Below are positions 1-64,000 of a stretch of DNA of 64,000 nt, one piece after another. The translations under genes and the position numbers were made by a program. Every line of letters starts with the position of its first letter. Positions within the stretch are counted from its first letter, which is position 1. The stretch comes from Bactericera cockerelli. Lineage: Eukaryota > Arthropoda > Insecta > Hemiptera > Triozidae. The notes beneath the pieces were generated by a model, which was not told the DNA's origin, did no database searches, and saw only the letters and a program-made list of their open reading frames with translations. The stretch is taken from the NCBI GenBank assembly GCA_024516035.1, contig CM044967.1, forward strand, positions 20,404,884 to 20,468,883. Reading direction: 5' to 3'.

Positions 1-183
1 TTTATTTTTTTTTTTTTTTTTTTTTTTTAATGAGTGTTTCACAGCCTTTTTTGTTTCGTAGACATGGAACAGCAGATCCTGCCCATCGCGTAGTATGCCT
101 CACTTCTGGTGAGCGAGAAGTGACACAATAGTTCCCATTTAGGTGCTGGGTCAACATGAGCGCACCGGACGGAAGGTATTCCA
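1..183 (-). mobile_element. SINE with CATGTTGACCCAGCACC core and poly(A) tail
   Basis: On the minus strand, GTTGACCCAGCACCTAAATG and TTGTGTCACTTCTCGC, ending in a long A run (T run at 4-28 here). The same core is at 43690-43960 (plus) and 52612-52760 (minus). The reading frame across it is accidental. Confidence 0.75.
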
Positions 184-190
184 CAAAAAA

Positions 191-1908
191 CTGTAACCCA
201 ATTTTGAATATTTTTTTTTTTTTTTTTACAAAAAAAAAGGTATAAACCTACTCAATGGTAGTCACACTATTCATACTGTTAAATTTAATATGATGTTGAA
301 CAGTTCCAGTAATTATTTATTTATTGAAATAAACATTATTGATGCTCAAGTCATCTCTGATAAAGTCAGAGTTGGATGTCTGAGGAAGACATCATAAAGA
401 TCTTGGAAGACCCTTACATCCTTAACCAAAAATTTATTTTATAAGAGAGGATAGTTATCCTGGATGAATTTGGATGGAACTCCTTTTATCAATTTGACGT
501 ACAAACGGGATTTTCTAGGTACAATACAAGTTTATATGTATAGCTAATGATTACATTTAAAACCAAGTAACAAACCAGTGAAGTGAAGTTTGCAAATTTG
601 TTTTGTTTCTAAGCTTCAACATGTTATAGAATGGAGAGTTTGGATCATGAAGAAAAGTTTAGTGCAAGTATGTGAAAATGTAAAGTGAAGGTTTGAGCAA
701 AGCATATTGGCAAAGAACAAATTCTAAACAGCAAAATGAATTCAATGAAAGCAGTATTTTTTATATATATATTTTTTTGGACAGTCTGGATAGTAACATA
801 ATAAATAATCGCCCAGTTCTATAGAATAGAATAGATTTTGTATAATAATAGAATTATACAAAATAATAGGTCTGTAACTCTACAAAAAAATATAATTTTT
901 GAGGAAATTTTGTTAACTTAAATTGAATGTAAGCTATTGATTTTAAGCCATTCTAGAGTTGTAAATGAGATTGGCCACACATGCATAACTGCTTTGCCCT
1001 CTCAAGCTTAATAGGTGCCTGCCACTATAATGCTCATGTCCAAATACTAAGTCACAACCATTCGATATCTTGATAAATTTGACGGGACTGAAGATTATGA
1101 AAGCTTTACATGCATTTTGTCACATGCTAACTGAAGTAAATCTAAATAATCGTTAACTGAGTTCGGAGAAAAAAATCCAATACACGTTCTTATGGGGGCT
1201 ATTTTTCTAACAAGGATTTCATCGTGTTCTGGGCTTGGGACGCCTTTATCGTTTCGAGCATTCAGAATTTGCAAAGAATGATTTTCAAATTTTCACTGTT
1301 TTACGTAAAATTTAACAAGATTCCTGGGCTCGGGAATAACCATGGAAATCTTTACGATGAACTCTTTCGATAGAGCCAAAAAAAAAAAAAAAATATATAG
1401 GTGGAAGTGATTTATTTAGCGTTTTGTACTAGGGTACTAAAATTAAAAATTCATGCTTTATTTTTTTCTATACTTTTTCTTAAAGAAAGGACTTAAATAA
1501 CCCAGATACCCCTGAATCGCTATGCTGCTTAAGCTGTTTAAATGAAGCACTGCATGTAAAGACACTTGCACATAGAGGACTGTAAATATAGAGCTTGCAG
1601 TTCCCGAGGGTTTATAATAGCTTACAAAGAAAAAGCCCAAGTTCTCACGATGGTTGATCACACATAGAAATTTGTGGTTCAGGACGAGCTAACTTTTTTT
1701 AATTTAAGTTGGCTAGACCATCACTTCCCCAGCTGTGACCAAGGTGGAAACAACACAAACAACTCTATAGCCACAAATTTAATTTGTGTAACCTACACAG
1801 AACAACAACACGTGTAGATTATGTAGAAGCTGTACTCACCTGGTTTTTTTTGCATTGCTCGAAAATAGTAGGCACAATATGAGTACATCAAGGGCTTTTA
1901 AATTATGT
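191..1908 (-). other. Presumed shi 3' UTR and downstream flank
   Basis: No convincing coding sequence. On the minus strand, AATAAA-type signals occur near 1456, 1411, 435 and 317, so the shi transcript probably ends in this stretch. It includes an A-run at 1380-1393 and part of a CAA-tailed repeat near 1700-1760. Confidence 0.4.
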
Positions 1909-2029
1909 TTACTTGAAGCGACTAGCAAAAGCGTTTGAAAGTTCGTTGACAGCGTGTTGTGCGACCGCCTGACCCACAGCTTGCTGCACCCGCTGAGGAA
2001 TCTGTGGCATGGGCACGGTGCCTACCCGG
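1909..2029 (-). CDS. shi: shi exon 14: C-terminus and stop
   Basis: Last coding exon, residues 833-872: [20 protein letters not shown], then [18 protein letters not shown] and TAA at 1911-1909. The [13 protein letters not shown] ending matches the insect shibire tail I know. Acceptor CTCCTGCAG; phase 2 into it matches exon 13. Because it sits 11.9 kb beyond exon 13, other terminal exons in that intron are possible, but I could not recognise any. Confidence 0.9.
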
Positions 2030-4656
2030 CTGCAGGAGAAAAGAAGTTAGAGAAATGAAGAGATTAGATTTTTGTTAGAAAGCCAGTTAATAGTTTTCCA
2101 TAGAGTAGAACGAGACAACTTTTCAACTAAAGTGAGATAAGGACCATCACTTCAACCAGCTGTAGCCAAGCTGGCTACAGTAACAACAACAGTATAATAT
2201 CGGAAATATTTACTTTTTTACTTTCTATTACCTATAATATAAGGTATAAATACTTATGGGTAATAGAAAGTAAATCACAGACCTTGGAAAAATTTACCAG
2301 TAATAAATTACTATTAACTAGTGCTGGTGCCTAAAGTATGAGTCAAAGTATAAAGTACACCCTCTTTTGTTTTCAACGTCCCTTTCAAATGCAAGGTCAT
2401 GCCACAACTGGGTTTCAACATTCTCTGGAAACTCACCAACCCGATGCTCTAATAAACCTCACCCAGCCAAAGTGGACCGGTAATAGCCAGTGCCACGAGG
2501 GTTATTATTATTATTTAACACTTTATTGGTCAACTACATGATACATTCAACAAAATATAACATGAAAAAAAAAGCAATAGAATATGTAGTGAACCAAGAG
2601 GCGAGGTTAAAGCCTGTGGCTCTTCCACCGAACCCCATTTGAACACACCCTTTTTGTAAAACGTTTGAGTCAAAATGAGTTGTTTTGTTGGATTTTATAT
2701 TTGCAACTTATTTCTCAAGAAAAGTCTAAAATTAAAAAAAAAAATTCATTATTGTATTGTAAAGGACTAATCATTAGATCTATACCAACATAGTATTTCT
2801 TATTTGATACTGCCTTATTATCGATCGCATTTCCATTTTTATATAGATACGACAAATCATAAAAAAAAATTCCTTAACCAATATAATTGCCCAGCTCCCG
2901 AGGATAATAAACATAACAATACAATATTAATAAACAACATTAATCACAAATTTACCTTCTAATCACACAAAGATGAATGAATGCAAGAAAAGATAAATAT
3001 ATTAGTAAAAATACAAGATATTACAAAGAGGTAACGTTGAGATATTACAAAGAGGTACTCAGTGCTGAGTACACTGCCTCGGGAAGATGTCCTTGGAGAA
3101 GTTTTACATGTGTTGTGAAAAAAAAGAATAAGATGTTTCACCAGATATTACAATACCCAAAATTTAGGATGTTTCAAAGTCCTGATTTAGCGAACCAATA
3201 CTCAATATTTGTAAGGTAGTGTTATCTGGTTTATGTGTAGAAAGTTATTTCATGTTAAAAGAAAGTTTTATAGCCAAACCAATTAATTTTCTATTAACAA
3301 ATAAACAGCTAATTAATTTGACACTAAATATCTGTATATCCTCCACAAATTGGAGTAGATTATTGATTTAAAATGTATATGTAATAGCTTGTTGTATAGA
3401 TATCTGGTCAAACGAAGAAAAAATACCATTGCATTTATAATTGACGAAACAAGAGCACTTTAAAAAATACCACTTCCAGGGGTTGAACCTAAATGCTGAG
3501 TTCACTGACAGAACGGCCAAAGGTACTTTTTATACATAGGAAAAAATCAGAAATAAAAAAATTCTATCCTCCTCAAAAGGAGCAAATACGCGATTTCTGG
3601 GACAAGATATCCACAAGTTTTCACAATTTTTCATCAATAAACATCATAATAAAGAATGGAACATTTAAAACCTTTTCAGCATAATGCTGGTGTGGGTTGT
3701 TTATTAAAACTAATTTTCAATTATAAAATAAACGAACAATTCATTTCGCTAATCTTGTGTTTTGTCAAGATAATGACGCCTAGTAAGAGACTGGTACCTA
3801 CACTATCTCTGTACAAAATAGATTTACCTCATTCAAGACTTCATCACCCTGGCTCGTACCTCCATTCACGTTAAGGAGGTAGCTTGCTTGGCTTAACATT
3901 ACATTTAATAATTTCGGGTGAAACCTATTTTTTATTTCTATTAGTATTCATTTTGGATATGGTTGTAAAAAGAAGTTTTGAATTGATATGTACATAAAAT
4001 ACATATACAAATTATAAAGTCAAAAAAGATCTCATAACTGTCTAGCACCATGGAGCAAACTCGACTTGAGCTAATGCCACTCGGAGAAAAGATAAAATAT
4101 ACTTTCTTTACCATCACGCTCCTCTCTCTCAGAAAGCACACAGTTCAGATAAAGGTTATGTGTACTTACATTGCATTGCATAAATGAAGAATACAGGTAC
4201 TCGAAATCACCTGTACACTGAAAACGGTCACAAGTCGAAGGGAGAAGACTGGCCAAAATATAGAGCAAACATCATATCTTGAACTTGAAGACATCTTGTA
4301 GATCATGACTCATGCCCGACACTTCATAGTCATACCCACAGTAAGGTATAACTTGTGAAAACCTTCAGGACAACTCCTTTCAATTTTCACCTAATGTTTT
4401 CTCTCTAAATTCTTGTTGAATGTTATAATAATCTAAACATGAATGAATAGACTGTACTTTTGATAGAATACCAACGCAACGCTGCTACAAAGGCATAGAA
4501 TACACTTGATTAATCTGAGCATTTAATGGACTAATTCTCATGAAATCTGATCAAATAGATCATTAAAGTCTTTTCACTAACTCAATTTAAAAAAATCCTT
4601 TGTTATGAAATACAGATGTAAATACACTTACTAGCAGAATTTTCTGCCCACTTACT

Positions 4657-4688
<32 letters not shown>

Positions 4689-7600
4689 CAAGTCCAATAA
4701 ATTTGACACAACAATTTGTATTCCAAAATTTCCAGACATTTTTGTTTTGAAAGAAAATCAAGAGTATGGGAATTTACAATGAAAAAGAGAAACATGTAAA
4801 AATCACTCACAGAAGTTCACAATGGAAAAATAAAAATCTCTCTTAGAAGCCCCCCAAAAAAAACGGTAACCAGGGAAAAATGGTCAATGTTTCTTCGTTC
4901 CTCTTTTAGTTTTCAAGAATATTTTTTTATTACTTCCGATAAATTTCTAATATTAGAAAACGGAAGATTGTGTTCGTTTTTGTAAATAATAAATATTTTT
5001 TTCTCCGATTTCAATTTTTTTCATATTTCTGGACGTTTCATGACCTCCTGAGCAACTTTGGTTTTGCGTCTGTCTGTCGGTTAAAAACATTCCTCGTTAC
5101 GCGCAAATCTCAGAAACTACTGAACGGATTTCGACGAAATTTTGTAAACATATCTTAAATTTATCAACTTCACACTAGCGGTTCTTGGTGATAGAGACCA
5201 TGCGCCTGACCACTAACTTTTAAATTAAACCCTTATATCTCGTGAACGGTACACCCGATTTTGATATATTAAAAAAAAAAAAAAAAAAATGAATGTATAT
5301 GCGTATTAGCATTTTACATAGTGCATTTATAATTATTTTTTAAATAAATTTTATTTTGCTCTGAAATTTAAGATAATCCAAAATTTTGGACAAAAAAGTC
5401 AAAAAATAAAGTCCATGACTTGCCGATACAAAATTTTTTTGAAGAATCTAGAATGTAGGAAAAAAGGTATTCTACCATTTGAAACAAATTTTAAGACAAT
5501 CGGTTTTGCTGTTTTGGAGATACAAGTGATTTAGTATAAAATCTCGAAATTGCCACGTGTATACAAAGTGAACCAATCATGAGGAAGTATTGTATCCATA
5601 TTTTTTCTCCATTTAAGTGACTTCTTTGAGTGATTTTTACACGTTTCTACTGTTCAGTGTAAATTCACATACCGTTAGTTTTATATCAAAACAAATATGT
5701 CTGGATTTTCTTTAAAAGCTACAACAAGATTGTGTAAAATTTAGTTCACAGGGAGATATATGGAATAACAGCATGTGGGCATTTCTCCCGGAAAAAAATC
5801 AAACAATCATGATCATTTCTTAACCTTGATTGGTTGATTATTTTTTTTCTATAAACTTTTGACATTGAAAAAATAAAAAATGTAAATTTTTGAATATTTG
5901 AATGTCTTATTTATTTATTTAAACAACTTCATGGTACTTACAAAAACATCTCCTATAATATGAGAATGTATAGGCTAACTTTGACCTGTGAGAATTTTAT
6001 ATAAGTGGAATGTATTTAAAATCTAGTGACGAAGCCACTAGGAACTGTGTAAAATTGTGTCCTTAATATGAGATCTTTTTATTATTAGACCATAAACTAA
6101 AGATTCCGAAGAAGGTAAATGCCCACTTTGGCCACAAACTATAAATAGTGCTTATTTTTTTGCCTTATTTATCTAATTAATAACATTATCAACGTGGGTA
6201 TTTCTAATGATTTATGTCACAATACTTTCTCTGATTCTGGAAGAAAATCATCCGAAATAAAACTAGTTTTGGTGCATCAAGAAATTTGCTTTCATCAAAT
6301 ACCAGACCTACTGCTGTTAGTCAGCCTTGCTCGCTAATATTTTTTTTTCTTCTTCTTTTTATATTAAAATGCAGCCTTAAAAATATTGTTTTGCTTACAT
6401 CTAAACTAAAGCTTTTATGATTCCTAATTTCGTCATATAATATGAAATTTAAAATAGCTACTATTGGTCTCACAATTCATGGTGATTTACCTTAGATCAA
6501 CATTAAAACAAACATTCTTTTTTCTTCTCAACTTACAAATAAGTTCACTTAAGTTGAGAGGATGAATACCTTTCACGAGACATTGAACTTGATAAAATCA
6601 AATAAATGGTATAATTTGAGAATTGATTTGACGTGTATGACGTAGGTAGGTATTCAAAAATGTTGTCAATTTGATTTATTTGACCAATATATCTAAAAAG
6701 AAAAATAAATACTATATGTAAATCCAGCACAAAAATAAAATTTTAAAGTAATATAACAATTTAATCAGTGCTTTCGTATGAATCCATAGTATACAATATG
6801 AGACTATTTTTGAAGATAGATGATTGAAATAAAACTGAATTATAAATCATTGATGTAATCTCTCCTTCAATATTTCTGGTTATTGGTTCAATTGGTGAAG
6901 GGAGAAAAGTCAAATATAAGGTTCGAAGTGAGACCAGACTCCTGGGTCTCAATATAAAAAATATGATCAGAAAAAGGATAAATGTAACCTACCATTTAAT
7001 GAAATGCACTGTTACAATTTAATTTTCCGAGTCTTAGTATCGCCAGTATCGCACCTATGGTCAACAAACTTTGTACTTTAATAATAGCTCAGTTTTTTTT
7101 TTTTTTTTTTTTTTTTTTGTCGAAAATGACTTTGGGTTGAAACTAGTTAGTTATGAAACATTTTAGACATACGAAATACTTCATTTTCCAGAAGCACTGA
7201 TTAAAAATGAATTGAGAAGTTTTTTGAACAACATTAAATAAATATCTATATATAATGGAGAAATCTGTTATATCAATTGAAATGACCTATAGTGTCAACA
7301 CGATATTTTCTACGTATTTACAAGTGAATATGTACTTTAATGATGTTTACGAGTGTTATTAAATGTTATAACTTATAACATAGAAGAGGCAATAAAATTC
7401 TCAAGGGAAGATAAATAATAATTCTCATTAATCTTTTCTTTCGTCTAATAATTCTCATTCGCAAACAGATCCAGCATTTACCTCACAGGCAGAATGCACA
7501 TAAAACAGTAAAAACAAAATATGATTATTGGAATCTACCAAAAATGGGAACCTGGAGCTACCAAGTACAAAACTTCTTCTTAAAATGTTGTATACAAACA

Positions 7601-10600
7601 ATTATAAGAAAAACATGATCTTTTTTAAAACAACACGGTAAGTGTAAATGTTAAAACTGATATCAAATGAGGAGAACTGGTTTTGTTTCTGGTAAGACAA
7701 TTGGTTCAGAATTTAAATTACTGGCGAATTAAATATTTAACATCTGAGGCTTGGATATATGTTTTAAGCCATTTAATAATCAATAGCTTTGTTTCTTTTA
7801 GAATATATTTGACAATGAATCTTTGGATCACTTTTAATTTTTTCTTGTGAAAGAATATTTTAACAATAATTTTAAGTAATATCATAATAAATATTATTGA
7901 TAATTTGTGATAAGAATATTATTAATAACTTAATAATTTATGTAAAATAATTAGATACAATCTTTAAATTGTCATAGGACTACATGTGATCACTTTACAG
8001 TATTACAAATAACATCCCCACGGAAAAAAAGAAGAAATATTTTTCAAATACTTCTTTCTTCTTCCTCGTTATTTTAACTTTTATGTAACAAATTTAGATA
8101 AACTCACCTCAAGAATAATTCAAAGTCCTCATCAATGTAAGCGACAATTATCTAATATGTTTTGTTATAAATAAGAACTACTAAAATATAATTATTATTG
8201 ATATAAGATCGAAAATTTCCAGCTCTTTCATGAAACATAATATACTCGTAAAATGACCTATCATGACTTTCTCAGCTTTTCTAAAATTCAAAAATATTGA
8301 CTAAGACATCGAGAGCAGATAATTTAAGAATTAATATTGATCTCGATAAGTATTTCAAATTTTGAAGTAAAAAAAACTCCTTCAGAATCTTCAATTTACC
8401 AGTTTCACTCCAATAGACCCAAAAACAACTGAGATGTATTTCAACAAATGCAAATCTAACCAAAGCATTTCGAAGACAATTGGATCTGCAGTTTAGCATG
8501 GTACTATGCAAAATAACGAGTATACAACTTGGTAGCTAGAAATTTTAAACCTCATCATAAATAATGTTAACCTTAGCCCAAAAATACACAGTTAACAAAA
8601 CAACCAACGCAGCACCGTTAGTAAAACCCAATTCCAAGTTAGTATAATCCAGTTTCAATAAAAATAAATTGAAAATACAAGTGACAGTGGGCGTTTCCAA
8701 GTACTGACATTAATATCATATTTTTTGACAGTAGTTTTTCGTTTAAAAAAATCAACAGCATTGCTATTGTACGTTTACCTACTATAGATTTTTTTTAATG
8801 TGATGTCCCATTCATTCAATTTCGAACGATTCAGCTAGAGTCAGTCCTGAATATTAAACATTTGACTACTCAATGTGTTCGTCACAAAAAAATAATTTCG
8901 TTCTGTTAAGGGCCCCGGAACCCATTTCCTATTTTTAGGTTAAGTTCATGTAAATTACCAACATTTACTTCTTTTTATGGACTTGCCTTTTTATAGTTTT
9001 TCTCCACAGCGCCTAATTTTGGAATATTTGTTTATTAGGAAGAAGTCAGAGTGCAAACTAAGGACTTTATAATAAGACAAATAATTTGGCCAAACCATTC
9101 AATACAGTTTAAGAATAAATAGATTTGAACAAAGGCATTAATTGAAAAAAATCTTTTCATCTACCCAACATTAAGAAGAGAATAACAAGAGCCCGATATT
9201 GACTGATAACAACATCTAGGAGTAAGTTGATTATTAACCTATAAGGTCTATATGACTTACTAGAACTCAAAAATCCAATATTAAAAAAATACATAACATA
9301 GGAGCTCTGACATGCTAAAAATATGTATAAGAGAGCACCTAAAATAGTATATCGGGGACTTTCTAGATATTCCATATTATTATTTTTTGGGACTTTTGGA
9401 TACATAGCTGGTGATATGGGACGTATTATCCCCATAGGTTTTGGGTTTTATAAAATGTTCTCTCAATTTTCGACTAGGAATCCGATAGTATAATTTTCAG
9501 GACGATGGAACTTACGGTTGTGGACTTAGGAATGATTCTTGGAACAAACAAGACAATGTGACGGTATAATAATGAATTCATCTAAAAACATAAACTTATG
9601 AAATAAATAATATGCTAAAAATAGGATTCAAACCTACGACAAAGTGGTTCAAATATGAAAATTTTTCAAGCTCTCTTCTGTATCTGAGCTTAACTACTGG
9701 TGCACCGTGATTTTGACACTGAAATCCTTTTCAATTTTTTCTTTAAAATAAGCTAGCAAAAAAAATCATCTTCGAACCTAGGTCACAGGTTTGATTTCTA
9801 CCTTTGGAAATATTTCTCATTTAATAAGTGTATGTTTTCAGATAAATGTTCTTTTTTATACCGTCACATTATCTTGTATATTCCACGAACCATTACTAAG
9901 TCCAGAACAAGTACGATTGTCTTAAAAATCATACCTTTGGATTACTTGTTGAAAATTACATAAGAAACAACTATCACTTTATTCCCACAACCCACTGGAA
10001 GGATATGCATTAGAAATCCCATATAAAATTTTAAGAAAAAAAATAAAAAAAATAGAAACCCTGTAAAACTAATTTAAGAAAATTTCATCATACAAGTTGT
10101 TTTAAATAAAGTGGCAACCCCATTAGAAGTTTAGAACGCCTTGGAATTTCACCAGTCTGTCAATATCTAATTTACTTGAAATAATAAAAAATAAGAAACA
10201 GGTTTCATAAATTTTATCAAAAATCTGAATGAGAAGTTTCCAAATGCCTGAACAAAAATCAGGAGTAGAAAAATAATACTCAATTCAAGATATTGGTTAA
10301 AATATTTACAATGAGATTTGGTGTCAGATTTCATAAACGACAGACAGGATGTTAATTAAAAGATGAGGAATTTTTTTGTTGAAAAGAACTGTTTTTTTTT
10401 TTTTTTTCATTTTTCGCACCAAATAGTTTGTTTGACAGCAGAAATGAAATTTACTAAGTTGAAATATAATATTTTATTTGAAAAAAATTGCAAATGAAAG
10501 TTCATGTAGGAATGTTTCACAATACAATACAAACTCGGGAAATTATTGATGGTTGAGAAACAATTTCAATGCCTTTTGTAATAAATCTATTTATTCAGTG

Positions 10601-13600
10601 ATTGAATTAGGTAGGTAGTTATTTTATCACACTTGGCGAGTTTCCATTAATAATTATGAAACGCGGGAAATTGAAAATAACGCTCGAAGTTTTATTATTA
10701 TTATTATTTATTTTTTTGGCTGCGTTTTAAATTTAGGACAACACTCAGAAAAAAAATTAGGTTTGTATCTCATTCCAGTAATGTAAAATGAGAACCAAAA
10801 GGCATTACTAAACAAATTAAACGTTAAAATTTTAAATTTTAGCTCCAAATGCTTCAATATTAAAATCTTGTACTTTTGATATTTCATTATTTTAGTATTT
10901 AAAAACGATTTTAGCCGAGAAGAAAAATATAACTATCATTCCTATAATAATAATAATAATAATAATAATATCGCCTTATTTATACTGCCCGATTAGGACT
11001 ATTAAGTCCCATTATTCCAGCAGTAAGCCCAAGACATATTATTATGTGGTAAAAATCCCAATTGGGAGGATAACATGTCATGTCCCAGCTGGGTTTCGAA
11101 CCCACGACCTCTGGAGTCTTTGGATTCACAGAGTGCCGCCTTTACCACTGAGCTACCGGGACATGTTAAAACATCATTTTTTTAATCCATAGATAAATGA
11201 TCGGGAGATAAAGAAAATTTAACCAAAGTCTTACAGAAAAAACCGATGTTTTGGAAAAGCCACTTTCCATGTAAAGAACTTCCTTTGTTTCAGAACAAAG
11301 AATAAACTAATTCACGTCATGGTTGCAAAATTTTTGAACAAAAATGATCATGCATGTGATTATTGGTTACCTAAAATTCAAAAACTCAGAAACAAGAAAA
11401 ACAAAGAGACTTGTTTTAATTTCAGGATTCACAATTATGTATTGAGTGGGCCAGAAAAGAACCAGACACTAACTTTTGATATTATTTTATCATAGGGTCA
11501 TTTTTGTTGGACGAGAGACTAATGATTTATTTATTAGTGGCATGGTAAATAAATAAAACACTTATAAGCATTTTTTATAAATTATTTTTGTATTGCAAAG
11601 TACACACAGCATACCAATCAGTCACTCAAAATGCATTTTTTTATTCAATAAAAAATTATGTTTTTTTTTTTCTTTTTCGACCCTTTTCTAATAGTGTCCA
11701 ATTATTACTTTCTTATCAGAGATAATGGAATTGAGCTTATAAATGTAATATTGAGAATCTATACGTATTATAAATATTGTTAGAATACTAAAACAAATAA
11801 AATACTTATGTGTTAAAATAAATATATTAATATGCAATTGACAGAACTAATATTAAATATTAATTTAAAGAATTACACTTGTGTAATATATATCAGATGA
11901 GTTAAGCAATGAGCCCATATTGACTTTTTAAAGGTATTAATAAATAACCCATGCAGTTAGCGCCGTCTGTAAGTTACAAAACAGAACAAAAACAAACCAT
12001 CAACCAAAAGTTATTGGGTATTTTGTTCAAGGGGAGAGGGGGAGGAAGTTTTCTTTTCACAATGAAAGTTCATAGAAATGAGTTTTTCTACCCAGAAAAA
12101 AAAAATAGATCTCAGTTCATTTATGTTTGCCATGTTATAAAATGTTAGTGCTGTACTTCACAAAAACGTAGATTCATTTTACAGTGTTTGTTCTAGTTTA
12201 TGAAAACTGCTCTAAACACTGTCTACTTCTGCCGCCCTGAACCATACTCAAGAGAAGATTTACCTTCCAACTGACTATTAACTTTCTATCAAAACTAAAA
12301 TTGCTGAGAAATTTTGATACCCGAAAAGTCCTCATGACTTTTTTTTCGTGTGCAAATAAAAATTCATCATGTATAATATGCAACAGGGCGAGTGGGCGGA
12401 CAAAGCCGCTGGTTCTGTACAAATTCAGAAAAGCAAATAAGTTTTCACTTGAAAATATGCAGGATTTTTCCCCATCAAACACATTCTATTGGAAATACAG
12501 AGTTACGTGTAAGAAAAGCTTCAATATTAAAATCTTGCATCCTGAATTTTCACTGTGTAAATATTTCAAGCCATTGAGAAAGGCAAAAAATAGCAATTAT
12601 GAGATTCACTGTAAAACAAATCCTGCTTTTAACTTCAATATTTGGCAGATTGAGCCACAAGCGCCCAAAAAATAATAATAGTAAAAGTAAAATATCTAAT
12701 ATTTCAGTTTGTGAATATTCATTCATGAAGACAATATTACTCAGGAACTTTTCACTCATTCAGACATTAAAATGGTAATTCGGAAACTCCTCACTCAGAA
12801 CAACTAGAACATTTGATCATCTAGTTTGAACTATAAGATCTGTATTTTCCTTAATATCCATGATATTATGACCAAATAAAAAAGGTCAATATTTAATACT
12901 AAAAAGAAATTGTGACGAAATTATGTTTGACAAAGAAAAAGATCCTGCGATTAAAATTAATAAAAATAGTAGATCAATTAAGTATCACCTCAAGTTGTTG
13001 CAAAAAGGCTATTTATTGATCCACATCGTTTATCGTCTTTTATTTTTCGCCTAGTTTTACCAATAAGGAACAGGAGTTTACAAAAACACTGTTAATGGAG
13101 GTACGAGCAGTCAATGGTAATAAATGTGTTAATTTCTACAAATTTCCCACAACCCTTGGTTTCAAACAAAGTCATGCAATAAAATTTCCCATCACAACGG
13201 TGATTTTCCTCGAAAAAAAAAAAAAAAAATATATAGAAATAGATAGCAATAAAATATTGATAACTATATTAATATTCCCCATATAAGATTAGTGTAATAA
13301 TTTATTATTGTTACCATCATTGGTGGTTGTTATTTTTCTTTTATTTTTATCTATTGTATCGATATGTAGCTTTATTGATCTTTCTTTAATATTATTCTAT
13401 AAAAATTATTGTAGTTTTTGTACATTGTGGATACACATGCAATTATGATAATATTCATTATTTATTTCTCAAGAACACAAAACATACATACCGACAAGGT
13501 AAAATATTGAAAATAACCATATATTTTCACGCTAAGGTAGATTTTTGCTGTTGTTTTACAATAAATTATATTTCTACTGTTGACAATTTGGGGGGGAGAG

Positions 13601-16600
13601 ACCCAATTATGCATATCTTCTATTTTATCCATTATTATAAAAGCATTAGTTTTTACTTTATATAGCTTGACCATCTGACCATTGATATATTTATTTAAGT
13701 CTCAATTTTTTTTTTTTTTTTTTTTTTTTTTATGGCTTTAACGGCAGGATTCTCACACTATGAGCTCTTCCACCCAACCGATGATTTCCTCTCAATCATT
13801 CCACAAGGCAAGGCCCGATGGTCAGATAGAAAGGGGAAAGAAAACAAACAATAAAAGTTTTTAAAAAATAGCTCTAATACTTACGTGGGAACTAGGGGAG
13901 GAGGAAGCGCGGCCTGAGGGCCCGGGGCCCCGCGGCCGCCCGGGCCGGGTCGGTTGGGTATGGCCGGGGCGGGGCGGCCCGTGGCGGGGGGAGCTGGAGG
14001 GGCGCGCGCACTCGCGGCGGAGGGGGGAGGGGCCGCGGCGGGGGGAACATTGCGGCGCGGGTTGCCTGGACTGGGGGGCGACAACCTGGAACACGTGGAA
14101 GAGCCTGTCATCTTCACAGAGGCGAGAGGGTCGCAGTGCACAACCAATGGAAATGTCCAGGTATGATCTGATATTCATGTACATCTAGTACAACTTCTCA
14201 CTTTTCTGTTTATACTGATTAAAATAGAGAGGTTAGTTGATGACATGGACATTCAGAACTATTACCTGCTGATGAGAGCAAATAAGCTCGAAACAGCTGT
14301 CCAGGTATGTTCTGATATTCATGTACATCTAGTACAACTTCTCACTTTTCTGTTTATACTGATTATACATACACAAGCAACTCTTGGCTTGTGTGTGTGT
14401 GTATGTAGCAACACTTGAAGAAATAATATTTTATGGACAAACAGAGCTCGAGTGCGTACAGTAGCATTCTGGTTGTCCTATGCATGACGTATCAAACTTT
14501 AGTTTGTATGAACTGGCAGTTTTTCTTTTTCTCAATAGCTCGACACTTTCAAAACACGTGAAATGCATCAAAAGAAATTTGTTACTACAGCTGTTGTTTT
14601 CAGCTAAATATGTCGGTATGATCGTTAAAATGAAACATCGTGAAATTAAATAATATATTATTGCCATTATGCTCTGTTATTCGCGATGCTCAGTTCAATT
14701 TCATCCAAATATTAGGGAATTTTGAAGACTACAAAAACAACTTATTCGTGCACTTTGTTTGTAAAAAATGAGTGGTGACCCATGAGTACGTTACCTTGGG
14801 TTGTCTAAACTGGTAGCCAGCCAATCATTTTTCACGGGAGGGGGGACAGGAACGGAGACAGTGGCCATTGAGACATCACCAATAATACGAAGAGCTTCCT
14901 TGCAGGCGTGATACATGCGAAGCATTTCTTCCCGTTTCAAACGCTTCTTCAGGACTTTCTTCCATCATTTGGGCCTGATAAGAGTAGAATGCACATGACA
15001 GTTTTATACTGAAGATACCTTATATGCTTTTTAGTAGAAAATAATTATTTTGCATGCAATAGATTGTGTTTTATTAAATCTTGAAAATATATTGCAAAAA
15101 AATGCGTTGCACAAGGTGAACCTGAGTTACCAAAAGTTAAGATGGATTTTATTCTTGCAATTTACAATTTACGTAACAAGCCATCAAGTCTGACCCGGTA
15201 GCTCTCTAACTGGTAATCAAAATCCGCGGGTTCAAAACACAGCCGGTTACTGCTAGAACAATAGGACTCATTATAGTCTAGTAATCCTGGCTTTTAAAAA
15301 TGCAAGTTTTGGTGTAGTTTTGATTTTTTGTACCATAGTGTATTTTGAGCTGCTGAACACGAATCTGAGGTTTGCCAACAAAAATTTTACCGGCAAATTT
15401 TTTTACAGGCAAAAAACAGGCAAAAAATTGGACTATTTTTAGTTTTTCTGAAAATATCTCCCAAGTGATTTAATAAACGGCAACACTATCTCCATACAAA
15501 GTTGTTCACAACTAAATTCCCTACATTTTATATTCTACAAAAAAAATTGTGCGACCAACCTTTGAGCTTTGAGGGCGCCCGCAAAATGCAGGCAAAAAAT
15601 CAAAAGTGGCCACATTTGCGATTTTTTAAAATTTTACTTCAAAATAACGCTCCTGACAATATTTTTGGCATTTAAAGACGTCATTGATGGCTTCCAGGCT
15701 AAAGTTTCAGACTTTTTCAGCCTTTTAGAAGGACCTTTGCAGCCTTTTGGAGTGATCACAGTCACCTGTGTCTATCTAGAACCCTGGTTTTAAAACAAAA
15801 AGTTTTGCTGTACTTGTGATTTTTGGTAATATAGTGTATTTATAGCTGCAAAGTATGAATTTGACGTTTGCCACCAAAAAAATTGCCGTCATTTATTTTT
15901 TTCAACAGGCAAAAACGGCCTGAATGGAGCTTTTTTCAGTTTTTAACAATATCTCCGAAACTGTGCATTTCAAAGCAACGTTGGGTGAATACTAAGTTCA
16001 ACATAACTGAAATTCCTACATATTATGTTCCCAATATTTTTTTGTGCAACCAACCTTTGAGCTTTGAGAGCGTCCTCAAAGCCCAGGCAAAAAATCAGAA
16101 AAGGCAAAATTTGAAATTTTTGAAGTTTTACCTCGACATAAACTTCTTGGCAGTGTGAATGATATGAATAATGGTTTAAAGGCTAAATTTTTTGACCTTT
16201 GCAGTACATCTTTGTGAGGGACTTGGATCAGGGTCCTCCATTGATGGCATGATATCGCAAAGCAAGCATAGAGCGAAGTAGGAGAGTCCTGCTTTCCTGC
16301 AGCCACAGTTTCCTGTACATTTGCAGGAAACGAGCTTCAGCAATTCGGGGGGAGCGGGGGGAGAGAGATTTAATATAGGTTCTAGACCTGTTTGAGTTTG
16401 CTTCCATCCCCATTCTTCAGGAGCTTTACTTACTCCCAACCATTGTTGCACTTGATGGTACAGGGTACACCCTGAGAGAGTGCACACGGTGGTAACGCAG
16501 CAATGTTGGAGTTGATTCTAAAGGCTACCTTGGTATAACATATGTATCGCAGATGGTTAAGTGAAGACGGACTTTTTCCACTGGACGCAAATGTATTAAG

Positions 16601-19600
16601 AAGCGTTCTCCTGCTGCCGCTACAGAGTCTTGGGACGCTTTAGAGTCTTTGAAGACATCTATAACTTTTCCAAGACTAGGACTTTTTACAAGGGTTTTTA
16701 AAAATTTTCCCTATTTCCTTGTTTAAAGAGAGCCGACGTCTTATCACACCTGCTCATTGCATGTAGAAAGAGGATGTGTTCTTTCACGCATGAGGAAGTT
16801 GCAGCTTCAAGGGGTGAATACAAAGCTGGACAAATGGTCTGCTTTCCAGGTTTTAAATAGAAGACATTGTCAACTTCACAGAGCACAATCAAGATTACTA
16901 ATATTCCCCTACTTTAGTAAAAGTCTCATTTGAGTGCGGTCGTAACAATCAGTACAGTACGCCTGCATCTTCTTCGGCCTGCTTATATTGCAAACCTGCT
17001 TCTGAAAGTTTGGTAGCAAGTAAGTAAATGAGACGACTCTTATTTCTTGGATTTGCTAGAAAATTATCTTTTGACATTGTTGGTGTCATGGTGTCATCAA
17101 AAAGCATGTCTGCAGATGAGAGAGTCCTCGTTCTCCTCATACGCTCAGCTGTCTTTGTTCCTCTTTGAATATCTCCAGGCTAGCCATCGAAGACAACTAC
17201 TGCCCCAGGATATTTGGAGATGACATACTGCATGTATCTGTCACAGTTTGAAGAGAATGATGCATTTGTAGGCCAGACAACTCTGTGTTACAGGAATCCC
17301 CCATCAATTACATATTGCACCTGACCAGTAAAGTGCTTGTTCGTCAGGGGCTTAAGATCTTTGTTCTTTGTATAGAGTGGATTTTGTTCCTTTTCTCATG
17401 CATCCTTTGTCAAAAAGTGACAAAGAATAAGGTCCTAGATCGTAGCTCAAAAAGTTTTCGAGTTTTTCGTTGGAATGCTTAGCAAATGAAATCCGTTGGA
17501 ATGCTTAGCAAATGAAATCCGTTGGAATAAAGTTGTGGGATTCACGGGGACCATTCGAACATCTCCATTCTATTTTTGTTGTCTCTTTTTACTCCTGCAT
17601 CCTTCAAAGCATGGTGTTGATCAGAGCTAGAAAGCGAAACACCACAGAAATGTTCGATTTGTTCTGACACATGCTAAATGGATGTCATCCCCATTGTCCA
17701 TCTTATGAGAACGCTTTCTCCAACACCACGACCTTGAGTAAGGCGTCAACCATTAGAAACATCAAACCTTTAAAATCAAGTGCCCAATATATAAATTGAA
17801 AATGAACTGCTTATAATGTTGAAATATAGGACAGTGGAATAGATAGGCGTTGCCATCACAAACTAATCTCACATCGACCTCACCTAGCCTGATTGGAACC
17901 GGCAAAATTTAGCAATACTCACTTAGGATGACATTTGAAAGAATAGTAGGAAATAGTTTGTTGGCCAGCAAATTATTTTTTTGCAAACACAATATTTGGG
18001 ACTCAGCAGTACAAATACTCTAGTGTACCAAAAATTAAAACTACATCAAAACTCTGATTTTTTGCCTGGGCTTTGAGGACGCTCTCAAAGCTCAAAGGTT
18101 GGTTGCACAAAAAAATATTGGGAACATAATATGTAGGAATTTCAGTTATGTTGAACTTAGTATTCACCCAACGTTGCTTTGAAATGCACAGTTTCGGAGA
18201 TATTGTTAAAAACTGAAAAAAGCTCCATTCAGGCCGTTTTTGCCTGTTGAAAAAATAAATGACGGCAATTTTTTTGGTGGCAAACGTCAAATTCATACTT
18301 TGCAGCTATAAATACACTATATTACCAAAAATCACAAGTACAGCAAAACTTTTTGTTTTAAAACCAGGGTTCTAGATAGACACAGGTGACTGTGATCACT
18401 CCAAAAGGCTGCAAAGGTCCTTCTAAAAGGCTGAAAAAGTCTGAAACTTTAGCCTGGAAGCCATCAATGACGTCTGTAAATGCCAAAAATATTGTCAGGA
18501 GCGTTATTTTGAAGTAAAATTTTAAAAAATCGCAAATGTGGCCACTTTTGATTTTTTGCCTGCATTTTGCGGGCGCCCTCAAAGCTCAAAGGTTGGTCGC
18601 ACAATTTTTTTTGTAGAATATAAAATGTAGGGAATTTAGTTGTGAACAACTTTGTATGGAGATAGTGTTGCCGTTTATTAAATCACTTGGGAGATATTTC
18701 AGAAAAACTAAAAATAGTCCAATTTTTTGCCTGTTTTTTGCCTGTAAAAAAATTTGCCGGTAAAATTTTTGTTGGCAAACCTCAGATTCGTGTTCAGCAG
18801 CTCAAAATACACTATGGTACAAAAAATCAAAACTACACCAAAACTTGCATTTATTTCGCTATTTTTGGGCTTGCGGTACTAGACTATTAGTCCTAATCGG
18901 ATAGTATAAATAAGACGATCAATTGCCCTTGATTATAAAAAAATGACGAATACAATACTTTCTATAACTTATAGGAGATGGAAATTATTTTTACAAGTAC
19001 CTGATCACCAGATGCGTACAGGTGAGCCAAGAGTTCACCATTGATGAAATCCTTAGCATTGTTTATAATCATAAGCATTATGGTTTTGGGTACGAGATCT
19101 CTGCATGTTTTAGTCACTATTTTCATGTAAGAATCCACAAGGTTTCGAATAGTTTCTACTTGTCTTTCCAGCTGAGGATCCATTGAAGAGGTGCCTTCAG
19201 TACCACCCTGATAAATCAAAAGAAGATTTTGGAGAATTTGAATGTAACATTCAAATTTCACTATTATTACACGTATTCAATCAGGTTTTATTTACATTAG
19301 GAGTATGGACATGGAATATTTACAAAATAAATAATAAAACAAAATTTGATCAAGACAGTGTAGTGCTAATGTCTACGGTATTCTCTTCCGCACCACCCTT
19401 ATAGGTGGTTTGAAAGATAATACTGTAAATTTGTGATTTAATTAATTACGTGGTAGGGTAATGTTGTATAGAGTTTGAAATCCATTTTAAGGGGTTCAAG
19501 GTCTGATCAATACATAGGATACATGCTATTTTCTTAAATGGCTGAAGTTATTGTCAACCTAGTTTTGCTTCACTGACAATTCGCCTCTGATAACACAAAG

Positions 19601-22600
19601 AGGCGTAAACAACATTTTCGAAATTTTACAGGAGAGCCAAAATGAGTTTTCTTGTGCATAAATTTTCTGTTCACGGTAGGAAAATCATCACTTCCCTGTA
19701 CCCGTGAATGACCATACGAACTTTTTCTGTTGCCAAATTTGATTATTTAACTGTGACTATCGATTTACGCCTATTTGATTTGTCTGAAAAAGAGAAAATG
19801 AGGGATACGCCTGATTTCAATTTTTGTTGTATTTTTTCTTTGGATTATAATTGGATTACGTCTATTTGTGAGAACAAAATATAGCACAAGTAGACTCAAT
19901 CCAAGCAATAAAACCGATTTCAAAAATTTGTGGTTTACGCCTCCTTGTGTTATCAGAGGCGAATTTATAGTTACTTAAATATAGGATTAATAAACATTTA
20001 GTAATTAGTACAGTCAAAAACACCGAAAAGTTTATTTAAAAAAACTTTAGTTAATGCCCTTCTAGGAGGGCAGTTACAAAGTAAAGGTATACCTATCTAT
20101 TTTTAATTTGGCCAAAAATAATATGCATTCCAACTGTTTCAAGTGTTAGTCAAATTGTTAGTAGTACAATAATCATTTATTACTATACCTCAATTCCATC
20201 CTAAGATTTGGCAGACATGAAATCAGAGAAATAAACTTTTGTTAGTACAATTGATTCATCATTCAATTACATTCAAAAGTATAGTGCTAACTAGAGACCT
20301 CTGTGCTTAGTTTGACTCAGAATCATGCATAAAGCAAACAAGAGGGGGCAAATTGAATTAGAACATACATAAAGAACATAAATATCAGAAGTCTTATAGT
20401 CTCAGTTGAGCCTAAATCTAAATAGAGCACCATACTGACACATTTATCATTGATTAGAAGAGATAGATTGGGAGGAAAAAAGAACATTGTGTGTATAACC
20501 TAACAGAAAATACTATGTGCTTTTAAGTGAAGAAAAATATTGTAAATTAATAATCATTCATGATTTTTCTTCTAGTTTTACAGGCAGCCCAATTTGAGTG
20601 ATTAATTGAAGAAAATATATGTAGGTTTGAAACTCACCTCATCGCCATTTGACTGATCGGTTGACTTTTCTGGATACACTCCAGCTCGTAGGAATGAAGC
20701 TTTCCAGGAATCTACGTCATCTTGATTTTCGCAACTCAACTCTAGTTGTTTGTAATCCTGATGGAAAAAATATATATAAAAACAAAACTTGTTGATAGAT
20801 GTAATAAATCAAAAGTTCCAATAACAATTACGGTTAATTAAATTTCAAATAAAATGTCATAAACAGAAAATATTACATGAAAGTGACACAGACACAGAGT
20901 TATGAGGTCATGTCCATAACAAGAACTTTTATATCATGAATACACTATAAATAATATCCAACTAAATGGAGTTACAGTGAAAAAAGAACTAGTAGTTTTC
21001 TTTCAACAAAATTTGATCAGCATATAAATAAAATTACTGCTGCTGCTAATAATACCCTAGGTCTTGTACCACGTGATTCAAAAAATTTCAACGATCTTGG
21101 CATGATTATAACATAATACACAACCCTAGTAAGAACTAAACTCGATTATGCCACCGTTATTTGGGCACTAAAATATCCATGCCACATTATAAAACTAGAG
21201 CAAACTCAAATTAACTGGAAGTGGAATAAAGGGTTATACCAAAAAGCCATGTGAAACTTACTTTATAGACGTTCCTGCCCTCTGGATTGAACAAAGCAAA
21301 CGTATGTCTCCGAGACATAAAACCTTGTTCAACGTCTCTCAGTTTGAGACCGTCAAGTGGTAACATGTATTTCTTTTCTCGTTCCTGAAATTTAGAGGAA
21401 ATGAATAGTCAATCATTAGAATAGTATTAATATTGTAAAATATTTAAAATTGAATATGAGTAAATAGTTAATGCTCCACCCCAACCAATACCAGAGCATA
21501 TTTTTTAGGTAGCCTCTAAATTTTAACAAATAAATCTGTCTGATGCTGGATCTTCAACACTAGAAATGATTGTATCAATCGGGTTAACCTCAGCCACAGT
21601 TATTAGTTGACATGTAATACTAAATAAAATAACGACTTTCTTACCTCTTCATCTTTGAACCAGGATATATTTTCAGATGTCAGAACGAACCAATAATCTC
21701 TGGATCCACCTTTCATAATGCCCAAATTGTGAATACACATCCAGCCTTTTCTGATTACTTGATTGCCAAGTTTTCGACCCGCTTTGTTGGAATTCTCTGT
21801 AGTTTGCTGAGCACTGAACATAACACTGTTTATTACAGCATATATCAGAAAACAAGGGACATTACAACATACAGTTAATAAATTTTCATTTTGAGCAGAT
21901 AGAAACTGTAAAATTGTGTATGCATACTTAACAACTTAATGCTGAACATGTATGAATCAAAACAATGAAAGTACTGAAGTTATTTTAGATTGAATGATTT
22001 CAAGATGATAAATAATAAACATCAATTCATTGTTAAAGGATTCGAAGTATAGTTTTAAGGTAGACACAATTTTAAATTGCTTCTGCTCAAAATGTGAAAT
22101 ACCAGAGAAAGAAGTATCTAGTATAATTTTAGCATAAAACTAATGACCGTAAATGAGATGTCTTTTCTGTATAGGGCGTTCTCCACACCTCAGCCGAGGT
22201 GTTTGATTTAACTTGATTCGTTAAATACAAGATTTTATCTCTAAAATATTCAAGATAACCAACAATAATTCAAAGGCCTTAAATCCAGTAAATTTTACTC
22301 TATCGACAAAAAAATTACATCTTTAGTATTTTTGGCTATAGGTCCACTTAAGTATGATGGCTAGTTTTAATCATTAAATTTTAATAATGAATTCTGAACA
22401 AAACCCGCCCTAAAATTACAATTTTCCTATGACCAATCCACTCGAACATTATGACTGGTCAAGTATATTTGAAAGATCTTTATTAAATTAAACCTACATA
22501 TAGCCAGCGTCGATGGCATGTTGAATACACCGGTTCCCTTCAGAACACCGAAGTTAAGCGACATCCAGCGAGGTTAGGACTTGGATGGTGACCATTCAAA

Positions 22601-25600
22601 TTCTAATTCTCGTGACGCTGGCTTTTCCCGGCCCCACTCAGGCTGGGTGAGGTCAATGTGAGTAGCAGGTTTGTGAGTTTCCTGCGAATGAGGGTTAAAA
22701 CCCCCGTCGTGATATGACCATGGCAGTTGAAAGCGACGTTAAACCCACAAAAAAAAAAATAAAACCTACATATTGTGAGTGCTCTCTTCTTTTAAAACCA
22801 AACTACAAAGTAATTGAAGTGCAGGTAAATTAATAAATAAGTTTCATTGTATAATGACGACAGAGACAATACTAACAAATAAATAAGTACCATCACCAAA
22901 AATAGAACCAAGGACAATAACAAAAATGCTTGGATTTTTCCTTGACACTATCAAACTTGGTACCCCATTATTCAGAGTATTTTCTTAATATTTTTCAAAT
23001 CTAAGTAATCCTTTTATTTAGCAACTACTCGTTTACACAGAACCAATATTTTGGAGACTTGGCTTGGGGTAATATCACAATTTGTAGTCAAGAATTTTTT
23101 CTGGGAGTTTTGGGATCGATTCAAAGAAATAAATTTTTCCTGGTTACATCTACTGTAAAAAGATATTTTACAATAGGTAAATATAAAATACACTTTAATA
23201 TTTGCTCATATGCGACAAATCCATATTATAGTCAAATAGGCTTTTTCAGCTATGAGTATCAAAAGAAAGGTACAGTATAAACAGAAAAGTTTATAGTTGT
23301 TTTAATGTACAAAAGTATCGGAAATAACTAGACAGGTGAAAGAAGGGCAATCTATTGTTGCAGTTTGAAAAATATACATGGTATTTTTTGATACAGTTTT
23401 CAGTTGACACCATTTTTTATTTTAACACCATGTGATGTACAAATGACACATATTATTTGACAATTATCAGAAATCTACTAATCAAAGTGGCACAAAAAAA
23501 AGACACTATTATCCAAATTAGAGTTATTAGTTTTACTATGTTGCGTTATACCAAGGTAAGAGGTAAAATTCTACACCTTATTTAGAAGTTTTGGTGACTG
23601 GCAGTTCATAACAAAATTGAAATATCAACATGTCAAAGAAATCATGGGTAGGTACATCACATTATCGGAGTTAGGAGAGCCTTGAGAAAGCAGTGAATAC
23701 CAACTATGGAACCATCAGCTTCGAACAAACATCTAGCTTCGTCTATTGAACCATAAATTATAAGATTAAGTATCACACTTGTATTTGAAACCATGTTGTG
23801 AAATTACCAAAAAAATAGATATAACATAAATGCTACAACTAGACATAAAAATGTCAAGATATGATTGCAGTTATGTTGAAACTATTAATTAGAAACACTG
23901 AGTTGAAACTATTAATAGGGCAACATGAAATTACAGCCATATTTTCATATGTTTAGCCACTCAACATTGGAACATTATTTGGTAGAGTTGCAGTCATTTG
24001 CTTTTAGTAATTTCTTTTCTGATACCAATTGTTGATGATGAAAACAATTTTAAAGTTGCAATTTTTGCACCGAACTTATACAGATTCAACTCGAAAAATC
24101 CCATGTAAAGTCGTCTATAAGAATACTTCCAAGAAAAGGAGTAAAATTGAAAAGATTATGAGAGCAATTTGAAGTGAGTACTTCAGCAGAGTAAAAATAT
24201 GTGTAATATCATCATGGAATATCATGTTTCATGATATAAAAAAAACAATGAATAATCATTACATGCTTGTTAAGATTTAAAAATAGTGCTCCGGAAAAGT
24301 TGTAATAATGTAGATTATTTTATTTTTTTTCGCAATTAAGCAATGTGTAATGAAAAGTGTTAGTTGTAACATTAAGATTGTAGTGATTATTATGTTTTAT
24401 GATTTTATTATGGTGGTAGATATCAAATTATTATCATTTTTATTTTTCTAATTTCTACAAGTACCTTCGACACATTAAATAATTCTCCTGCTCTTGGGGA
24501 AATTGATTAAATCGACAACCAAGAAATTGAAATTTCCTTATTTTGTTATTTATTTAAGTTTGGAGATGTTTTCCGCCTACTATAAGAATCGATACCTCAA
24601 CTGGGGTCTTTTGGACTCTATGATTTTATCTTTTTTTGTCAAGGAACATAAATGCAGAACTAAGGAAATATCTCCTTGAGCCACAGAAAATTAGAATACA
24701 TCAAGCTCGACATTTAAAATAATGAAGACACAATTATATTCACTCCTTTGCTCTCACGCTCATTTTTTAAAACTGAGATAGTTATATGCGAATAAAACCA
24801 CAGTAACAAGTGACAAATTAACCCATGCCATTTCTAAAAGGTGAACTAAAATTCACTTGCTTGACGCATACCAGAAATATTAACTATTGACAGCACGAGT
24901 ACATAGGCCAACCATTTTAATTTACCCAAAAAGGTTATAGTTTGATCTTAATCCATTCACATTTCCCATGAAATCTTTTGAGTTCCCAAAATTTGTTAGT
25001 TCCCGAGGACAGTACAAAATTGGCCCTTACCATTTCTTTTGTTTCCCTACTTGAAATAGTGGTGTCCTGAAAAGAAAATTTTCCGTATCATATTATTAAT
25101 AATATTAATCAGGAAAAGGATATTTTAGATCTGCAGTTTTTGTTTACCATTGACTGATTATCAATCACTGTATTTTTCGATTTTACTGATATATAAGAGA
25201 TAAAGGTATATTTGTGTATTTAGAATTACGTTACTATTACACAAAAATCATTGTAATCTCATTGTATTTAGACTGTTAATGCAAGACCATTGTTAGTTGT
25301 TTATGTTATTACCTCTTTATTTCCATATTCTTCCACTTATTGATATTCGTAAACTTGAAACCAGACAGGATCATAACCAACATGACGCACCGATGACCAA
25401 GAGAATTTTAATTATGTACTGAGATTTTTCCGATCACATAAATGATCAATTTCAAATTTTAAGTAAGAAGACTCTTGGTCTTTTAAAATTTCTTTGAGAG
25501 TGGCAATGATAGATAGTTTTCATAAAGTCTAATTCCTATTCAGCCAGATAGCTGGTCAATAGGCTTGAAAAGAGGTAATGTACTTTGATATGATGGTTAG

Positions 25601-28600
25601 TCTTACATCAATAAATTCACAAAAATACTGTGGGGGTAAGGATGGGATGAGAATAGCTCTTTCTGTGTTAGCGATTTTCCAAATTGATAGAGACATAGCT
25701 TCCACTTGATGAAATGTTCCAAGTAATATTTCAAAGTCCCAGTATTGTGTTGTCTAGCTTTTGATTAGGACCTAACTGTTTTATTTAGGGCAGAGATAAA
25801 GGATACCCGAAGGTTTATGTACGAGTCTCACACTTGAGCATGAAATGTGAATAAATTTAGGAAAAATTACTGAATTATGAATTTATTTCTTTAAATGTGG
25901 TATCAATTGATGCCATATGACCCAAAACGCCAGAAAATATTCTTGTGAGCAATATATTGACCTTCCAAAACGCCAGAAAATATTCTTGTGAGCAAATATT
26001 TAGACCTTATCCCAAACATTGATATCTCGGGTGCAAGGATATTGAACTTATAGCTGGTATAAAGCAAAGAACGACGAACCTAATTTAAAAATAAAATAAA
26101 AATGACTCCCTATTACGCTGACATTGGTTCTTCTCCTTCTCTTTCTTTCACTCTCCCTTTTCCCAACTACTGGGGTCGGTCAAATAACCTCAACCTCTTC
26201 CTCATGTTTAAGGTTGTTTGGTTCTGTACTCCTACTTCCACTTTTAAAGACTGGATGCCCTTTCTAAAGTCAACCCTGTCAAGGGTACCAACGATTAGTG
26301 TTACTGTCTTTTGGCTAACAAAGCTGGTACCGTATAAAAATGTCCATTTTTGTGCTTCTGAGTAATTTTATTTTTCTTTTATAAACTTCTTTGAGTGATT
26401 TTTAATTGTGATTCCTGTTAAATGTAAATCCCCATAATGTTGGTACTCTATCAAAACAAAAATATCTTGAAAATTTTATATACAGTAATAGTTGTCAATT
26501 TTAGTCCACAAGGAAATTCTGGCTTTAAATAGATTAAAAAAGATATTAAATACTTGAAAAGAGTTTCTCTTGTAAACTGAGTAGTTGTTAAAAAGGATTA
26601 GTAGCAAACTATTGGCCATTATATTACAAGCAAGCAAAAAAATCAAATTTGAAAAAAAAAATATCTTTTAATTTTATACAATCAACTACAACTAGACAAA
26701 ATAAAACAAAGAATACACAATTATTTTTAAATTTACGTTTAGGTATGTGATTTTGGACTGATTTTTTATCCAATAAAAAAATAATTGAGAAAACAAAATA
26801 AGAAAGTATTTCATAAAACGAATGTGTTTCCTACTTCACTTACTTTGCAAAGCCAATGAAATCTTCATGATTGGTATTCATATACGCTAATTCGCAATCG
26901 ACTAGGAGGCTAATTTGTTCTTTACATTGTTGTTCACGTTGCCTGACGTAAGAAGTGATTATCCGTTCAGTTTCTTCTCGTAATCTCGGATACCTCGACA
27001 TCTGAAAAAGACATATTATACACCTAGTAACATTCAACATTACATAAATATATTAATGCAGGGATGTTTTGGTTTAAAAATATTAAAAGATAACAAAACT
27101 AAATAGGTGTCATTTCTGGGGTGATAGTGTAATTTAGAATAAAATAATCCATTTTTACAACGACTAGCGTCAGGACTTATCTGACGGATGTCTCATCATA
27201 CTATCATATGAAAAAATCTGCAACTGACTGATGCAAATGGTTACAACACCTGAGACTATAGAAATTGATGATGATAAATTGCTATAGGCCTAAAAGAAGA
27301 GTCTGATAAACGTACCTTATCTGTGCAAATACGAACAACATTAGATAATTCCAACACTACCAGATCCACACACTTGATGGCAGGTTCTTTCAACCTAGAT
27401 ATTTGCTTCTTTACAATGGCTTCGAAGGCCATGTCTGGAGTAAACAAACCCACTCGGATACCATGAATGTTTCGAATAGCAAACGCGATTTCTCGTCGTA
27501 ATTCCTTTTCATCAATTCCATCTTGACAATTTCGAATGGAAATCTTTCATGGAACAATCGATTTATCTTGGCGCCTCCAGACAGCTCCATGGTGTTGATT
27601 TGTGCCGAACCAGAACCCTCGATCGTGCGTTCGAAATCGGACTGGAGTTGCTGGATCATCTGTAACATTGCTTTTGTTTTGATAGAAGGATCATCGGGTC
27701 GAAAGTGTTTGAACTGTTCGACATCTTTCTCCAAGGTAAGAAGTTGCTTCTGAAGACGATCGCGAAGACCTGGTAACGTGTCCCGAATGTGATTAGTAAG
27801 CTGCTGATTGAGCACTCGTTGCAGATATGGAGTTCCAAGTCTATCTGCTAAGTGACGATATGAGGGGTGCCTGCAAATAAAAAACAAAAAAATATATTCT
27901 TAATTCGTACTGACGAATTGAATTGAATGGAATTGAATTGAATAAGATAACTTTATTTACATAAATTGAATATACAAATTAAACGTCTCCTAAGCTAATG
28001 ATAATTCTAAGCTAATGATAACGAGTGGCGAAAAAGATTAAAGTTACAACAATTATTAATAAACTAAAAATATTTCAAACGTCCGGATTACAGAAATTCA
28101 GAGAGATGTTGAAGGTGGAGACCTAGAAAAGCACAATGCCTAATAGATCACAGAAGATCATTTGATATTTTTTACTTCCGATATTATAGAGTATAGCAAG
28201 AATATTTTAACCAGACTATTTCAAAATGTTTGGAAATGGTTCTCTAGACATAAAATGGCGTGACTTGAATTGGTCTTGGAGTATTACAACCCATTTTTTC
28301 CTGTTGACTAAATCATGCTGAGAATGGCCTTTTCAATCAACATGGAAGAACAACATTATCACATTTGGGGGTAGCAAGATCACTACCACTACTAGAGCAT
28401 TTTTTCTATTATGTATAGTTGGGAGTGGTCACCTTTCAAACATAATTATAGACAGACAAAAAAACTTACCCTAAAAAGAATTTCCTTTCTGCAGCCATGG
28501 CAGCTTTGATATCTTTCCTGCCTTCGATATCTTTTTGACTTCTGTTCACAACGCCAATGTACCCTCGCCGAAGAGGTAGCAATTTATTTTCTAGGATTTC

Positions 28601-31600
28601 CCTAGCATCAGTTCCATCATCCATTAAATCCAACTTGGTGATCACACCAATAGTACGGACACCTGCGAATGTTAGAGAATCATTGTAAGCTCAACAGGTC
28701 TTGAAATATTTGAAAACAATGGAGCAATCCAACCAATCTCCTTTTTCATTGAATTTCCTAATTAATTTCACCACAATTTTATCATCAAACATAATTTATA
28801 GCTATCAACTAAACCTTTCTATGGGTGTTTGAATCCCAAATTCAATTTCTGAATTTGATCATATTGTAACACAAGTTCAATTTTTAAATTTAACCATATT
28901 GTACTTCCTGAATAATTCTTAAGTTTATACAAAATCACCCAAATAATTCAAAACATGGTTAGCTGTTCAGAAAGGATTAAAGCACTAGTGTCACATCACT
29001 ATTTCTGTTTATACTGTGATATAATAACTATTATCTCCATTTTGAGCCACATTGCCAAAATACAAAACCAATATCTCAAGTAGCAAAATTTAACATACGT
29101 ACTTTCTCTAAGAACATAGGTTTTATTGTCAAATTAGAATTCTATCAAAATGGTGATCTGTTATTGGGTAACCTGTGTAATGCATGCAATAGGTATAGTA
29201 TGCATATTAATTAATTATAATCTTATTGTATAAGTATGTGATAGCATTAGTGCGGTAAAATAAAGACTCTTCGAATAAATAATTGTGCCCCTCGAAAGCT
29301 GTGATTGTATACACATACACATTTACGACAAGTACTAACAAAATTATAATAAAATACAAATCATCACTACTTAATTCTCAAACTTGGTTCCAACAAACAA
29401 TACAATAAGTAATAAGGTAATTTTAAATTACCAAGGAACACAAAGTTTTTAATTGATCATTGTTTTAATATTCAAAAGAGTGTAATGTCTTCAAATTTAC
29501 AGATGAACATAGATTCTTTTATAGTTCATGTTCAATGTTCAAAAATAAAACCTTTTTTGAATGAATTAGAGTTAGTCATTCTAATATCATTAATATGTAA
29601 CCAAATTTCATACAGAATAAATAGGTAGTAAAAAAAATCCCTAAAAAAATTAAACACACAAGGAGGAGAATGATTCTTTCACATATACTATGTAACTATC
29701 AAACCATGCAATTGAAGATATTATTAATATACTAAAAATACAACACACTAATGTAAGACACAAAAATAATAGAAGCAATTAGCATTCAGAACACTCAGTA
29801 GAAAAAAATTCATGCACTGTCGAAATGTTTACAAAAGTTATAGATGAGTTACTTTTTCTGTTGCCAAATCAGGTTAATAGTAATTTAAGTTACAAATGTA
29901 CCTCATATCTTTTAAGCCATGGTGCTCTTAAAAAAAGTCAATTAAGTCCACAACACCTAACTTTAGGTTAACAGGGTCCTCAGTGTTTAAAGCCAACCCT
30001 TTTTCAATTGAACTTCCGATTCTACACCATATTTACAACGAAGAAATTAATAAATAGCTGAGGCAGGCTATGCAACATTAATATTATATATTTGAATTTT
30101 TGTCATTAAAAGATTTGTATAGTAACTGACCTGAGAGAAAAACAGGCATTTTACCATAACTTTTTAACAAAGAAAATGGCACACTGCAACTTGGGCATAG
30201 TGATAGCTTTTGAGTTGCTGAACCCACCATTAAAATACATGCATCTACTATGTAAACAACTTGTATCAAATACAAGTACTAAAACGGTATACAGAACCTT
30301 GTTGGAAAATCTTTCAGTAAGTTATTGGTCCCGTCTGTTCAGTTTTGTAATTAGAAACATTTGTGCTAGCCAATAAACATTATGATTTAAAATTATTACT
30401 ATTAGCACAACCACAAATTTATCTTTACTAAAATTGTCATTGCTATTATTTTATGATGTACTATTTTATTATATTCGTTAGTGTTACATGCACTAGAGTG
30501 AATGTATCGAGGTTTCATCGTTAATAGGTTTGATAAGGATTTCTAAGTCATTAATGTGTCTATTACATTAAATTATTAACAGGAGGAGGACAGAGTGTGA
30601 AGGCTTTATGCAAATGGTTTTTTTCAGTAAGGAAAATACAAAGAACAGCCGAACTGAGTATTTCAGTCGGTAATAGGATTAATGCAGAGAGGCAAAAAAA
30701 GAAAAGCAACAATTACTCCGAAAGGAATTAAAGACAGGGGAATGAAAACAAGATAGAAAAGAAAACACCAAATGTTAACAAAAAAACCTTGTCCCACAAT
30801 TTTTTTTAGTGATGAAAAATTAACAAACCTGGAGGGTCAACCTCTTTGGCCAGTTTTAAAGCATCTGAATTGGCAAGATCGGTATTAGCGGGAGTTACTG
30901 CTAATATCAAACAATTATCTCGCTTTATAAATTGATTTATCATGGATCTGATTTGGTGTTCTATGTCTGCAGGTTGATCACCTATGGGTACTTTAGTCAT
31001 GCCAGGGAGATCAACTAAAGTTAAATTGAGCACTGGAACACAAATTTACAAGGTTCTATCTACTTCATGTGCAGAAATATTTATGAACTAAAACAACATA
31101 AAGATGAAAGATCCAGAGAAATTGAAACATAAAGAACATAACTGGCTTTGTAGAGTCTACAGGTAAAATAGAATATTAAATCTTGATACATTTGTTTTTT
31201 TTACTAAAAAATAATTTCTATGTACACACAAAATTTTAGTTAAAACATCAGTATCAAGATGAAGAAATTATATCAATGCTGATAGTCTATTCTGAAAATA
31301 CAGTTCTTTTAAATGATTCCTCTGCTCACATTTCTCTGCAAAACCTATTAATTAGAGAAATAGTATAATATGATGTATTTGACGATGAAAATCGTTGGTT
31401 GAAAGATTGAAAGAAACGATTTTATAGAGCACATCATTATTTACGACCAAGGTTCTTTTCTTTGACTCTACAAGGATTCCGACATAAAGTAAATGTTCTC
31501 CTATAAACGACACAAGTGGGCTATATTAAGGTACAAATATAAAGTATATTGATGTACTTTTAACTCTGAAAAGTAGGTAACAAATAAGTTATCTTTTTTA

Positions 31601-34600
31601 ATCTTGTATCAAAAACAAAGGCTTGAGAATAATTTTCAGAATAAACTTTCATTTATAAGCAAATGACATCCAAGCATCGATACTAAAGATCATTGATGAT
31701 AGAAGATTCATGTGTTTCAAAATTCTAGTTCCACATCCAAATGATTACCATCGGGATCAACTTGTTTGGAAATTTGCAAAGCATCTGAAGTCGCCAAATC
31801 AGTATTGGCTGGAGTAACAGCCAGTATGAGACATGTCTCTTTCGTGATGAATTGGAAGAGCATGTCTTTGATTTGTTGTTCAATATCAAGTGGCTGATCA
31901 CCAACCGGGACTTTGGTTAATCCAGGTAAATCGATGAGGGTTATGTTCAACACTAGGAATATTACGTAAAATGATATGAGTAAATGTATCATCAAAAGAA
32001 TTGTGAAGAGTAGCAATATTTTGAGACAAACATTCTGTAATTTTTTATGCATGATGGGAGAAATCTGTTTACTTTAGTTTATATCTATGTAAGTTTTCAT
32101 TTCATTGAATCGAATGAAAAAGTATTTAGATTCGTTCCCATTATCATTATTTTCATTTTCTCAAACTCCTCAATTACCTCCTGTATTGTCATTTGTCAAA
32201 GTGTCTATGTAATTTAGAAATACTGCTATTTGATTCACATAGAAGAGTATACTCCTCGTACAGAGAACTTTCCCGAGAGAAAAGTAGTGGTCGTAGTAGT
32301 AGTGGTATTATAATTTAACAAAATTATACCAACACAAAACAATGTTAGTAATGATACCTCAGGAACGTTAGTTCATCAATAATTGCTCCTCGTTGGTTAC
32401 AACCCAGGAAGCAATGAGAAAAAACAGCTGGGACACGCCACATCAATTATTACAAACCTCACATTGCACAGTTTTCAGCGAGCGTCATGTTCAGCATCGA
32501 TGTTGATCGTGTTTGGGCGACTAACTATGATGGACGAGTTTCAAAGGTCATCTACTCGGAAAAACACCCACCAAAACCAAGATGTGTGAGGTTTTTGTTA
32601 TCAATAAAAATAAAATTATTGAAAATTAAGCCTACTCGATTATAAATAAATGCACATCGTTAGATATTTTTCTATCTGTTTGTAATTTTGACAGTAAGGG
32701 CTATACAAAAATTGGCTACATAGAGTAATGTGTATGAAAACATAAAGTGGACAGATTTATAGGGCCCTGTTTTTCAATGTAATGAAAATAGAGACAATAT
32801 GCTTGCGGAGTAGATAAATGAATATGTACAATTGTACATGAGCAATACCAAGATCTGTTGTCACAGCTGACAATAGAAGCTGTTCTGTCTCATTCTCTTA
32901 CAGACTATGATTTTAATTTATCGATCTCTCTCTCTTTTTCTATCAAACCATCTCTCCAAACTGTTTTCATTTCAACTATCTATTCTGTGATTATTTTAGT
33001 CTCTGTATTTCTATTTGAGCTACAATATCTATCTGCAACCAGTAATGAGTTACTTTTGCATTATGACACCCATCGAAAATTGCACAAATTCTTTCGTGTA
33101 ACATAATGAAAGTAAAACTAACATTTACTGTTTGGACCTGGGATACTTTATTCGAAATACTAGCATAAAAAATCTTTGATTAGTATCATTTTAGAAATTT
33201 CAAAAATGTCTTGGTGTGTGAAATATGTTTCTTGATATGTCCACAGCAATTGAACAGTTGATTTTTCAATGATTGAGTTTCTACATGAGTTTAATAAAGT
33301 CACTTGTAACAACTAAACCTTTGAAAGTTTAGAACGCCCTGAACATCTTTTTTCTTCTTAGAACACGCCATGATGAAATGATCTTACCATTAGGAGAATA
33401 TACCCGTAAATTAATAGGAACATTGGATATTCCTTTATTAGACCCGGTAATCCGGTCAGTTTCCGCTTCAATTTCTCGCCTCACTTCATCGAAGTCGACG
33501 AACTTCTTGCCCTTACAATGTAAGAACTCAGCATACTCTGAAACAGATGAGAAGAAACAATTTGTCAACAAACAAAAAGATTTATCAACAGAAAAGTTGC
33601 CTCATCGTGCACTACTGTAGCCAGCCAGGGAATCCTTTAAATCCAAGCATTACGAGGTTTGGCTATTAAGTTCGTAGACGCGAGCCGCTACGCAAAAGCT
33701 GTCCATGCTAGGAAGATATGATGAAGATCTTTAGAAAGCTTCAAGTCTTGTGTTTTGATTGATAGCTGTCACATGCCTGTACTGTAATTAGTTCTGTTGT
33801 AATAGCCTAACGCGCAAGACACCTTTTTTAATTTTGCCGGAATTATGATTGATACAAACATTGAGCAACGAGTGATTATTGAATTTTACGTAAAACTTGC
33901 TGGTAAAACTTTTTCTTTGTTAAAGACAGTGTACCAGGAGTCATGTTTGAAAAGATCAACGCTTTATAAGTGGTTTAAACGGTTTCAAGGTGGTTAGGAA
34001 GATGTTGAGGACGATCCACGTTCTGGTCGCCCCCAAACCTCAAAAACTGACGAAAACATTGAAAAATTTGGTGTTATGATTCGTTCTGACCGTAAATTAA
34101 CTCTAGGACTAATGGCTGATACACTTAAAATTAATAGATAATGTGTGAGACAAATTTTGCAAGAAAATTTCAACATGACAAATGTTTGCGCAAAAATGGT
34201 GCCATGCGCCAGCCCACAGTGCCTTCTCCGTGAAGACGTTCCTATCCAAGTACAACATCCCAGTGTTGGAACACCCTCCTTAATCACCCGACCTGGCCCC
34301 GTGCGACTTTTACTTATTCCCAAAAATCAAATCTACCCTGAAAAGTACCAGATTTGACAGCGTAAATGACGTTAAGAAAAAACCGGCAAAAGTCTTGAAA
34401 GGCCTCACACAAAATGACCTCCACCACTGTTTCGATCAATGAAAAATTTGCTTAGAGCGTTGTAGAGATAGAGGAGGGAGTACATTGAAGGGGATAACTA
34501 CTAAAGTTGGGTAAGTTAAACACACATCGTTTTATGGAAAGAGTCTACGAACTTAATAGCCAAACCTCGTATACAATGAGGGTAATAATTGACCATGTCA

Positions 34601-37600
34601 AAAATATAGCTGATGGAATAATACAAAAAGCTTTGTGATGACATGTTGACTGACCATTTCTGTAGAAATCCGAGCCAACAAAATTGATCAGTTGATCTAA
34701 AATCTCCACATGTTCCTAACGTTTGGTATATAAAAAAAAAAACGTTACAGTTTGATCTGAGCTTAGGAGTCAAAGCTGGAATTAATAGACGTTTACTGGA
34801 ATTAATGGACAAGGATAAACTAGTCCTCTCCAAAAGTCGGACTATAATGCGCTGTGATTGGTCGGAACTCCCACTTCAGGGAGTCTAGCTTATCTTTACT
34901 GTAATCCTTTTTATAATTTCGCCCTTGCTAATTCCTCTGTAGAAAGCTAGATTTTCTGTATTGTTTTAAATTTTAACTGTCAGTGCTGACTCCTGCTTGT
35001 GAGTCCAAACCTTCTCTGACCCATATTCTTTTGTTTTGAACGTATTTTTTGTTTGACATAAAATTCATTGTAAATATGTATATCTTGTACTTCACAACAA
35101 TAAATGAGATTTTGTTTAGACTGTGAGAGTAAAGGGACTCAATCTCATCCTCGCGGGATAAACAGAGTATTGTATTGTATTGTATTGTATTGTATATTCT
35201 TTGTTTATTTTTGCCCATATTCGTTGCCTTTGTAAGGTCTACTACTTACTGTATGTGTGGGTTTCTTACCTGTCATGCTATTTATGAGCTGCAGGACCAA
35301 GGGTCTCCTGGTGACAATGCCTGACCCACGCGGGAGGAAATCCCTGGAATGAAAGAGAAACAATAATTATATTGATAATTAAATAAAAGTTACATAATGG
35401 TGTGAATTATTTTAAAACTAGAAGTAACCTTTTTCCGAGTTGGTAGCGCACATGGCCTTTACACAGATGACCCAGGTTCCAATCTGGGATTCGAAATTTT
35501 TCGGCTCTCAGACTTTGTATGGTGCGGTCCACTCATACATCGCGAGGAAAAATGAGAAGCAATTTGTATGGATAGCTCTCGGTGGGAATCGAACCCACAA
35601 CACAAAGCTTCAGATTAACAAGAAGTGGCGTCAAGAAAGGCCCTCAGAAACACTTATCCTCCCATTGCCTACAATAATGAAATTCTACTCAATCTAGGTC
35701 TTTCTTCCTTAGCGGTCATAATTCAAAATTCCTTGCCATTTTCCTCAATACATAACACCTACAACCTATAATGAATTATGTATAATGCTTAACACAGGGT
35801 GTCATATGAAACCACTAAATACGATCTACCTCTAAAACAGTAGATCTTTTTCCTTTTGAATATTAAATTGAAAGTATTTAAGGAAATATATACACAACTA
35901 CTCAACCTCTATCAATTAATAGTACCTATTTAAATTAGATCTATAGTGACCAAAAACAAAAAAAAAACCCATTAACATGCAGTGGTAGTTGAGTGATTAA
36001 CTCGATACGACCTTGATTACCTGACTACTCATCTAGGGTAATCAAGACCCTCATTCCAGAAAGCACTCTTATTCTCAAAATCTCCCTTTCAACCGTCAAA
36101 TTTTGTTCAAAAAACCCAATCAGAGTGTTGTTTAACAGTTGAAACGGAGATTCTAGAATTGTCAGAGTGAGAGAGCTTTCTGAAACAAAGCCCATGTACC
36201 TCTACTGTTAGTTATGTTAGTTCGAATTTCAACCAATACATGGAATATCTGTTTGAAAAAAATAATGTCAGCAACAATTGCTGGAAGAAGGGGACATAAT
36301 AGAAGTCTTAATGGGGTAGTAAGTTCTATTATTATTATCTATTTTCTGAACACCCTATATTGTCAAAGTAGGTCATGAATGTCGGAATATTATGGAGTGC
36401 ACAATCCAAACTCGTGTCTTTTGTTCTTTGGTATAATGTATGGCACAATCTCTCCCTCCTAATCCTTCCTTCCAGGCTTTTCTTATTCACAATGTACCTA
36501 TGTACATTGTACATCTAGTAAAACTTCTCACTTTTCTGTTTTGATTGACTGACTGATAGACAATAACTCCATAAAGTTTATTTTAGCTTGGTACATGTTG
36601 GTTAATTAACTTGCTAGGAGATGATTAACAGATATGGTGCCACCTTAGTTAACATAGCTCATTGGCGTCCTTCACATGTGGGTTTTTGATACCGGCTCTA
36701 TTTATAAAAAAGCCCCTATATGGGTTTACGGTGCAGAATGTGTTAACAGGGTGGGCGTTAGAAACGGCATCCAGCCGTAAACTCTAGAAGAAAGAGTACC
36801 AAAACCAACTCACTTCAACCAGAAAAAGGTTGAACAGCACCAACCTCAATTAGGTTTGGAAAAAGGCAAAGTGAAAGAAGAAGAATATGTTGGTTAATTA
36901 AACAAAATTATCGTCGTAAATAAAGGAATAAACTTCAAAATTAAAATAATAGTAGTATGTATTCTTGACAAATATTTTAAATTTTGCTTTTGTTTAGTGC
37001 TTAAATTTATATATAGGGCTTGGCCCGTATATACAGGGTGATTCAGAAAAGTACCGTCAAACGTTAACCACATATTCTATGGGCTAGTTAAGGAGGGGTC
37101 AACTCTATAAAAGAAAGTGCGCAAATGCCTCCTAACGGAGGTACACGCCCCTTAAGGTGTTTTTAAACAATCGAAATTTTCATTTTAACGGCTTACCTAT
37201 TTGGGATATCGCAATGTGGTAAAAAAATTCACACCCAATCCCTTTACGACCTATACAAAGTTCCTACAATACAAGACATATACATACAAAAACTTACATA
37301 CTTTACACTTAAACAATCTAAAAACTGGACTTTGAACACGAACATTTATAACACAAGAAGACCAAATCAAGTACAAACTAACAGAATACATAAAACACTG
37401 ACAATGCGACATTTTACTTACCTGGGTAGACGAATATACAATTTACTACCACAGTCGTTAACAATTCAAACACAAAATTTCAACAACAAAATAACAAAGA
37501 AATTTGTGTCCAACAATGGTTAATTGAGGACCAAAACAAGGAAACAATCTGCAATCTTTTAAAACAATGACAGTAATACCTAAATCTATTCATAATTATT

Positions 37601-40600
37601 TTCCCCTAAATTAGAAATTCAATTTTTACAATTGCTTTATAATAACAATAACATTTTAATCTTAATAACTATAGGAGAGAGAAAAACACTTTTCATTTTT
37701 TCATTAATATTATTAAAAATTTATATCACATAACCATAGCCTAGCACATACTTAATAAGTACATTAGGCTATGGGATACTATGATTTAAAATTTTGTCTT
37801 TGTATTTTTTTGATACTTATATTCTTTTCATCCATTGTAAATAACAAAAATGTAAATAAATAAAAGTTATTTGTTGAAAAAAAAAAAAAAAAAAAAAAAA
37901 TACTAGATGAAACCTTTCTTTTGGCATACAATTTAACAGCATTCCAATTTCAGGGGCGGATGTAACAATGGATGTAAGTGGAGTAAATTGAAAACTTTGT
38001 TAAATAATGAATTGGCTGAAAATTCTTGTTCTAAAATTGTATGCTAGTTGCATAGGTTTCAAAACCTTGTGCGGTTTTAAAATCTTCAATTTCAATTTTC
38101 AAGCTTTTGTGTTAATTTGAGGGAAAAATTATTCAGACCATTTTTGTAGACAATGACATAGGTTTTAAAATGGTGAAAACCAAATTCAATTACAAGCAAC
38201 GACTAAAAAGTTAGAACGTTTTTTCTTCCATCTGACCCTCCTCAGACCGCCCCTGAAATTGGAATGCTGTTAAATTGTATGCCAAAAGAAAGGTTTCATC
38301 TAGTATTGAGAGTGATTTTTTTTACCACATTGCGATATCCCAAATAGGTAAGCCGTAAAATGAAATTTTCGATTATTTAAAAACACCTTAAGGGGCGTGT
38401 ACCTCCGTTAGGAGGCATTTGCGCACTATCTTTTATAGAGTTGACCCCTCCTTAACTAGCCCATAGAATATGTGGTTAACGTTTGACGGTACTTTTCTGA
38501 ATCACCCTGTATACACCTGTTTAACAGGTAATTTATTATGATTACTGTAGTAGTTTGAAATTTGTGGTGAAGCAAGAGCCTATTCACAAATTCTGCTACT
38601 ACTAAGAGCTAAGCTTCCTTATGGACTCAGCTTTACTAAACTTATGGACTCATTTTTACTAAACCTACGGACTCATTAAAGTTATGGTACACTTGCCAAT
38701 AGAGTAGAAATTAGAAGTTTAGTTTTACCTTGAGCTATCTTAAGGAATGGAAAATAAAATCGATTTTTTATAATAATTATAATACCTACTCTTTAGTGGA
38801 AGGTAACTTCCAGGCAAGGTTATTGATCAAAGCATTTTCTACCACCTAACCTACAGTCTTATTATTATGCGGTCAAAAACTCAAATTAAAAAGGAAAAAT
38901 CCAAGTATTTGGTGGGATCCAAACCACAGATAATGAGTACAAGTCCTAGATTGTTTCCATAACAAGTCTAATGTTGTAACCACATCGACTACAAATGCTT
39001 GAAGGTTCCTCCAACCTAAAACTTGTAAAAGAAAGTTTGCTAAGAATAAAAAATCAATATTTTTTGTCCGATGCTATAAGAAAAATATCATGATTTTCTT
39101 TAAGTTGAATACTTCATTGTTGTTTTATTGAAACAATGGAGTGACAGAATTGATTCCCATCAAATTTCAAAGAGAAACAAAAGCTTTAATGAGAATAGAA
39201 TTTTTGAAAGCATAATAATTTTATTTTTTAAATACTTTGATGACTTAATTTTCTTTGAGCTTCAAAACTTTCAAAATACAGTGAAACCTCTCAATAGCAA
39301 ACTTCCTGAGATTTTTCTCTTATTCTGAGGTTTCCCTATTGTAATCAGAAGAAAATGTCCCCATTCTCTAAAAAGTATTCATTCTTTGCATGTGTCCTAT
39401 GACTCCATGAAGAAAGGTGAACTGCAGTGCACACACTAATTCACTAAACAAACTGTTCTACATCTTTCTCTGTATTCACTGAATAAATTATTCAGAATGC
39501 TTGATTACTATTATAGGTACTCAGAAAATATGATACAAAAATTCTCTGAGAAAATTACCAATGCCAACAGTCTATAATTATAGTGTGTGTAGACACTTAA
39601 ATGATATAAAAATAATCTTATCCTTATAAATAAGTTATAAGGATAAAAAAAATGTGATTGAAAATAAATTCTCTTCATTTCTAGTAAAACTCTAACTATA
39701 ACTCATAGCAATCATTGATTTGTGTTTCCTATCTGACTAAGGATCCCATGTCCCATGAAATAAACAACTCAACTTCAGTATCTTTAGTTTTGAGGAAACA
39801 GGATGTAGTATTCCTAAGCCTTGAAATAAATGTAAGAGTTTCTTTATCTTGCATAGAGATAATCTAGAGCTCTGTGGGTACTGTGCTACCACTGCTTCAG
39901 CTCTACATTATTTACCATTAAACATTCTTACATATTGAAAATAATTCTCTATGAATTTTAGAGACAGTAACTGTTTTCTGAATTTCATTCAGATTGCATC
40001 AGGGGTTGGCTGGCAAAGATTTCCCTGAGCATTGATCCTGATTCAAACCAAACTAATTATTCATTTTTTTTGTGTGTTTTCTTCTTTTTTATATTTCTAA
40101 TATCTCTGTCCATTTCCTAAAATTAATTTTTTCACAGAAATAGATGTGGAAGTCATGAGTTTGAGCTTGAAGATGTGCAGAACTTTATAAGTAATACTAA
40201 CAATAGACAATTATGTGTCTATTGTTACTTGTATCAAGGGTTGGTTGGCAAAGATTTAGACTAAAGAGTCACTCACTTTCTTGCTGTCTTCTGGAGGATG
40301 TAATACAGATACAGTACCAGTTTTGTCAGCCAAAAGACAGTAATACAAATTGTTGGTGATCTTAACAGGGTTTCCGTTAACCCTTATCTTGGCAATGTGT
40401 ATATTTGGATACCATCAGTTTTTTTGGCCTATTGGATACTCTATTGGCCAAAAATTAATCCTAAAGCATTTTTTCTTCCACAGAACATTTAAAATTATTT
40501 CAATTTTTAAACGCTTTATTTAAAGTGGCAGGATGGAGCTCTTCCATCCAACCATCCAATAATCATCCTTCCATCCAACCATCCAATAATAAATTAAAAT

Positions 40601-43055
40601 TTGAAATTCTCTGCCAAGATAAGGGTTAAGTATGACATCCAGGCTTAAAATGTGGCGGTAAGAGTGCCAGAACCAACCAACCTCAAACATGAGGAAGAGG
40701 TTGAACAATGCCGACCTGAAGTAGGTTTGGGAAAGGCAAAATGGCAGAAGAAACCCATTATTTCAGCAGTTGATATAGTGCCATTATTATGTGGTCAATT
40801 CTCAAATAAATCAGGATAAATTCATGCATTGACCAATGAATCCCTATGCTACCTGGATTACCAGACAAGTGCCTTAACCACTTGACCACCAATGCATAAG
40901 AAATAGTAAGTTCTGTTACCTCCCAAATAGAAAATATGTGAGGTTGGCATTTACAGCCCAACCCAGACTAGGTGAGTTCGTGGCTAGATGACATGTTTCC
41001 TAGTGAGAGGAGGGTGAAACCTCCATCCAAATCAATTCATATTCATATTGCTAAAATGAATCATGAGAGATGAATCATTTGAATCATGAGAGATAAATCT
41101 TTAAGCCTTTGTAGACACAGTAAAAATAATAATATTGCCTATCAATATTGCCTGATTAGTGCCTACTATGAAGTCACAATATTTCCAGCAGTAACCCCAA
41201 GACCTATTATTATGAGGTCAAAATTACAAACGGGAAGATTACGTGTCACGCCCCAGATGGGTTTTTCATGTGCAATTTCTGGATTACCCGACACCTTCAC
41301 CACTAGGTACCAGGACAGATTAATGGTACCTTTTTTATATTTTTATTTATTCTTTTAATTTGGTTTTACCAAATCTATTAGGGGCTGGCACTGGTCCAAC
41401 TTTACCTCAAGGTGAGGTTGTTTGGTTCTGGCACTTCTATTTCCACGTTTTGTATTAGGATGCCCTTCCCAACACCAAACCAATTAAGGGAACCAAGAAT
41501 TTGTGTTTAGTCTTTTGGTCTAACATGACTGGTACAGTTACTGTTTAACATCCCCCAGTGAGTGTTTTTTTTAAGTTATATTTGTGTTGATCACTTTTGT
41601 GATATCACAAATTATTAAATCCATGCTGAAACCAGGACTTTTGTGTTTAGTCTTTTGGTCTAACACGACTGGTACCTGGTACATTTACTGCTCAACATCC
41701 CCAGTGAGTTTTTTTTTAGTTGTATTTGAGTTGATCACTTTTGTGATATCACAAATTCTTAAATCCATGCTGAAACCAGGACTTGAACCACCAACCTCCA
41801 GGTTACAAGTCTGCCATCTTATTGATCAAGCTACTGAGGTCAGTTATTCTTATTGCCTACTACGAAGTACATAAATAGTTTATTTATTGTTGTGGATGAT
41901 ATAACTTCACAATAATCTTATACTAAGTATAAGATTCACAATAATCTTATACTTAGAAACACTTAATTGATCTTAATAAATACACAATTTTACTTTGCTC
42001 CTATATAACATAAAAACCAGCAAAGTTGACCAAATCAGTTTAGTTTTTTTTATCAAATAATTAGGTACCTATGATGTATTTTTTTCTTCTTCTATTTCTT
42101 CACTTAAACTGAAGAACCTCTAGATTTTTTAATAAATTTCTAGCATCTGAAAATCAATTAACCTGATTTCTTGCTTAGATTGTCATAAATTTAGTTAGCT
42201 ATTGACCTAATCAGTTATTTGCTATCTATTAATGTCCAAAAAATAACCCACATTGAACCTAGATATTTTCTCTCTTATAAATTCAGAGGAAAGATTATGT
42301 TCTTGTTTATTTGCAGAAGTTTTGTGAATTTACAACTTAAATAATAGTATTTCCTATATTAATGGGACAAATAATTCACCCACATTAACCTAGATATTTT
42401 CCATCCTCATAAATTCAGGGGGAAGATAATGTCCTACTGATTCATTGCCTCCCCTTGATGTTCTGATTTATCCTGTCACCCAATATACCAACAAGTCCTT
42501 GGCATACCTATTTCTTTGCTAAAAAAAATTCCATAACAAAACTAGACCACACAAATCAAATCTCAAAAGATTTTTCAGAGAGCAGAAAAAAATCCCCACC
42601 CTTTATTTTCCAAGCTTTCTGTCATAACAAAAGTATTGATTTTCAAGACACAGGCAAAGAAGAGCAGAGGGACACATGTAATTGACCCACCAGTACATTC
42701 CTCTGAGAGTTAGCTCTTAGCAGGTGAATGAGGAATGATTGGTCAGTTTAACCAGAACTGAAGGATGTTTCTTGAAAGTTGGATGAGATCATCTGGTTTG
42801 GAAACAGCACAAGGCCAGGGGTATGGTAGGATGGGAAAGTTCCTAAAGTCTAGTAACTAGTTGACAAGAATCTTGCTTTTGCTGCACTTACCTCCCGACA
42901 AAGTTCTCCAGAACCGAGCTCTTCCCAGCGCTTTGACCTCCCACAACTGCAATTTGTGGAAGGTCCATCTGCATGGGCACTCCAAGTTGTGTGAAGGCAT
43001 CTTGGAGCTTGTTGACGATGGGGATAAGCTGTTCGAGTCCCGGATTTCCTGCCAT
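1909..43055 (-). CDS. shi: Dynamin (shibire), whole gene, 14 exon positions
   Basis: Large GTPase that polymerises on the necks of endocytic pits and cuts vesicles free at the plasma membrane. The joined exons give about 872 residues, close to the length I know for fly shibire. Visible in order: P-loop GGQSAGKS (39-46), switch I Thr66, switch II DLPG (137-140), G4 motif TKLD (206-209), stalk, PH domain (~510-625), GED (~645-750) and a proline-rich C-terminus. All introns are GT-AG and all phases chain. Two single-base indels (near 27514 in exon 6 and near 14940 in exon 12) break the frame inside strongly conserved sequence, and the protein resumes in the next frame; I read these as consensus errors because everything around them is intact. 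Exon 4 is duplicated (4a/4b). Introns 1 (7.5 kb) and 13 (11.9 kb) are the largest and are full of transposons. Confidence 0.96.
2105..2195 (+). repeat. CAA-tailed repeat, shi intron 13
   Basis: CGAGACAACTTTTCAACTAA, AGTGAGATAAGGACCATCAC, CAGCTGTAGCCAAGCTGGCT, AACAACAACAG; same family as 62243-62315. Confidence 0.65.
2500..2645 (-). repeat. LINE-like 3' end with (ATA)n tail
   Basis: Minus strand: GTTCGGTGGAAGAGCCACAG, GGCTTTAACCTCGCCTC, then GACCAATAAAGTG and AAATAATAATAATAA. Shi intron 13. Confidence 0.6.
2646..4690. other. shi intron 13, nothing recognised
   Basis: AT-rich intron with homopolymer runs. Short open frames at 2977-3219 and 3493-3874 have no recognisable motif or splice context. 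Confidence 0.5.
4691..5752. mobile_element. Inverted-repeat element with ~150-bp arms
   Basis: The left arm (to ~4850) and right arm (from ~5600) match in inverse orientation around GAGTGATTTTTACA(C/T)GTTTCT and AAAACAAATATGTCTGGA. The interior has the widespread insect repeat TCAGAAACTACTGAACGGAT (5110-5129). A lone right-arm-like copy is at 26365-26530, and the interior recurs at 58470-58870. A long T run precedes it (4660-4689). In shi intron 13. Confidence 0.7.
5760..9460. other. shi intron 13, nothing recognised
   Basis: AT-rich; a ~30-base T run at 7091-7118. No coding signal or repeat I can name. Confidence 0.5.
9465..9957. mobile_element. MITE, nearly a complete ~490-bp palindrome
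   Basis: Left and right halves pair over about 200 bp each with scattered mismatches: AATTTTCGACTAGGAATCC outer ends, GTGACGGTATAA at 9557-9568 against TTATACCGTCACATT near 9855. A degenerate tRNA-like GGATTCAAACCTACG sits inside. Non-coding. Shi intron 13. Confidence 0.75.
10945..11165 (-). mobile_element. tRNA-headed SINE with (ATT)n tail
   Basis: On the minus strand: tRNA-like head with CAGAGGTCGTGGGTTCGAAA, then CAATTGGGATTTTTACCACA, GGCTTACTGCTGGAATAATG, GACTTAATAGTCCTAATCGG and an ATT microsatellite. This is the fullest copy of the family; others at 41107-41320, 47565-47690 (minus), 50098-50292 (plus) and fragments at 15192-15293, 18866-18935, 44850-44920. Confidence 0.85.
11166..13695. 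other. shi intron 13, nothing recognised
   Basis: AT-rich. Overlapping open frames on both strands at 12198-12675 are the longest here (124 residues plus), but codon content looks random and no family is recognised. Confidence 0.45.
13700..13835 (-). repeat. Probable retroposon 3' end with poly(A)
   Basis: A ~26-base T run at 13705-13731 followed by GGCTTTAACGGCAGGATTCT and GAGCTCTTCCACCCAACCG, reminiscent of the LINE-like end at 2500-2645 read on the minus strand. Immediately downstream of the shi exon 13 donor. Confidence 0.4.
13885..14085 (-). CDS. shi: shi exon 13: proline-rich domain, strikingly GC-rich
   Basis: A 201-nt exon, residues 766-832, [20 protein letters not shown] through [19 protein letters not shown] to ALPPPLVPT. 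It holds class-II-like SH3 ligands ([18 protein letters not shown]) that recruit amphiphysin, endophilin and intersectin-type partners. It is extremely G+C rich in a window that is otherwise AT-rich, partly because Pro, Ala, Gly and Arg codons are GC-rich. Two other frames are open across it by chance. Its donor GTAAGT carries an in-frame TAA, so reading into the intron would end the protein at once. Confidence 0.93.
14155..14370 (+). repeat. Direct repeat pair beside shi exon 13
   Basis: TGTCCAGGTATGATCTGATA ... TCTGTTTATACTGATTA occurs at 14155-14222 and again at 14299-14366 with one or two changes. The shared part ACAACTTCTCACTTTTCTGT also occurs at 36515-36540 and 49570-49590, so it is a repeat-family fragment. 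Confidence 0.7.
14795..14974 (-). CDS. shi: shi exon 12: end of GED; carries a +1 frameshift
   Basis: 180 nt as sequenced, residues 707-765. Starts [11 protein letters not shown], then one extra base in a T/A run near 14939-14941 throws the frame; the sequence continues one frame on as [40 protein letters not shown] and TSLDNPR. Removing one base gives 179 nt and the correct phase into exon 13. Acceptor TTATCAG, donor GTAACG. Confidence 0.9.
15298..18852. mobile_element. Foldback element with ~800-bp inverted arms
   Basis: Arms at 15298-16099 and 18053-18852 are near-identical inverted repeats (the same 74-residue reading frame appears at 15569-15793 plus and 18358-18582 minus with one residue changed). 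Each arm is itself built of two diverged direct subrepeats of about 490 bp, each starting GTTTTGxTGTA and passing through ATAGTGTATTT, GCTGC and a ...CCAACCTTTGAGCTTTGAG block. A third partial unit extends inward on the right only (17960-18052). Long arms made of tandem subrepeats are the hallmark of Foldback-type elements. Between the arms is a decayed gene. Fragments of the same SINE family flank both outer ends, so it apparently landed in or beside a SINE. It sits in shi intron 11. Confidence 0.85.
16200..17290 (-). pseudogene. Decayed gene of an uncharacterised PIN-like/Cys-rich multicopy family inside the foldback element
   Basis: Read on the minus strand, conserved blocks appear in the right order but in broken frames: [20 protein letters not shown] and VVVFDG (then a stop) near 17280-17175; [20 protein letters not shown] with a DADxLI-like site (DAGVLY) at 17075-16949; [19 protein letters not shown] near 16790-16710; and a tail with PEEWGW and the Cys-rich [14 protein letters not shown] near 16430-16270. 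I recall this block order from a large uncharacterised family repeated in cnidarian and arthropod genomes (HAxxGCDTTSAxF, WGW, CxCxxxCxxxxCxCxKxGL). Function unknown to me; the aspartates suggest a PIN-like nuclease fold by inference only. Confidence 0.65.
19001..19207 (-). CDS. shi: shi exon 11: GTPase effector domain
   Basis: A 207-nt exon, residues 638-706. After a GGTEGTSSM linker it encodes [20 protein letters not shown] and [21 protein letters not shown], the first GED helices that fold back on the GTPase and stalk. Phase 0; donor GTACTT. It lies ~150 bp downstream of one arm of the foldback element. Confidence 0.95.
19578..19965. mobile_element. MITE with AATTCGCCTCTGATAACACA ends
   Basis: Terminal inverted repeats of about 33 bp, almost perfect. 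Inside, TTACGCCT-like motifs recur several times. Non-coding, about 390 bp, in shi intron 10 between exons 10 and 11. Confidence 0.8.
20638..20757 (-). CDS. shi: shi exon 10: end of PH domain
   Basis: A 120-nt exon, residues 598-637, [20 protein letters not shown] to [14 protein letters not shown]. It includes the final PH helix ([18 protein letters not shown]). Phase 0 at both ends; donor GTGAGT. Confidence 0.95.
21003..21228 (+). pseudogene. LINE reverse-transcriptase fragment
   Basis: Plus-strand frame [20 protein letters not shown] ... [20 protein letters not shown] ... [11 protein letters not shown], with one internal stop. LV.xKLDYAxVIWAP and LExxQ are typical of the thumb/C-terminal part of Jockey- or CR1-like reverse transcriptases. 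It lies between shi exons 9 and 10. Confidence 0.75.
21262..21384 (-). CDS. shi: shi exon 9: PH domain
   Basis: A 123-nt exon, residues 557-597, [20 protein letters not shown] to [13 protein letters not shown]. Phase 0 at both ends; acceptor TTTCAG, donor GTAAGT. Too short for a simple ORF scan, found by reading the minus strand between exons 8 and 10. Confidence 0.95.
21645..21813 (-). CDS. shi: shi exon 8: start of PH domain
   Basis: A 169-nt exon, residues 500-556: [13 protein letters not shown] linker, then the PH start [20 protein letters not shown] and [20 protein letters not shown]. The PH domain binds PI(4,5)P2 at the plasma membrane. Acceptor TGTTCAG, donor GTAAG. Confidence 0.95.
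22501..22762 (+). mobile_element. 5S rRNA-derived SINE (SINE3-like)
   Basis: The first ~120 bp align by eye with insect 5S rRNA: CATGTTGAATACACCGGTTC, CACCGAAGTTAAGCGACAT, GAGGTTAGGACTTGGATGG, TGACGCTGGCT. A non-5S body follows (CACTCAGGCTGGGTGAGGT, TGACCATGGCAGTTGAAAG) ending in an A-rich tail. The 5S part has deletions in the internal control region, so it is not a functional 5S gene. Confidence 0.85.
22763..26100. other. shi intron 7, nothing recognised except a small duplication
   Basis: AT-rich. Near 25920-26010 a block beginning CAAAACGCCAGAAAATATTC is tandemly duplicated (~47-bp unit). No coding signal. Confidence 0.5.
26105..26360 (+). repeat. Interspersed repeat (CAACCTCTTCCTCATGTTTA family)
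   Basis: Plus-strand copy: CCTCAACCTCTTCCTCATGT, GGTTGTTTGGTTCTGTACTC, ACTGGATGCCCTTTCTAAAG, TACTGTCTTTTGGCTAACAA. Open frame across it is accidental. Shi intron 7. Confidence 0.6.
26844..27001 (-). CDS. shi: shi exon 7: stalk
   Basis: A 158-nt exon for residues 448-499, [20 protein letters not shown] to [11 protein letters not shown]. It encodes the C-terminal part of the stalk/middle domain that drives dynamin self-assembly. Acceptor TGAAAAAG-type CAG at 27002-27004, donor GTAAGT. Confidence 0.95.
27316..27870 (-). CDS. shi: shi exon 6: end of GTPase, stalk; carries a -1 frameshift
   Basis: The longest exon (555 nt as sequenced), residues 262-447. It runs from [20 protein letters not shown] through [20 protein letters not shown] to [15 protein letters not shown]. 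One base is missing near 27514, at about codon 381: the frame leaves after EIVKMEL and the expected [20 protein letters not shown] continues in the next frame. With that base counted, the exon phase chains exactly to exon 7. Donor GTACGT at 27315. Confidence 0.93.
27912..28150 (-). repeat. Probable retroposon 3' end with GAATT-repeat tail
   Basis: GAATTGAATTGAATGGAATT at 27911-27945 then, on the minus strand, AATAAAG just before the tail. A short duplication (CTAAGCTAATGATAA) lies at 27991-28020. Shi intron 5. Confidence 0.45.
28470..28662 (-). CDS. shi: shi exon 5: G4 motif TKLD
   Basis: A 193-nt exon for residues 198-261. Begins [20 protein letters not shown], with the nucleotide-specificity motif TKLD at 206-209, and ends AAERKFFLG. 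Acceptor ATTCGCAG, donor GTAAGT. Common downstream partner of exons 4a and 4b. Confidence 0.96.
28663..30828. other. shi intron between exons 4b and 5, nothing recognised
   Basis: No repeat family from elsewhere in the window and no third exon-4-like copy (no DLPG/TKVP block on the minus strand). Relatively repeat-poor, as is the rest of the exon 4 neighbourhood. Confidence 0.5.
30829..31032 (-). CDS. shi: shi exon 4b: GTPase switch II, alternative version B
   Basis: The second 204-nt version of residues 130-197, starting [20 protein letters not shown] and ending KEVDPPG. DLPG is intact and the frame is open, so it is not a decayed copy. Acceptor GTTCCAG; the donor GTTTGT is weak. It looks closer than 4a to the vertebrate dynamin sequence I recall in DLPGM and [12 protein letters not shown]. 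It lies 716 bp downstream of 4a and about 2.2 kb upstream of exon 5. Using either copy keeps the frame; using both or neither also would, so exclusion must come from splicing control rather than nonsense-mediated decay. Confidence 0.93.
31033..33387. other. shi introns flanking exon 4a, repeat-poor
   Basis: The 716-bp intron between 4a and 4b and the ~1.4 kb intron between exon 3 and 4a show no SINE, LINE or TIR element. The frame at 32858-33106 is accidental. Confidence 0.45.
31749..31952 (-). CDS. shi: shi exon 4a: GTPase switch II, alternative version A
   Basis: A 204-nt exon encoding residues 130-197. It starts [20 protein letters not shown] and continues through an uninterrupted frame with [14 protein letters not shown] to VDPDG. 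It contains the G3 motif DLPG and the following helix. Acceptor TTCCTAG; donor GTAATC is off consensus. It is homologous to exon 4b, has exactly the same length and phase, and by my count matches it at 48 of 68 residues. The differences are mostly conservative and none hits DLPG, TKVP or GDQP. This is the copy nearer exon 3. Confidence 0.93.
33388..33537 (-). CDS. shi: shi exon 3: GTPase domain
   Basis: A 150-nt exon for residues 80-129 ([20 protein letters not shown] at the start, NLRVYSPN at the end). It is phase 1 at both borders and so feeds equally well into exon 4a or 4b. Acceptor TTTCAG, donor GTAAGAT. Confidence 0.95.
33653..34569 (+). mobile_element. mariner-family transposon, internally deleted
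   Basis: Perfect terminal inverted repeats of at least 27 bp beginning CGAGGTTTGGCTATTAAG, flanked by TA on both sides (33651-33652 and 34570-34571), as expected of Tc1/mariner. Inside shi intron 2. Confidence 0.92.
33845..34493 (+). pseudogene. mariner transposase remnant
   Basis: From [20 protein letters not shown], the frame runs through the N-terminal helix-turn-helix ([45 protein letters not shown]), then jumps at ~34200 to the C-terminal part ([43 protein letters not shown]). The middle, with the first catalytic aspartates, is deleted, and four in-frame stops interrupt what remains. It cannot be an active transposase. Confidence 0.9.
34735..35205 (+). repeat. Probable retroposon 3' end with (TATTG)n tail
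   Basis: CAACAATAAATGAGATTTTG then CTCAATCTCATCCTCGCGGG and TATTGTATTGTATTGTATTG at 35169-35192. Looks like a LINE 3' UTR; extent upstream uncertain. Just downstream of shi exon 2. Confidence 0.5.
35270..35343 (-). CDS. shi: shi exon 2: switch I
   Basis: A 74-nt exon for residues 55-79, reading [20 protein letters not shown] and ending INSMT. It carries the switch I threonine (Thr66) needed for GTP hydrolysis. Acceptor ATTCCAG and donor GTAAG are both good. It is too short to be seen as an ORF. A retroposon-like 3' end with a TATTG-repeat tail finishes only ~65 bp away on the downstream side. Confidence 0.95.
35430..35640 (+). mobile_element. SINE with a different tRNA-like head but the GGTCCACTCATAC core
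   Basis: Head GAGTTGGTAGCGCACATGGC and GGTTCCAATCTGGG differ from the GTGGCCGAG family, but the core GGTCCACTCATACATCGCGA and GGAAAAATGAG is shared. A second, inverted box-B-like GGGAATCGAACCCACAAC follows at 35583-35600. It lies just upstream of shi exon 2. Confidence 0.65.
36052..36200. mobile_element. Palindromic ~130-bp MITE, copy 1
   Basis: TTCCAGAAAGCACTC ... AAATCTCCCTTTCAACCGTC pairs with ACAGTTGAAACGGAGATTCT ... GAGAGAGCTTTCTGAAAC around AACCCAATCAGAG. Shi intron 1. Confidence 0.8.
36665..36885 (-). repeat. Interspersed repeat (CAACCTC family)
   Basis: Minus-strand copy of the same family (CAGAAAAAGGTTGAACAGCA, CAACCTCAATTAGGTTTGG, GGCATCCAGCC). Shi intron 1. Confidence 0.6.
37034..38509. 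mobile_element. Long-TIR MITE (CAGGGTGATTC ends), split by a LINE
   Basis: Inverted arms of about 250 bp start CAGGGTGATTCAGAAAAGT at both ends and are flanked by TATA (37030-37033 and 38510-38513). The left arm matches the right through ...GATATCGCAATGTGGTA, is interrupted at ~37230 by a LINE ending in poly(A) at 37900, and resumes at 37901 (TACTAGATGAAACC). Without the LINE the element is about 0.8 kb and non-coding. Within shi intron 1. Confidence 0.85.
37233..37900 (+). mobile_element. 5'-truncated LINE inside the left arm of the MITE
   Basis: The frame at 37332-37523 ([30 protein letters not shown]) resembles the C-terminal end of LINE reverse transcriptases (YNTR... LWNxLP). A 3' UTR and a 24-base A tail at 37877-37900 follow. 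A few bases of arm sequence are missing at the junction. Confidence 0.75.
38795..38990 (-). mobile_element. tRNA-headed SINE, diverged copy
   Basis: Body GGCAAGGTTATTGATCAAAG and TACCACCTAACCTACAG match the family at 44475; the head end (GGTGGGATCCAAACCACAGA) is decayed. Shi intron 1. Confidence 0.65.
38991..40299. other. shi intron 1, mostly unrecognised
   Basis: At 39281 there is an isolated pogo-like end (CAGTGAAACCTCTCAATAGC) without a visible partner. Otherwise AT-rich with no coding signal. Confidence 0.4.
40300..40745 (-). repeat. Interspersed repeat (CAACCTCxxCCTCATGTTTGAGGTTG family)
   Basis: On the minus strand, GGCATTGTTCAACCTCTTCC and TTTGAGGTTGGTTGGTTCTG then CTGGATGTCATAC. Related copies: 26105-26360 (plus), 36665-36885 (minus), 41375-41570 (plus) and 49065-49150 (plus). 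A small tandem duplication of CCATCCAACCATCCAATAAT lies at 40545-40590. Class unknown; no TIRs seen. Confidence 0.6.
41107..41320 (-). mobile_element. tRNA-headed SINE with (ATT)n tail, diverged minus copy
   Basis: Reverse-strand body (GCAGTAACCCCAAGACCTAT, GGGAAGATTACGTGTCACG) and a decayed head (CCCAGATGGGTTTTTCATGT). Within shi intron 1. Confidence 0.7.
41375..41845 (+). repeat. Interspersed repeat with a ~140-bp tandem duplication
   Basis: After the CAACCTC-type start, the block TGTGTTTAGTCTTTTGGTCT ... ATCCATGCTGAAACCAGGACTT occurs twice head to tail (about 41501-41641 and 41642-41782). The second copy runs into a reverse tRNA-like head (CTTGAACCACCAACCTCCAG, GATCAAGCTACTGAG) also seen at 44745-44835, so part of this is another SINE family. 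Confidence 0.6.
41880..42891. other. shi intron 1, first kb after exon 1, nothing recognised
   Basis: A block around 42250-42300 (TAACCCACATTGAACCTAGATATTTTC ...) recurs at 42375-42430, a ~125-bp tandem-like duplication. No coding signal. Confidence 0.4.
42892..43055 (-). CDS. shi: shi exon 1: start codon and P-loop
   Basis: Encodes residues 1-54 plus two bases of codon 55. It opens with [20 protein letters not shown], the canonical dynamin N-terminus, which fixes the ATG at 43055. The P-loop GGQSAGKSS lies at 39-47; Lys45 is the position equivalent to Lys44 of mammalian dynamin. The donor GTAAGT follows at 42891. Next comes a 7.5 kb intron carrying several repeats. Confidence 0.97.
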
Positions 43056-43560
43056 TAATTACACTCCGGGGTTCACGGGCACCGCAACTTTAATGTGCCC
43101 TAGGCATCACACGAAAATGTGTTTCACGAATCAAAAATTAAATTTATTTTTTTCCACTCTCGTAATTAAAAATATGTACAGAAGGTGTTTCTCTCGGAGC
43201 CAAGATGCAAGATGGCAGTACGCAGTAGAGTATGACTAATCGATAATAAAAAATTCTGCTAACGATAGAAAGAGCAATCGAATGCTTGTGATAGCAGCTC
43301 TCGATGTTAAAGTAGGTATCGAATAGAAAAACAGGGAGAGATACAGGATAGTGAAAGAGAAGGATTTTTCCTTTGAAAGAAAATTGTAGATTTTCAAACA
43401 ACTTTTTGAAAAAAATTTAATTAGAGGAAAATTTTCGAAATTTTTGTTTTGATTATGAATTGCGTTTTATTACTCGCCACACGTGAAACGGTGGATTTTT
43501 GCGATCGATAAAATCAATCGTGAAATCACTAAAACTTCGGTGTAAATCATGCCACCCTTC
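43056..43560 (-). promoter_or_regulatory. Likely shi 5' UTR and promoter region
   Basis: The stretch upstream of the shi ATG is less repetitive than its surroundings. On the minus strand it has GCCATCTTG at 43216-43208 (YY1/Pho-like core) and two TATCGAT-like DRE motifs near 43238-43247 and 43504-43512, both common near insect housekeeping start sites. No TATA box or transcription start is assigned. Confidence 0.35.
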
Positions 43561-43689
43561 GTAGACGGTAGTTCGTTCGGCCAAGTTCTGATGGATATCA
43601 GGACATAGGTTTTACCCTCTGCTGACTCTAGTTGTTTAAAATAATTATGCGCACCAATTTACAAGATCAACCCTACCGACTTACCTACC

Positions 43690-43960
43690 TGTTTTGCTCG
43701 GAAGGTCACGGGTTCAATCCCCAAAAAAAAGCCGACAGAATATTTGTATTCAGTATTTGGTTACCTACAGACCGTTTTTGTACTCGATATCTTCCCATGT
43801 GCTCGTGTTGACCCAGCACCTAAATGGAAAGTATTGTGTCACTTCTCGCCTATCAGAGGAGAAGCATACAACGGTACGGGATGAATAAGCTACAACATAA
43901 CAAGTGTCTACTGCTGTTTCATGTTCCAAAATAGAAAAATACTGTAAAACGCTCATCTTC
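43690..43960 (+). mobile_element. SINE with GTGTTGACCCAGCACC core
   Basis: A tRNA-like box B (GTCACGGGTTCAATCCCC) near 43706-43723, then CTCGTGTTGACCCAGCACCT and ATTGTGTCACTTCTCGC, ending with a decayed 3' part. About 0.65 kb upstream of the shi start codon. Confidence 0.75.
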
Positions 43961-44474
43961 TTTAATCAATGAAAATAAAATCATATCTGCGAAAAGATTG
44001 TGGGTACCTACTTCTTGTATAAATTGTGACATAAAGTACCCAGTTGTGGGGACTGAATGAGGATTCAATGATTCAGTCATCAGATAAGGATTTTATGTCG
44101 TGAAATATTAATAAGGACGGGACCTGTACCCTTCACTCGCTTTAGAATCGCAACAGCTGCCTACATCAACCTCACCCAGCCGGGGTTGGACCGGCTTTGG
44201 ATGTATGAAATTAATAGTTAGGTATATCACTAGAAATGGGCTCTATTCTGATGCATGAAAAAATAATTATCTCAACCAGCCGGTTGATCAAACAATTGGA
44301 AGGTCAGCATTAATTTAAAAATAATTACCTACAATAAATAAATTAATTGAATCTTGCAGTCTGGAGGTCGGTGGTTCAAGTCCCAAATTTTAGTAAAGCT
44401 AGTTTGAGTAATTGTTTTGTAAAAAAAAAGTTATAAAGTTAAAGTTTATCATATTTGTGTTAATCACTTTTGTA

Positions 44475-44692
44475 TGTCACATAATAATAAAACACTTTAG
44501 TGGAAGATAACCATTAGGCGAGGTTAATGCTCAAAGCATATTTCTACCACCTAACCCTCAGAGTCTTATTATTATGTGATCACAAAACTCAAATTAATGA
44601 GGAAAAATTCATACACTGGGTGGGATTCGAACCAACAGATCCCTTTGCTACCTGAATTAACCAGACTAGCGCGTTAACCACTCATCAGTTTT
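44475..44692 (-). mobile_element. tRNA-headed SINE (GTTGGTTCGAATCCCACCCA family)
   Basis: Reverse-strand copy with box B complement GGGATTCGAACCAACAGATC and body TCTACCACCTAACCCTCAGA, GGCGAGGTTAATGCTCAAAG. Related minus-strand copies are at 38795-38990, 40770-40895 and 49200-49385. Confidence 0.75.
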
Positions 44693-44744
44693 CCCCATCT
44701 TAGACAGTACGCAATCCGAGACCTAGCGCCACAGAGGTATTACT

Positions 44745-44920
44745 AAGTAAGCCCTAAAATTTGCTGAACTTGGGACTTGAACTACGGACCTCCAGATTAC
44801 AAGTCCACCGGCCTTAGCGATCAAGCTACTGAGATAATCTAAACAAAAAAAATACTGGAATAATGGGACTTTAAAAGTCCTAATCAGACAGTATGAATAA
44901 GTCGATATCATTATTATCTC
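44745..44920 (-). mobile_element. tRNA-headed SINE fragment next to a second SINE tail
   Basis: Reverse head GGGACTTGAACTACGGACCT and GATCAAGCTACTGAG. Joined at ~44850 to a plus-strand (ATT)-tail fragment (TGGAATAATGGGACTT, AGTCCTAATCAGACAGTATG) of the family at 10945. A plus-strand head of the same tRNA type is at 44345-44400 and at 51625-51690. Confidence 0.6.
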
Positions 44921-45522
44921 TTTATCCCATTTGTCCTTTGGTCTTCTTCTCTTTCTCTTGTTATTCTTGGGATACCACTCCATTATCTTTTCGTCAATTT
45001 ATTGTCCCTAATTCTCGCGATTTGAGCGATAGTAATTAGTTATCCTCAAAGGTGTGTATTTACGGACACATACAATAAGAACAAATAACGAACATCAGTA
45101 TATCAGATCGTATAAAGAAAGTGAAATTGTAAGATACATTACTACAGTATAAAAATTAAGATAGATGGAAACAAAATATAAAAAACATGTTAAAATATAG
45201 AAATAATGAATTAAGGCAGTATATGCCCTCTAATTCTCGCGATATGGCGGATTTTAATCTCTGAAAAAAAAGGAAGAGGATTGACAGGCAAGCTGTGTTT
45301 AGTGAATTTGGCACACACCCTATAGGAGTTATCTTGTTTCGAGATATCCCGCGGGATCATCGCATTCACCACATTTCTGAGAGTCGGAAGCGAAAACAGC
45401 TGGTCCAGCACATATCCTGCAGTTAGTCATATGAAGCAATAGGAGGCAGATAAAGCCAGGCAGAATCGGGCTCTCCAATCCTCGTACAGTTAGTGCTGGA
45501 TTCAGTACGTCTGGAAATGTAT

Positions 45523-46502
45523 TATAGTCAAACCTCACAAATCTGGATATAAAGAACTGGATACAAGAGAAGCCTGGATATGAGAGAACAATTTTCATGT
45601 CAAATTTACGTTTCTTCGTATTAAAGTAAATGACTTTTTGTAGAAAAACTGATATGAGAACATTCAGTCAATTCACTTTCTATAAGGAAAATAAACCTTT
45701 GTTAGATAAACCTGGATTAAGAGAAATAATGTCCGGTCTCTTGAGTTCTCTTATAAAGTCAAACTTGGATATACCTCTCTTTAAATTCTTCCAACTGCTT
45801 GTGGGGCACCCAATCTTCAAATTTCTGAATGATTTCCATCTTCTCATTCAGAGGTTTGGGTTTGTAGGCCCCATTAGGCATCACGAAAATACACAAAAAA
45901 CGACACGCTTTGAAAAGAACTGTTTGAACACGCAAAATACAAGGATTGAAACCAGGAAAGGAGGGATTCGGGGTGAAGAAAACATTTTTGCTCGACAAAG
46001 TACGACAAGGTTGCAACAAATTCCAAATTACAAGGTCCGACAGAAACAAAATTCTAATTTTTGGAGGTTTTCGATGACCTCGATAAGATTTTTCATTCTA
46101 AATTATAGAGGCTTAATTTTCATTAAATTCAAGAGGGTTTTTTTGTCGAAAAATGAAGGAACACGATATTTTCCTCTAATTCATCCAAGGTTTTTAAAAT
46201 ATACAGGTTCAAATTAAACAGGCTCGACTGTATAGAGCAGTGGTCCTACACCTTTTCTCCATCGCGGCACCCTTTCTTTGACTTCTTAGCTCAGCGGCAC
46301 CCCAGGAGAGAAAAAAAGTCAGAGGGACCTTGCAGGCCTGTATTGAGAGCATTCAGATGATGAAAAACGTCAGCTAAATAGGCCAATTTAGTTCTCGCGG
46401 CACCCCGGTTGCGGACCACTGGTATAGAGAGTTAAATTTGAGCTGAGAATAAATTGTTCTCTTGTACACAGGTGTCTCTTACATCCAGGTTCGCCTGTAC
46501 TA
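45523..46502. mobile_element. pogo/Tigger-like element with subterminal GGATATAAGAGAA repeats
   Basis: Ends are TAGTCAAACCTCACAAATC on the left and, inverted, ACAGGCGAACCTGGATGTAAG on the right; both are followed by GAGAACAATTT about 70 bp in. Subterminal copies of CTGGATATAAGAGAA-like units repeat. The minus-strand frame at 45930-45760 (YKPKPLNEKMEIIQKFEDWV ...) resembles the N-terminal helix-turn-helix of pogo/CENP-B-type transposases. The rest is deleted. An hAT MITE sits inside. Confidence 0.6.
46238..46421. mobile_element. Non-autonomous hAT element (MITE)
   Basis: 184 bp with imperfect inverted ends CAGTGGTCCTACACC / GGTTGCGGACCACTG, internal CGCGGCACCC motifs at both ends, and a perfect 8-bp target duplication GTATAGAG (46230-46237 and 46422-46429), the hAT signature. 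Confidence 0.9.
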
Positions 46503-46754
46503 CCTACAGAACACAAAATATGATAAAGACAAGTCAGGTGTTCCTGGGGAAAAAATAATTGAGGTTCTTTTGTGAAAATTTGCTATCTCTCGAAGGTTTT
46601 AGGGTAGACGCCCTGCTGTGTCTGGAGCAGCATTACTATAAATTTTTCTTGTCTCTTTTTTTATTCTTATTCTTTCTTTCCTTTTCTCTATAGTGGTTGA
46701 GTGGAAGAGCTCACATGTGAGAACCCTGCACATTAAAAAGCCAAAAAAAAATCT

Positions 46755-46995
46755 GTAGTCGCCGTGGCCGAGTGAGTTAGCGCGCTGGGCATTGCACGCA
46801 CGGTCACCTAGGTTCGATCCCAAGCGGGGCAGGATTTTTTCTGCCCTGTACTTGGGTGTTCGAGGTCCACTCATACCTCGTGAGGAAAAATGAGTAGCTG
46901 CTTTATGTTAGCAGCGACCAGTGGCGGAATTATGGGCAAAATTAAGATATTGGGATATTAAAAATACGGAAAGTCCTAATATAATATATTTTTTT
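46755..46995 (+). mobile_element. tRNA-headed SINE, GTGGCCGAGTGAG family
   Basis: Best-preserved copy: GCCGTGGCCGAGTGAGTTAG, box B GGTTCGATCCC, core GGTCCACTCATACCTCGTGA and GAGGAAAAATGAG, then GTTAGCAGCGACCAGTGGCG. It keeps the core missing from the copy at 60165. Confidence 0.85.
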
Positions 46996-47397
46996 TTTTA
47001 ATAACACAAAGATTTCTTTCTGAAAAATCTACATGTCTGTCAATTAAGTTTCATTTTTTCAGATTCCTCTGTATTTCACAACGAGTTCTAACTTGAGATT
47101 CTTATAAATCGTAATAATTGACGCGCCCAAACGCCTCATAATGCTTGGCCTTAATGAAGATTATGACGTATGTAATTGAGCATAGAGGATTCCGATCATA
47201 CGTAAAACCCATTTCCACATGAACTGTCGGTCGTGAAAGATGAAAAAATCTCGATCTTTCTTTACACACACATACTCGTAGTAGGTAGTCTTTGCTTACT
47301 CGCCTACTTTCCGTTTCAATCACAGCACAGCTACTATGGTCCGACTTGAGGATTAGACTAACTTTGTAACAATACTTATATAATCTATTTATTTATT

Positions 47398-47560
47398 TAC
47401 AGTTTATTAATTGGACATATTAATATACAACACAAATAATTACAAATTAATATACAATATAAGAGAAGAAAAAAAAAAAATATATACATAATATATGTCC
47501 TAACTAAAGGGCGGGTTATTGCCTTTGGCAATCTCTTTCACCCAACCCTTCTCTATAATC
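47398..47560 (-). repeat. LINE 3' end, minus copy
   Basis: CCTAACTAAAGGGCGGGTTA and TTGCCTTTGGCAATCTCTTT are the reverse of the 51845 family. Confidence 0.7.
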
Positions 47561-47564
47561 CTAT

Positions 47565-47695
47565 TTTGTTCCAGTAGTAAGCCGTATAGTAAGCCCAAGC
47601 CGTATACTTATTATGTGGTCAAAATCCCAAATGGGAGCTAGGTTTCGATCCCACGACCTCTGGATTACCAGACAGAGAAGTACCACGTGTTTAAC
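47565..47695 (-). mobile_element. tRNA-headed SINE fragment
   Basis: Same family on the minus strand (GGTCAAAATCCCAAATGGGA, GGTTTCGATCCCACGACCTC). It contains a short internal duplication of GTAAGCC(G/C). Confidence 0.7.
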
Positions 47696-47865
47696 CTTAC
47701 TTCAGTGGAGACCTAACAGATTAGCGGGGGTTGGAAACTCTCACGCTGAAATTTTTCTCGCCGTGCCCACGAGAATGTTTGTTAAAAAATAGAATGTTTT
47801 TTACATCGATTTTCCAAGTCCCACTCCTCTCAGATTTTTCCTGAATGGAAGACATACAGGGTTAC

Positions 47866-48150
47866 AGTCGAACCTGGATATAAGAGAAACTGGATATACG
47901 AGAAACCTGGATATAAGAGAACTGGATATACGAGAAACCTGGATATAAGAGAAACTCTGATATAAGAGAAACCTGGATATAAGAGAAACTATGATATAAG
48001 AGAAACCTGTATATAAGAGAAACCCTGATATGAGAGAACTGGATATACGAGAATCCTGGATATAAGAGAAACCTAGATAAGAGAAATTCTGATATAAGAG
48101 AACTGGATATACGAGAAATCTGGATATAAGAGAAACCTTTATATAACTTC
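47866..48150. repeat. Minisatellite of GGATATAAGAGAAACCT-like units
   Basis: About 16 tandem units of 15-18 bp (GGATATAAGAGAAACCT, variants with ATACGAG or CTGATATAAG). It begins ACAGTCGAACCTGGATATAA, which looks like a pogo-type terminus. The 105-residue frame of repeated SYIQFSLISEFLLYPGF-like text on the minus strand is a by-product. Confidence 0.9.
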
Positions 48151-48446
48151 GGCAATCCTACGAGAACTGGTGCATTCAACGCGCCATCGACGCTGGACCG
48201 TAGAAACTTACTTTGAAATTATGTAAAATAAGAACCGACCTCAGTAGTTGGTAAAAGTAAATTAAGTTTAATGATCGCCGTTTAACGTGGTTTCCCACTG
48301 GTAGCGACGTGATTTCTAACATGTTCTAGGAATTTCTTGAACGTGCTTTTCACGCAGCAACGTGTCTTCTTCTGTTTTCTCAATAGAATCACGTAACCCC
48401 ATTAATATTAATAGCCAATAGCTTCAGAACTTTTCATTTCATTATG

Positions 48447-48690
48447 CCAGCCTCCGTGGCGTAATGGTTGTGACTACTGCCTGTAGTCCAGAGATCCCGC
48501 GTTCGATTTGCGGTTGAGACAGACTTTTCGAAGAAAATTCTGTACCCTCCAAAACAATGGCATTTCCAGTCCTGCCTCAGGCTGTGTGAGGTTAATGTGA
48601 ATAGCTGTACGATTTCCAGCGAATGGAGGGTAAAATCCCCATCCTGACTGATTATCTTAAATCAGGACGTTAAAACCAAAAAGAGTCAAC
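48447..48690 (+). mobile_element. tRNA-headed SINE sharing the body of the 5S SINEs
   Basis: A tRNA-like head (GCCTCCGTGGCGTAATGG, GTTCGATTTGCGG), then a body (CTGCCTCAGGCTGTGTGAGG, TTAATGTGAATAGCTG, GCGAATGGAGGGTAAAATCC, GACGTTAAAACC) that matches the body of the 5S-headed SINEs at 22501 and 59815. Confidence 0.8.
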
Positions 48691-49199
48691 TGGTCATAAT
48701 AGATCTAATTAGAGGTGTCCTCTTGGAAATTCCAACCAGTCTAGAACAATAATAATAATAATAATGTTAGGAAATACTAGGTAGGTGTACCATATATAAA
48801 GCTTTGTACACGATAATCTCCCGGACATTTTTCTTGTAAGGAGTCGGCGTTAATCTCTTAACCTTCTTGATCAGTAAAATTATGTCTACACAAAATTCTC
48901 AAATAATACTAATTTCTTTTAAAATCTCTCGTGTTTCATGTTTATTCCCTTCGTATGGTTTCAATATAATAAATAATTGTTTCTAGACACTCTAGAGGAA
49001 GGTAACGTTAACCAGCGAGTTAATATATATCTCCTTGCCTTATCCATATTAGTTAATTGCTTTTGGGGTCGGCATTGTTCAACCTCATGGTTGAGGTTGG
49101 TAGGGTGGAGCACTTTTTTTATGGCTGGATGCCCTTCCTAACGCCACGATCTATTTGATTTAACGTCCTGGATTAGGACGGGTTTTACCTCATTCGCTG

Positions 49200-49387
49200 G
49201 GAATCGTACCAGGCGAGGTTAATGCTCAAAGCATTTTCTACCAACTAACCCTCAGATTCTTATTATTATGGGTCACAAACTCAAATTAATGACTAAAAAT
49301 TCATGCACTGGGTAGGATTCGAACCAACGGATCCTACGCTACCTGGATACAGACTAGCGCGATAACCACTTGCCTATCAGTGCACGG
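49200..49387 (-). mobile_element. tRNA-headed SINE, second copy
   Basis: Same family: GGCGAGGTTAATGCTCAAAG, ACTGGGTAGGATTCGAACCA, ACTAGCGCGATAACCACTTG. Confidence 0.75.
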
Positions 49388-49644
49388 TTCAACACCAATC
49401 CCAGACTAGAGGCATGCACAGATTGCACAATTACACATAAATAAAATTATTCAACTTAACTTCTCCATTACCTACACAATTTTCTGAAAACTGAAAATTT
49501 TCTCACTTATCATGACGTCATGTAATGACTCATTCACCATCACCTGTCTTGATTATTACAACCTAATCCTAGTACAACTTCTCACTTTTCTGTTTATACT
49601 GATTTATACTGATACTGATCCTTCTTTGTTGTACTCCTTGGCAC

Positions 49645-49800
49645 CTGCAGCCCGTTCCAGAAACACTCTCCACTCTCATAATTTCCAAATCTCCCTTTCA
49701 ACCGTCACATAACGCACCCTGATTGGTTGTTGCGTTCAAATTAACCAATCAGAGCGCGTTGTGTGACAGTTCAAACGGAGATTCGGGTATTTCAGAGAGC
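49645..49800. mobile_element. Palindromic MITE, copy 2
   Basis: CGTTCCAGAAACACTCTCC, AAATCTCCCTTTCAACCGTC pairing with GACAGTTCAAACGGAGATTC and CAGAGAGCTTTCTCAG; centre ATTGGTTGTTGCG / AACCAATCAGAG. Confidence 0.8.
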
Positions 49801-49954
49801 TTTCTCAGTCTCATAATTCATAATAGAATATACCTTGTATATACTGCCGAGGTATTCAGACTGAAAAGCCCCTTTACTCTAGTAGTCCAACAGGTCTTGT
49901 GTATTTCATGGGTGGATCCCCATAATTCCCAAATCTCAACTGTACTGTGGCAGG

Positions 49955-50075
49955 TATTTTGGTAAAGAAAATTTCTGATTGGGTTATTTGAACGAAATTT
50001 GACGGTCGAAAATGAGATTTGGGGATTTTGAGAGTGAGAGTGAATTCTGCAACGAAGCCCTGACGACTCATCTGT
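49955..50075. mobile_element. Palindromic MITE, copy 3 (partly decayed)
   Basis: TTCTGATTGGGTTATTTGAA, TGACGGTCGAAAATGAGATT, TTGAGAGTGAGAGTGAATTC, GCAACGAAGCCC: the right half is clear and the left half faint. Confidence 0.6.
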
Positions 50076-50097
50076 CCGAGAGGGTCATGCATGCCAG

Positions 50098-50292
50098 TTC
50101 CGATGGCTTAGTGGATAAGGCGTCGGTCTGGTAATCCAGAGGTCGTGGGTTTGAAACCCAGCCGGGACTTGACAAGTTATCCTCCCATTTCGATTTTGAC
50201 CACATCATAATAGGTCTTGCACTTTCTGCTGGAATAGTGGTACTCATTAGACTTAGTCAGACAGTAGAAATAAGGTGATATTATTATTGTTA
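50098..50292 (+). mobile_element. tRNA-headed SINE with (ATT)n tail, plus-strand copy
   Basis: CCGATGGCTTAGTGGATAAG and AGGTCGTGGGTTTGAAACCC look like a tRNA but the anticodon arm is too short for a real tRNA (TCTGG-TAAT-CCAGA). The family body and ATTATT tail follow. Confidence 0.85.
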
Positions 50293-50689
50293 TGTATAGT
50301 GTTTACGCGACACCGGGAAAGGTTTGTTCAAGTCGTGCCAAATATGCAAAGCGACAATCCAAGGGGCTAATGTTCTTTCCTTTCTTTCTCCTTGTTCATT
50401 CCCAATTAGTCACTTACCCAGACCACACCACCACAAGTCTCTGCTTCCAGCCACGCCATACAGTCCACTCCACTCATCGCTTCCTGTCCGCATCCCCCAT
50501 TGGAAATGGCCATCTCCCAAGAGTGGTACTACTAGAGATGATAGAAAGCCAACAATAAAACATGTGTATTATCTATTTAACTAACCGCGTTGCGCTGGAT
50601 AATTAATAAAAAAACCTCAATGGGAGAACCCATACTCTTTAAAGCATGTACCTGGGCCAATTATTATATATGATTATTAAAAAAAAAAA

Positions 50690-51040
50690 TCTTTGTGGTA
50701 TTTAAAAAACAATAGAGTGGTCTCTGGGCGGATGAAGTCATTTCAGAAATGTGTACCAGTGGTTCCAATAAACCCTTTTCTTTCGGACTGTTATCAGCTT
50801 TCTGCGGAATCAGGAAGTGGGCAACCTCGAGCTGCTTCCTCCCCCGCCAGCTTTCGTCAGCATTGCGCCTCCGCGCGAGATTGTCGCTTTCGAATAATCG
50901 GAAAACGCTTTCCAACATCGCGTCGGAGGAAAGCACGATCGATACGTGACCCTCCACACACATTTTCTCGTAGGTACTTAAATCCCAGGGTGCAATTCTT
51001 CTTCACCTACGACGGTTCCAAGTATCTCGCAGAATGATCG
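50690..51040. other. Non-repetitive GC/CpG-richer island
   Basis: The stretch around 50800-50960 has many CpGs (CCTCCGCGCGAGATTGTCGC, CATCGCGTCGGAGG) and no repeat match in the window. Frames are open on both strands (114 residues plus, 99 minus) but neither looks like a known protein. It could be a promoter or 5' exon, possibly of a gene outside the window. Confidence 0.3.
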
Positions 51041-51844
51041 GAAAACCCCAATTAACCTTTTCCATAATGAGTTAACCTTTTCGCAGAGAGGAAATCTTCG
51101 ATTTGATGACTCTGACTTGACGGGTTTGAAATGTCATGTGATTTTCGCCTTCTTTTGCACCTTCTTCAGGCTTCTGAAGATCCCGGCAGAAAGTAAATTT
51201 CATTGGAATGATATTTTCGAAATCGACTGTTTCAATGCCCTATAAATATCTAGGTCATCAAGCGCTAGAAATAAAATGCTCTATTTGATGAATTTCACAC
51301 CGATGAATTTTATGAAATTTTCACTTTAAATTTATTTTTTTTCATTCGGTTACTCATAGGTAGGTAGGTTTTAATTGAGAGGTTAAAAAAAAATTCTTCT
51401 TTCGAAAGAATTAATTTATTTTCTTGTTTCTCAACTCTAAGCTGAAAGTTTCAAGAGTAAGAAAAAGTTCAAAAAGTAAATAATAAATGAGCTTTATGTT
51501 TTAGATTTGCAATGGTTTGTCACTTTGTTCCTGGAGTGTACTGGATCTCATATGTCCCATGTTGTGTTTGATCTTACTTCATACCAGGGGCATCAAACAA
51601 CAGATTTTGTGTAACCAGACTTGTCAATGGTTCAACCTGGAGGTTGGTGGTTCGACCTGGAGGGCTTTGGTTCAAGTCGGAAGTTAAGCCAAATTTTAAA
51701 GCGAGTTTGAGTAATTGTCGGGTCATCACGAAAGTGATCAACACATGTGATAAAAACAAATATCTGAACACTAAGTGAGAAGAGGAGTAACCCAACTGAT
51801 GTTGAACTTTCCTCTCAACGCTCACTTATAATAACTTAATAATA

Positions 51845-52098
51845 ATAAAGTAAAATATATTTATTAACTGACATCCTTTCGATGTTTGCCAAAGGGTTGG
51901 GTGGAAGAGATTGCCATAGGCAATAACCCCGCCCTTTAGTTAGGACATTTATGTTTTCAAATATTTTCTATTCTTTTTCATTTTTATTGTATATATTGTT
52001 TTTTTGATTTTTCACTGTTAAAATTATTATTTATATGTACATAATGTCCTTTTGTATCTAATAAAGAATTATATAATAATAATAATAATAATAATATT
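51845..52098 (+). repeat. LINE 3' end with AATAAA and (ATA)n tail
   Basis: GGGTTGGGTGGAAGAGATTG, ATAGGCAATAACCCCGCCCT, GTTAGGACA, then AATAAAG and an AATAATAAT tail. Same 3' end at 47398-47560 (minus), 55565-55686 plus 56667-56790 (plus, split), and a relative at 2500-2640 (minus). Confidence 0.7.
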
Positions 52099-52314
52099 TT
52101 AAAGATGTTAATACAGGGGAATGGTGGATTGTTGTTGTTTCTTCTCATTTCGTTTTGTTCTTCTAATTTAATTAAATTATCAGTATTAAATAATCAGTAA
52201 AAAAGTGAGAAGTTGTATTAGATATTATACATGATATTATTTCAGAGGCATAAGTTTTTCTTGGGTGTTTTGAACTTTGATTGCCATCCATCTCCTTGAC
52301 TTTGCAGATCTGAC

Positions 52315-52445
52315 TCCCCCTCTAGACTGAACCGTATGGTCACCAACTCTACTGAGCAGGAGGTCTCCTCTTCAGTGTCCTTGATGCTGCGAGACTTGCT
52401 GGCGACAACAGTAGCCGGTAGCCGACTGCGGCGCTTGTGATGAAA
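52315..52445 (+). CDS. Candidate terminal exon of an unrecognised gene
   Basis: A good acceptor (TCTCCTTGACTTTGCAG, ending ~52308) is followed by an open frame SDSPSRLNRMVTNSTEQEVS SSVSLMLRDLLATTVAGSRL ending at TGATGA (~52437-52442). It is more GC-rich and less repetitive than its surroundings. The opposite strand is also open (52242-52478), so strand is not certain. No family recognised and no partner exon found. Confidence 0.25.
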
Positions 52446-52611
52446 TTTTGAAAATAGGTTTTTATATGAATGAGACATGTTATCCCATAACTTTGGAAAA
52501 ATCCTTTATCCGGCCCATTGAGACACATATCTCATAAAAGTAATAAATTATTTTGCAAAATAAGTATGAGAACTCTGCCCCCCCCCCCCCCCTCCAATGC
52601 TGGCTACGCCC

Positions 52612-52762
52612 ATGCCCTCTGATGGGCGAGAAGCGACACAATACATTCTTCCCAGGCGCTGGATTAACTCGATTGCACCGGCAGGTATCCCTTACATACA
52701 ACTTTATTTTGACCCTAGGATTCGAACCCGGGACTTTACCGCTAATCGCGAGCTTAAAATAC
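52612..52762 (-). mobile_element. SINE of the GTTGACCCAGCACC family, head end
   Basis: Minus-strand copy: GGGCGAGAAGCGACACAATA, CCAGGCGCTGGATTAACTCG, then a tRNA-like head whose box B complement is GGATTCGAACCCGGGAC. Confidence 0.75.
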
Positions 52763-53049
52763 AAAAGGTTTTTAGTTTCAAGGTCTTCATTATATTTTTT
52801 CATCCTTGCATAAATATTTCAGAGGAATTGTGCTAGAGTAGTGGTGACAATGTCTGTTACTGAAGGAAAAAATCTGTGGCCATGGTTTGTGAGCGATTTG
52901 GTTAGTGCACATGCGCAGTGGTGAAATAAAATCCTCATTACTCTCATCAGATCCAATGGAGACTCAAGTTGAAATTTTCAAAGTCCCACTTTCGTATATT
53001 TATATTTACGCTAAAAGGAAACAAAAATTTCTAAAAAATTTAAACAAGA

Positions 53050-53190
53050 TTTCGGTGTGCGTTCGTTCAACACAAGTTCATACAGCATAATAATCGAAAT
53101 CGATTATGTTGTGCGACCGTTATGCTGAGTGAATTTGTGTTGAAAGAACATTATGTCCTGCGAAATTGTGTTGTACGAACGTTTGAAATG
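53050..53190. repeat. Short-period repeat of TTATGCTGTGCGAAC-like units, copy 1
   Basis: GTTCGTTCAACACAAGTTCA on the left faces TTGTGTTGTACGAACG on the right; between are ATCGAAATCGATTATG and units GTTGTGCGACCGTTATGCTG, TTGTGTTGAAAGAACATTAT. Confidence 0.65.
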
Positions 53191-53599
53191 GGTTAAAATC
53201 CATGAAACTCTTTCCATTTCCCCACCCAGAGCTCAAAAGTTTCCCTTCAGAAGAGAATAGAGAAATTTTATCTATGAAATAGGGAATTTTTCACCGTGGA
53301 ATAATGAAATAACCTTAACTCAATTATTATTTTTTACTTTTCTAGTTATCTTTTTTGCAGTTAAGAGGAGTGTATTATTAAAATACAGTGATGAGTGAAC
53401 TAACAATCAAAGGATTGGAAATTTATTTAAAAAAATAATATTAATGTAATAAGAAAAGTTTTATTTGAACGACAACAAGCATCGACAGCTGTACTAGTGT
53501 ACTCACATTACTGAAGTCCACAAGGTTGAACTTTGGAAACTAGAGTGTCACTAGCCTTTGATTGAATCTATTGTAATCTATAGATATGGGGATATGAAA

Positions 53600-53760
53600 A
53601 GAATATTGACTGCCACTGTGGACAGGTGCAGACAAATGAACATCTCCTTGTCTGTAATCAATTGGATGAACCCTGTACCCAACAAGATCTAACCCTGGCC
53701 AATCTAAGATATGAAAGATATGTTGTTCCGGACATGAAAAGTAAAGTAAGTAATGTAATA
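53600..53760 (+). pseudogene. LINE ORF2 tail with CxCG...HLLxC motif
   Basis: Frame CHCGQVQTNEHLLVCNQLDE PCTQQDL. The CxCGxxxTxEHLLxC pattern is the zinc-like motif near the end of many R1/I/Jockey-type ORF2 proteins. No other part of the protein is visible upstream. Confidence 0.55.
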
Positions 53761-54267
53761 AGCATGAATGGTTTTATGATCATCACTATTGTGAGACAGC
53801 AAGCCTGTCTAGTTAAAAGCTTGTTTATCCCAAAAAATTTCAGTTCTTTTCTTTGCCACTACTATATCATTGTGCTATTTGTGCTTGTATCACTATATGA
53901 AATTTGTGTCATCTGACCCTCATCTTTTCTCTGGTGTTAGCCCTGCAAGACAAAACAGCTCCTATGTACTTCTCTTATATTTCCTTTGATTGAATACTGG
54001 AGCTGCTATGTCAAACATCAAAGGGAATTTACTTCAAACATTTCAGAATGCTTGTGTTGTGTTTCACTCATTTGATCATGTTTTAGCTAAATGAAAAAAT
54101 CTTCAATGGTTACGAATTGATAAGAGATTAAAACATCTGAGATTGGGCTTACTGTGGAGAATTTTGAATGAGGCTTCACCTCCATATCTTCACTCATCAT
54201 TTCATACACTCTTCATTCCACAGTCATAATACTCGCTTCACTTATCTCTCTATTCCACCTCACAATA

Positions 54268-54723
54268 CAGTAGAACCTTCATTATCTGAGGATTAATGTC
54301 TACTAGGGGTATGCCTGTATGCTGGATAGTCGAGGTCCTATATAAAAGTCTAGATAATTGAGAGGACCCTAAAAAACCAAATAATAAAGAAGAATTTTGA
54401 TTTTGTGTAAAAGCAGATGTATTTTGATATATTTTATTATAACAAGAAATTTTGTCCCCTCCTAGTTTCTTATTAGTCTTCAATGTCTTTTCACACATCA
54501 ACAGGTCATTGATAGGTTGTCCGGTAGATCTTGCTTGCAAAAACCACTTGAAAACTGCCTGATCCAAGGAATCATAAGAAGAAGTCTTCATGCATGTATG
54601 CTTGGAGCTCTGATTATCAGTAGCAGCGTTGCTATGCACCTATTCAATAACAGCGTGTTTTTTTTTTAATCTGGATAATCAAGTATCCGCATGGTTGAGA
54701 ACGGGATAATCAAGGTTCTACTG
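54268..54723. mobile_element. Tigger/pogo deletion derivative
   Basis: 456 bp with inverted ends CAGTAGAACCTTCATTATCT / ATAATCAAGGTTCTACTG and a TA duplication on each side (54266-54267, 54724-54725). It sits inside LINE-derived sequence. Confidence 0.88.
54470..54640 (-). pseudogene. Tigger/pogo transposase DNA-binding fragment
   Basis: Minus-strand frame with SLDQAVFKWFLQARSTGQPI NDLLMCEKTLKTNKKLGG matches the CENP-B-type second helix-turn-helix (LxxAlFxWFLQxRsxGxPIsxxxLxEKAlxLxxxL). The catalytic DDE part is missing. The rest of the frame is not recognisable. Confidence 0.75.
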
Positions 54724-54902
54724 TACTAACCATATGGGGAATAGTTTTACTGTTAATGCTATAAGATCATGGAATCAATTGCCTGATGAACTATGGAGAA
54801 TCAAGTTTCTCATAGAAACATTTCTTGGAAAATATAAATTAATTTTAATCTTTTTTTTTAACATGTTGTTTCTATGTATTTTTATTTATTTAGCTTCTTT
54901 TT

Positions 54903-55522
54903 ACTTTCCTTATCCTATAATAAGGAAAGTATTGTATTCGTCTAAAATTTGACCTACCCAGCTTTTCACATTTCTGGACGAATCATAGCCTCAGGATACC
55001 AAAAAAGTGGTTTTCAGCCATTGGTCCGTGCGTCTGTCTGTGTGTGTGTCTGTGTGTGTGTGAACAGGATATCTCAAGAACGGTAAGAGCTAGAGACTTG
55101 AAATTTGGTATGGTAATTAATTTTATACACCAGACGAACCATGAAACTTTTGGTTGAAATCGGCCGCATTCTGCGGCCGCAGGGCCGCAAATATTAGCCG
55201 CAAGCACCGTTTCTTTGAATTGGTTAAAGATACAAAAAAAGTTAGAGAACAACATTTTCTCAAATTAAAAAAATAAAAGGGGTTCACTCTGATCATTTTT
55301 TTGATATCTTTAACTTTTTGGAAACCGGCCCCAATTTACCGGTATTGTAGGGGGACCCGATTGGACTAACTTTTTTATTATTCATCCTAGATGGGGGTTG
55401 TGACATATCAAATTAAATGATTTTGAAGTGCTGATCACGAATTTGGCATTGATTTTTAGTTATCTGTTACCGTTCAGTCACCAGTGGCGGAATTCGACTC
55501 CTTTTTGGGAGATAAGGAAAGT
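54903..55522. mobile_element. Element with 12-bp ACTTTCCTTATC ends
   Basis: Starts ACTTTCCTTATC, ends GATAAGGAAAGT. Interior: GGTCCGTGCGTCTGTCTGTG, AGGATATCTCAAGAACGGTA, GCATTCTGCGGCCGCAGGGC, GTGGCGGAATTCGACTCC. A second copy is at 62655-63319. Non-coding. Confidence 0.75.
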
Positions 55523-55564
55523 CGTGTGATGTTTACACGAGATTTTTTATATTATTATTGAAAT

Positions 55565-56790
55565 ATCTAGATAGGGAACTCCAAGGGTAGGGTGGAAGAG
55601 ATTGGCATAGGCAATAACCCCTCCCTTTAGTTAGGACACATGTTTATATATTTTTTTCTGTTCTTTTCCCTTTTTATTGTATATTAGAGTGGATCAAAAA
55701 ATCATTTTATTTTATTTAATTAACGCTATACCTCGGAAAAGTTGTGGCTGTTCAAGGTAAGACTTGTGAGCTAAAAAAATTTTGGACCACGTCTTCCGGT
55801 CGCGCAAAGGCTTTCTTTCAAAATGGCGAAAATCCAAAAAAAAAAATAATAATAAGAAATTAAAAAAAAAAAAATGTAAAAAAATTGATAGGTAATCAAT
55901 TTTTTTGGTTTGCTATAGAATATACTAGTTATAAAAAGACTAGTATAAAGAGTTCAAAAAAACACCAATGAAAACACCTTTACCAGTCGCGCAAAGGCCT
56001 TGAAATTTGTGAATTTCACGAAAATTCACTATAATTTGCCCTTTTTCAAGGAATTGAAAAATATAGGTAATTTTTTTTTAATCTGACTCAGCATAGAAAT
56101 TATTACTTGCATGAAGGTCCGAAGAATCCGCAGAGACCAAAAAAAAATATAATCGGACCAACCCTTCCGGTTGTGCAAAGGCCTTGAATAGTTATCCTCT
56201 AAATCTTTGTACCTCCTTACTTTATGTATATCATTCAGACCAGCTTAAAAATTGACACAGAACTCACGAAGAAAAGTTATAGGTACGAGTATACGACGAA
56301 TTCCATCCAGACCCTACCCGTATCTCAGTAGTCAAGACGTCTACTGGTAATCCAGAGGTCGCGGGTTCGAAAGGTGACCGGTAAAGGCGGTTTCATTGGT
56401 TTTTTTTTTTTAAAAAATCTTTATACTAGTCTGGTCTTTTTATAACTAGTATATGCTATAGCAAACCAAAAAATCGATTATAATTTTTTTTACATTTTTT
56501 TAAATTTTCTTTTTTTTTGGATTTTCGTCATTTTGAAAGCCTTTGCGCGACCGGAAGACGTGGTCCAAAAAGTTTTTTTGCTCAAAAGTCTTATCTCGAT
56601 AAGCCACTACTTTTCCGGGGTATAGCGTTAATTAAATAAAATAAAATGATTTATTGACCCACTCTATTATATACATTATTTTTTTCCTTTCCATTATTGT
56701 TTCCATTATTTGATTCTTATAATAATTATTTGTACTGTACATACCTAATTATGTCTATGTATATCCAATAAAGTGTTTAATAATATTAAT
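55565..56790 (+). repeat. LINE 3' end split by a long-TIR element
   Basis: AGGGTGGAAGAGATTGGCAT and AGTTAGGACACATG up to 55684, resuming at 56667 (TTATATACATTATTTTTTTC) with CCAATAAAGTG and a TAATATTAATT tail. The insertion is the TIR element 55687-56664. Confidence 0.7.
55687..56664. mobile_element. Long-TIR MITE with an internal tRNA-like scrap
   Basis: 978 bp; arms of roughly 270 bp pair from GAGTGGATCAAAAAATCA inward through TTAATTAACGCTATACC, GCCTTTGCGCGACCGGAAGA and TATAGCAAACCAAAAAA. TA on both sides. Inside, TCCAGAGGTCGCGGGTTCGA (56352-56371) is a box-B-like relic. CCTTCCGGTTGTGCAAAGGC and similar GCGCAAAGGCCTT motifs recur in the middle. Confidence 0.85.
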
Positions 56791-57264
56791 TATCTATCTT
56801 TTTGCTTTCAGAGACTTGCCGTGCAGATCTTTAAGTGACTCCCACTGCCTCTGGACATCTGGCTTTTCTGCTGCCTCAGGCCATTCGTCTCTTCTGTTGC
56901 CTCCGGCTATCTGGCTCTTCAGCTGCCTCCGGCTTTTCTCCTGCCTGCCTGTATTATTATTCATTTATTTATTTACACGCTGATTAAGATTGTCTAGGCA
57001 ACCATGTTTCATGTCAACCCACTTCTAAACAATGTAAACTTAATTATTACAATAAAAGAAAAAAAAAAATGAAATTCTGATGTTCTCTATTTCCCAGACA
57101 AAACAAATAGCCACCACTTATAGCTTGTAAAAATACAGCTGTTGCATTTTTGTATTCAACGTTTCATAGGTGGAGAAAATAACCTGGTTCCCAACTTCAT
57201 TTGTCTGTCACTGTTAATGTCAATTTTACAGTTACCAGAGCAGCCGGAAAGATAAAATGGCCAA

Positions 57265-57470
57265 GCAGTGGTTCTTAACATTTTTAGCATCGCGGCACAC
57301 TTAGCATGAAGATCAAAGATATTGGACTTAGCCGCAGACAAAATTTTGAAGATGTTTATAAAAAGAAAGAGATTTTGTATTGAACCCAACTAATATTGAG
57401 GGCTTTTTTTATCTTCAGAAATTTTATAGCACATCAGCATTATAGGATGGGAATCACTGTGCTTACTTTA
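57265..57470. mobile_element. Probable non-autonomous hAT element
   Basis: Left end CAGTGGTTCTTAACATTTTT with GCATCGCGGCACAC just inside; right end GATGGGAATCACTG. Resembles Charlie-type hAT ends, but no matching 8-bp duplication is visible. Confidence 0.6.
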
Positions 57471-57473
57471 TTA

Positions 57474-57615
57474 AGTAGTCACTGTGGCCGAGTGGAGTAG
57501 GCTAGCAAGCAGGGTGACCTGGGTTCGATTCCCGGCAGCGCAGAAATTTTCTGCGTGGATGTCCGGGGTCCACTCATACCTCATGAGGAATAAGCGACCT
57601 CACTAGAGACGAGGT
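57474..57615 (+). mobile_element. tRNA-headed SINE, GTGGCCGAGTGG family
   Basis: GTGGCCGAGTGGAGTAGG, GGTTCGATTCCCGGC, then GGTCCACTCATACCTCATGA. Truncated after the core. Confidence 0.8.
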
Positions 57616-58199
57616 TCTGTTTTAACTTGGGTACTGGACGATTTGGCTTTCGTTTGTCTGTCTGTTAAGCGATAGCACCCGACCGGATTCTTCAAAATTG
57701 TTATTAGTATGTATACATGTTCATTGGGGTCTTAGAATTTTACCTATTGTTTTTAGGCCGGCTAGGAAGGAACACTCGACCGCAGCGCAGGCTCCTACCT
57801 AGTAGAGGCAGACCTCAACTCAACCAGGAAAAATCTATCCTGCTTGGTAGAATACCTCGATACTGGGCAAGCTAAAGACGACTCTAGGCGGGAACCTCAA
57901 TTATCCATCACATACCTCCTAACCTCCATTCGTCACACCAGAAAGACCATTAAGTCTGGACGGCAGTCCATAACTTCGGCTATGCCTTTGATGACTTTTT
58001 GAAATAGTGTGATCGGTTAAGGGGGAGGGGGGTCGACAAGAGTCAGATTTTGCCCATCTCACCCATCTGTTACCGTTTCGGCTGTAGAAACATTTTACGC
58101 CTGAACCTTCGACTCTCACCCGAAATACGGACAAATGTCACTCGAGTTGACATTACTTACTTGTAAATTAGGGACGGGTTCTAAAAAGCTCGAGATATA

Positions 58200-59114
58200 C
58201 ATAGTGTCCCACCAAAGTTGGACACCTCAAATTACCCGGCCCATGAAAGAGTTTTTGAAAAATAAAAAATTCAAGGGTACATGTTTCAATTATGCGGTTT
58301 CAGTCATGAATTTTTTTTTTATACAGGGTGGTTCGAAAGTCAAAAATTGAGGTGTCAACTTTCGATTTTTAAATGAATCGACCTGAATTTTATTTGATAA
58401 TTCAACTTCTAAATGGTTTCTGAGTACTTTTTTGAACTAAAATATTACATACAGGGTAGGTTTTTTGACCATTTTACTTCCAAGAAATTTCTAATATTAG
58501 AAATCGGAGAAGTATTATTGTGCTCGTTTTTGTAAAAAAAAAAAAAAAAAAAAAAATATTTTTTGCTCCGATTTCTGAACGTTTCATAACCTCCTGAGCA
58601 ACTTTGGTTTTGTGTCCGTCTGTCGATCCGTCGGTCTGTTAAAAATATTCCTTGTAACGCGCAAATCTCAGAAACTACTGAACGGATTTTGATGAAATTT
58701 TGCACACATATAGGAGACGTTCTGTAGATGGTCCCATTTAAAACAAATTTGAAGAAAATCGGTTAAGCGGTTTGGAGATACAAGTGATTTAGTAGAAAAT
58801 CTCAAAATTGGCACGTGGTCGTGTATACAATGTGAAACAATCACGAGGAAGTATTGTGTCCATGATTGGCAGTGTTTTTTTTTTTTTTTTTTTTTTTTTT
58901 CTAAATCTCGAATAATGATTTCGTTTAATTTTTTCGATAACAAGAATAGAAAGTTTTTGTGTAATGAAAACACGCATTTTCAATTGTCAGCAAAAATTTT
59001 CATACAGGGTGTAAAATAATTTTACTTGTTTTTTTTTTTAAACCGAGTTTATTTTACAAAAACTCTTTCAGGGTCCGAGTAATTTGAGGTGTCCATCTTT
59101 GGTGGGACACCCTG
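58200..59114. mobile_element. TIR element with CA(GG)GTGTCCCACC ends and nested repeat
   Basis: Ends ATAGTGTCCCACCAAAGTTG and, inverted, CAGGGTGTCCCACCAAAGAT; pairing extends ~65 bp and TATA flanks both sides. Further ACAGGGTG motifs occur inside (58322, 58453, 59003). The middle (58470-58870) is the TCAGAAACTACTGAACGGAT repeat also at 4905-5585. Confidence 0.75.
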
Positions 59115-59204
59115 TATATACATATATCTATTTATAAAATGCTTGAAGGTAACCTCTGTCATTTTTTTACTTTCCTTATCTTATAATAATAATTTAAATA
59201 AATG

Positions 59205-59492
59205 TGTATAATAAAAGAGCAGAATTATAGGACTTTTTCGTATCCGGTATAATCCTTATCTTATTTCTCCTTATATATAAGAGAGGCGAAATTATAATTT
59301 CGCCTCTCTACGCTGCTCATATTAAAGCAGCTACTCATGTTTCCTCACGAGGTATGATTGGACCCCGGACATGCAAGTACAGACCCGAAAAAATCCAGCC
59401 CTGCTGGAGATCGAACCCAGGTCACCGTGCACGCTGCACGCAAGCCAAGAGCGGTAACCCACTGGACAACCGTGACTACCCTTATCTTACAG
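59205..59492 (-). mobile_element. tRNA-headed SINE on the minus strand, with an inserted palindrome
   Basis: Inverted copy of the same family (core CTCACGAGGTATGATTGGAC, box B complement GATCGAACCCAGGTC). At 59275-59310 there is a perfect inverted repeat, GAGAGGCGAAATTATAATTT pairing with itself, absent from the other copies. Confidence 0.75.
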
Positions 59493-59814
59493 AAAGGACA
59501 ATTTTTGCATATTTGTAGACTTCTTTTAGGAAGAGGATGTAAAGAAAAGACCCAATAAAGGAAAGAAAAGACCCAATTTACCCGTCTTTCAAAAATTATT
59601 CCACGAAATCAATTCAAAACCAAAACCACTTTAATATGCTCTGAATTTCTAATGGGTTATTCAATCATTCTTATTTCTCCTTATCATTCTCTCTTTCGCT
59701 CACTTACTCTCTGTCAGGTCGTCTTTTTAATTTTCTCTCTCTCGCACACACATAAAATTTAAAAACTCAAATTTTCTCTTTCTCAGGGTCGGACTTAAGT
59801 CCTGTAGCCCTAGC

Positions 59815-60064
59815 GTCAAGGGTACGTTGAATAAACCAGTACTCGTTTTGTCTCTAAAGTTAAGCAACGTGCAGCGAGGTTAGGACATGGGTGAGTGACC
59901 ATTCAATTTAGAACCCTCCTGATATTGGCTATTCCCGACCTCACTGAAGCTGGGTGAAGTTAATTTGCATTGCTGGTTTGTGAGTTTCAAGCGAATGGAG
60001 GGTGAACCCCCGTGTGATATGACCATGCAGTTGAAAGCCATATTAAACTCAAATTTAAAAAAAA
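59815..60064 (+). mobile_element. 5S-headed SINE, second copy
   Basis: Diverged 5S-like head (TAAGCAACGTGCAGCGAGGT, TAGGACATGGGTGAGTGACC) and the same body as the copy at 22501 (ACTGAAGCTGGGTGAAGTTA, ATGGAGGGTGAACCCC, ATATGACCATGCAGTTGAAA), ending in A-rich sequence. Confidence 0.8.
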
Positions 60065-60460
60065 GATCCTGAAATTAAGCAATGAAGTTAAAAAAAAGTC
60101 CAAGACTTGGATAAGTCACCATTCGAATTCAAATGCTCGTGTTGCTGACTATTCCCGCCCCACAGTAGTCACCGTGGCCGAGTGAGTTAGCGCGCTAGGC
60201 ATTGCACGCACGGTGATCTGGGTTCAATCCCCAGCGGAGCAGGATTTTAGCTGCTTTAATGTTAGCAGCGACCAGTGGCAGGATTATAGGCAAAAATAAG
60301 ATATTGGGTTATTAAAGATATGGAAAAGTCCTATAATTCTGCGCTACCCACTAAAATTGTGATTTAATAACATAAAGAAACACATTATTATTATTCCCGC
60401 CCACTCAGACTGTGTGAGGTTTATTTGAATAGCTGTTTTGTGAATACCCCTTTATAAGTG
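60065..60460 (+). mobile_element. 5S-headed SINE, third copy, split by another SINE
   Basis: A degraded 5S head (AAGACTTGGATAAGTCACCA) and body start stop at ATTCCCGCCCCAC (~60152-60164). They resume at ATTCCCGCCCACTCAGACTG (~60391 on), with a tRNA-headed SINE between. The repeated ATTCCCGCCC(C)AC is the target duplication. Confidence 0.75.
60165..60390 (+). mobile_element. tRNA-headed SINE (family with GTGGCCGAGTGAGTTAGCGC head)
   Basis: Box A-like GTGGCCGAGTGAGTTAGCGC and box B-like GGTTCAATCCC, then GTTAGCAGCGACCAGTGGC and a TTATTATT tail. Inserted into the 5S SINE with a 12-13 bp duplication. Related copies are at 46755-46990, 57474-57610 (plus), 59205-59490 and 60525-60682 (minus). Confidence 0.8.
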
Positions 60461-60524
60461 CCGCACGCTACAGAAATGAATAATATTAATTTTATTTATT
60501 TTAACTGGGGTTTAATATCTATAA

Positions 60525-60684
60525 TTTTGGGGTTCCATATCTTTAAGATCGTTGCTCACAGTAAAGAAGCTACTTATTTTGCCTTACGAGGTACGAGTGA
60601 AAAAAATCCTGTCCTGCGGTGATCGAACTCAAGTCACCGTGCGTGCAAGTCTAGTGCGTTACCCACTCGGCCACGGTGACAAAT
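60525..60684 (-). mobile_element. tRNA-headed SINE on the minus strand
   Basis: Reverse copy of the GTGGCCGAGTGG family: GATCGAACTCAAGTCACCGT and CCACTCGGCCACGGTGAC at the head end. Confidence 0.8.
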
Positions 60685-60889
60685 GTATCCATCTCGATTT
60701 TAAACCCTTAAAATTAGTTTAATAATTAATAAAATAAACATGTTCCAGGTCTTATTAAGCTTTTGCGATATTTACTTTTAAAGGATTTTTTAAAAATATC
60801 GTGGGATATTTTACTAGAGATTTGGGAAAAATCCCGTATGTCTACTTCCCCTACATCCATAGTCTATACAATGAAGTTTTTTTCGATTA

Positions 60890-61060
60890 ATCGGTTATGC
60901 TGTGCGTTCATTGTGCTGTACGAACTTATGCTGTGTAACCGTTGTGTTGGATGTGATTGTGTTGTACGAACACGATTTTTAAAATATGAATTCGATTATC
61001 GATATTTTATGCTGAAAGACCATTATGCTGTGCGAACTTGTGTTGTGTGACGCCGCACCA
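60890..61060. repeat. Short-period repeat of TTATGCTGTGCGAAC-like units, copy 2
   Basis: Units of about 20 bp: GGTTATGCTGTGCGTTCATT, TGTGCTGTACGAACTTATGC, TGTGTTGTACGAACACG, then CGATTATCGATAT and CATTATGCTGTGCGAACTTG. Same vocabulary as 53050-53190. Confidence 0.65.
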
Positions 61061-61379
61061 AGATTTCAGCATAATCTAATCAAAACCCAAAAGTTATCAA
61101 AATTTCAAACAGTTTTAAGTTTATTGGTTTGTGAATTTGATAAGTTCTACATAGAAGAGAAGTTTTCATCGTTCTTTTTATCAGTAAATTCCTGTACAGA
61201 GTAAGAGATAGCCAGTTACATTACCTAGTCCATTTATTGTTGACTACACTCTGACAGATATCAGCTCATTTTAATAATACCTTTCTACAAAATTTTCCTT
61301 CATTATTCAATATAATATCCACTCACAACATTCTATTCTGCCAGTGGAATAACTCCAGACCAAGTAAATCAAGTAATGG

Positions 61380-61990
61380 TTTGAGCATGTGATATCCTTA
61401 TCAGGAGTGATTGAAACCTAACTGAGGAAGTTGTAATCCACTTGGATTTTAGCTTCCAGTATTTCTTGGTCACAATAAGTGACTAAATTGCTATCAGCGT
61501 ACAGTACTAAACTGTGATCAGTGTTTAATTTTGCTCCAAGTCTTGATTTGCTGAAGTAGCAATCACATTAGATTTTGGCATTCAGTACCTAGTTCCAGTT
61601 TTTCTTAGTTTCTAGTCACAACATTTGAAGTGACCAATTTGTAATCAGCATAGAATTTTGCTTCAAGCATTGAAGTCTACTAGCCACTAGTCACAACAGT
61701 AAAAAATGGCATAGATTTTGGCTTTAAGTCTTCTAGCCACAAGTGACAACAGTTGAAAGGAGTGACCTGCAATAACTACTGACCCAGTTAGAAACAATCA
61801 AAACAATTTGGCGTAGCTCATGCTGCTACAACAACAACCTATAATTGGCTAGGAGTTTGTAATCATCTTGTTGAGTCTTACTTGATCTGAAGTGCAAACC
61901 AAATACAGTGACCAATTATAATCAGTTAATATCTATTCTGGATCACAAGAGACAACAATTGCAGAAACTCATTAGTAAAACAAGTAGTCT
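61380..61990 (+). repeat. Degenerate ~100-bp tandem repeats upstream of SCOC
   Basis: Motifs such as AGTCACAACA, GTGACCAATTTGTAATCAG and ATTTTGCTTCAAG/ATTTTGGCTTTAAG recur several times at roughly 100-bp spacing with much divergence. No ORF. It lies in the likely 5' UTR/promoter of the SCOC gene. Confidence 0.5.
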
Positions 61991-62036
61991 GTAGCCGTGT
62001 GAATACATATTAATTGAGGAAGTAATCCACAATAAC

Positions 62037-62103
62037 ATGGATTGCAAAACTCAAATGAGTGAAGACATAAGTAACATCCCTTTAGCTGATGATGATCCTC
62101 AAG
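62037..62103 (+). CDS. Short coiled-coil protein (SCOC/UNC-69), first coding exon
   Basis: Encodes MDCKTQMSEDISNIPLADDD PQ up to a GTAAG donor, leaving one base (phase 1). This N-terminal stretch is acidic and not conserved in what I know of the family; the assignment rests on its correct splicing to the next exon. An alternative in-frame ATG lies six codons later. Upstream, 61060-62036 is probably 5' UTR or promoter. Confidence 0.7.
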
Positions 62104-62242
62104 GTAAGATTAAATACTTCAGTAATTAGTTGATTTACACAAGCACAAGTATAATAATTGAATTTTATTTGAATAATTGAATTTGTTTTGAAAAGTAATA
62201 TAACAAACATAATTTGCATGTTTTCCGAATCTCATTCGTAGA

Positions 62243-62315
62243 CAACTAAAGTGAGATAGGGTCCATCACTCCCCCAGCTGTAGCAAAGCTGGTTGCAACA
62301 ACAACAACAAAGGAA
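62243..62315 (+). repeat. CAA-tailed repeat (AGTGAGATAGGGTCCATCAC family)
   Basis: GACAACTAAAGTGAGATAGG, CCCCCAGCTGTAGCAAAGCT, then GCAACAACAACAAC. The same block is at 2105-2195 and, decayed, at 1695-1765. It lies in SCOC intron 1. Confidence 0.65.
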
Positions 62316-62445
62316 AAAATATATATAATACAATTGATATTATAATGTTTTGTCAAAAAATAATTTTAGTTTGTTTTGTCTTGTAAATAGTAACTTTCAT
62401 CAAAGATCTTGGGGTTAAATATGAAAATGTGCTCTTGGATTACAG

Positions 62446-62640
62446 CCATAATCACTGATGAAATAGAATCATCTCAAAACACGGAGAGTCCAATCCGAGC
62501 AGACCATAGTTTAGAATCAATTTCCTCTTCATTTACAAACAGTAGCAGTAGTCCAGGATGTAAAAGTTTAGACCCTGATGAACAAGAAGAAAAAGCCCGT
62601 TTGATCTCACAAGTGTTAGAACTTCAAAATACCTTAGATG
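62446..62640 (+). CDS. SCOC/UNC-69 coiled-coil gene, second coding exon (gene runs off the window)
   Basis: A 195-nt exon with acceptor TTACAG and donor GTAAGT, phase 1 at both ends, coding AIITDEIESSQNTESPIRAD, a Ser-rich linker (SSSFTNSSSSPG), then DPDEQEEKARLISQVLELQN TLD. That last part matches the start of the conserved SCOC coiled coil (EEKTRLINQVLELQ-type). SCOC binds Arl1/FEZ1-type partners at the Golgi and UNC-69 acts in axonal transport; these roles are from family knowledge. The remaining coiled-coil exon is not in the window. A transposon begins only 15 bp after the donor. Vertebrate short isoforms start just before this coiled coil, so the Ser-rich N-terminus here corresponds to a longer isoform. 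Confidence 0.85.
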
Positions 62641-62654
62641 GTAAGTATATTTTT

Positions 62655-63319
62655 ACTTTCCTTATCTTTTAATAAGGAAAGTATTGTATTTGTCAAAAAA
62701 TTTGACCTCCCCAGTTTTTTACATTTCGGGACAATCATTGCCTTAGGATCCCAAAAAAAAGTTTTTTCAGCCATTGGCCCCGTGCGTCTGCCCCTGTCGT
62801 CTGCTGTGTGTGTGTGTGGTGTGGTGTTTGTGTGGTGTGTGAACAGGATATCTCAAGAACGGTAAAAGCTAGAAATTTTGAAATTTGGTACAAAAATTTA
62901 AATTTTTAAATACACCAGACGAACCACAAACTTTTGGTTGAAATGGGCCGCATTCTGCGGCCACAGGGGCCGCAAATGCTACCCGCAAGCGCCGCTTTTT
63001 TAAAATTTGGTTAAAGATAAAAAAAATTTTTTAGAAAAAAAACATTTTCTTAGTTTAAAAAAATAATAGGGGTCTATTCTGATTTATTTTTTTGATATCT
63101 TAACTTTTTTGGGAAATCGGCCCCAATTTACCGGTTTTTTGGGGGGGGCCCGATTTGACAACTTTTTTTTTATTCATCCAAAATGGGGGTTTTTGACATA
63201 TCAAATTCAATGATTTTGAAGTGCTGATTACGAATTTTGGGATTGGTTTTTAGTTATCTGTGACCGGTTTAGTCACCATGGCGGAATTCGACTCCTTTTT
63301 TTTGGGGGATAAGGAAAAT
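62655..63319. mobile_element. Second ACTTTCCTTATC element, beside the SCOC exon
   Basis: Same landmarks as 54903-55522 (ATAAGGAAAGTATTGTATTT, GGATATCTCAAGAACGGTAA, GCATTCTGCGGCCACAGG, GCGGAATTCGACTCC). Many homopolymers are longer than in the other copy, suggesting poor consensus quality. Confidence 0.7.
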
Positions 63320-63344
63320 CCTTTTGATGGGTTTTCACCAGATT

Positions 63345-63990
63345 TTTTTTTTTACAAGGTTGGGGGAAAAGTTTTTGGGAAAACCCCCGAATAACTTTCG
63401 AATGGCTTCTTCGGTAAAATTAAAATTTTTTACGGTAAAATGGGCTAATAAAAACCTTCTTTTAGAGTGGGGTCGATTTTTGTTACCGGCCCCCATGGGC
63501 GGGGCCAGGGGGGCCCCAAATTCCCTTTTTTTAAAACGAACCCCCCCCCTTGGGGATACATTTTTTAAAAGGTCCTTTTAAAAAAAAAATCATCAGTGCA
63601 AATTTTATTTTTTTTAAAATTACTTTTTTTTCAAAAGGCGTCCAACTTTTTTGTATGCAGTAAATCTGGAAACTTTCGAAATAGCTTTCTCCGTAAATTT
63701 TAAAAATTTTGTACGGTAATCCCTGGAATTAGAAACCTTTTTTATTAGAATGGGACCGATTTTTTTTTTCCGGGCCCCCCTGTTGGGGCCAGGGAGGCCA
63801 ACTTCATTTTTTTTTTAAAAACAAACCCCCCCTTGCGATAAAATTTTTTTGGGAAAGGGATAAATTTCCCCCCACTTACCGTACATAATTTTAAATTTAA
63901 ATGCGAAAGTCCTTTTAAAAAATATTCAGGGGTTTTCCCCGACTTTACTGCATACACAAAGTTGGGCGCCATTTGCAAACAGTTTTAAAA
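63345..63990. repeat. Degraded or poorly read duplicated repeat at the window end
   Basis: Two diverged copies of one ~300-bp unit (about 63395-63590 and 63670-63850): CGAATAACTTTCGAATGGCT / GGAAACTTTCGAAATAGC, TTACGGTAA, CCCCCATGGGCGGGGCCAGG / CCCCCCTGTTGGGGCCAGGG, AACCCCCCCCTTGGGGAT. Extreme homopolymers make reading unreliable. Confidence 0.5.
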
Positions 63991-64000
63991 TTAAAAAAAT

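What the first reader, a model, noticed from the sequence alone, without database searches (positions are those of the whole stretch)
30829..31952. Duplicated, phase-matched exon 4 in the dynamin GTPase domain: a predicted mutually exclusive pair swapping switch II
Two exons of exactly 204 nt, same phase, 716 bp apart, both intact, encode alternative versions of residues 130-197 (G3 DLPG, switch II and the next helix). By my count 48 of 68 residues agree; catalytic motifs are unchanged, while the helix after GDQP differs most ([19 protein letters not shown] versus [19 protein letters not shown]). Mammalian dynamins are known for alternative exons in the stalk and tail; I know of none that exchanges switch II. 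It would give two dynamins with different GTPase kinetics or different partners from one gene. Both donors (GTAATC, GTTTGT) are off consensus, fitting regulated splicing.
Basis: partly seen in the sequence, partly recalled or inferred. Interest (0 to 1): 0.9.

Follow-up and report, generated by a model that had tools for sequence, protein, structure and literature searches.

The report
Swappable catalytic exon in insect dynamin
An insect gene for dynamin, the protein that pinches off membrane vesicles, carries two interchangeable versions of the piece that codes for its working core, so it can probably make two dynamins with different motors; the second version is also found in many other bugs, cockroaches, locusts and springtails.

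Summary
On the minus strand of a dynamin (shibire) gene lie two intact 204-nt exons of equal phase, 716 bp apart (31749-31952, first in the transcript, and 30829-31032); 48 of 68 residues agree. dN/dS is about 0.14 by LWL85, with dS near or past saturation, so both copies are old and constrained. In nine aphid or adelgid species, annotated isoform pairs differ at 17-21 of these 68 residues and at none of the other ~805. Proteins with only the 4b-type segment occur in Hemiptera, thrips, cockroach, locust and springtails; eight draft arthropod gene models hold two diverged copies. A Hemiptera-only duplication is rejected (AU p = 0.0004); a deeper date is likely but not settled. The exon carries switch II and the trans-stabilising loop used in GTPase-domain dimerisation. 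Ten full-text searches, nine aimed at this, found no paper describing the pair; a 2010 paper says invertebrates have one isoform. Exclusive use in the window's species, what enforces it, and any functional difference remain untested.

The parts
31749..31952 (-). Exon 4b, upstream member of the pair ([11 protein letters not shown]...[31 protein letters not shown]); 204 nt, residues 130-197
30829..31032 (-). Exon 4a, downstream member ([11 protein letters not shown]...[31 protein letters not shown]); 204 nt, residues 130-197
31033..31748 (-). 716-nt intron between 4b and 4a; only chance-level similarity to the flanking introns and no exact complementarity with them above the 95% level of shuffled controls
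31953..33387 (-). Intron upstream of 4b (1435 nt)
28663..30828 (-). Intron downstream of 4a (2166 nt)
42892..43055 (-). Exon 1, start codon, P-loop GGQSAGKSS
35270..35343 (-). Exon 2 ([14 protein letters not shown]; switch I by recall)
33388..33537 (-). Exon 3, common splice donor for 4b/4a
28470..28662 (-). Exon 5, common acceptor ([13 protein letters not shown]4)
27316..27870 (-). Exon 6 (stalk region by recall); contains a one-base frame break within 27505-27521
26844..27001 (-). Exon 7 (stalk region by recall)
21645..21813 (-). Exon 8 (start of PH domain by recall)
21262..21384 (-). Exon 9 (PH domain by recall)
20638..20757 (-). Exon 10 (PH domain by recall)
19001..19207 (-). Exon 11 (GED by recall)
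14795..14974 (-). Exon 12 (GED end by recall); contains a one-base frame break within 14931-14947
13944..14087 (-). Proline-rich tail exon (aligned part only; limits not determined)

Best explanation
The window holds the dynamin (shibire) gene of a sap-feeding bug, closest among the proteins seen to the psyllid Cacopsylla, with a tandem pair of mutually exclusive exons, 4b then 4a. Each mRNA takes one, giving two dynamins identical except for residues 130-197: the G3 motif DLPG, switch II, the following helix, a strand, the trans-stabilising loop and the next helix. Catalytic residues are the same in both; the surrounding helices and loops differ. Most likely this tunes how fast the GTPase fires when two G domains dimerise across rungs of the dynamin helix, or which partners the G domain meets. 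Shown: the pair, its constraint, its age beyond Hemiptera, and one-or-other use in annotated isoforms and short contigs of relatives. Inferred: exclusive use in this species, the regulator, and the kinetic consequence.
For: Two intact, in-phase, equal-length copies. Third-position excess 20/9/39; dN 0.24 (NG86), 0.25 (LWL85), 0.18 (ML); dS 1.77 by LWL85, not estimable by NG86, 13.8 (saturated) by ML. Nine species with same-length isoform pairs: 17-21 differences inside exon 4, 0 outside, 0 gaps. 60 of the 120 listed rows carry a single 4b-type segment, 18 of them from contigs of 2.0-4.2 kb with little room for introns. 4b is more conserved than 4a in 8 of 10 pairs among five Hemiptera (4b 60-67 of 67 residues shared), for example window-Cinara 66 vs 57 and window-Homalodisca 66 vs 60, so it does not look like a decaying copy. 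Sites that separate 4a (n=16) from 4b (n=21) in the set compared: 133, 159, 169, 189, 193 without overlap, 184 with one exception. Hemiptera-only duplication rejected, AU p=0.0004. Asp180 of dynamin-1 acts in trans on Gln40/Ser41, and D180N severely impairs assembly-stimulated GTPase (PMC3561337, passages); the exon encodes that residue (window 181; numbering) and differs at window 184, three residues on.
Against: No reads or cDNA from this species. Both exons are multiples of three, so joint inclusion or joint skipping stays in frame and nonsense decay cannot enforce exclusivity. Eight arthropod gene models contain two copies; they look like gene-predictor joins, but a double-inclusion isoform cannot be excluded, and one (Daphnia magna P0007) comes from a contig of only 5.75 kb. 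No competing intron complementarity was found by a simple exact-match scan, no U12-type site is apparent by eye, and 716 nt seems too long for steric exclusion (inference), so the enforcing mechanism is unidentified. The gene as assembled has two one-base frame breaks, probably base-calling errors but unproven. In 2 of 10 hemipteran pairs (Cinara-Aphis 66 vs 63, Adelges-Aphis 63 vs 60) 4a is the better conserved copy; window-Frankliniella is 59 vs 59 and window-Gryllus 61 vs 60 in favour of 4a. The signature residues do not hold outside the set compared: Daphnia 4b has Asn184 and Lys189, and the fly Chironomus 4a has Thr169. AlphaFold models gave the same secondary structure in exon 4 for both isoforms, but at low confidence, so they decide nothing.
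Confidence: 0.86

Rival explanations
1. Both exons can be included together (or both skipped), so they are cassette exons; double inclusion would give a dynamin with a repeated G3/switch II block.
For: In frame either way. Blattella, Gryllus, Tigriopus, Darwinula, Notodromas, Daphnia magna, Armadillidium and Strigamia models hold two diverged copies; in 7 of the 8 (not Notodromas) the first copy runs straight on (DPDV or DPEV).
Against: All nine clean isoform pairs are one-or-other; 0 of 18 short-contig 4b proteins and 0 of 2 short-contig 4a proteins (P0126, P0187) carry two copies. A repeated strand-switch-helix-strand block would be expected to break the G domain (inference).
Confidence: 0.06
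2. One copy is a non-functional leftover of duplication.
For: Weak 4b donor; no transcript data from this species.
Against: Open frame, codon-position pattern and 60-67 of 67 identity of 4b among five Hemiptera; intact 4b in isoforms of many species.
Confidence: 0.03
3. Assembly artefact: collapsed haplotypes or a misjoined paralogue.
For: The assembly carries two one-base frame breaks in this gene; a search of the own genome for other dynamin copies did not complete nine times.
Against: Copies are only 67% identical in DNA and their flanking introns are unrelated; two diverged copies occur in independent genome models, with 4b plainly first in Blattella and Gryllus.
Confidence: 0.01
4. The pair is real but arose separately in several lineages (convergent exon duplication, or repeated gene conversion), rather than once.
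For: With 67 sites the tree is weak (UFBoot 54 for the group holding 28 of 28 sequences I had labelled 4b); the first copies of Darwinula and Armadillidium fell outside it and both Tigriopus copies inside. Not rejected: Daphnia-own duplication (AU p=0.58), hexapod-own (0.068), pancrustacean-own (0.10), myriapod-own (0.053).
Against: Hemiptera-own is rejected (p=0.0004) and insect-own marginally (p=0.048); a single 4b clade of insects, springtails and cladocerans is not rejected (p=0.19); the same exon limits are implied by the junction of the joined models.
Confidence: 0.25

Closest known systems
Vertebrate DNM1/DNM2 exon 10a/10b (PMC2916854; abstract and other passages)
   Same: Dynamin gene, two tandem homologous exons used one at a time, developmental shift in mouse brain.
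   Different: That pair lies in the middle domain (residues 399-444) and the paper says it is conserved in vertebrates and absent from invertebrate dynamin. In the window that region lies in one exon, E6, and has one match.
Automated dynamin 'isoform X' models
   Same: For aphids, an adelgid and a thrips both 4a-only and 4b-only proteins are already listed; for whitefly, cockroach and locust I saw 4b-only isoforms.
   Different: Automatic annotation; no description of the exon swap was found in the searches.
Mutually exclusive exons in G-alpha genes (amphioxus preGNAI exon 6 / preGNAQ exon 5; vertebrate GNAO exons 7-8; PMC5896119, passages)
   Same: Local exon duplication inside a GTPase, in protein-interface regions.
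   Different: Heterotrimeric G protein, not a dynamin; lineage-specific. That these exons cover switch II is recalled; the term does not occur in that text.

Membership tests
Mutually exclusive tandem-duplicated exon pair | Adjacent homologous exons of similar length | tested here: met
   204 and 204 nt, 67% DNA identity, 48/68 residues
Mutually exclusive tandem-duplicated exon pair | Same phase and usable splice sites to common neighbours | tested here: met
   Both join E3 and E5 in frame; AG/GT present
Mutually exclusive tandem-duplicated exon pair | Exactly one included per transcript in this species | not testable with these tools
   No RNA data for the window's species
Mutually exclusive tandem-duplicated exon pair | Exactly one included per transcript in relatives | tested here: inconclusive
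   9 clean isoform pairs of 12 aligned (the other 3 are partial or have gaps) and 18 of 18 short-contig 4b rows fit; 8 arthropod gene models do not
Mutually exclusive tandem-duplicated exon pair | A known enforcing mechanism (frame/NMD, short intron, U12 mix, competing RNA structure); common, not defining | tested here: not met
   In frame, 716 nt, GT-AG sites, no exact intron complementarity above shuffles; the RNA test was simple
Classical dynamin (shibire/DNM1-3) | GTPase, stalk, PH, GED and proline-rich tail in one gene | tested here: met
   Exons match fly dynamin (recalled sequence) in order from residue 1 to 806; nearest relative P0012 aligns to dynamin-1 over residues 3-854
Classical dynamin (shibire/DNM1-3) | G1, G3, G4 motifs and trans-loop Asp in both isoforms | tested here: met
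   [22 protein letters not shown]
DNM1/DNM2 exon 10a/10b pair | Alternative segment at residues 399-444 | tested here: not met
   That segment has one match, inside E6; only exon 4 has a second match on the coding strand

The most novel reading that the evidence does not exclude
An exon switch perhaps 400-500 million years old that exchanges both the cis catalytic segment (switch II) and the trans-stabilising loop of dynamin. It would be ancestral to mandibulate arthropods, kept in many hemimetabolous insects and crustaceans, and lost in Holometabola, so that Drosophila genetics could not see it. Many arthropods would then run endocytosis with two kinetically distinct dynamins from one gene.
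Probability: 0.4. Interest if true: 0.8.

Novelty: new member of a known kind. Interest (0 to 1): 0.62.

Why it matters
Dynamin is among the best-studied GTPases, yet the alternative exons I know of lie in its stalk and tail. A conserved natural swap of the catalytic core gives two sequences, both kept by selection for a very long time, that differ at about twenty sites around an identical active site: a direct test of which residues set assembly-stimulated GTPase rate. If the loss in Holometabola is confirmed, Drosophila shibire would not represent arthropod dynamin in this respect.

Tried and rejected
Own-genome search for a second dynamin: the genome search (PF00350, own) sent nine times, never answered, so 'single-copy' is not claimed. 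Competing intron structures: exact-complement seeds extended between the introns before, between and after the pair (ends trimmed), against 100 dinucleotide shuffles per comparison; none of four comparisons exceeded the 95% level. G-U pairs and gapped helices were not scored. Intron homology between copies: only chance-level blastn pieces. Leptinotarsa 'isoform X1' (P0065) falls among 4b copies in the tree and was first read as a beetle 4b isoform; alignment shows a separate gene, 476 of 637 residues identical to P0207, so it was dropped from the age tests. Proteins with two identical copies (P0003 Tetraodon, P0010, P0121 Saccoglossus, P0122) and long two-segment models (P0011, P0124, P0233, P0234, P0235) were not counted as the pair. 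Cordylochernes (P0123) shows a second, partly predicted copy, but apart from the 1350-residue Medioppia model P0233 the chelicerate and nematode rows show one segment each (P0011 aside), so no chelicerate claim is made. Of 12 isoform pairs three are not counted as clean: Homalodisca (23 inside, 16 outside, 934 gap columns), Cinara (18 inside, 3 outside, 233 gap columns), Frankliniella (17 inside, 0 outside, 11 gap columns). I chose the pairs, one 4b and one 4a row per species, same length where there was one. AlphaFold models have low confidence in the G domain (mean pLDDT 61.1 and 64.5), so no fold search was run. A first tree run failed on a length error and was redone; the free-tree likelihood differs between (-1668.6, -1658.7), so tree searches were not fully converged. 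YN00 failed. One search tested only the longest open piece of each of 13 exons for duplicates (one chance-level extra hit on the coding strand, E11, E = 0.20; one on the other strand, E9); one search repeated it with the spliced protein. My notebook (entry 3) says the order is always 4b first; bear this out plainly only for Blattella and Gryllus.
Full report
What is there. The window contains a classical dynamin gene on the minus strand, from exon 1 at 43055 to a proline-rich tail exon near 13944. Exon 4 exists twice: 31952-31749 (4b, first in the transcript) and 31032-30829 (4a), each 204 nt, separated by 716 nt. Both have AG acceptors and GT donors, both are open in the frame that continues from exon 3 and into exon 5, and both give residues 130-197. 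They share 136 of 204 bases and 48 of 68 residues. Differences fall 20/9/39 over codon positions. dN is 0.24 (NG86), 0.25 (LWL85) or 0.18 (ML); dS is 1.77 by LWL85, not estimable by NG86 and saturated by ML (13.8); YN00 failed. So the duplication is old and both copies are held by selection on the protein. With the spliced protein (residues 1-765) as query, exon 4 is the only part with a second match on the coding strand.

Whose gene. The nearest protein among those fetched is from the psyllid Cacopsylla melanoneura (P0012, 96.7% over 769 columns with 4b), so the window is probably from a psyllid or close relative; the species is not known to me. In the assembly exons E6 and E12 each hold a one-base frame break. 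P0012 is intact there. I take the breaks as base-calling errors; that is inference. They lie far from exon 4.

Relatives. Searching 5.8 billion proteins with the 4b segment gave 6294 hits, of which the best 120 were listed. By six signature residues, 60 of those 120 carry one 4b-type segment, 42 one 4a-type (vertebrates included), 7 one intermediate, and 11 two segments. The single-4b rows include Cacopsylla, Cinara, Homalodisca, Daktulosphaira, Macrosteles, Bemisia, Planococcus, aphids, Rhodnius, Halyomorpha, Periplaneta, Schistocerca, Frankliniella and three springtail genera. Eighteen come from contigs of 2.0-4.2 kb that encode 503-888 residues and leave little room for introns; I infer that they are transcripts (species not given). 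All 18 have one copy. Of the 11 two-segment rows, 8 are arthropods with diverged copies (P0001, P0002, P0004-P0009); in 7 of the 8 the first copy ends DPDV or DPEV, the in-frame run into a second copy, and in Blattella and Gryllus the order is plainly 4b then 4a. Notodromas and Strigamia have a 4b-type first copy and an intermediate second; Daphnia magna and Armadillidium an intermediate first and a 4a-type second; Darwinula two intermediates; Tigriopus two 4b-types. I read these as gene predictors joining both exons.

The swap in single species. For 12 species I aligned a 4b isoform to a 4a isoform. In nine (Aphis gossypii, Rhopalosiphum maidis, R. padi, Acyrthosiphon pisum, Metopolophium dirhodum, Diuraphis noxia, Sipha flava, Adelges cooleyi, Melanaphis sacchari) the two proteins have equal length, 17-21 substitutions inside exon 4 and none outside. 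Frankliniella has 17 inside, none outside and 11 gap columns elsewhere. Cinara and Homalodisca pairs are partial or ill-predicted and do not count. This is the strongest evidence that the exons are exchanged within one gene. These are automatic annotations; that such models rest on RNA-seq is my recollection, not something I saw.

Age. In a 70-sequence tree of the segment the 28 sequences I had labelled 4b beforehand (22 single, 6 first copies of joined models) fell in one group, UFBoot 54, together with Tigriopus copy 2 and Leptinotarsa P0065; the first copies of Darwinula and Armadillidium, not so labelled, fell outside. P0065 is a separate gene and was removed. Forcing all hemipteran copies together is rejected (AU p=0.0004); an insect-only duplication is marginally rejected (0.048); hexapod-only (0.068), pancrustacean-only (0.10), myriapod-only (0.053) and Daphnia-only (0.58) are not. 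Forcing the 4b of insects, springtails and cladocerans into one clade is not rejected either (0.19, 24.8 log units below the free tree). So the pair very probably predates Hemiptera and perhaps insects; an origin in early mandibulates fits but is not proven. Of 63 holometabolan rows in the lists carry one 4a-type segment, P0124 two 4a-type segments, and the P0065 paralogue an intermediate one. Because a close holometabolan 4b should outrank 4a rows in the 4b search, loss there is likely, but lists were capped at 120 and Drosophila itself was not among the rows. The louse Polyplax row is 4a-type by eye.

What the segment does. Numbering by alignment of P0012 to dynamin-1 is window minus one. 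The exon encodes DLPG (G3) and switch II, then helix 151-164, strand 170-175, the loop with Asp181 (human Asp180) and helix 186-194; both AlphaFold models give these same elements, but with low confidence in the G domain. In dynamin-1, Asp180 acts in trans to orient Gln40 and Ser41; [quoted passage not shown] In DNM1L the equivalent D190 is listed as trans-stabilizing loop, G-dimerization; the table row gives 28 in what I take to be percent of wild type (column heads not seen), while the text says D190A still hydrolyses GTP efficiently and faster at low GTP (PMC3747075, passages). The G3 Asp and Gly and the trans Asp are the same in 4a and 4b. The separating sites in 16 4a and 21 4b sequences are 133 L/I, 159 S or A/D or E, 169 N/T, 184 N/T (one exception), 189 K/Q or M, 193 E or D/Q, S or T (Holometabola, crustaceans and Strigamia left out of this count). 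Position 184 sits three residues after the trans Asp. Against over-reading: Daphnia 4b has Asn184 and Lys189, and Thr184 with Lys189 is ordinary in the chelicerate and nematode dynamins listed, so neither residue alone marks an unusual enzyme. The Drosophila shi-ts2 change G141S (PMC10926519, passages) falls, by the recalled fly sequence, on the Gly of GDQP in this exon, a residue identical in both window copies.

How exclusivity might work. Both exons are multiples of three and the 4b-4a junction is in frame, so nonsense decay does not help. The donors are unequal: 4b pairs worst with U1 of 13 donors (-5.1), 4a is 8th (-7.5). Exact intron complementarity did not exceed shuffles. A weak-donor competition with a tissue-specific splicing factor is my guess. 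[quoted passage not shown]

Literature. Ten full-text searches, of which one search was about residues of the dimer interface, found no description of this pair in their listings. PMC2916854 (abstract and passages) says the DNM1 10a/10b pair is not in invertebrate dynamin and that invertebrates have only one isoform. In four papers on mutually exclusive exons searched by term (PMC3228551, PMC3303723, PMC9013439, PMC9741552) 'dynamin' does not occur in the main text; 'shibire' was asked in the first three only and does not occur. Subscription papers and supplements were out of reach, so a mention there is possible.

Verdict. Observation confirmed, interpretation supported, mechanism of regulation and function open. 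It is a new member of a known kind (tandem mutually exclusive exons), at an unexpected place in a heavily studied enzyme.

Noticed in passing
window 27505-27521 and 14931-14947: Exons E6 and E12 of the dynamin gene each have a one-base frame break, while the psyllid relative P0012 is intact there; probably base-calling errors in the assembly.
   Followed up: partly
window 15298-16099 and 18053-18852: Inverted repeat of about 800 nt, arms 94-100% complementary, inside the intron between E11 and E12; probably a foldback or paired transposable element (guess).
   Followed up: partly
window 47871-48146: Tandem array of a 17/32-nt unit, about 17 or 8 copies, upstream of exon 1.
   Followed up: no
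window 41500-41784: Two tandem copies of a 144-nt unit in intron 1.
   Followed up: no
window 33806-34326: Open stretches in intron 2 that look like a decayed mariner-type transposase (recalled resemblance, not searched; ORFs).
   Followed up: no
window 20679-20780 (+): The antisense strand of exon 10 reads 38% like the peptide of exon 9 (E = 5e-4, 0.09 with the whole protein); presumably coincidence.
   Followed up: partly
protein P0065 (Leptinotarsa): A second dynamin gene in the potato beetle, 75% identical to P0207 over 637 columns, with partly 4b-like residues in its exon-4 segment; origin unknown.
   Followed up: partly
protein P0123 (Cordylochernes): A pseudoscorpion dynamin model holds a second, partly predicted exon-4-like copy, hinting that the pair may reach chelicerates.
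   Followed up: partly
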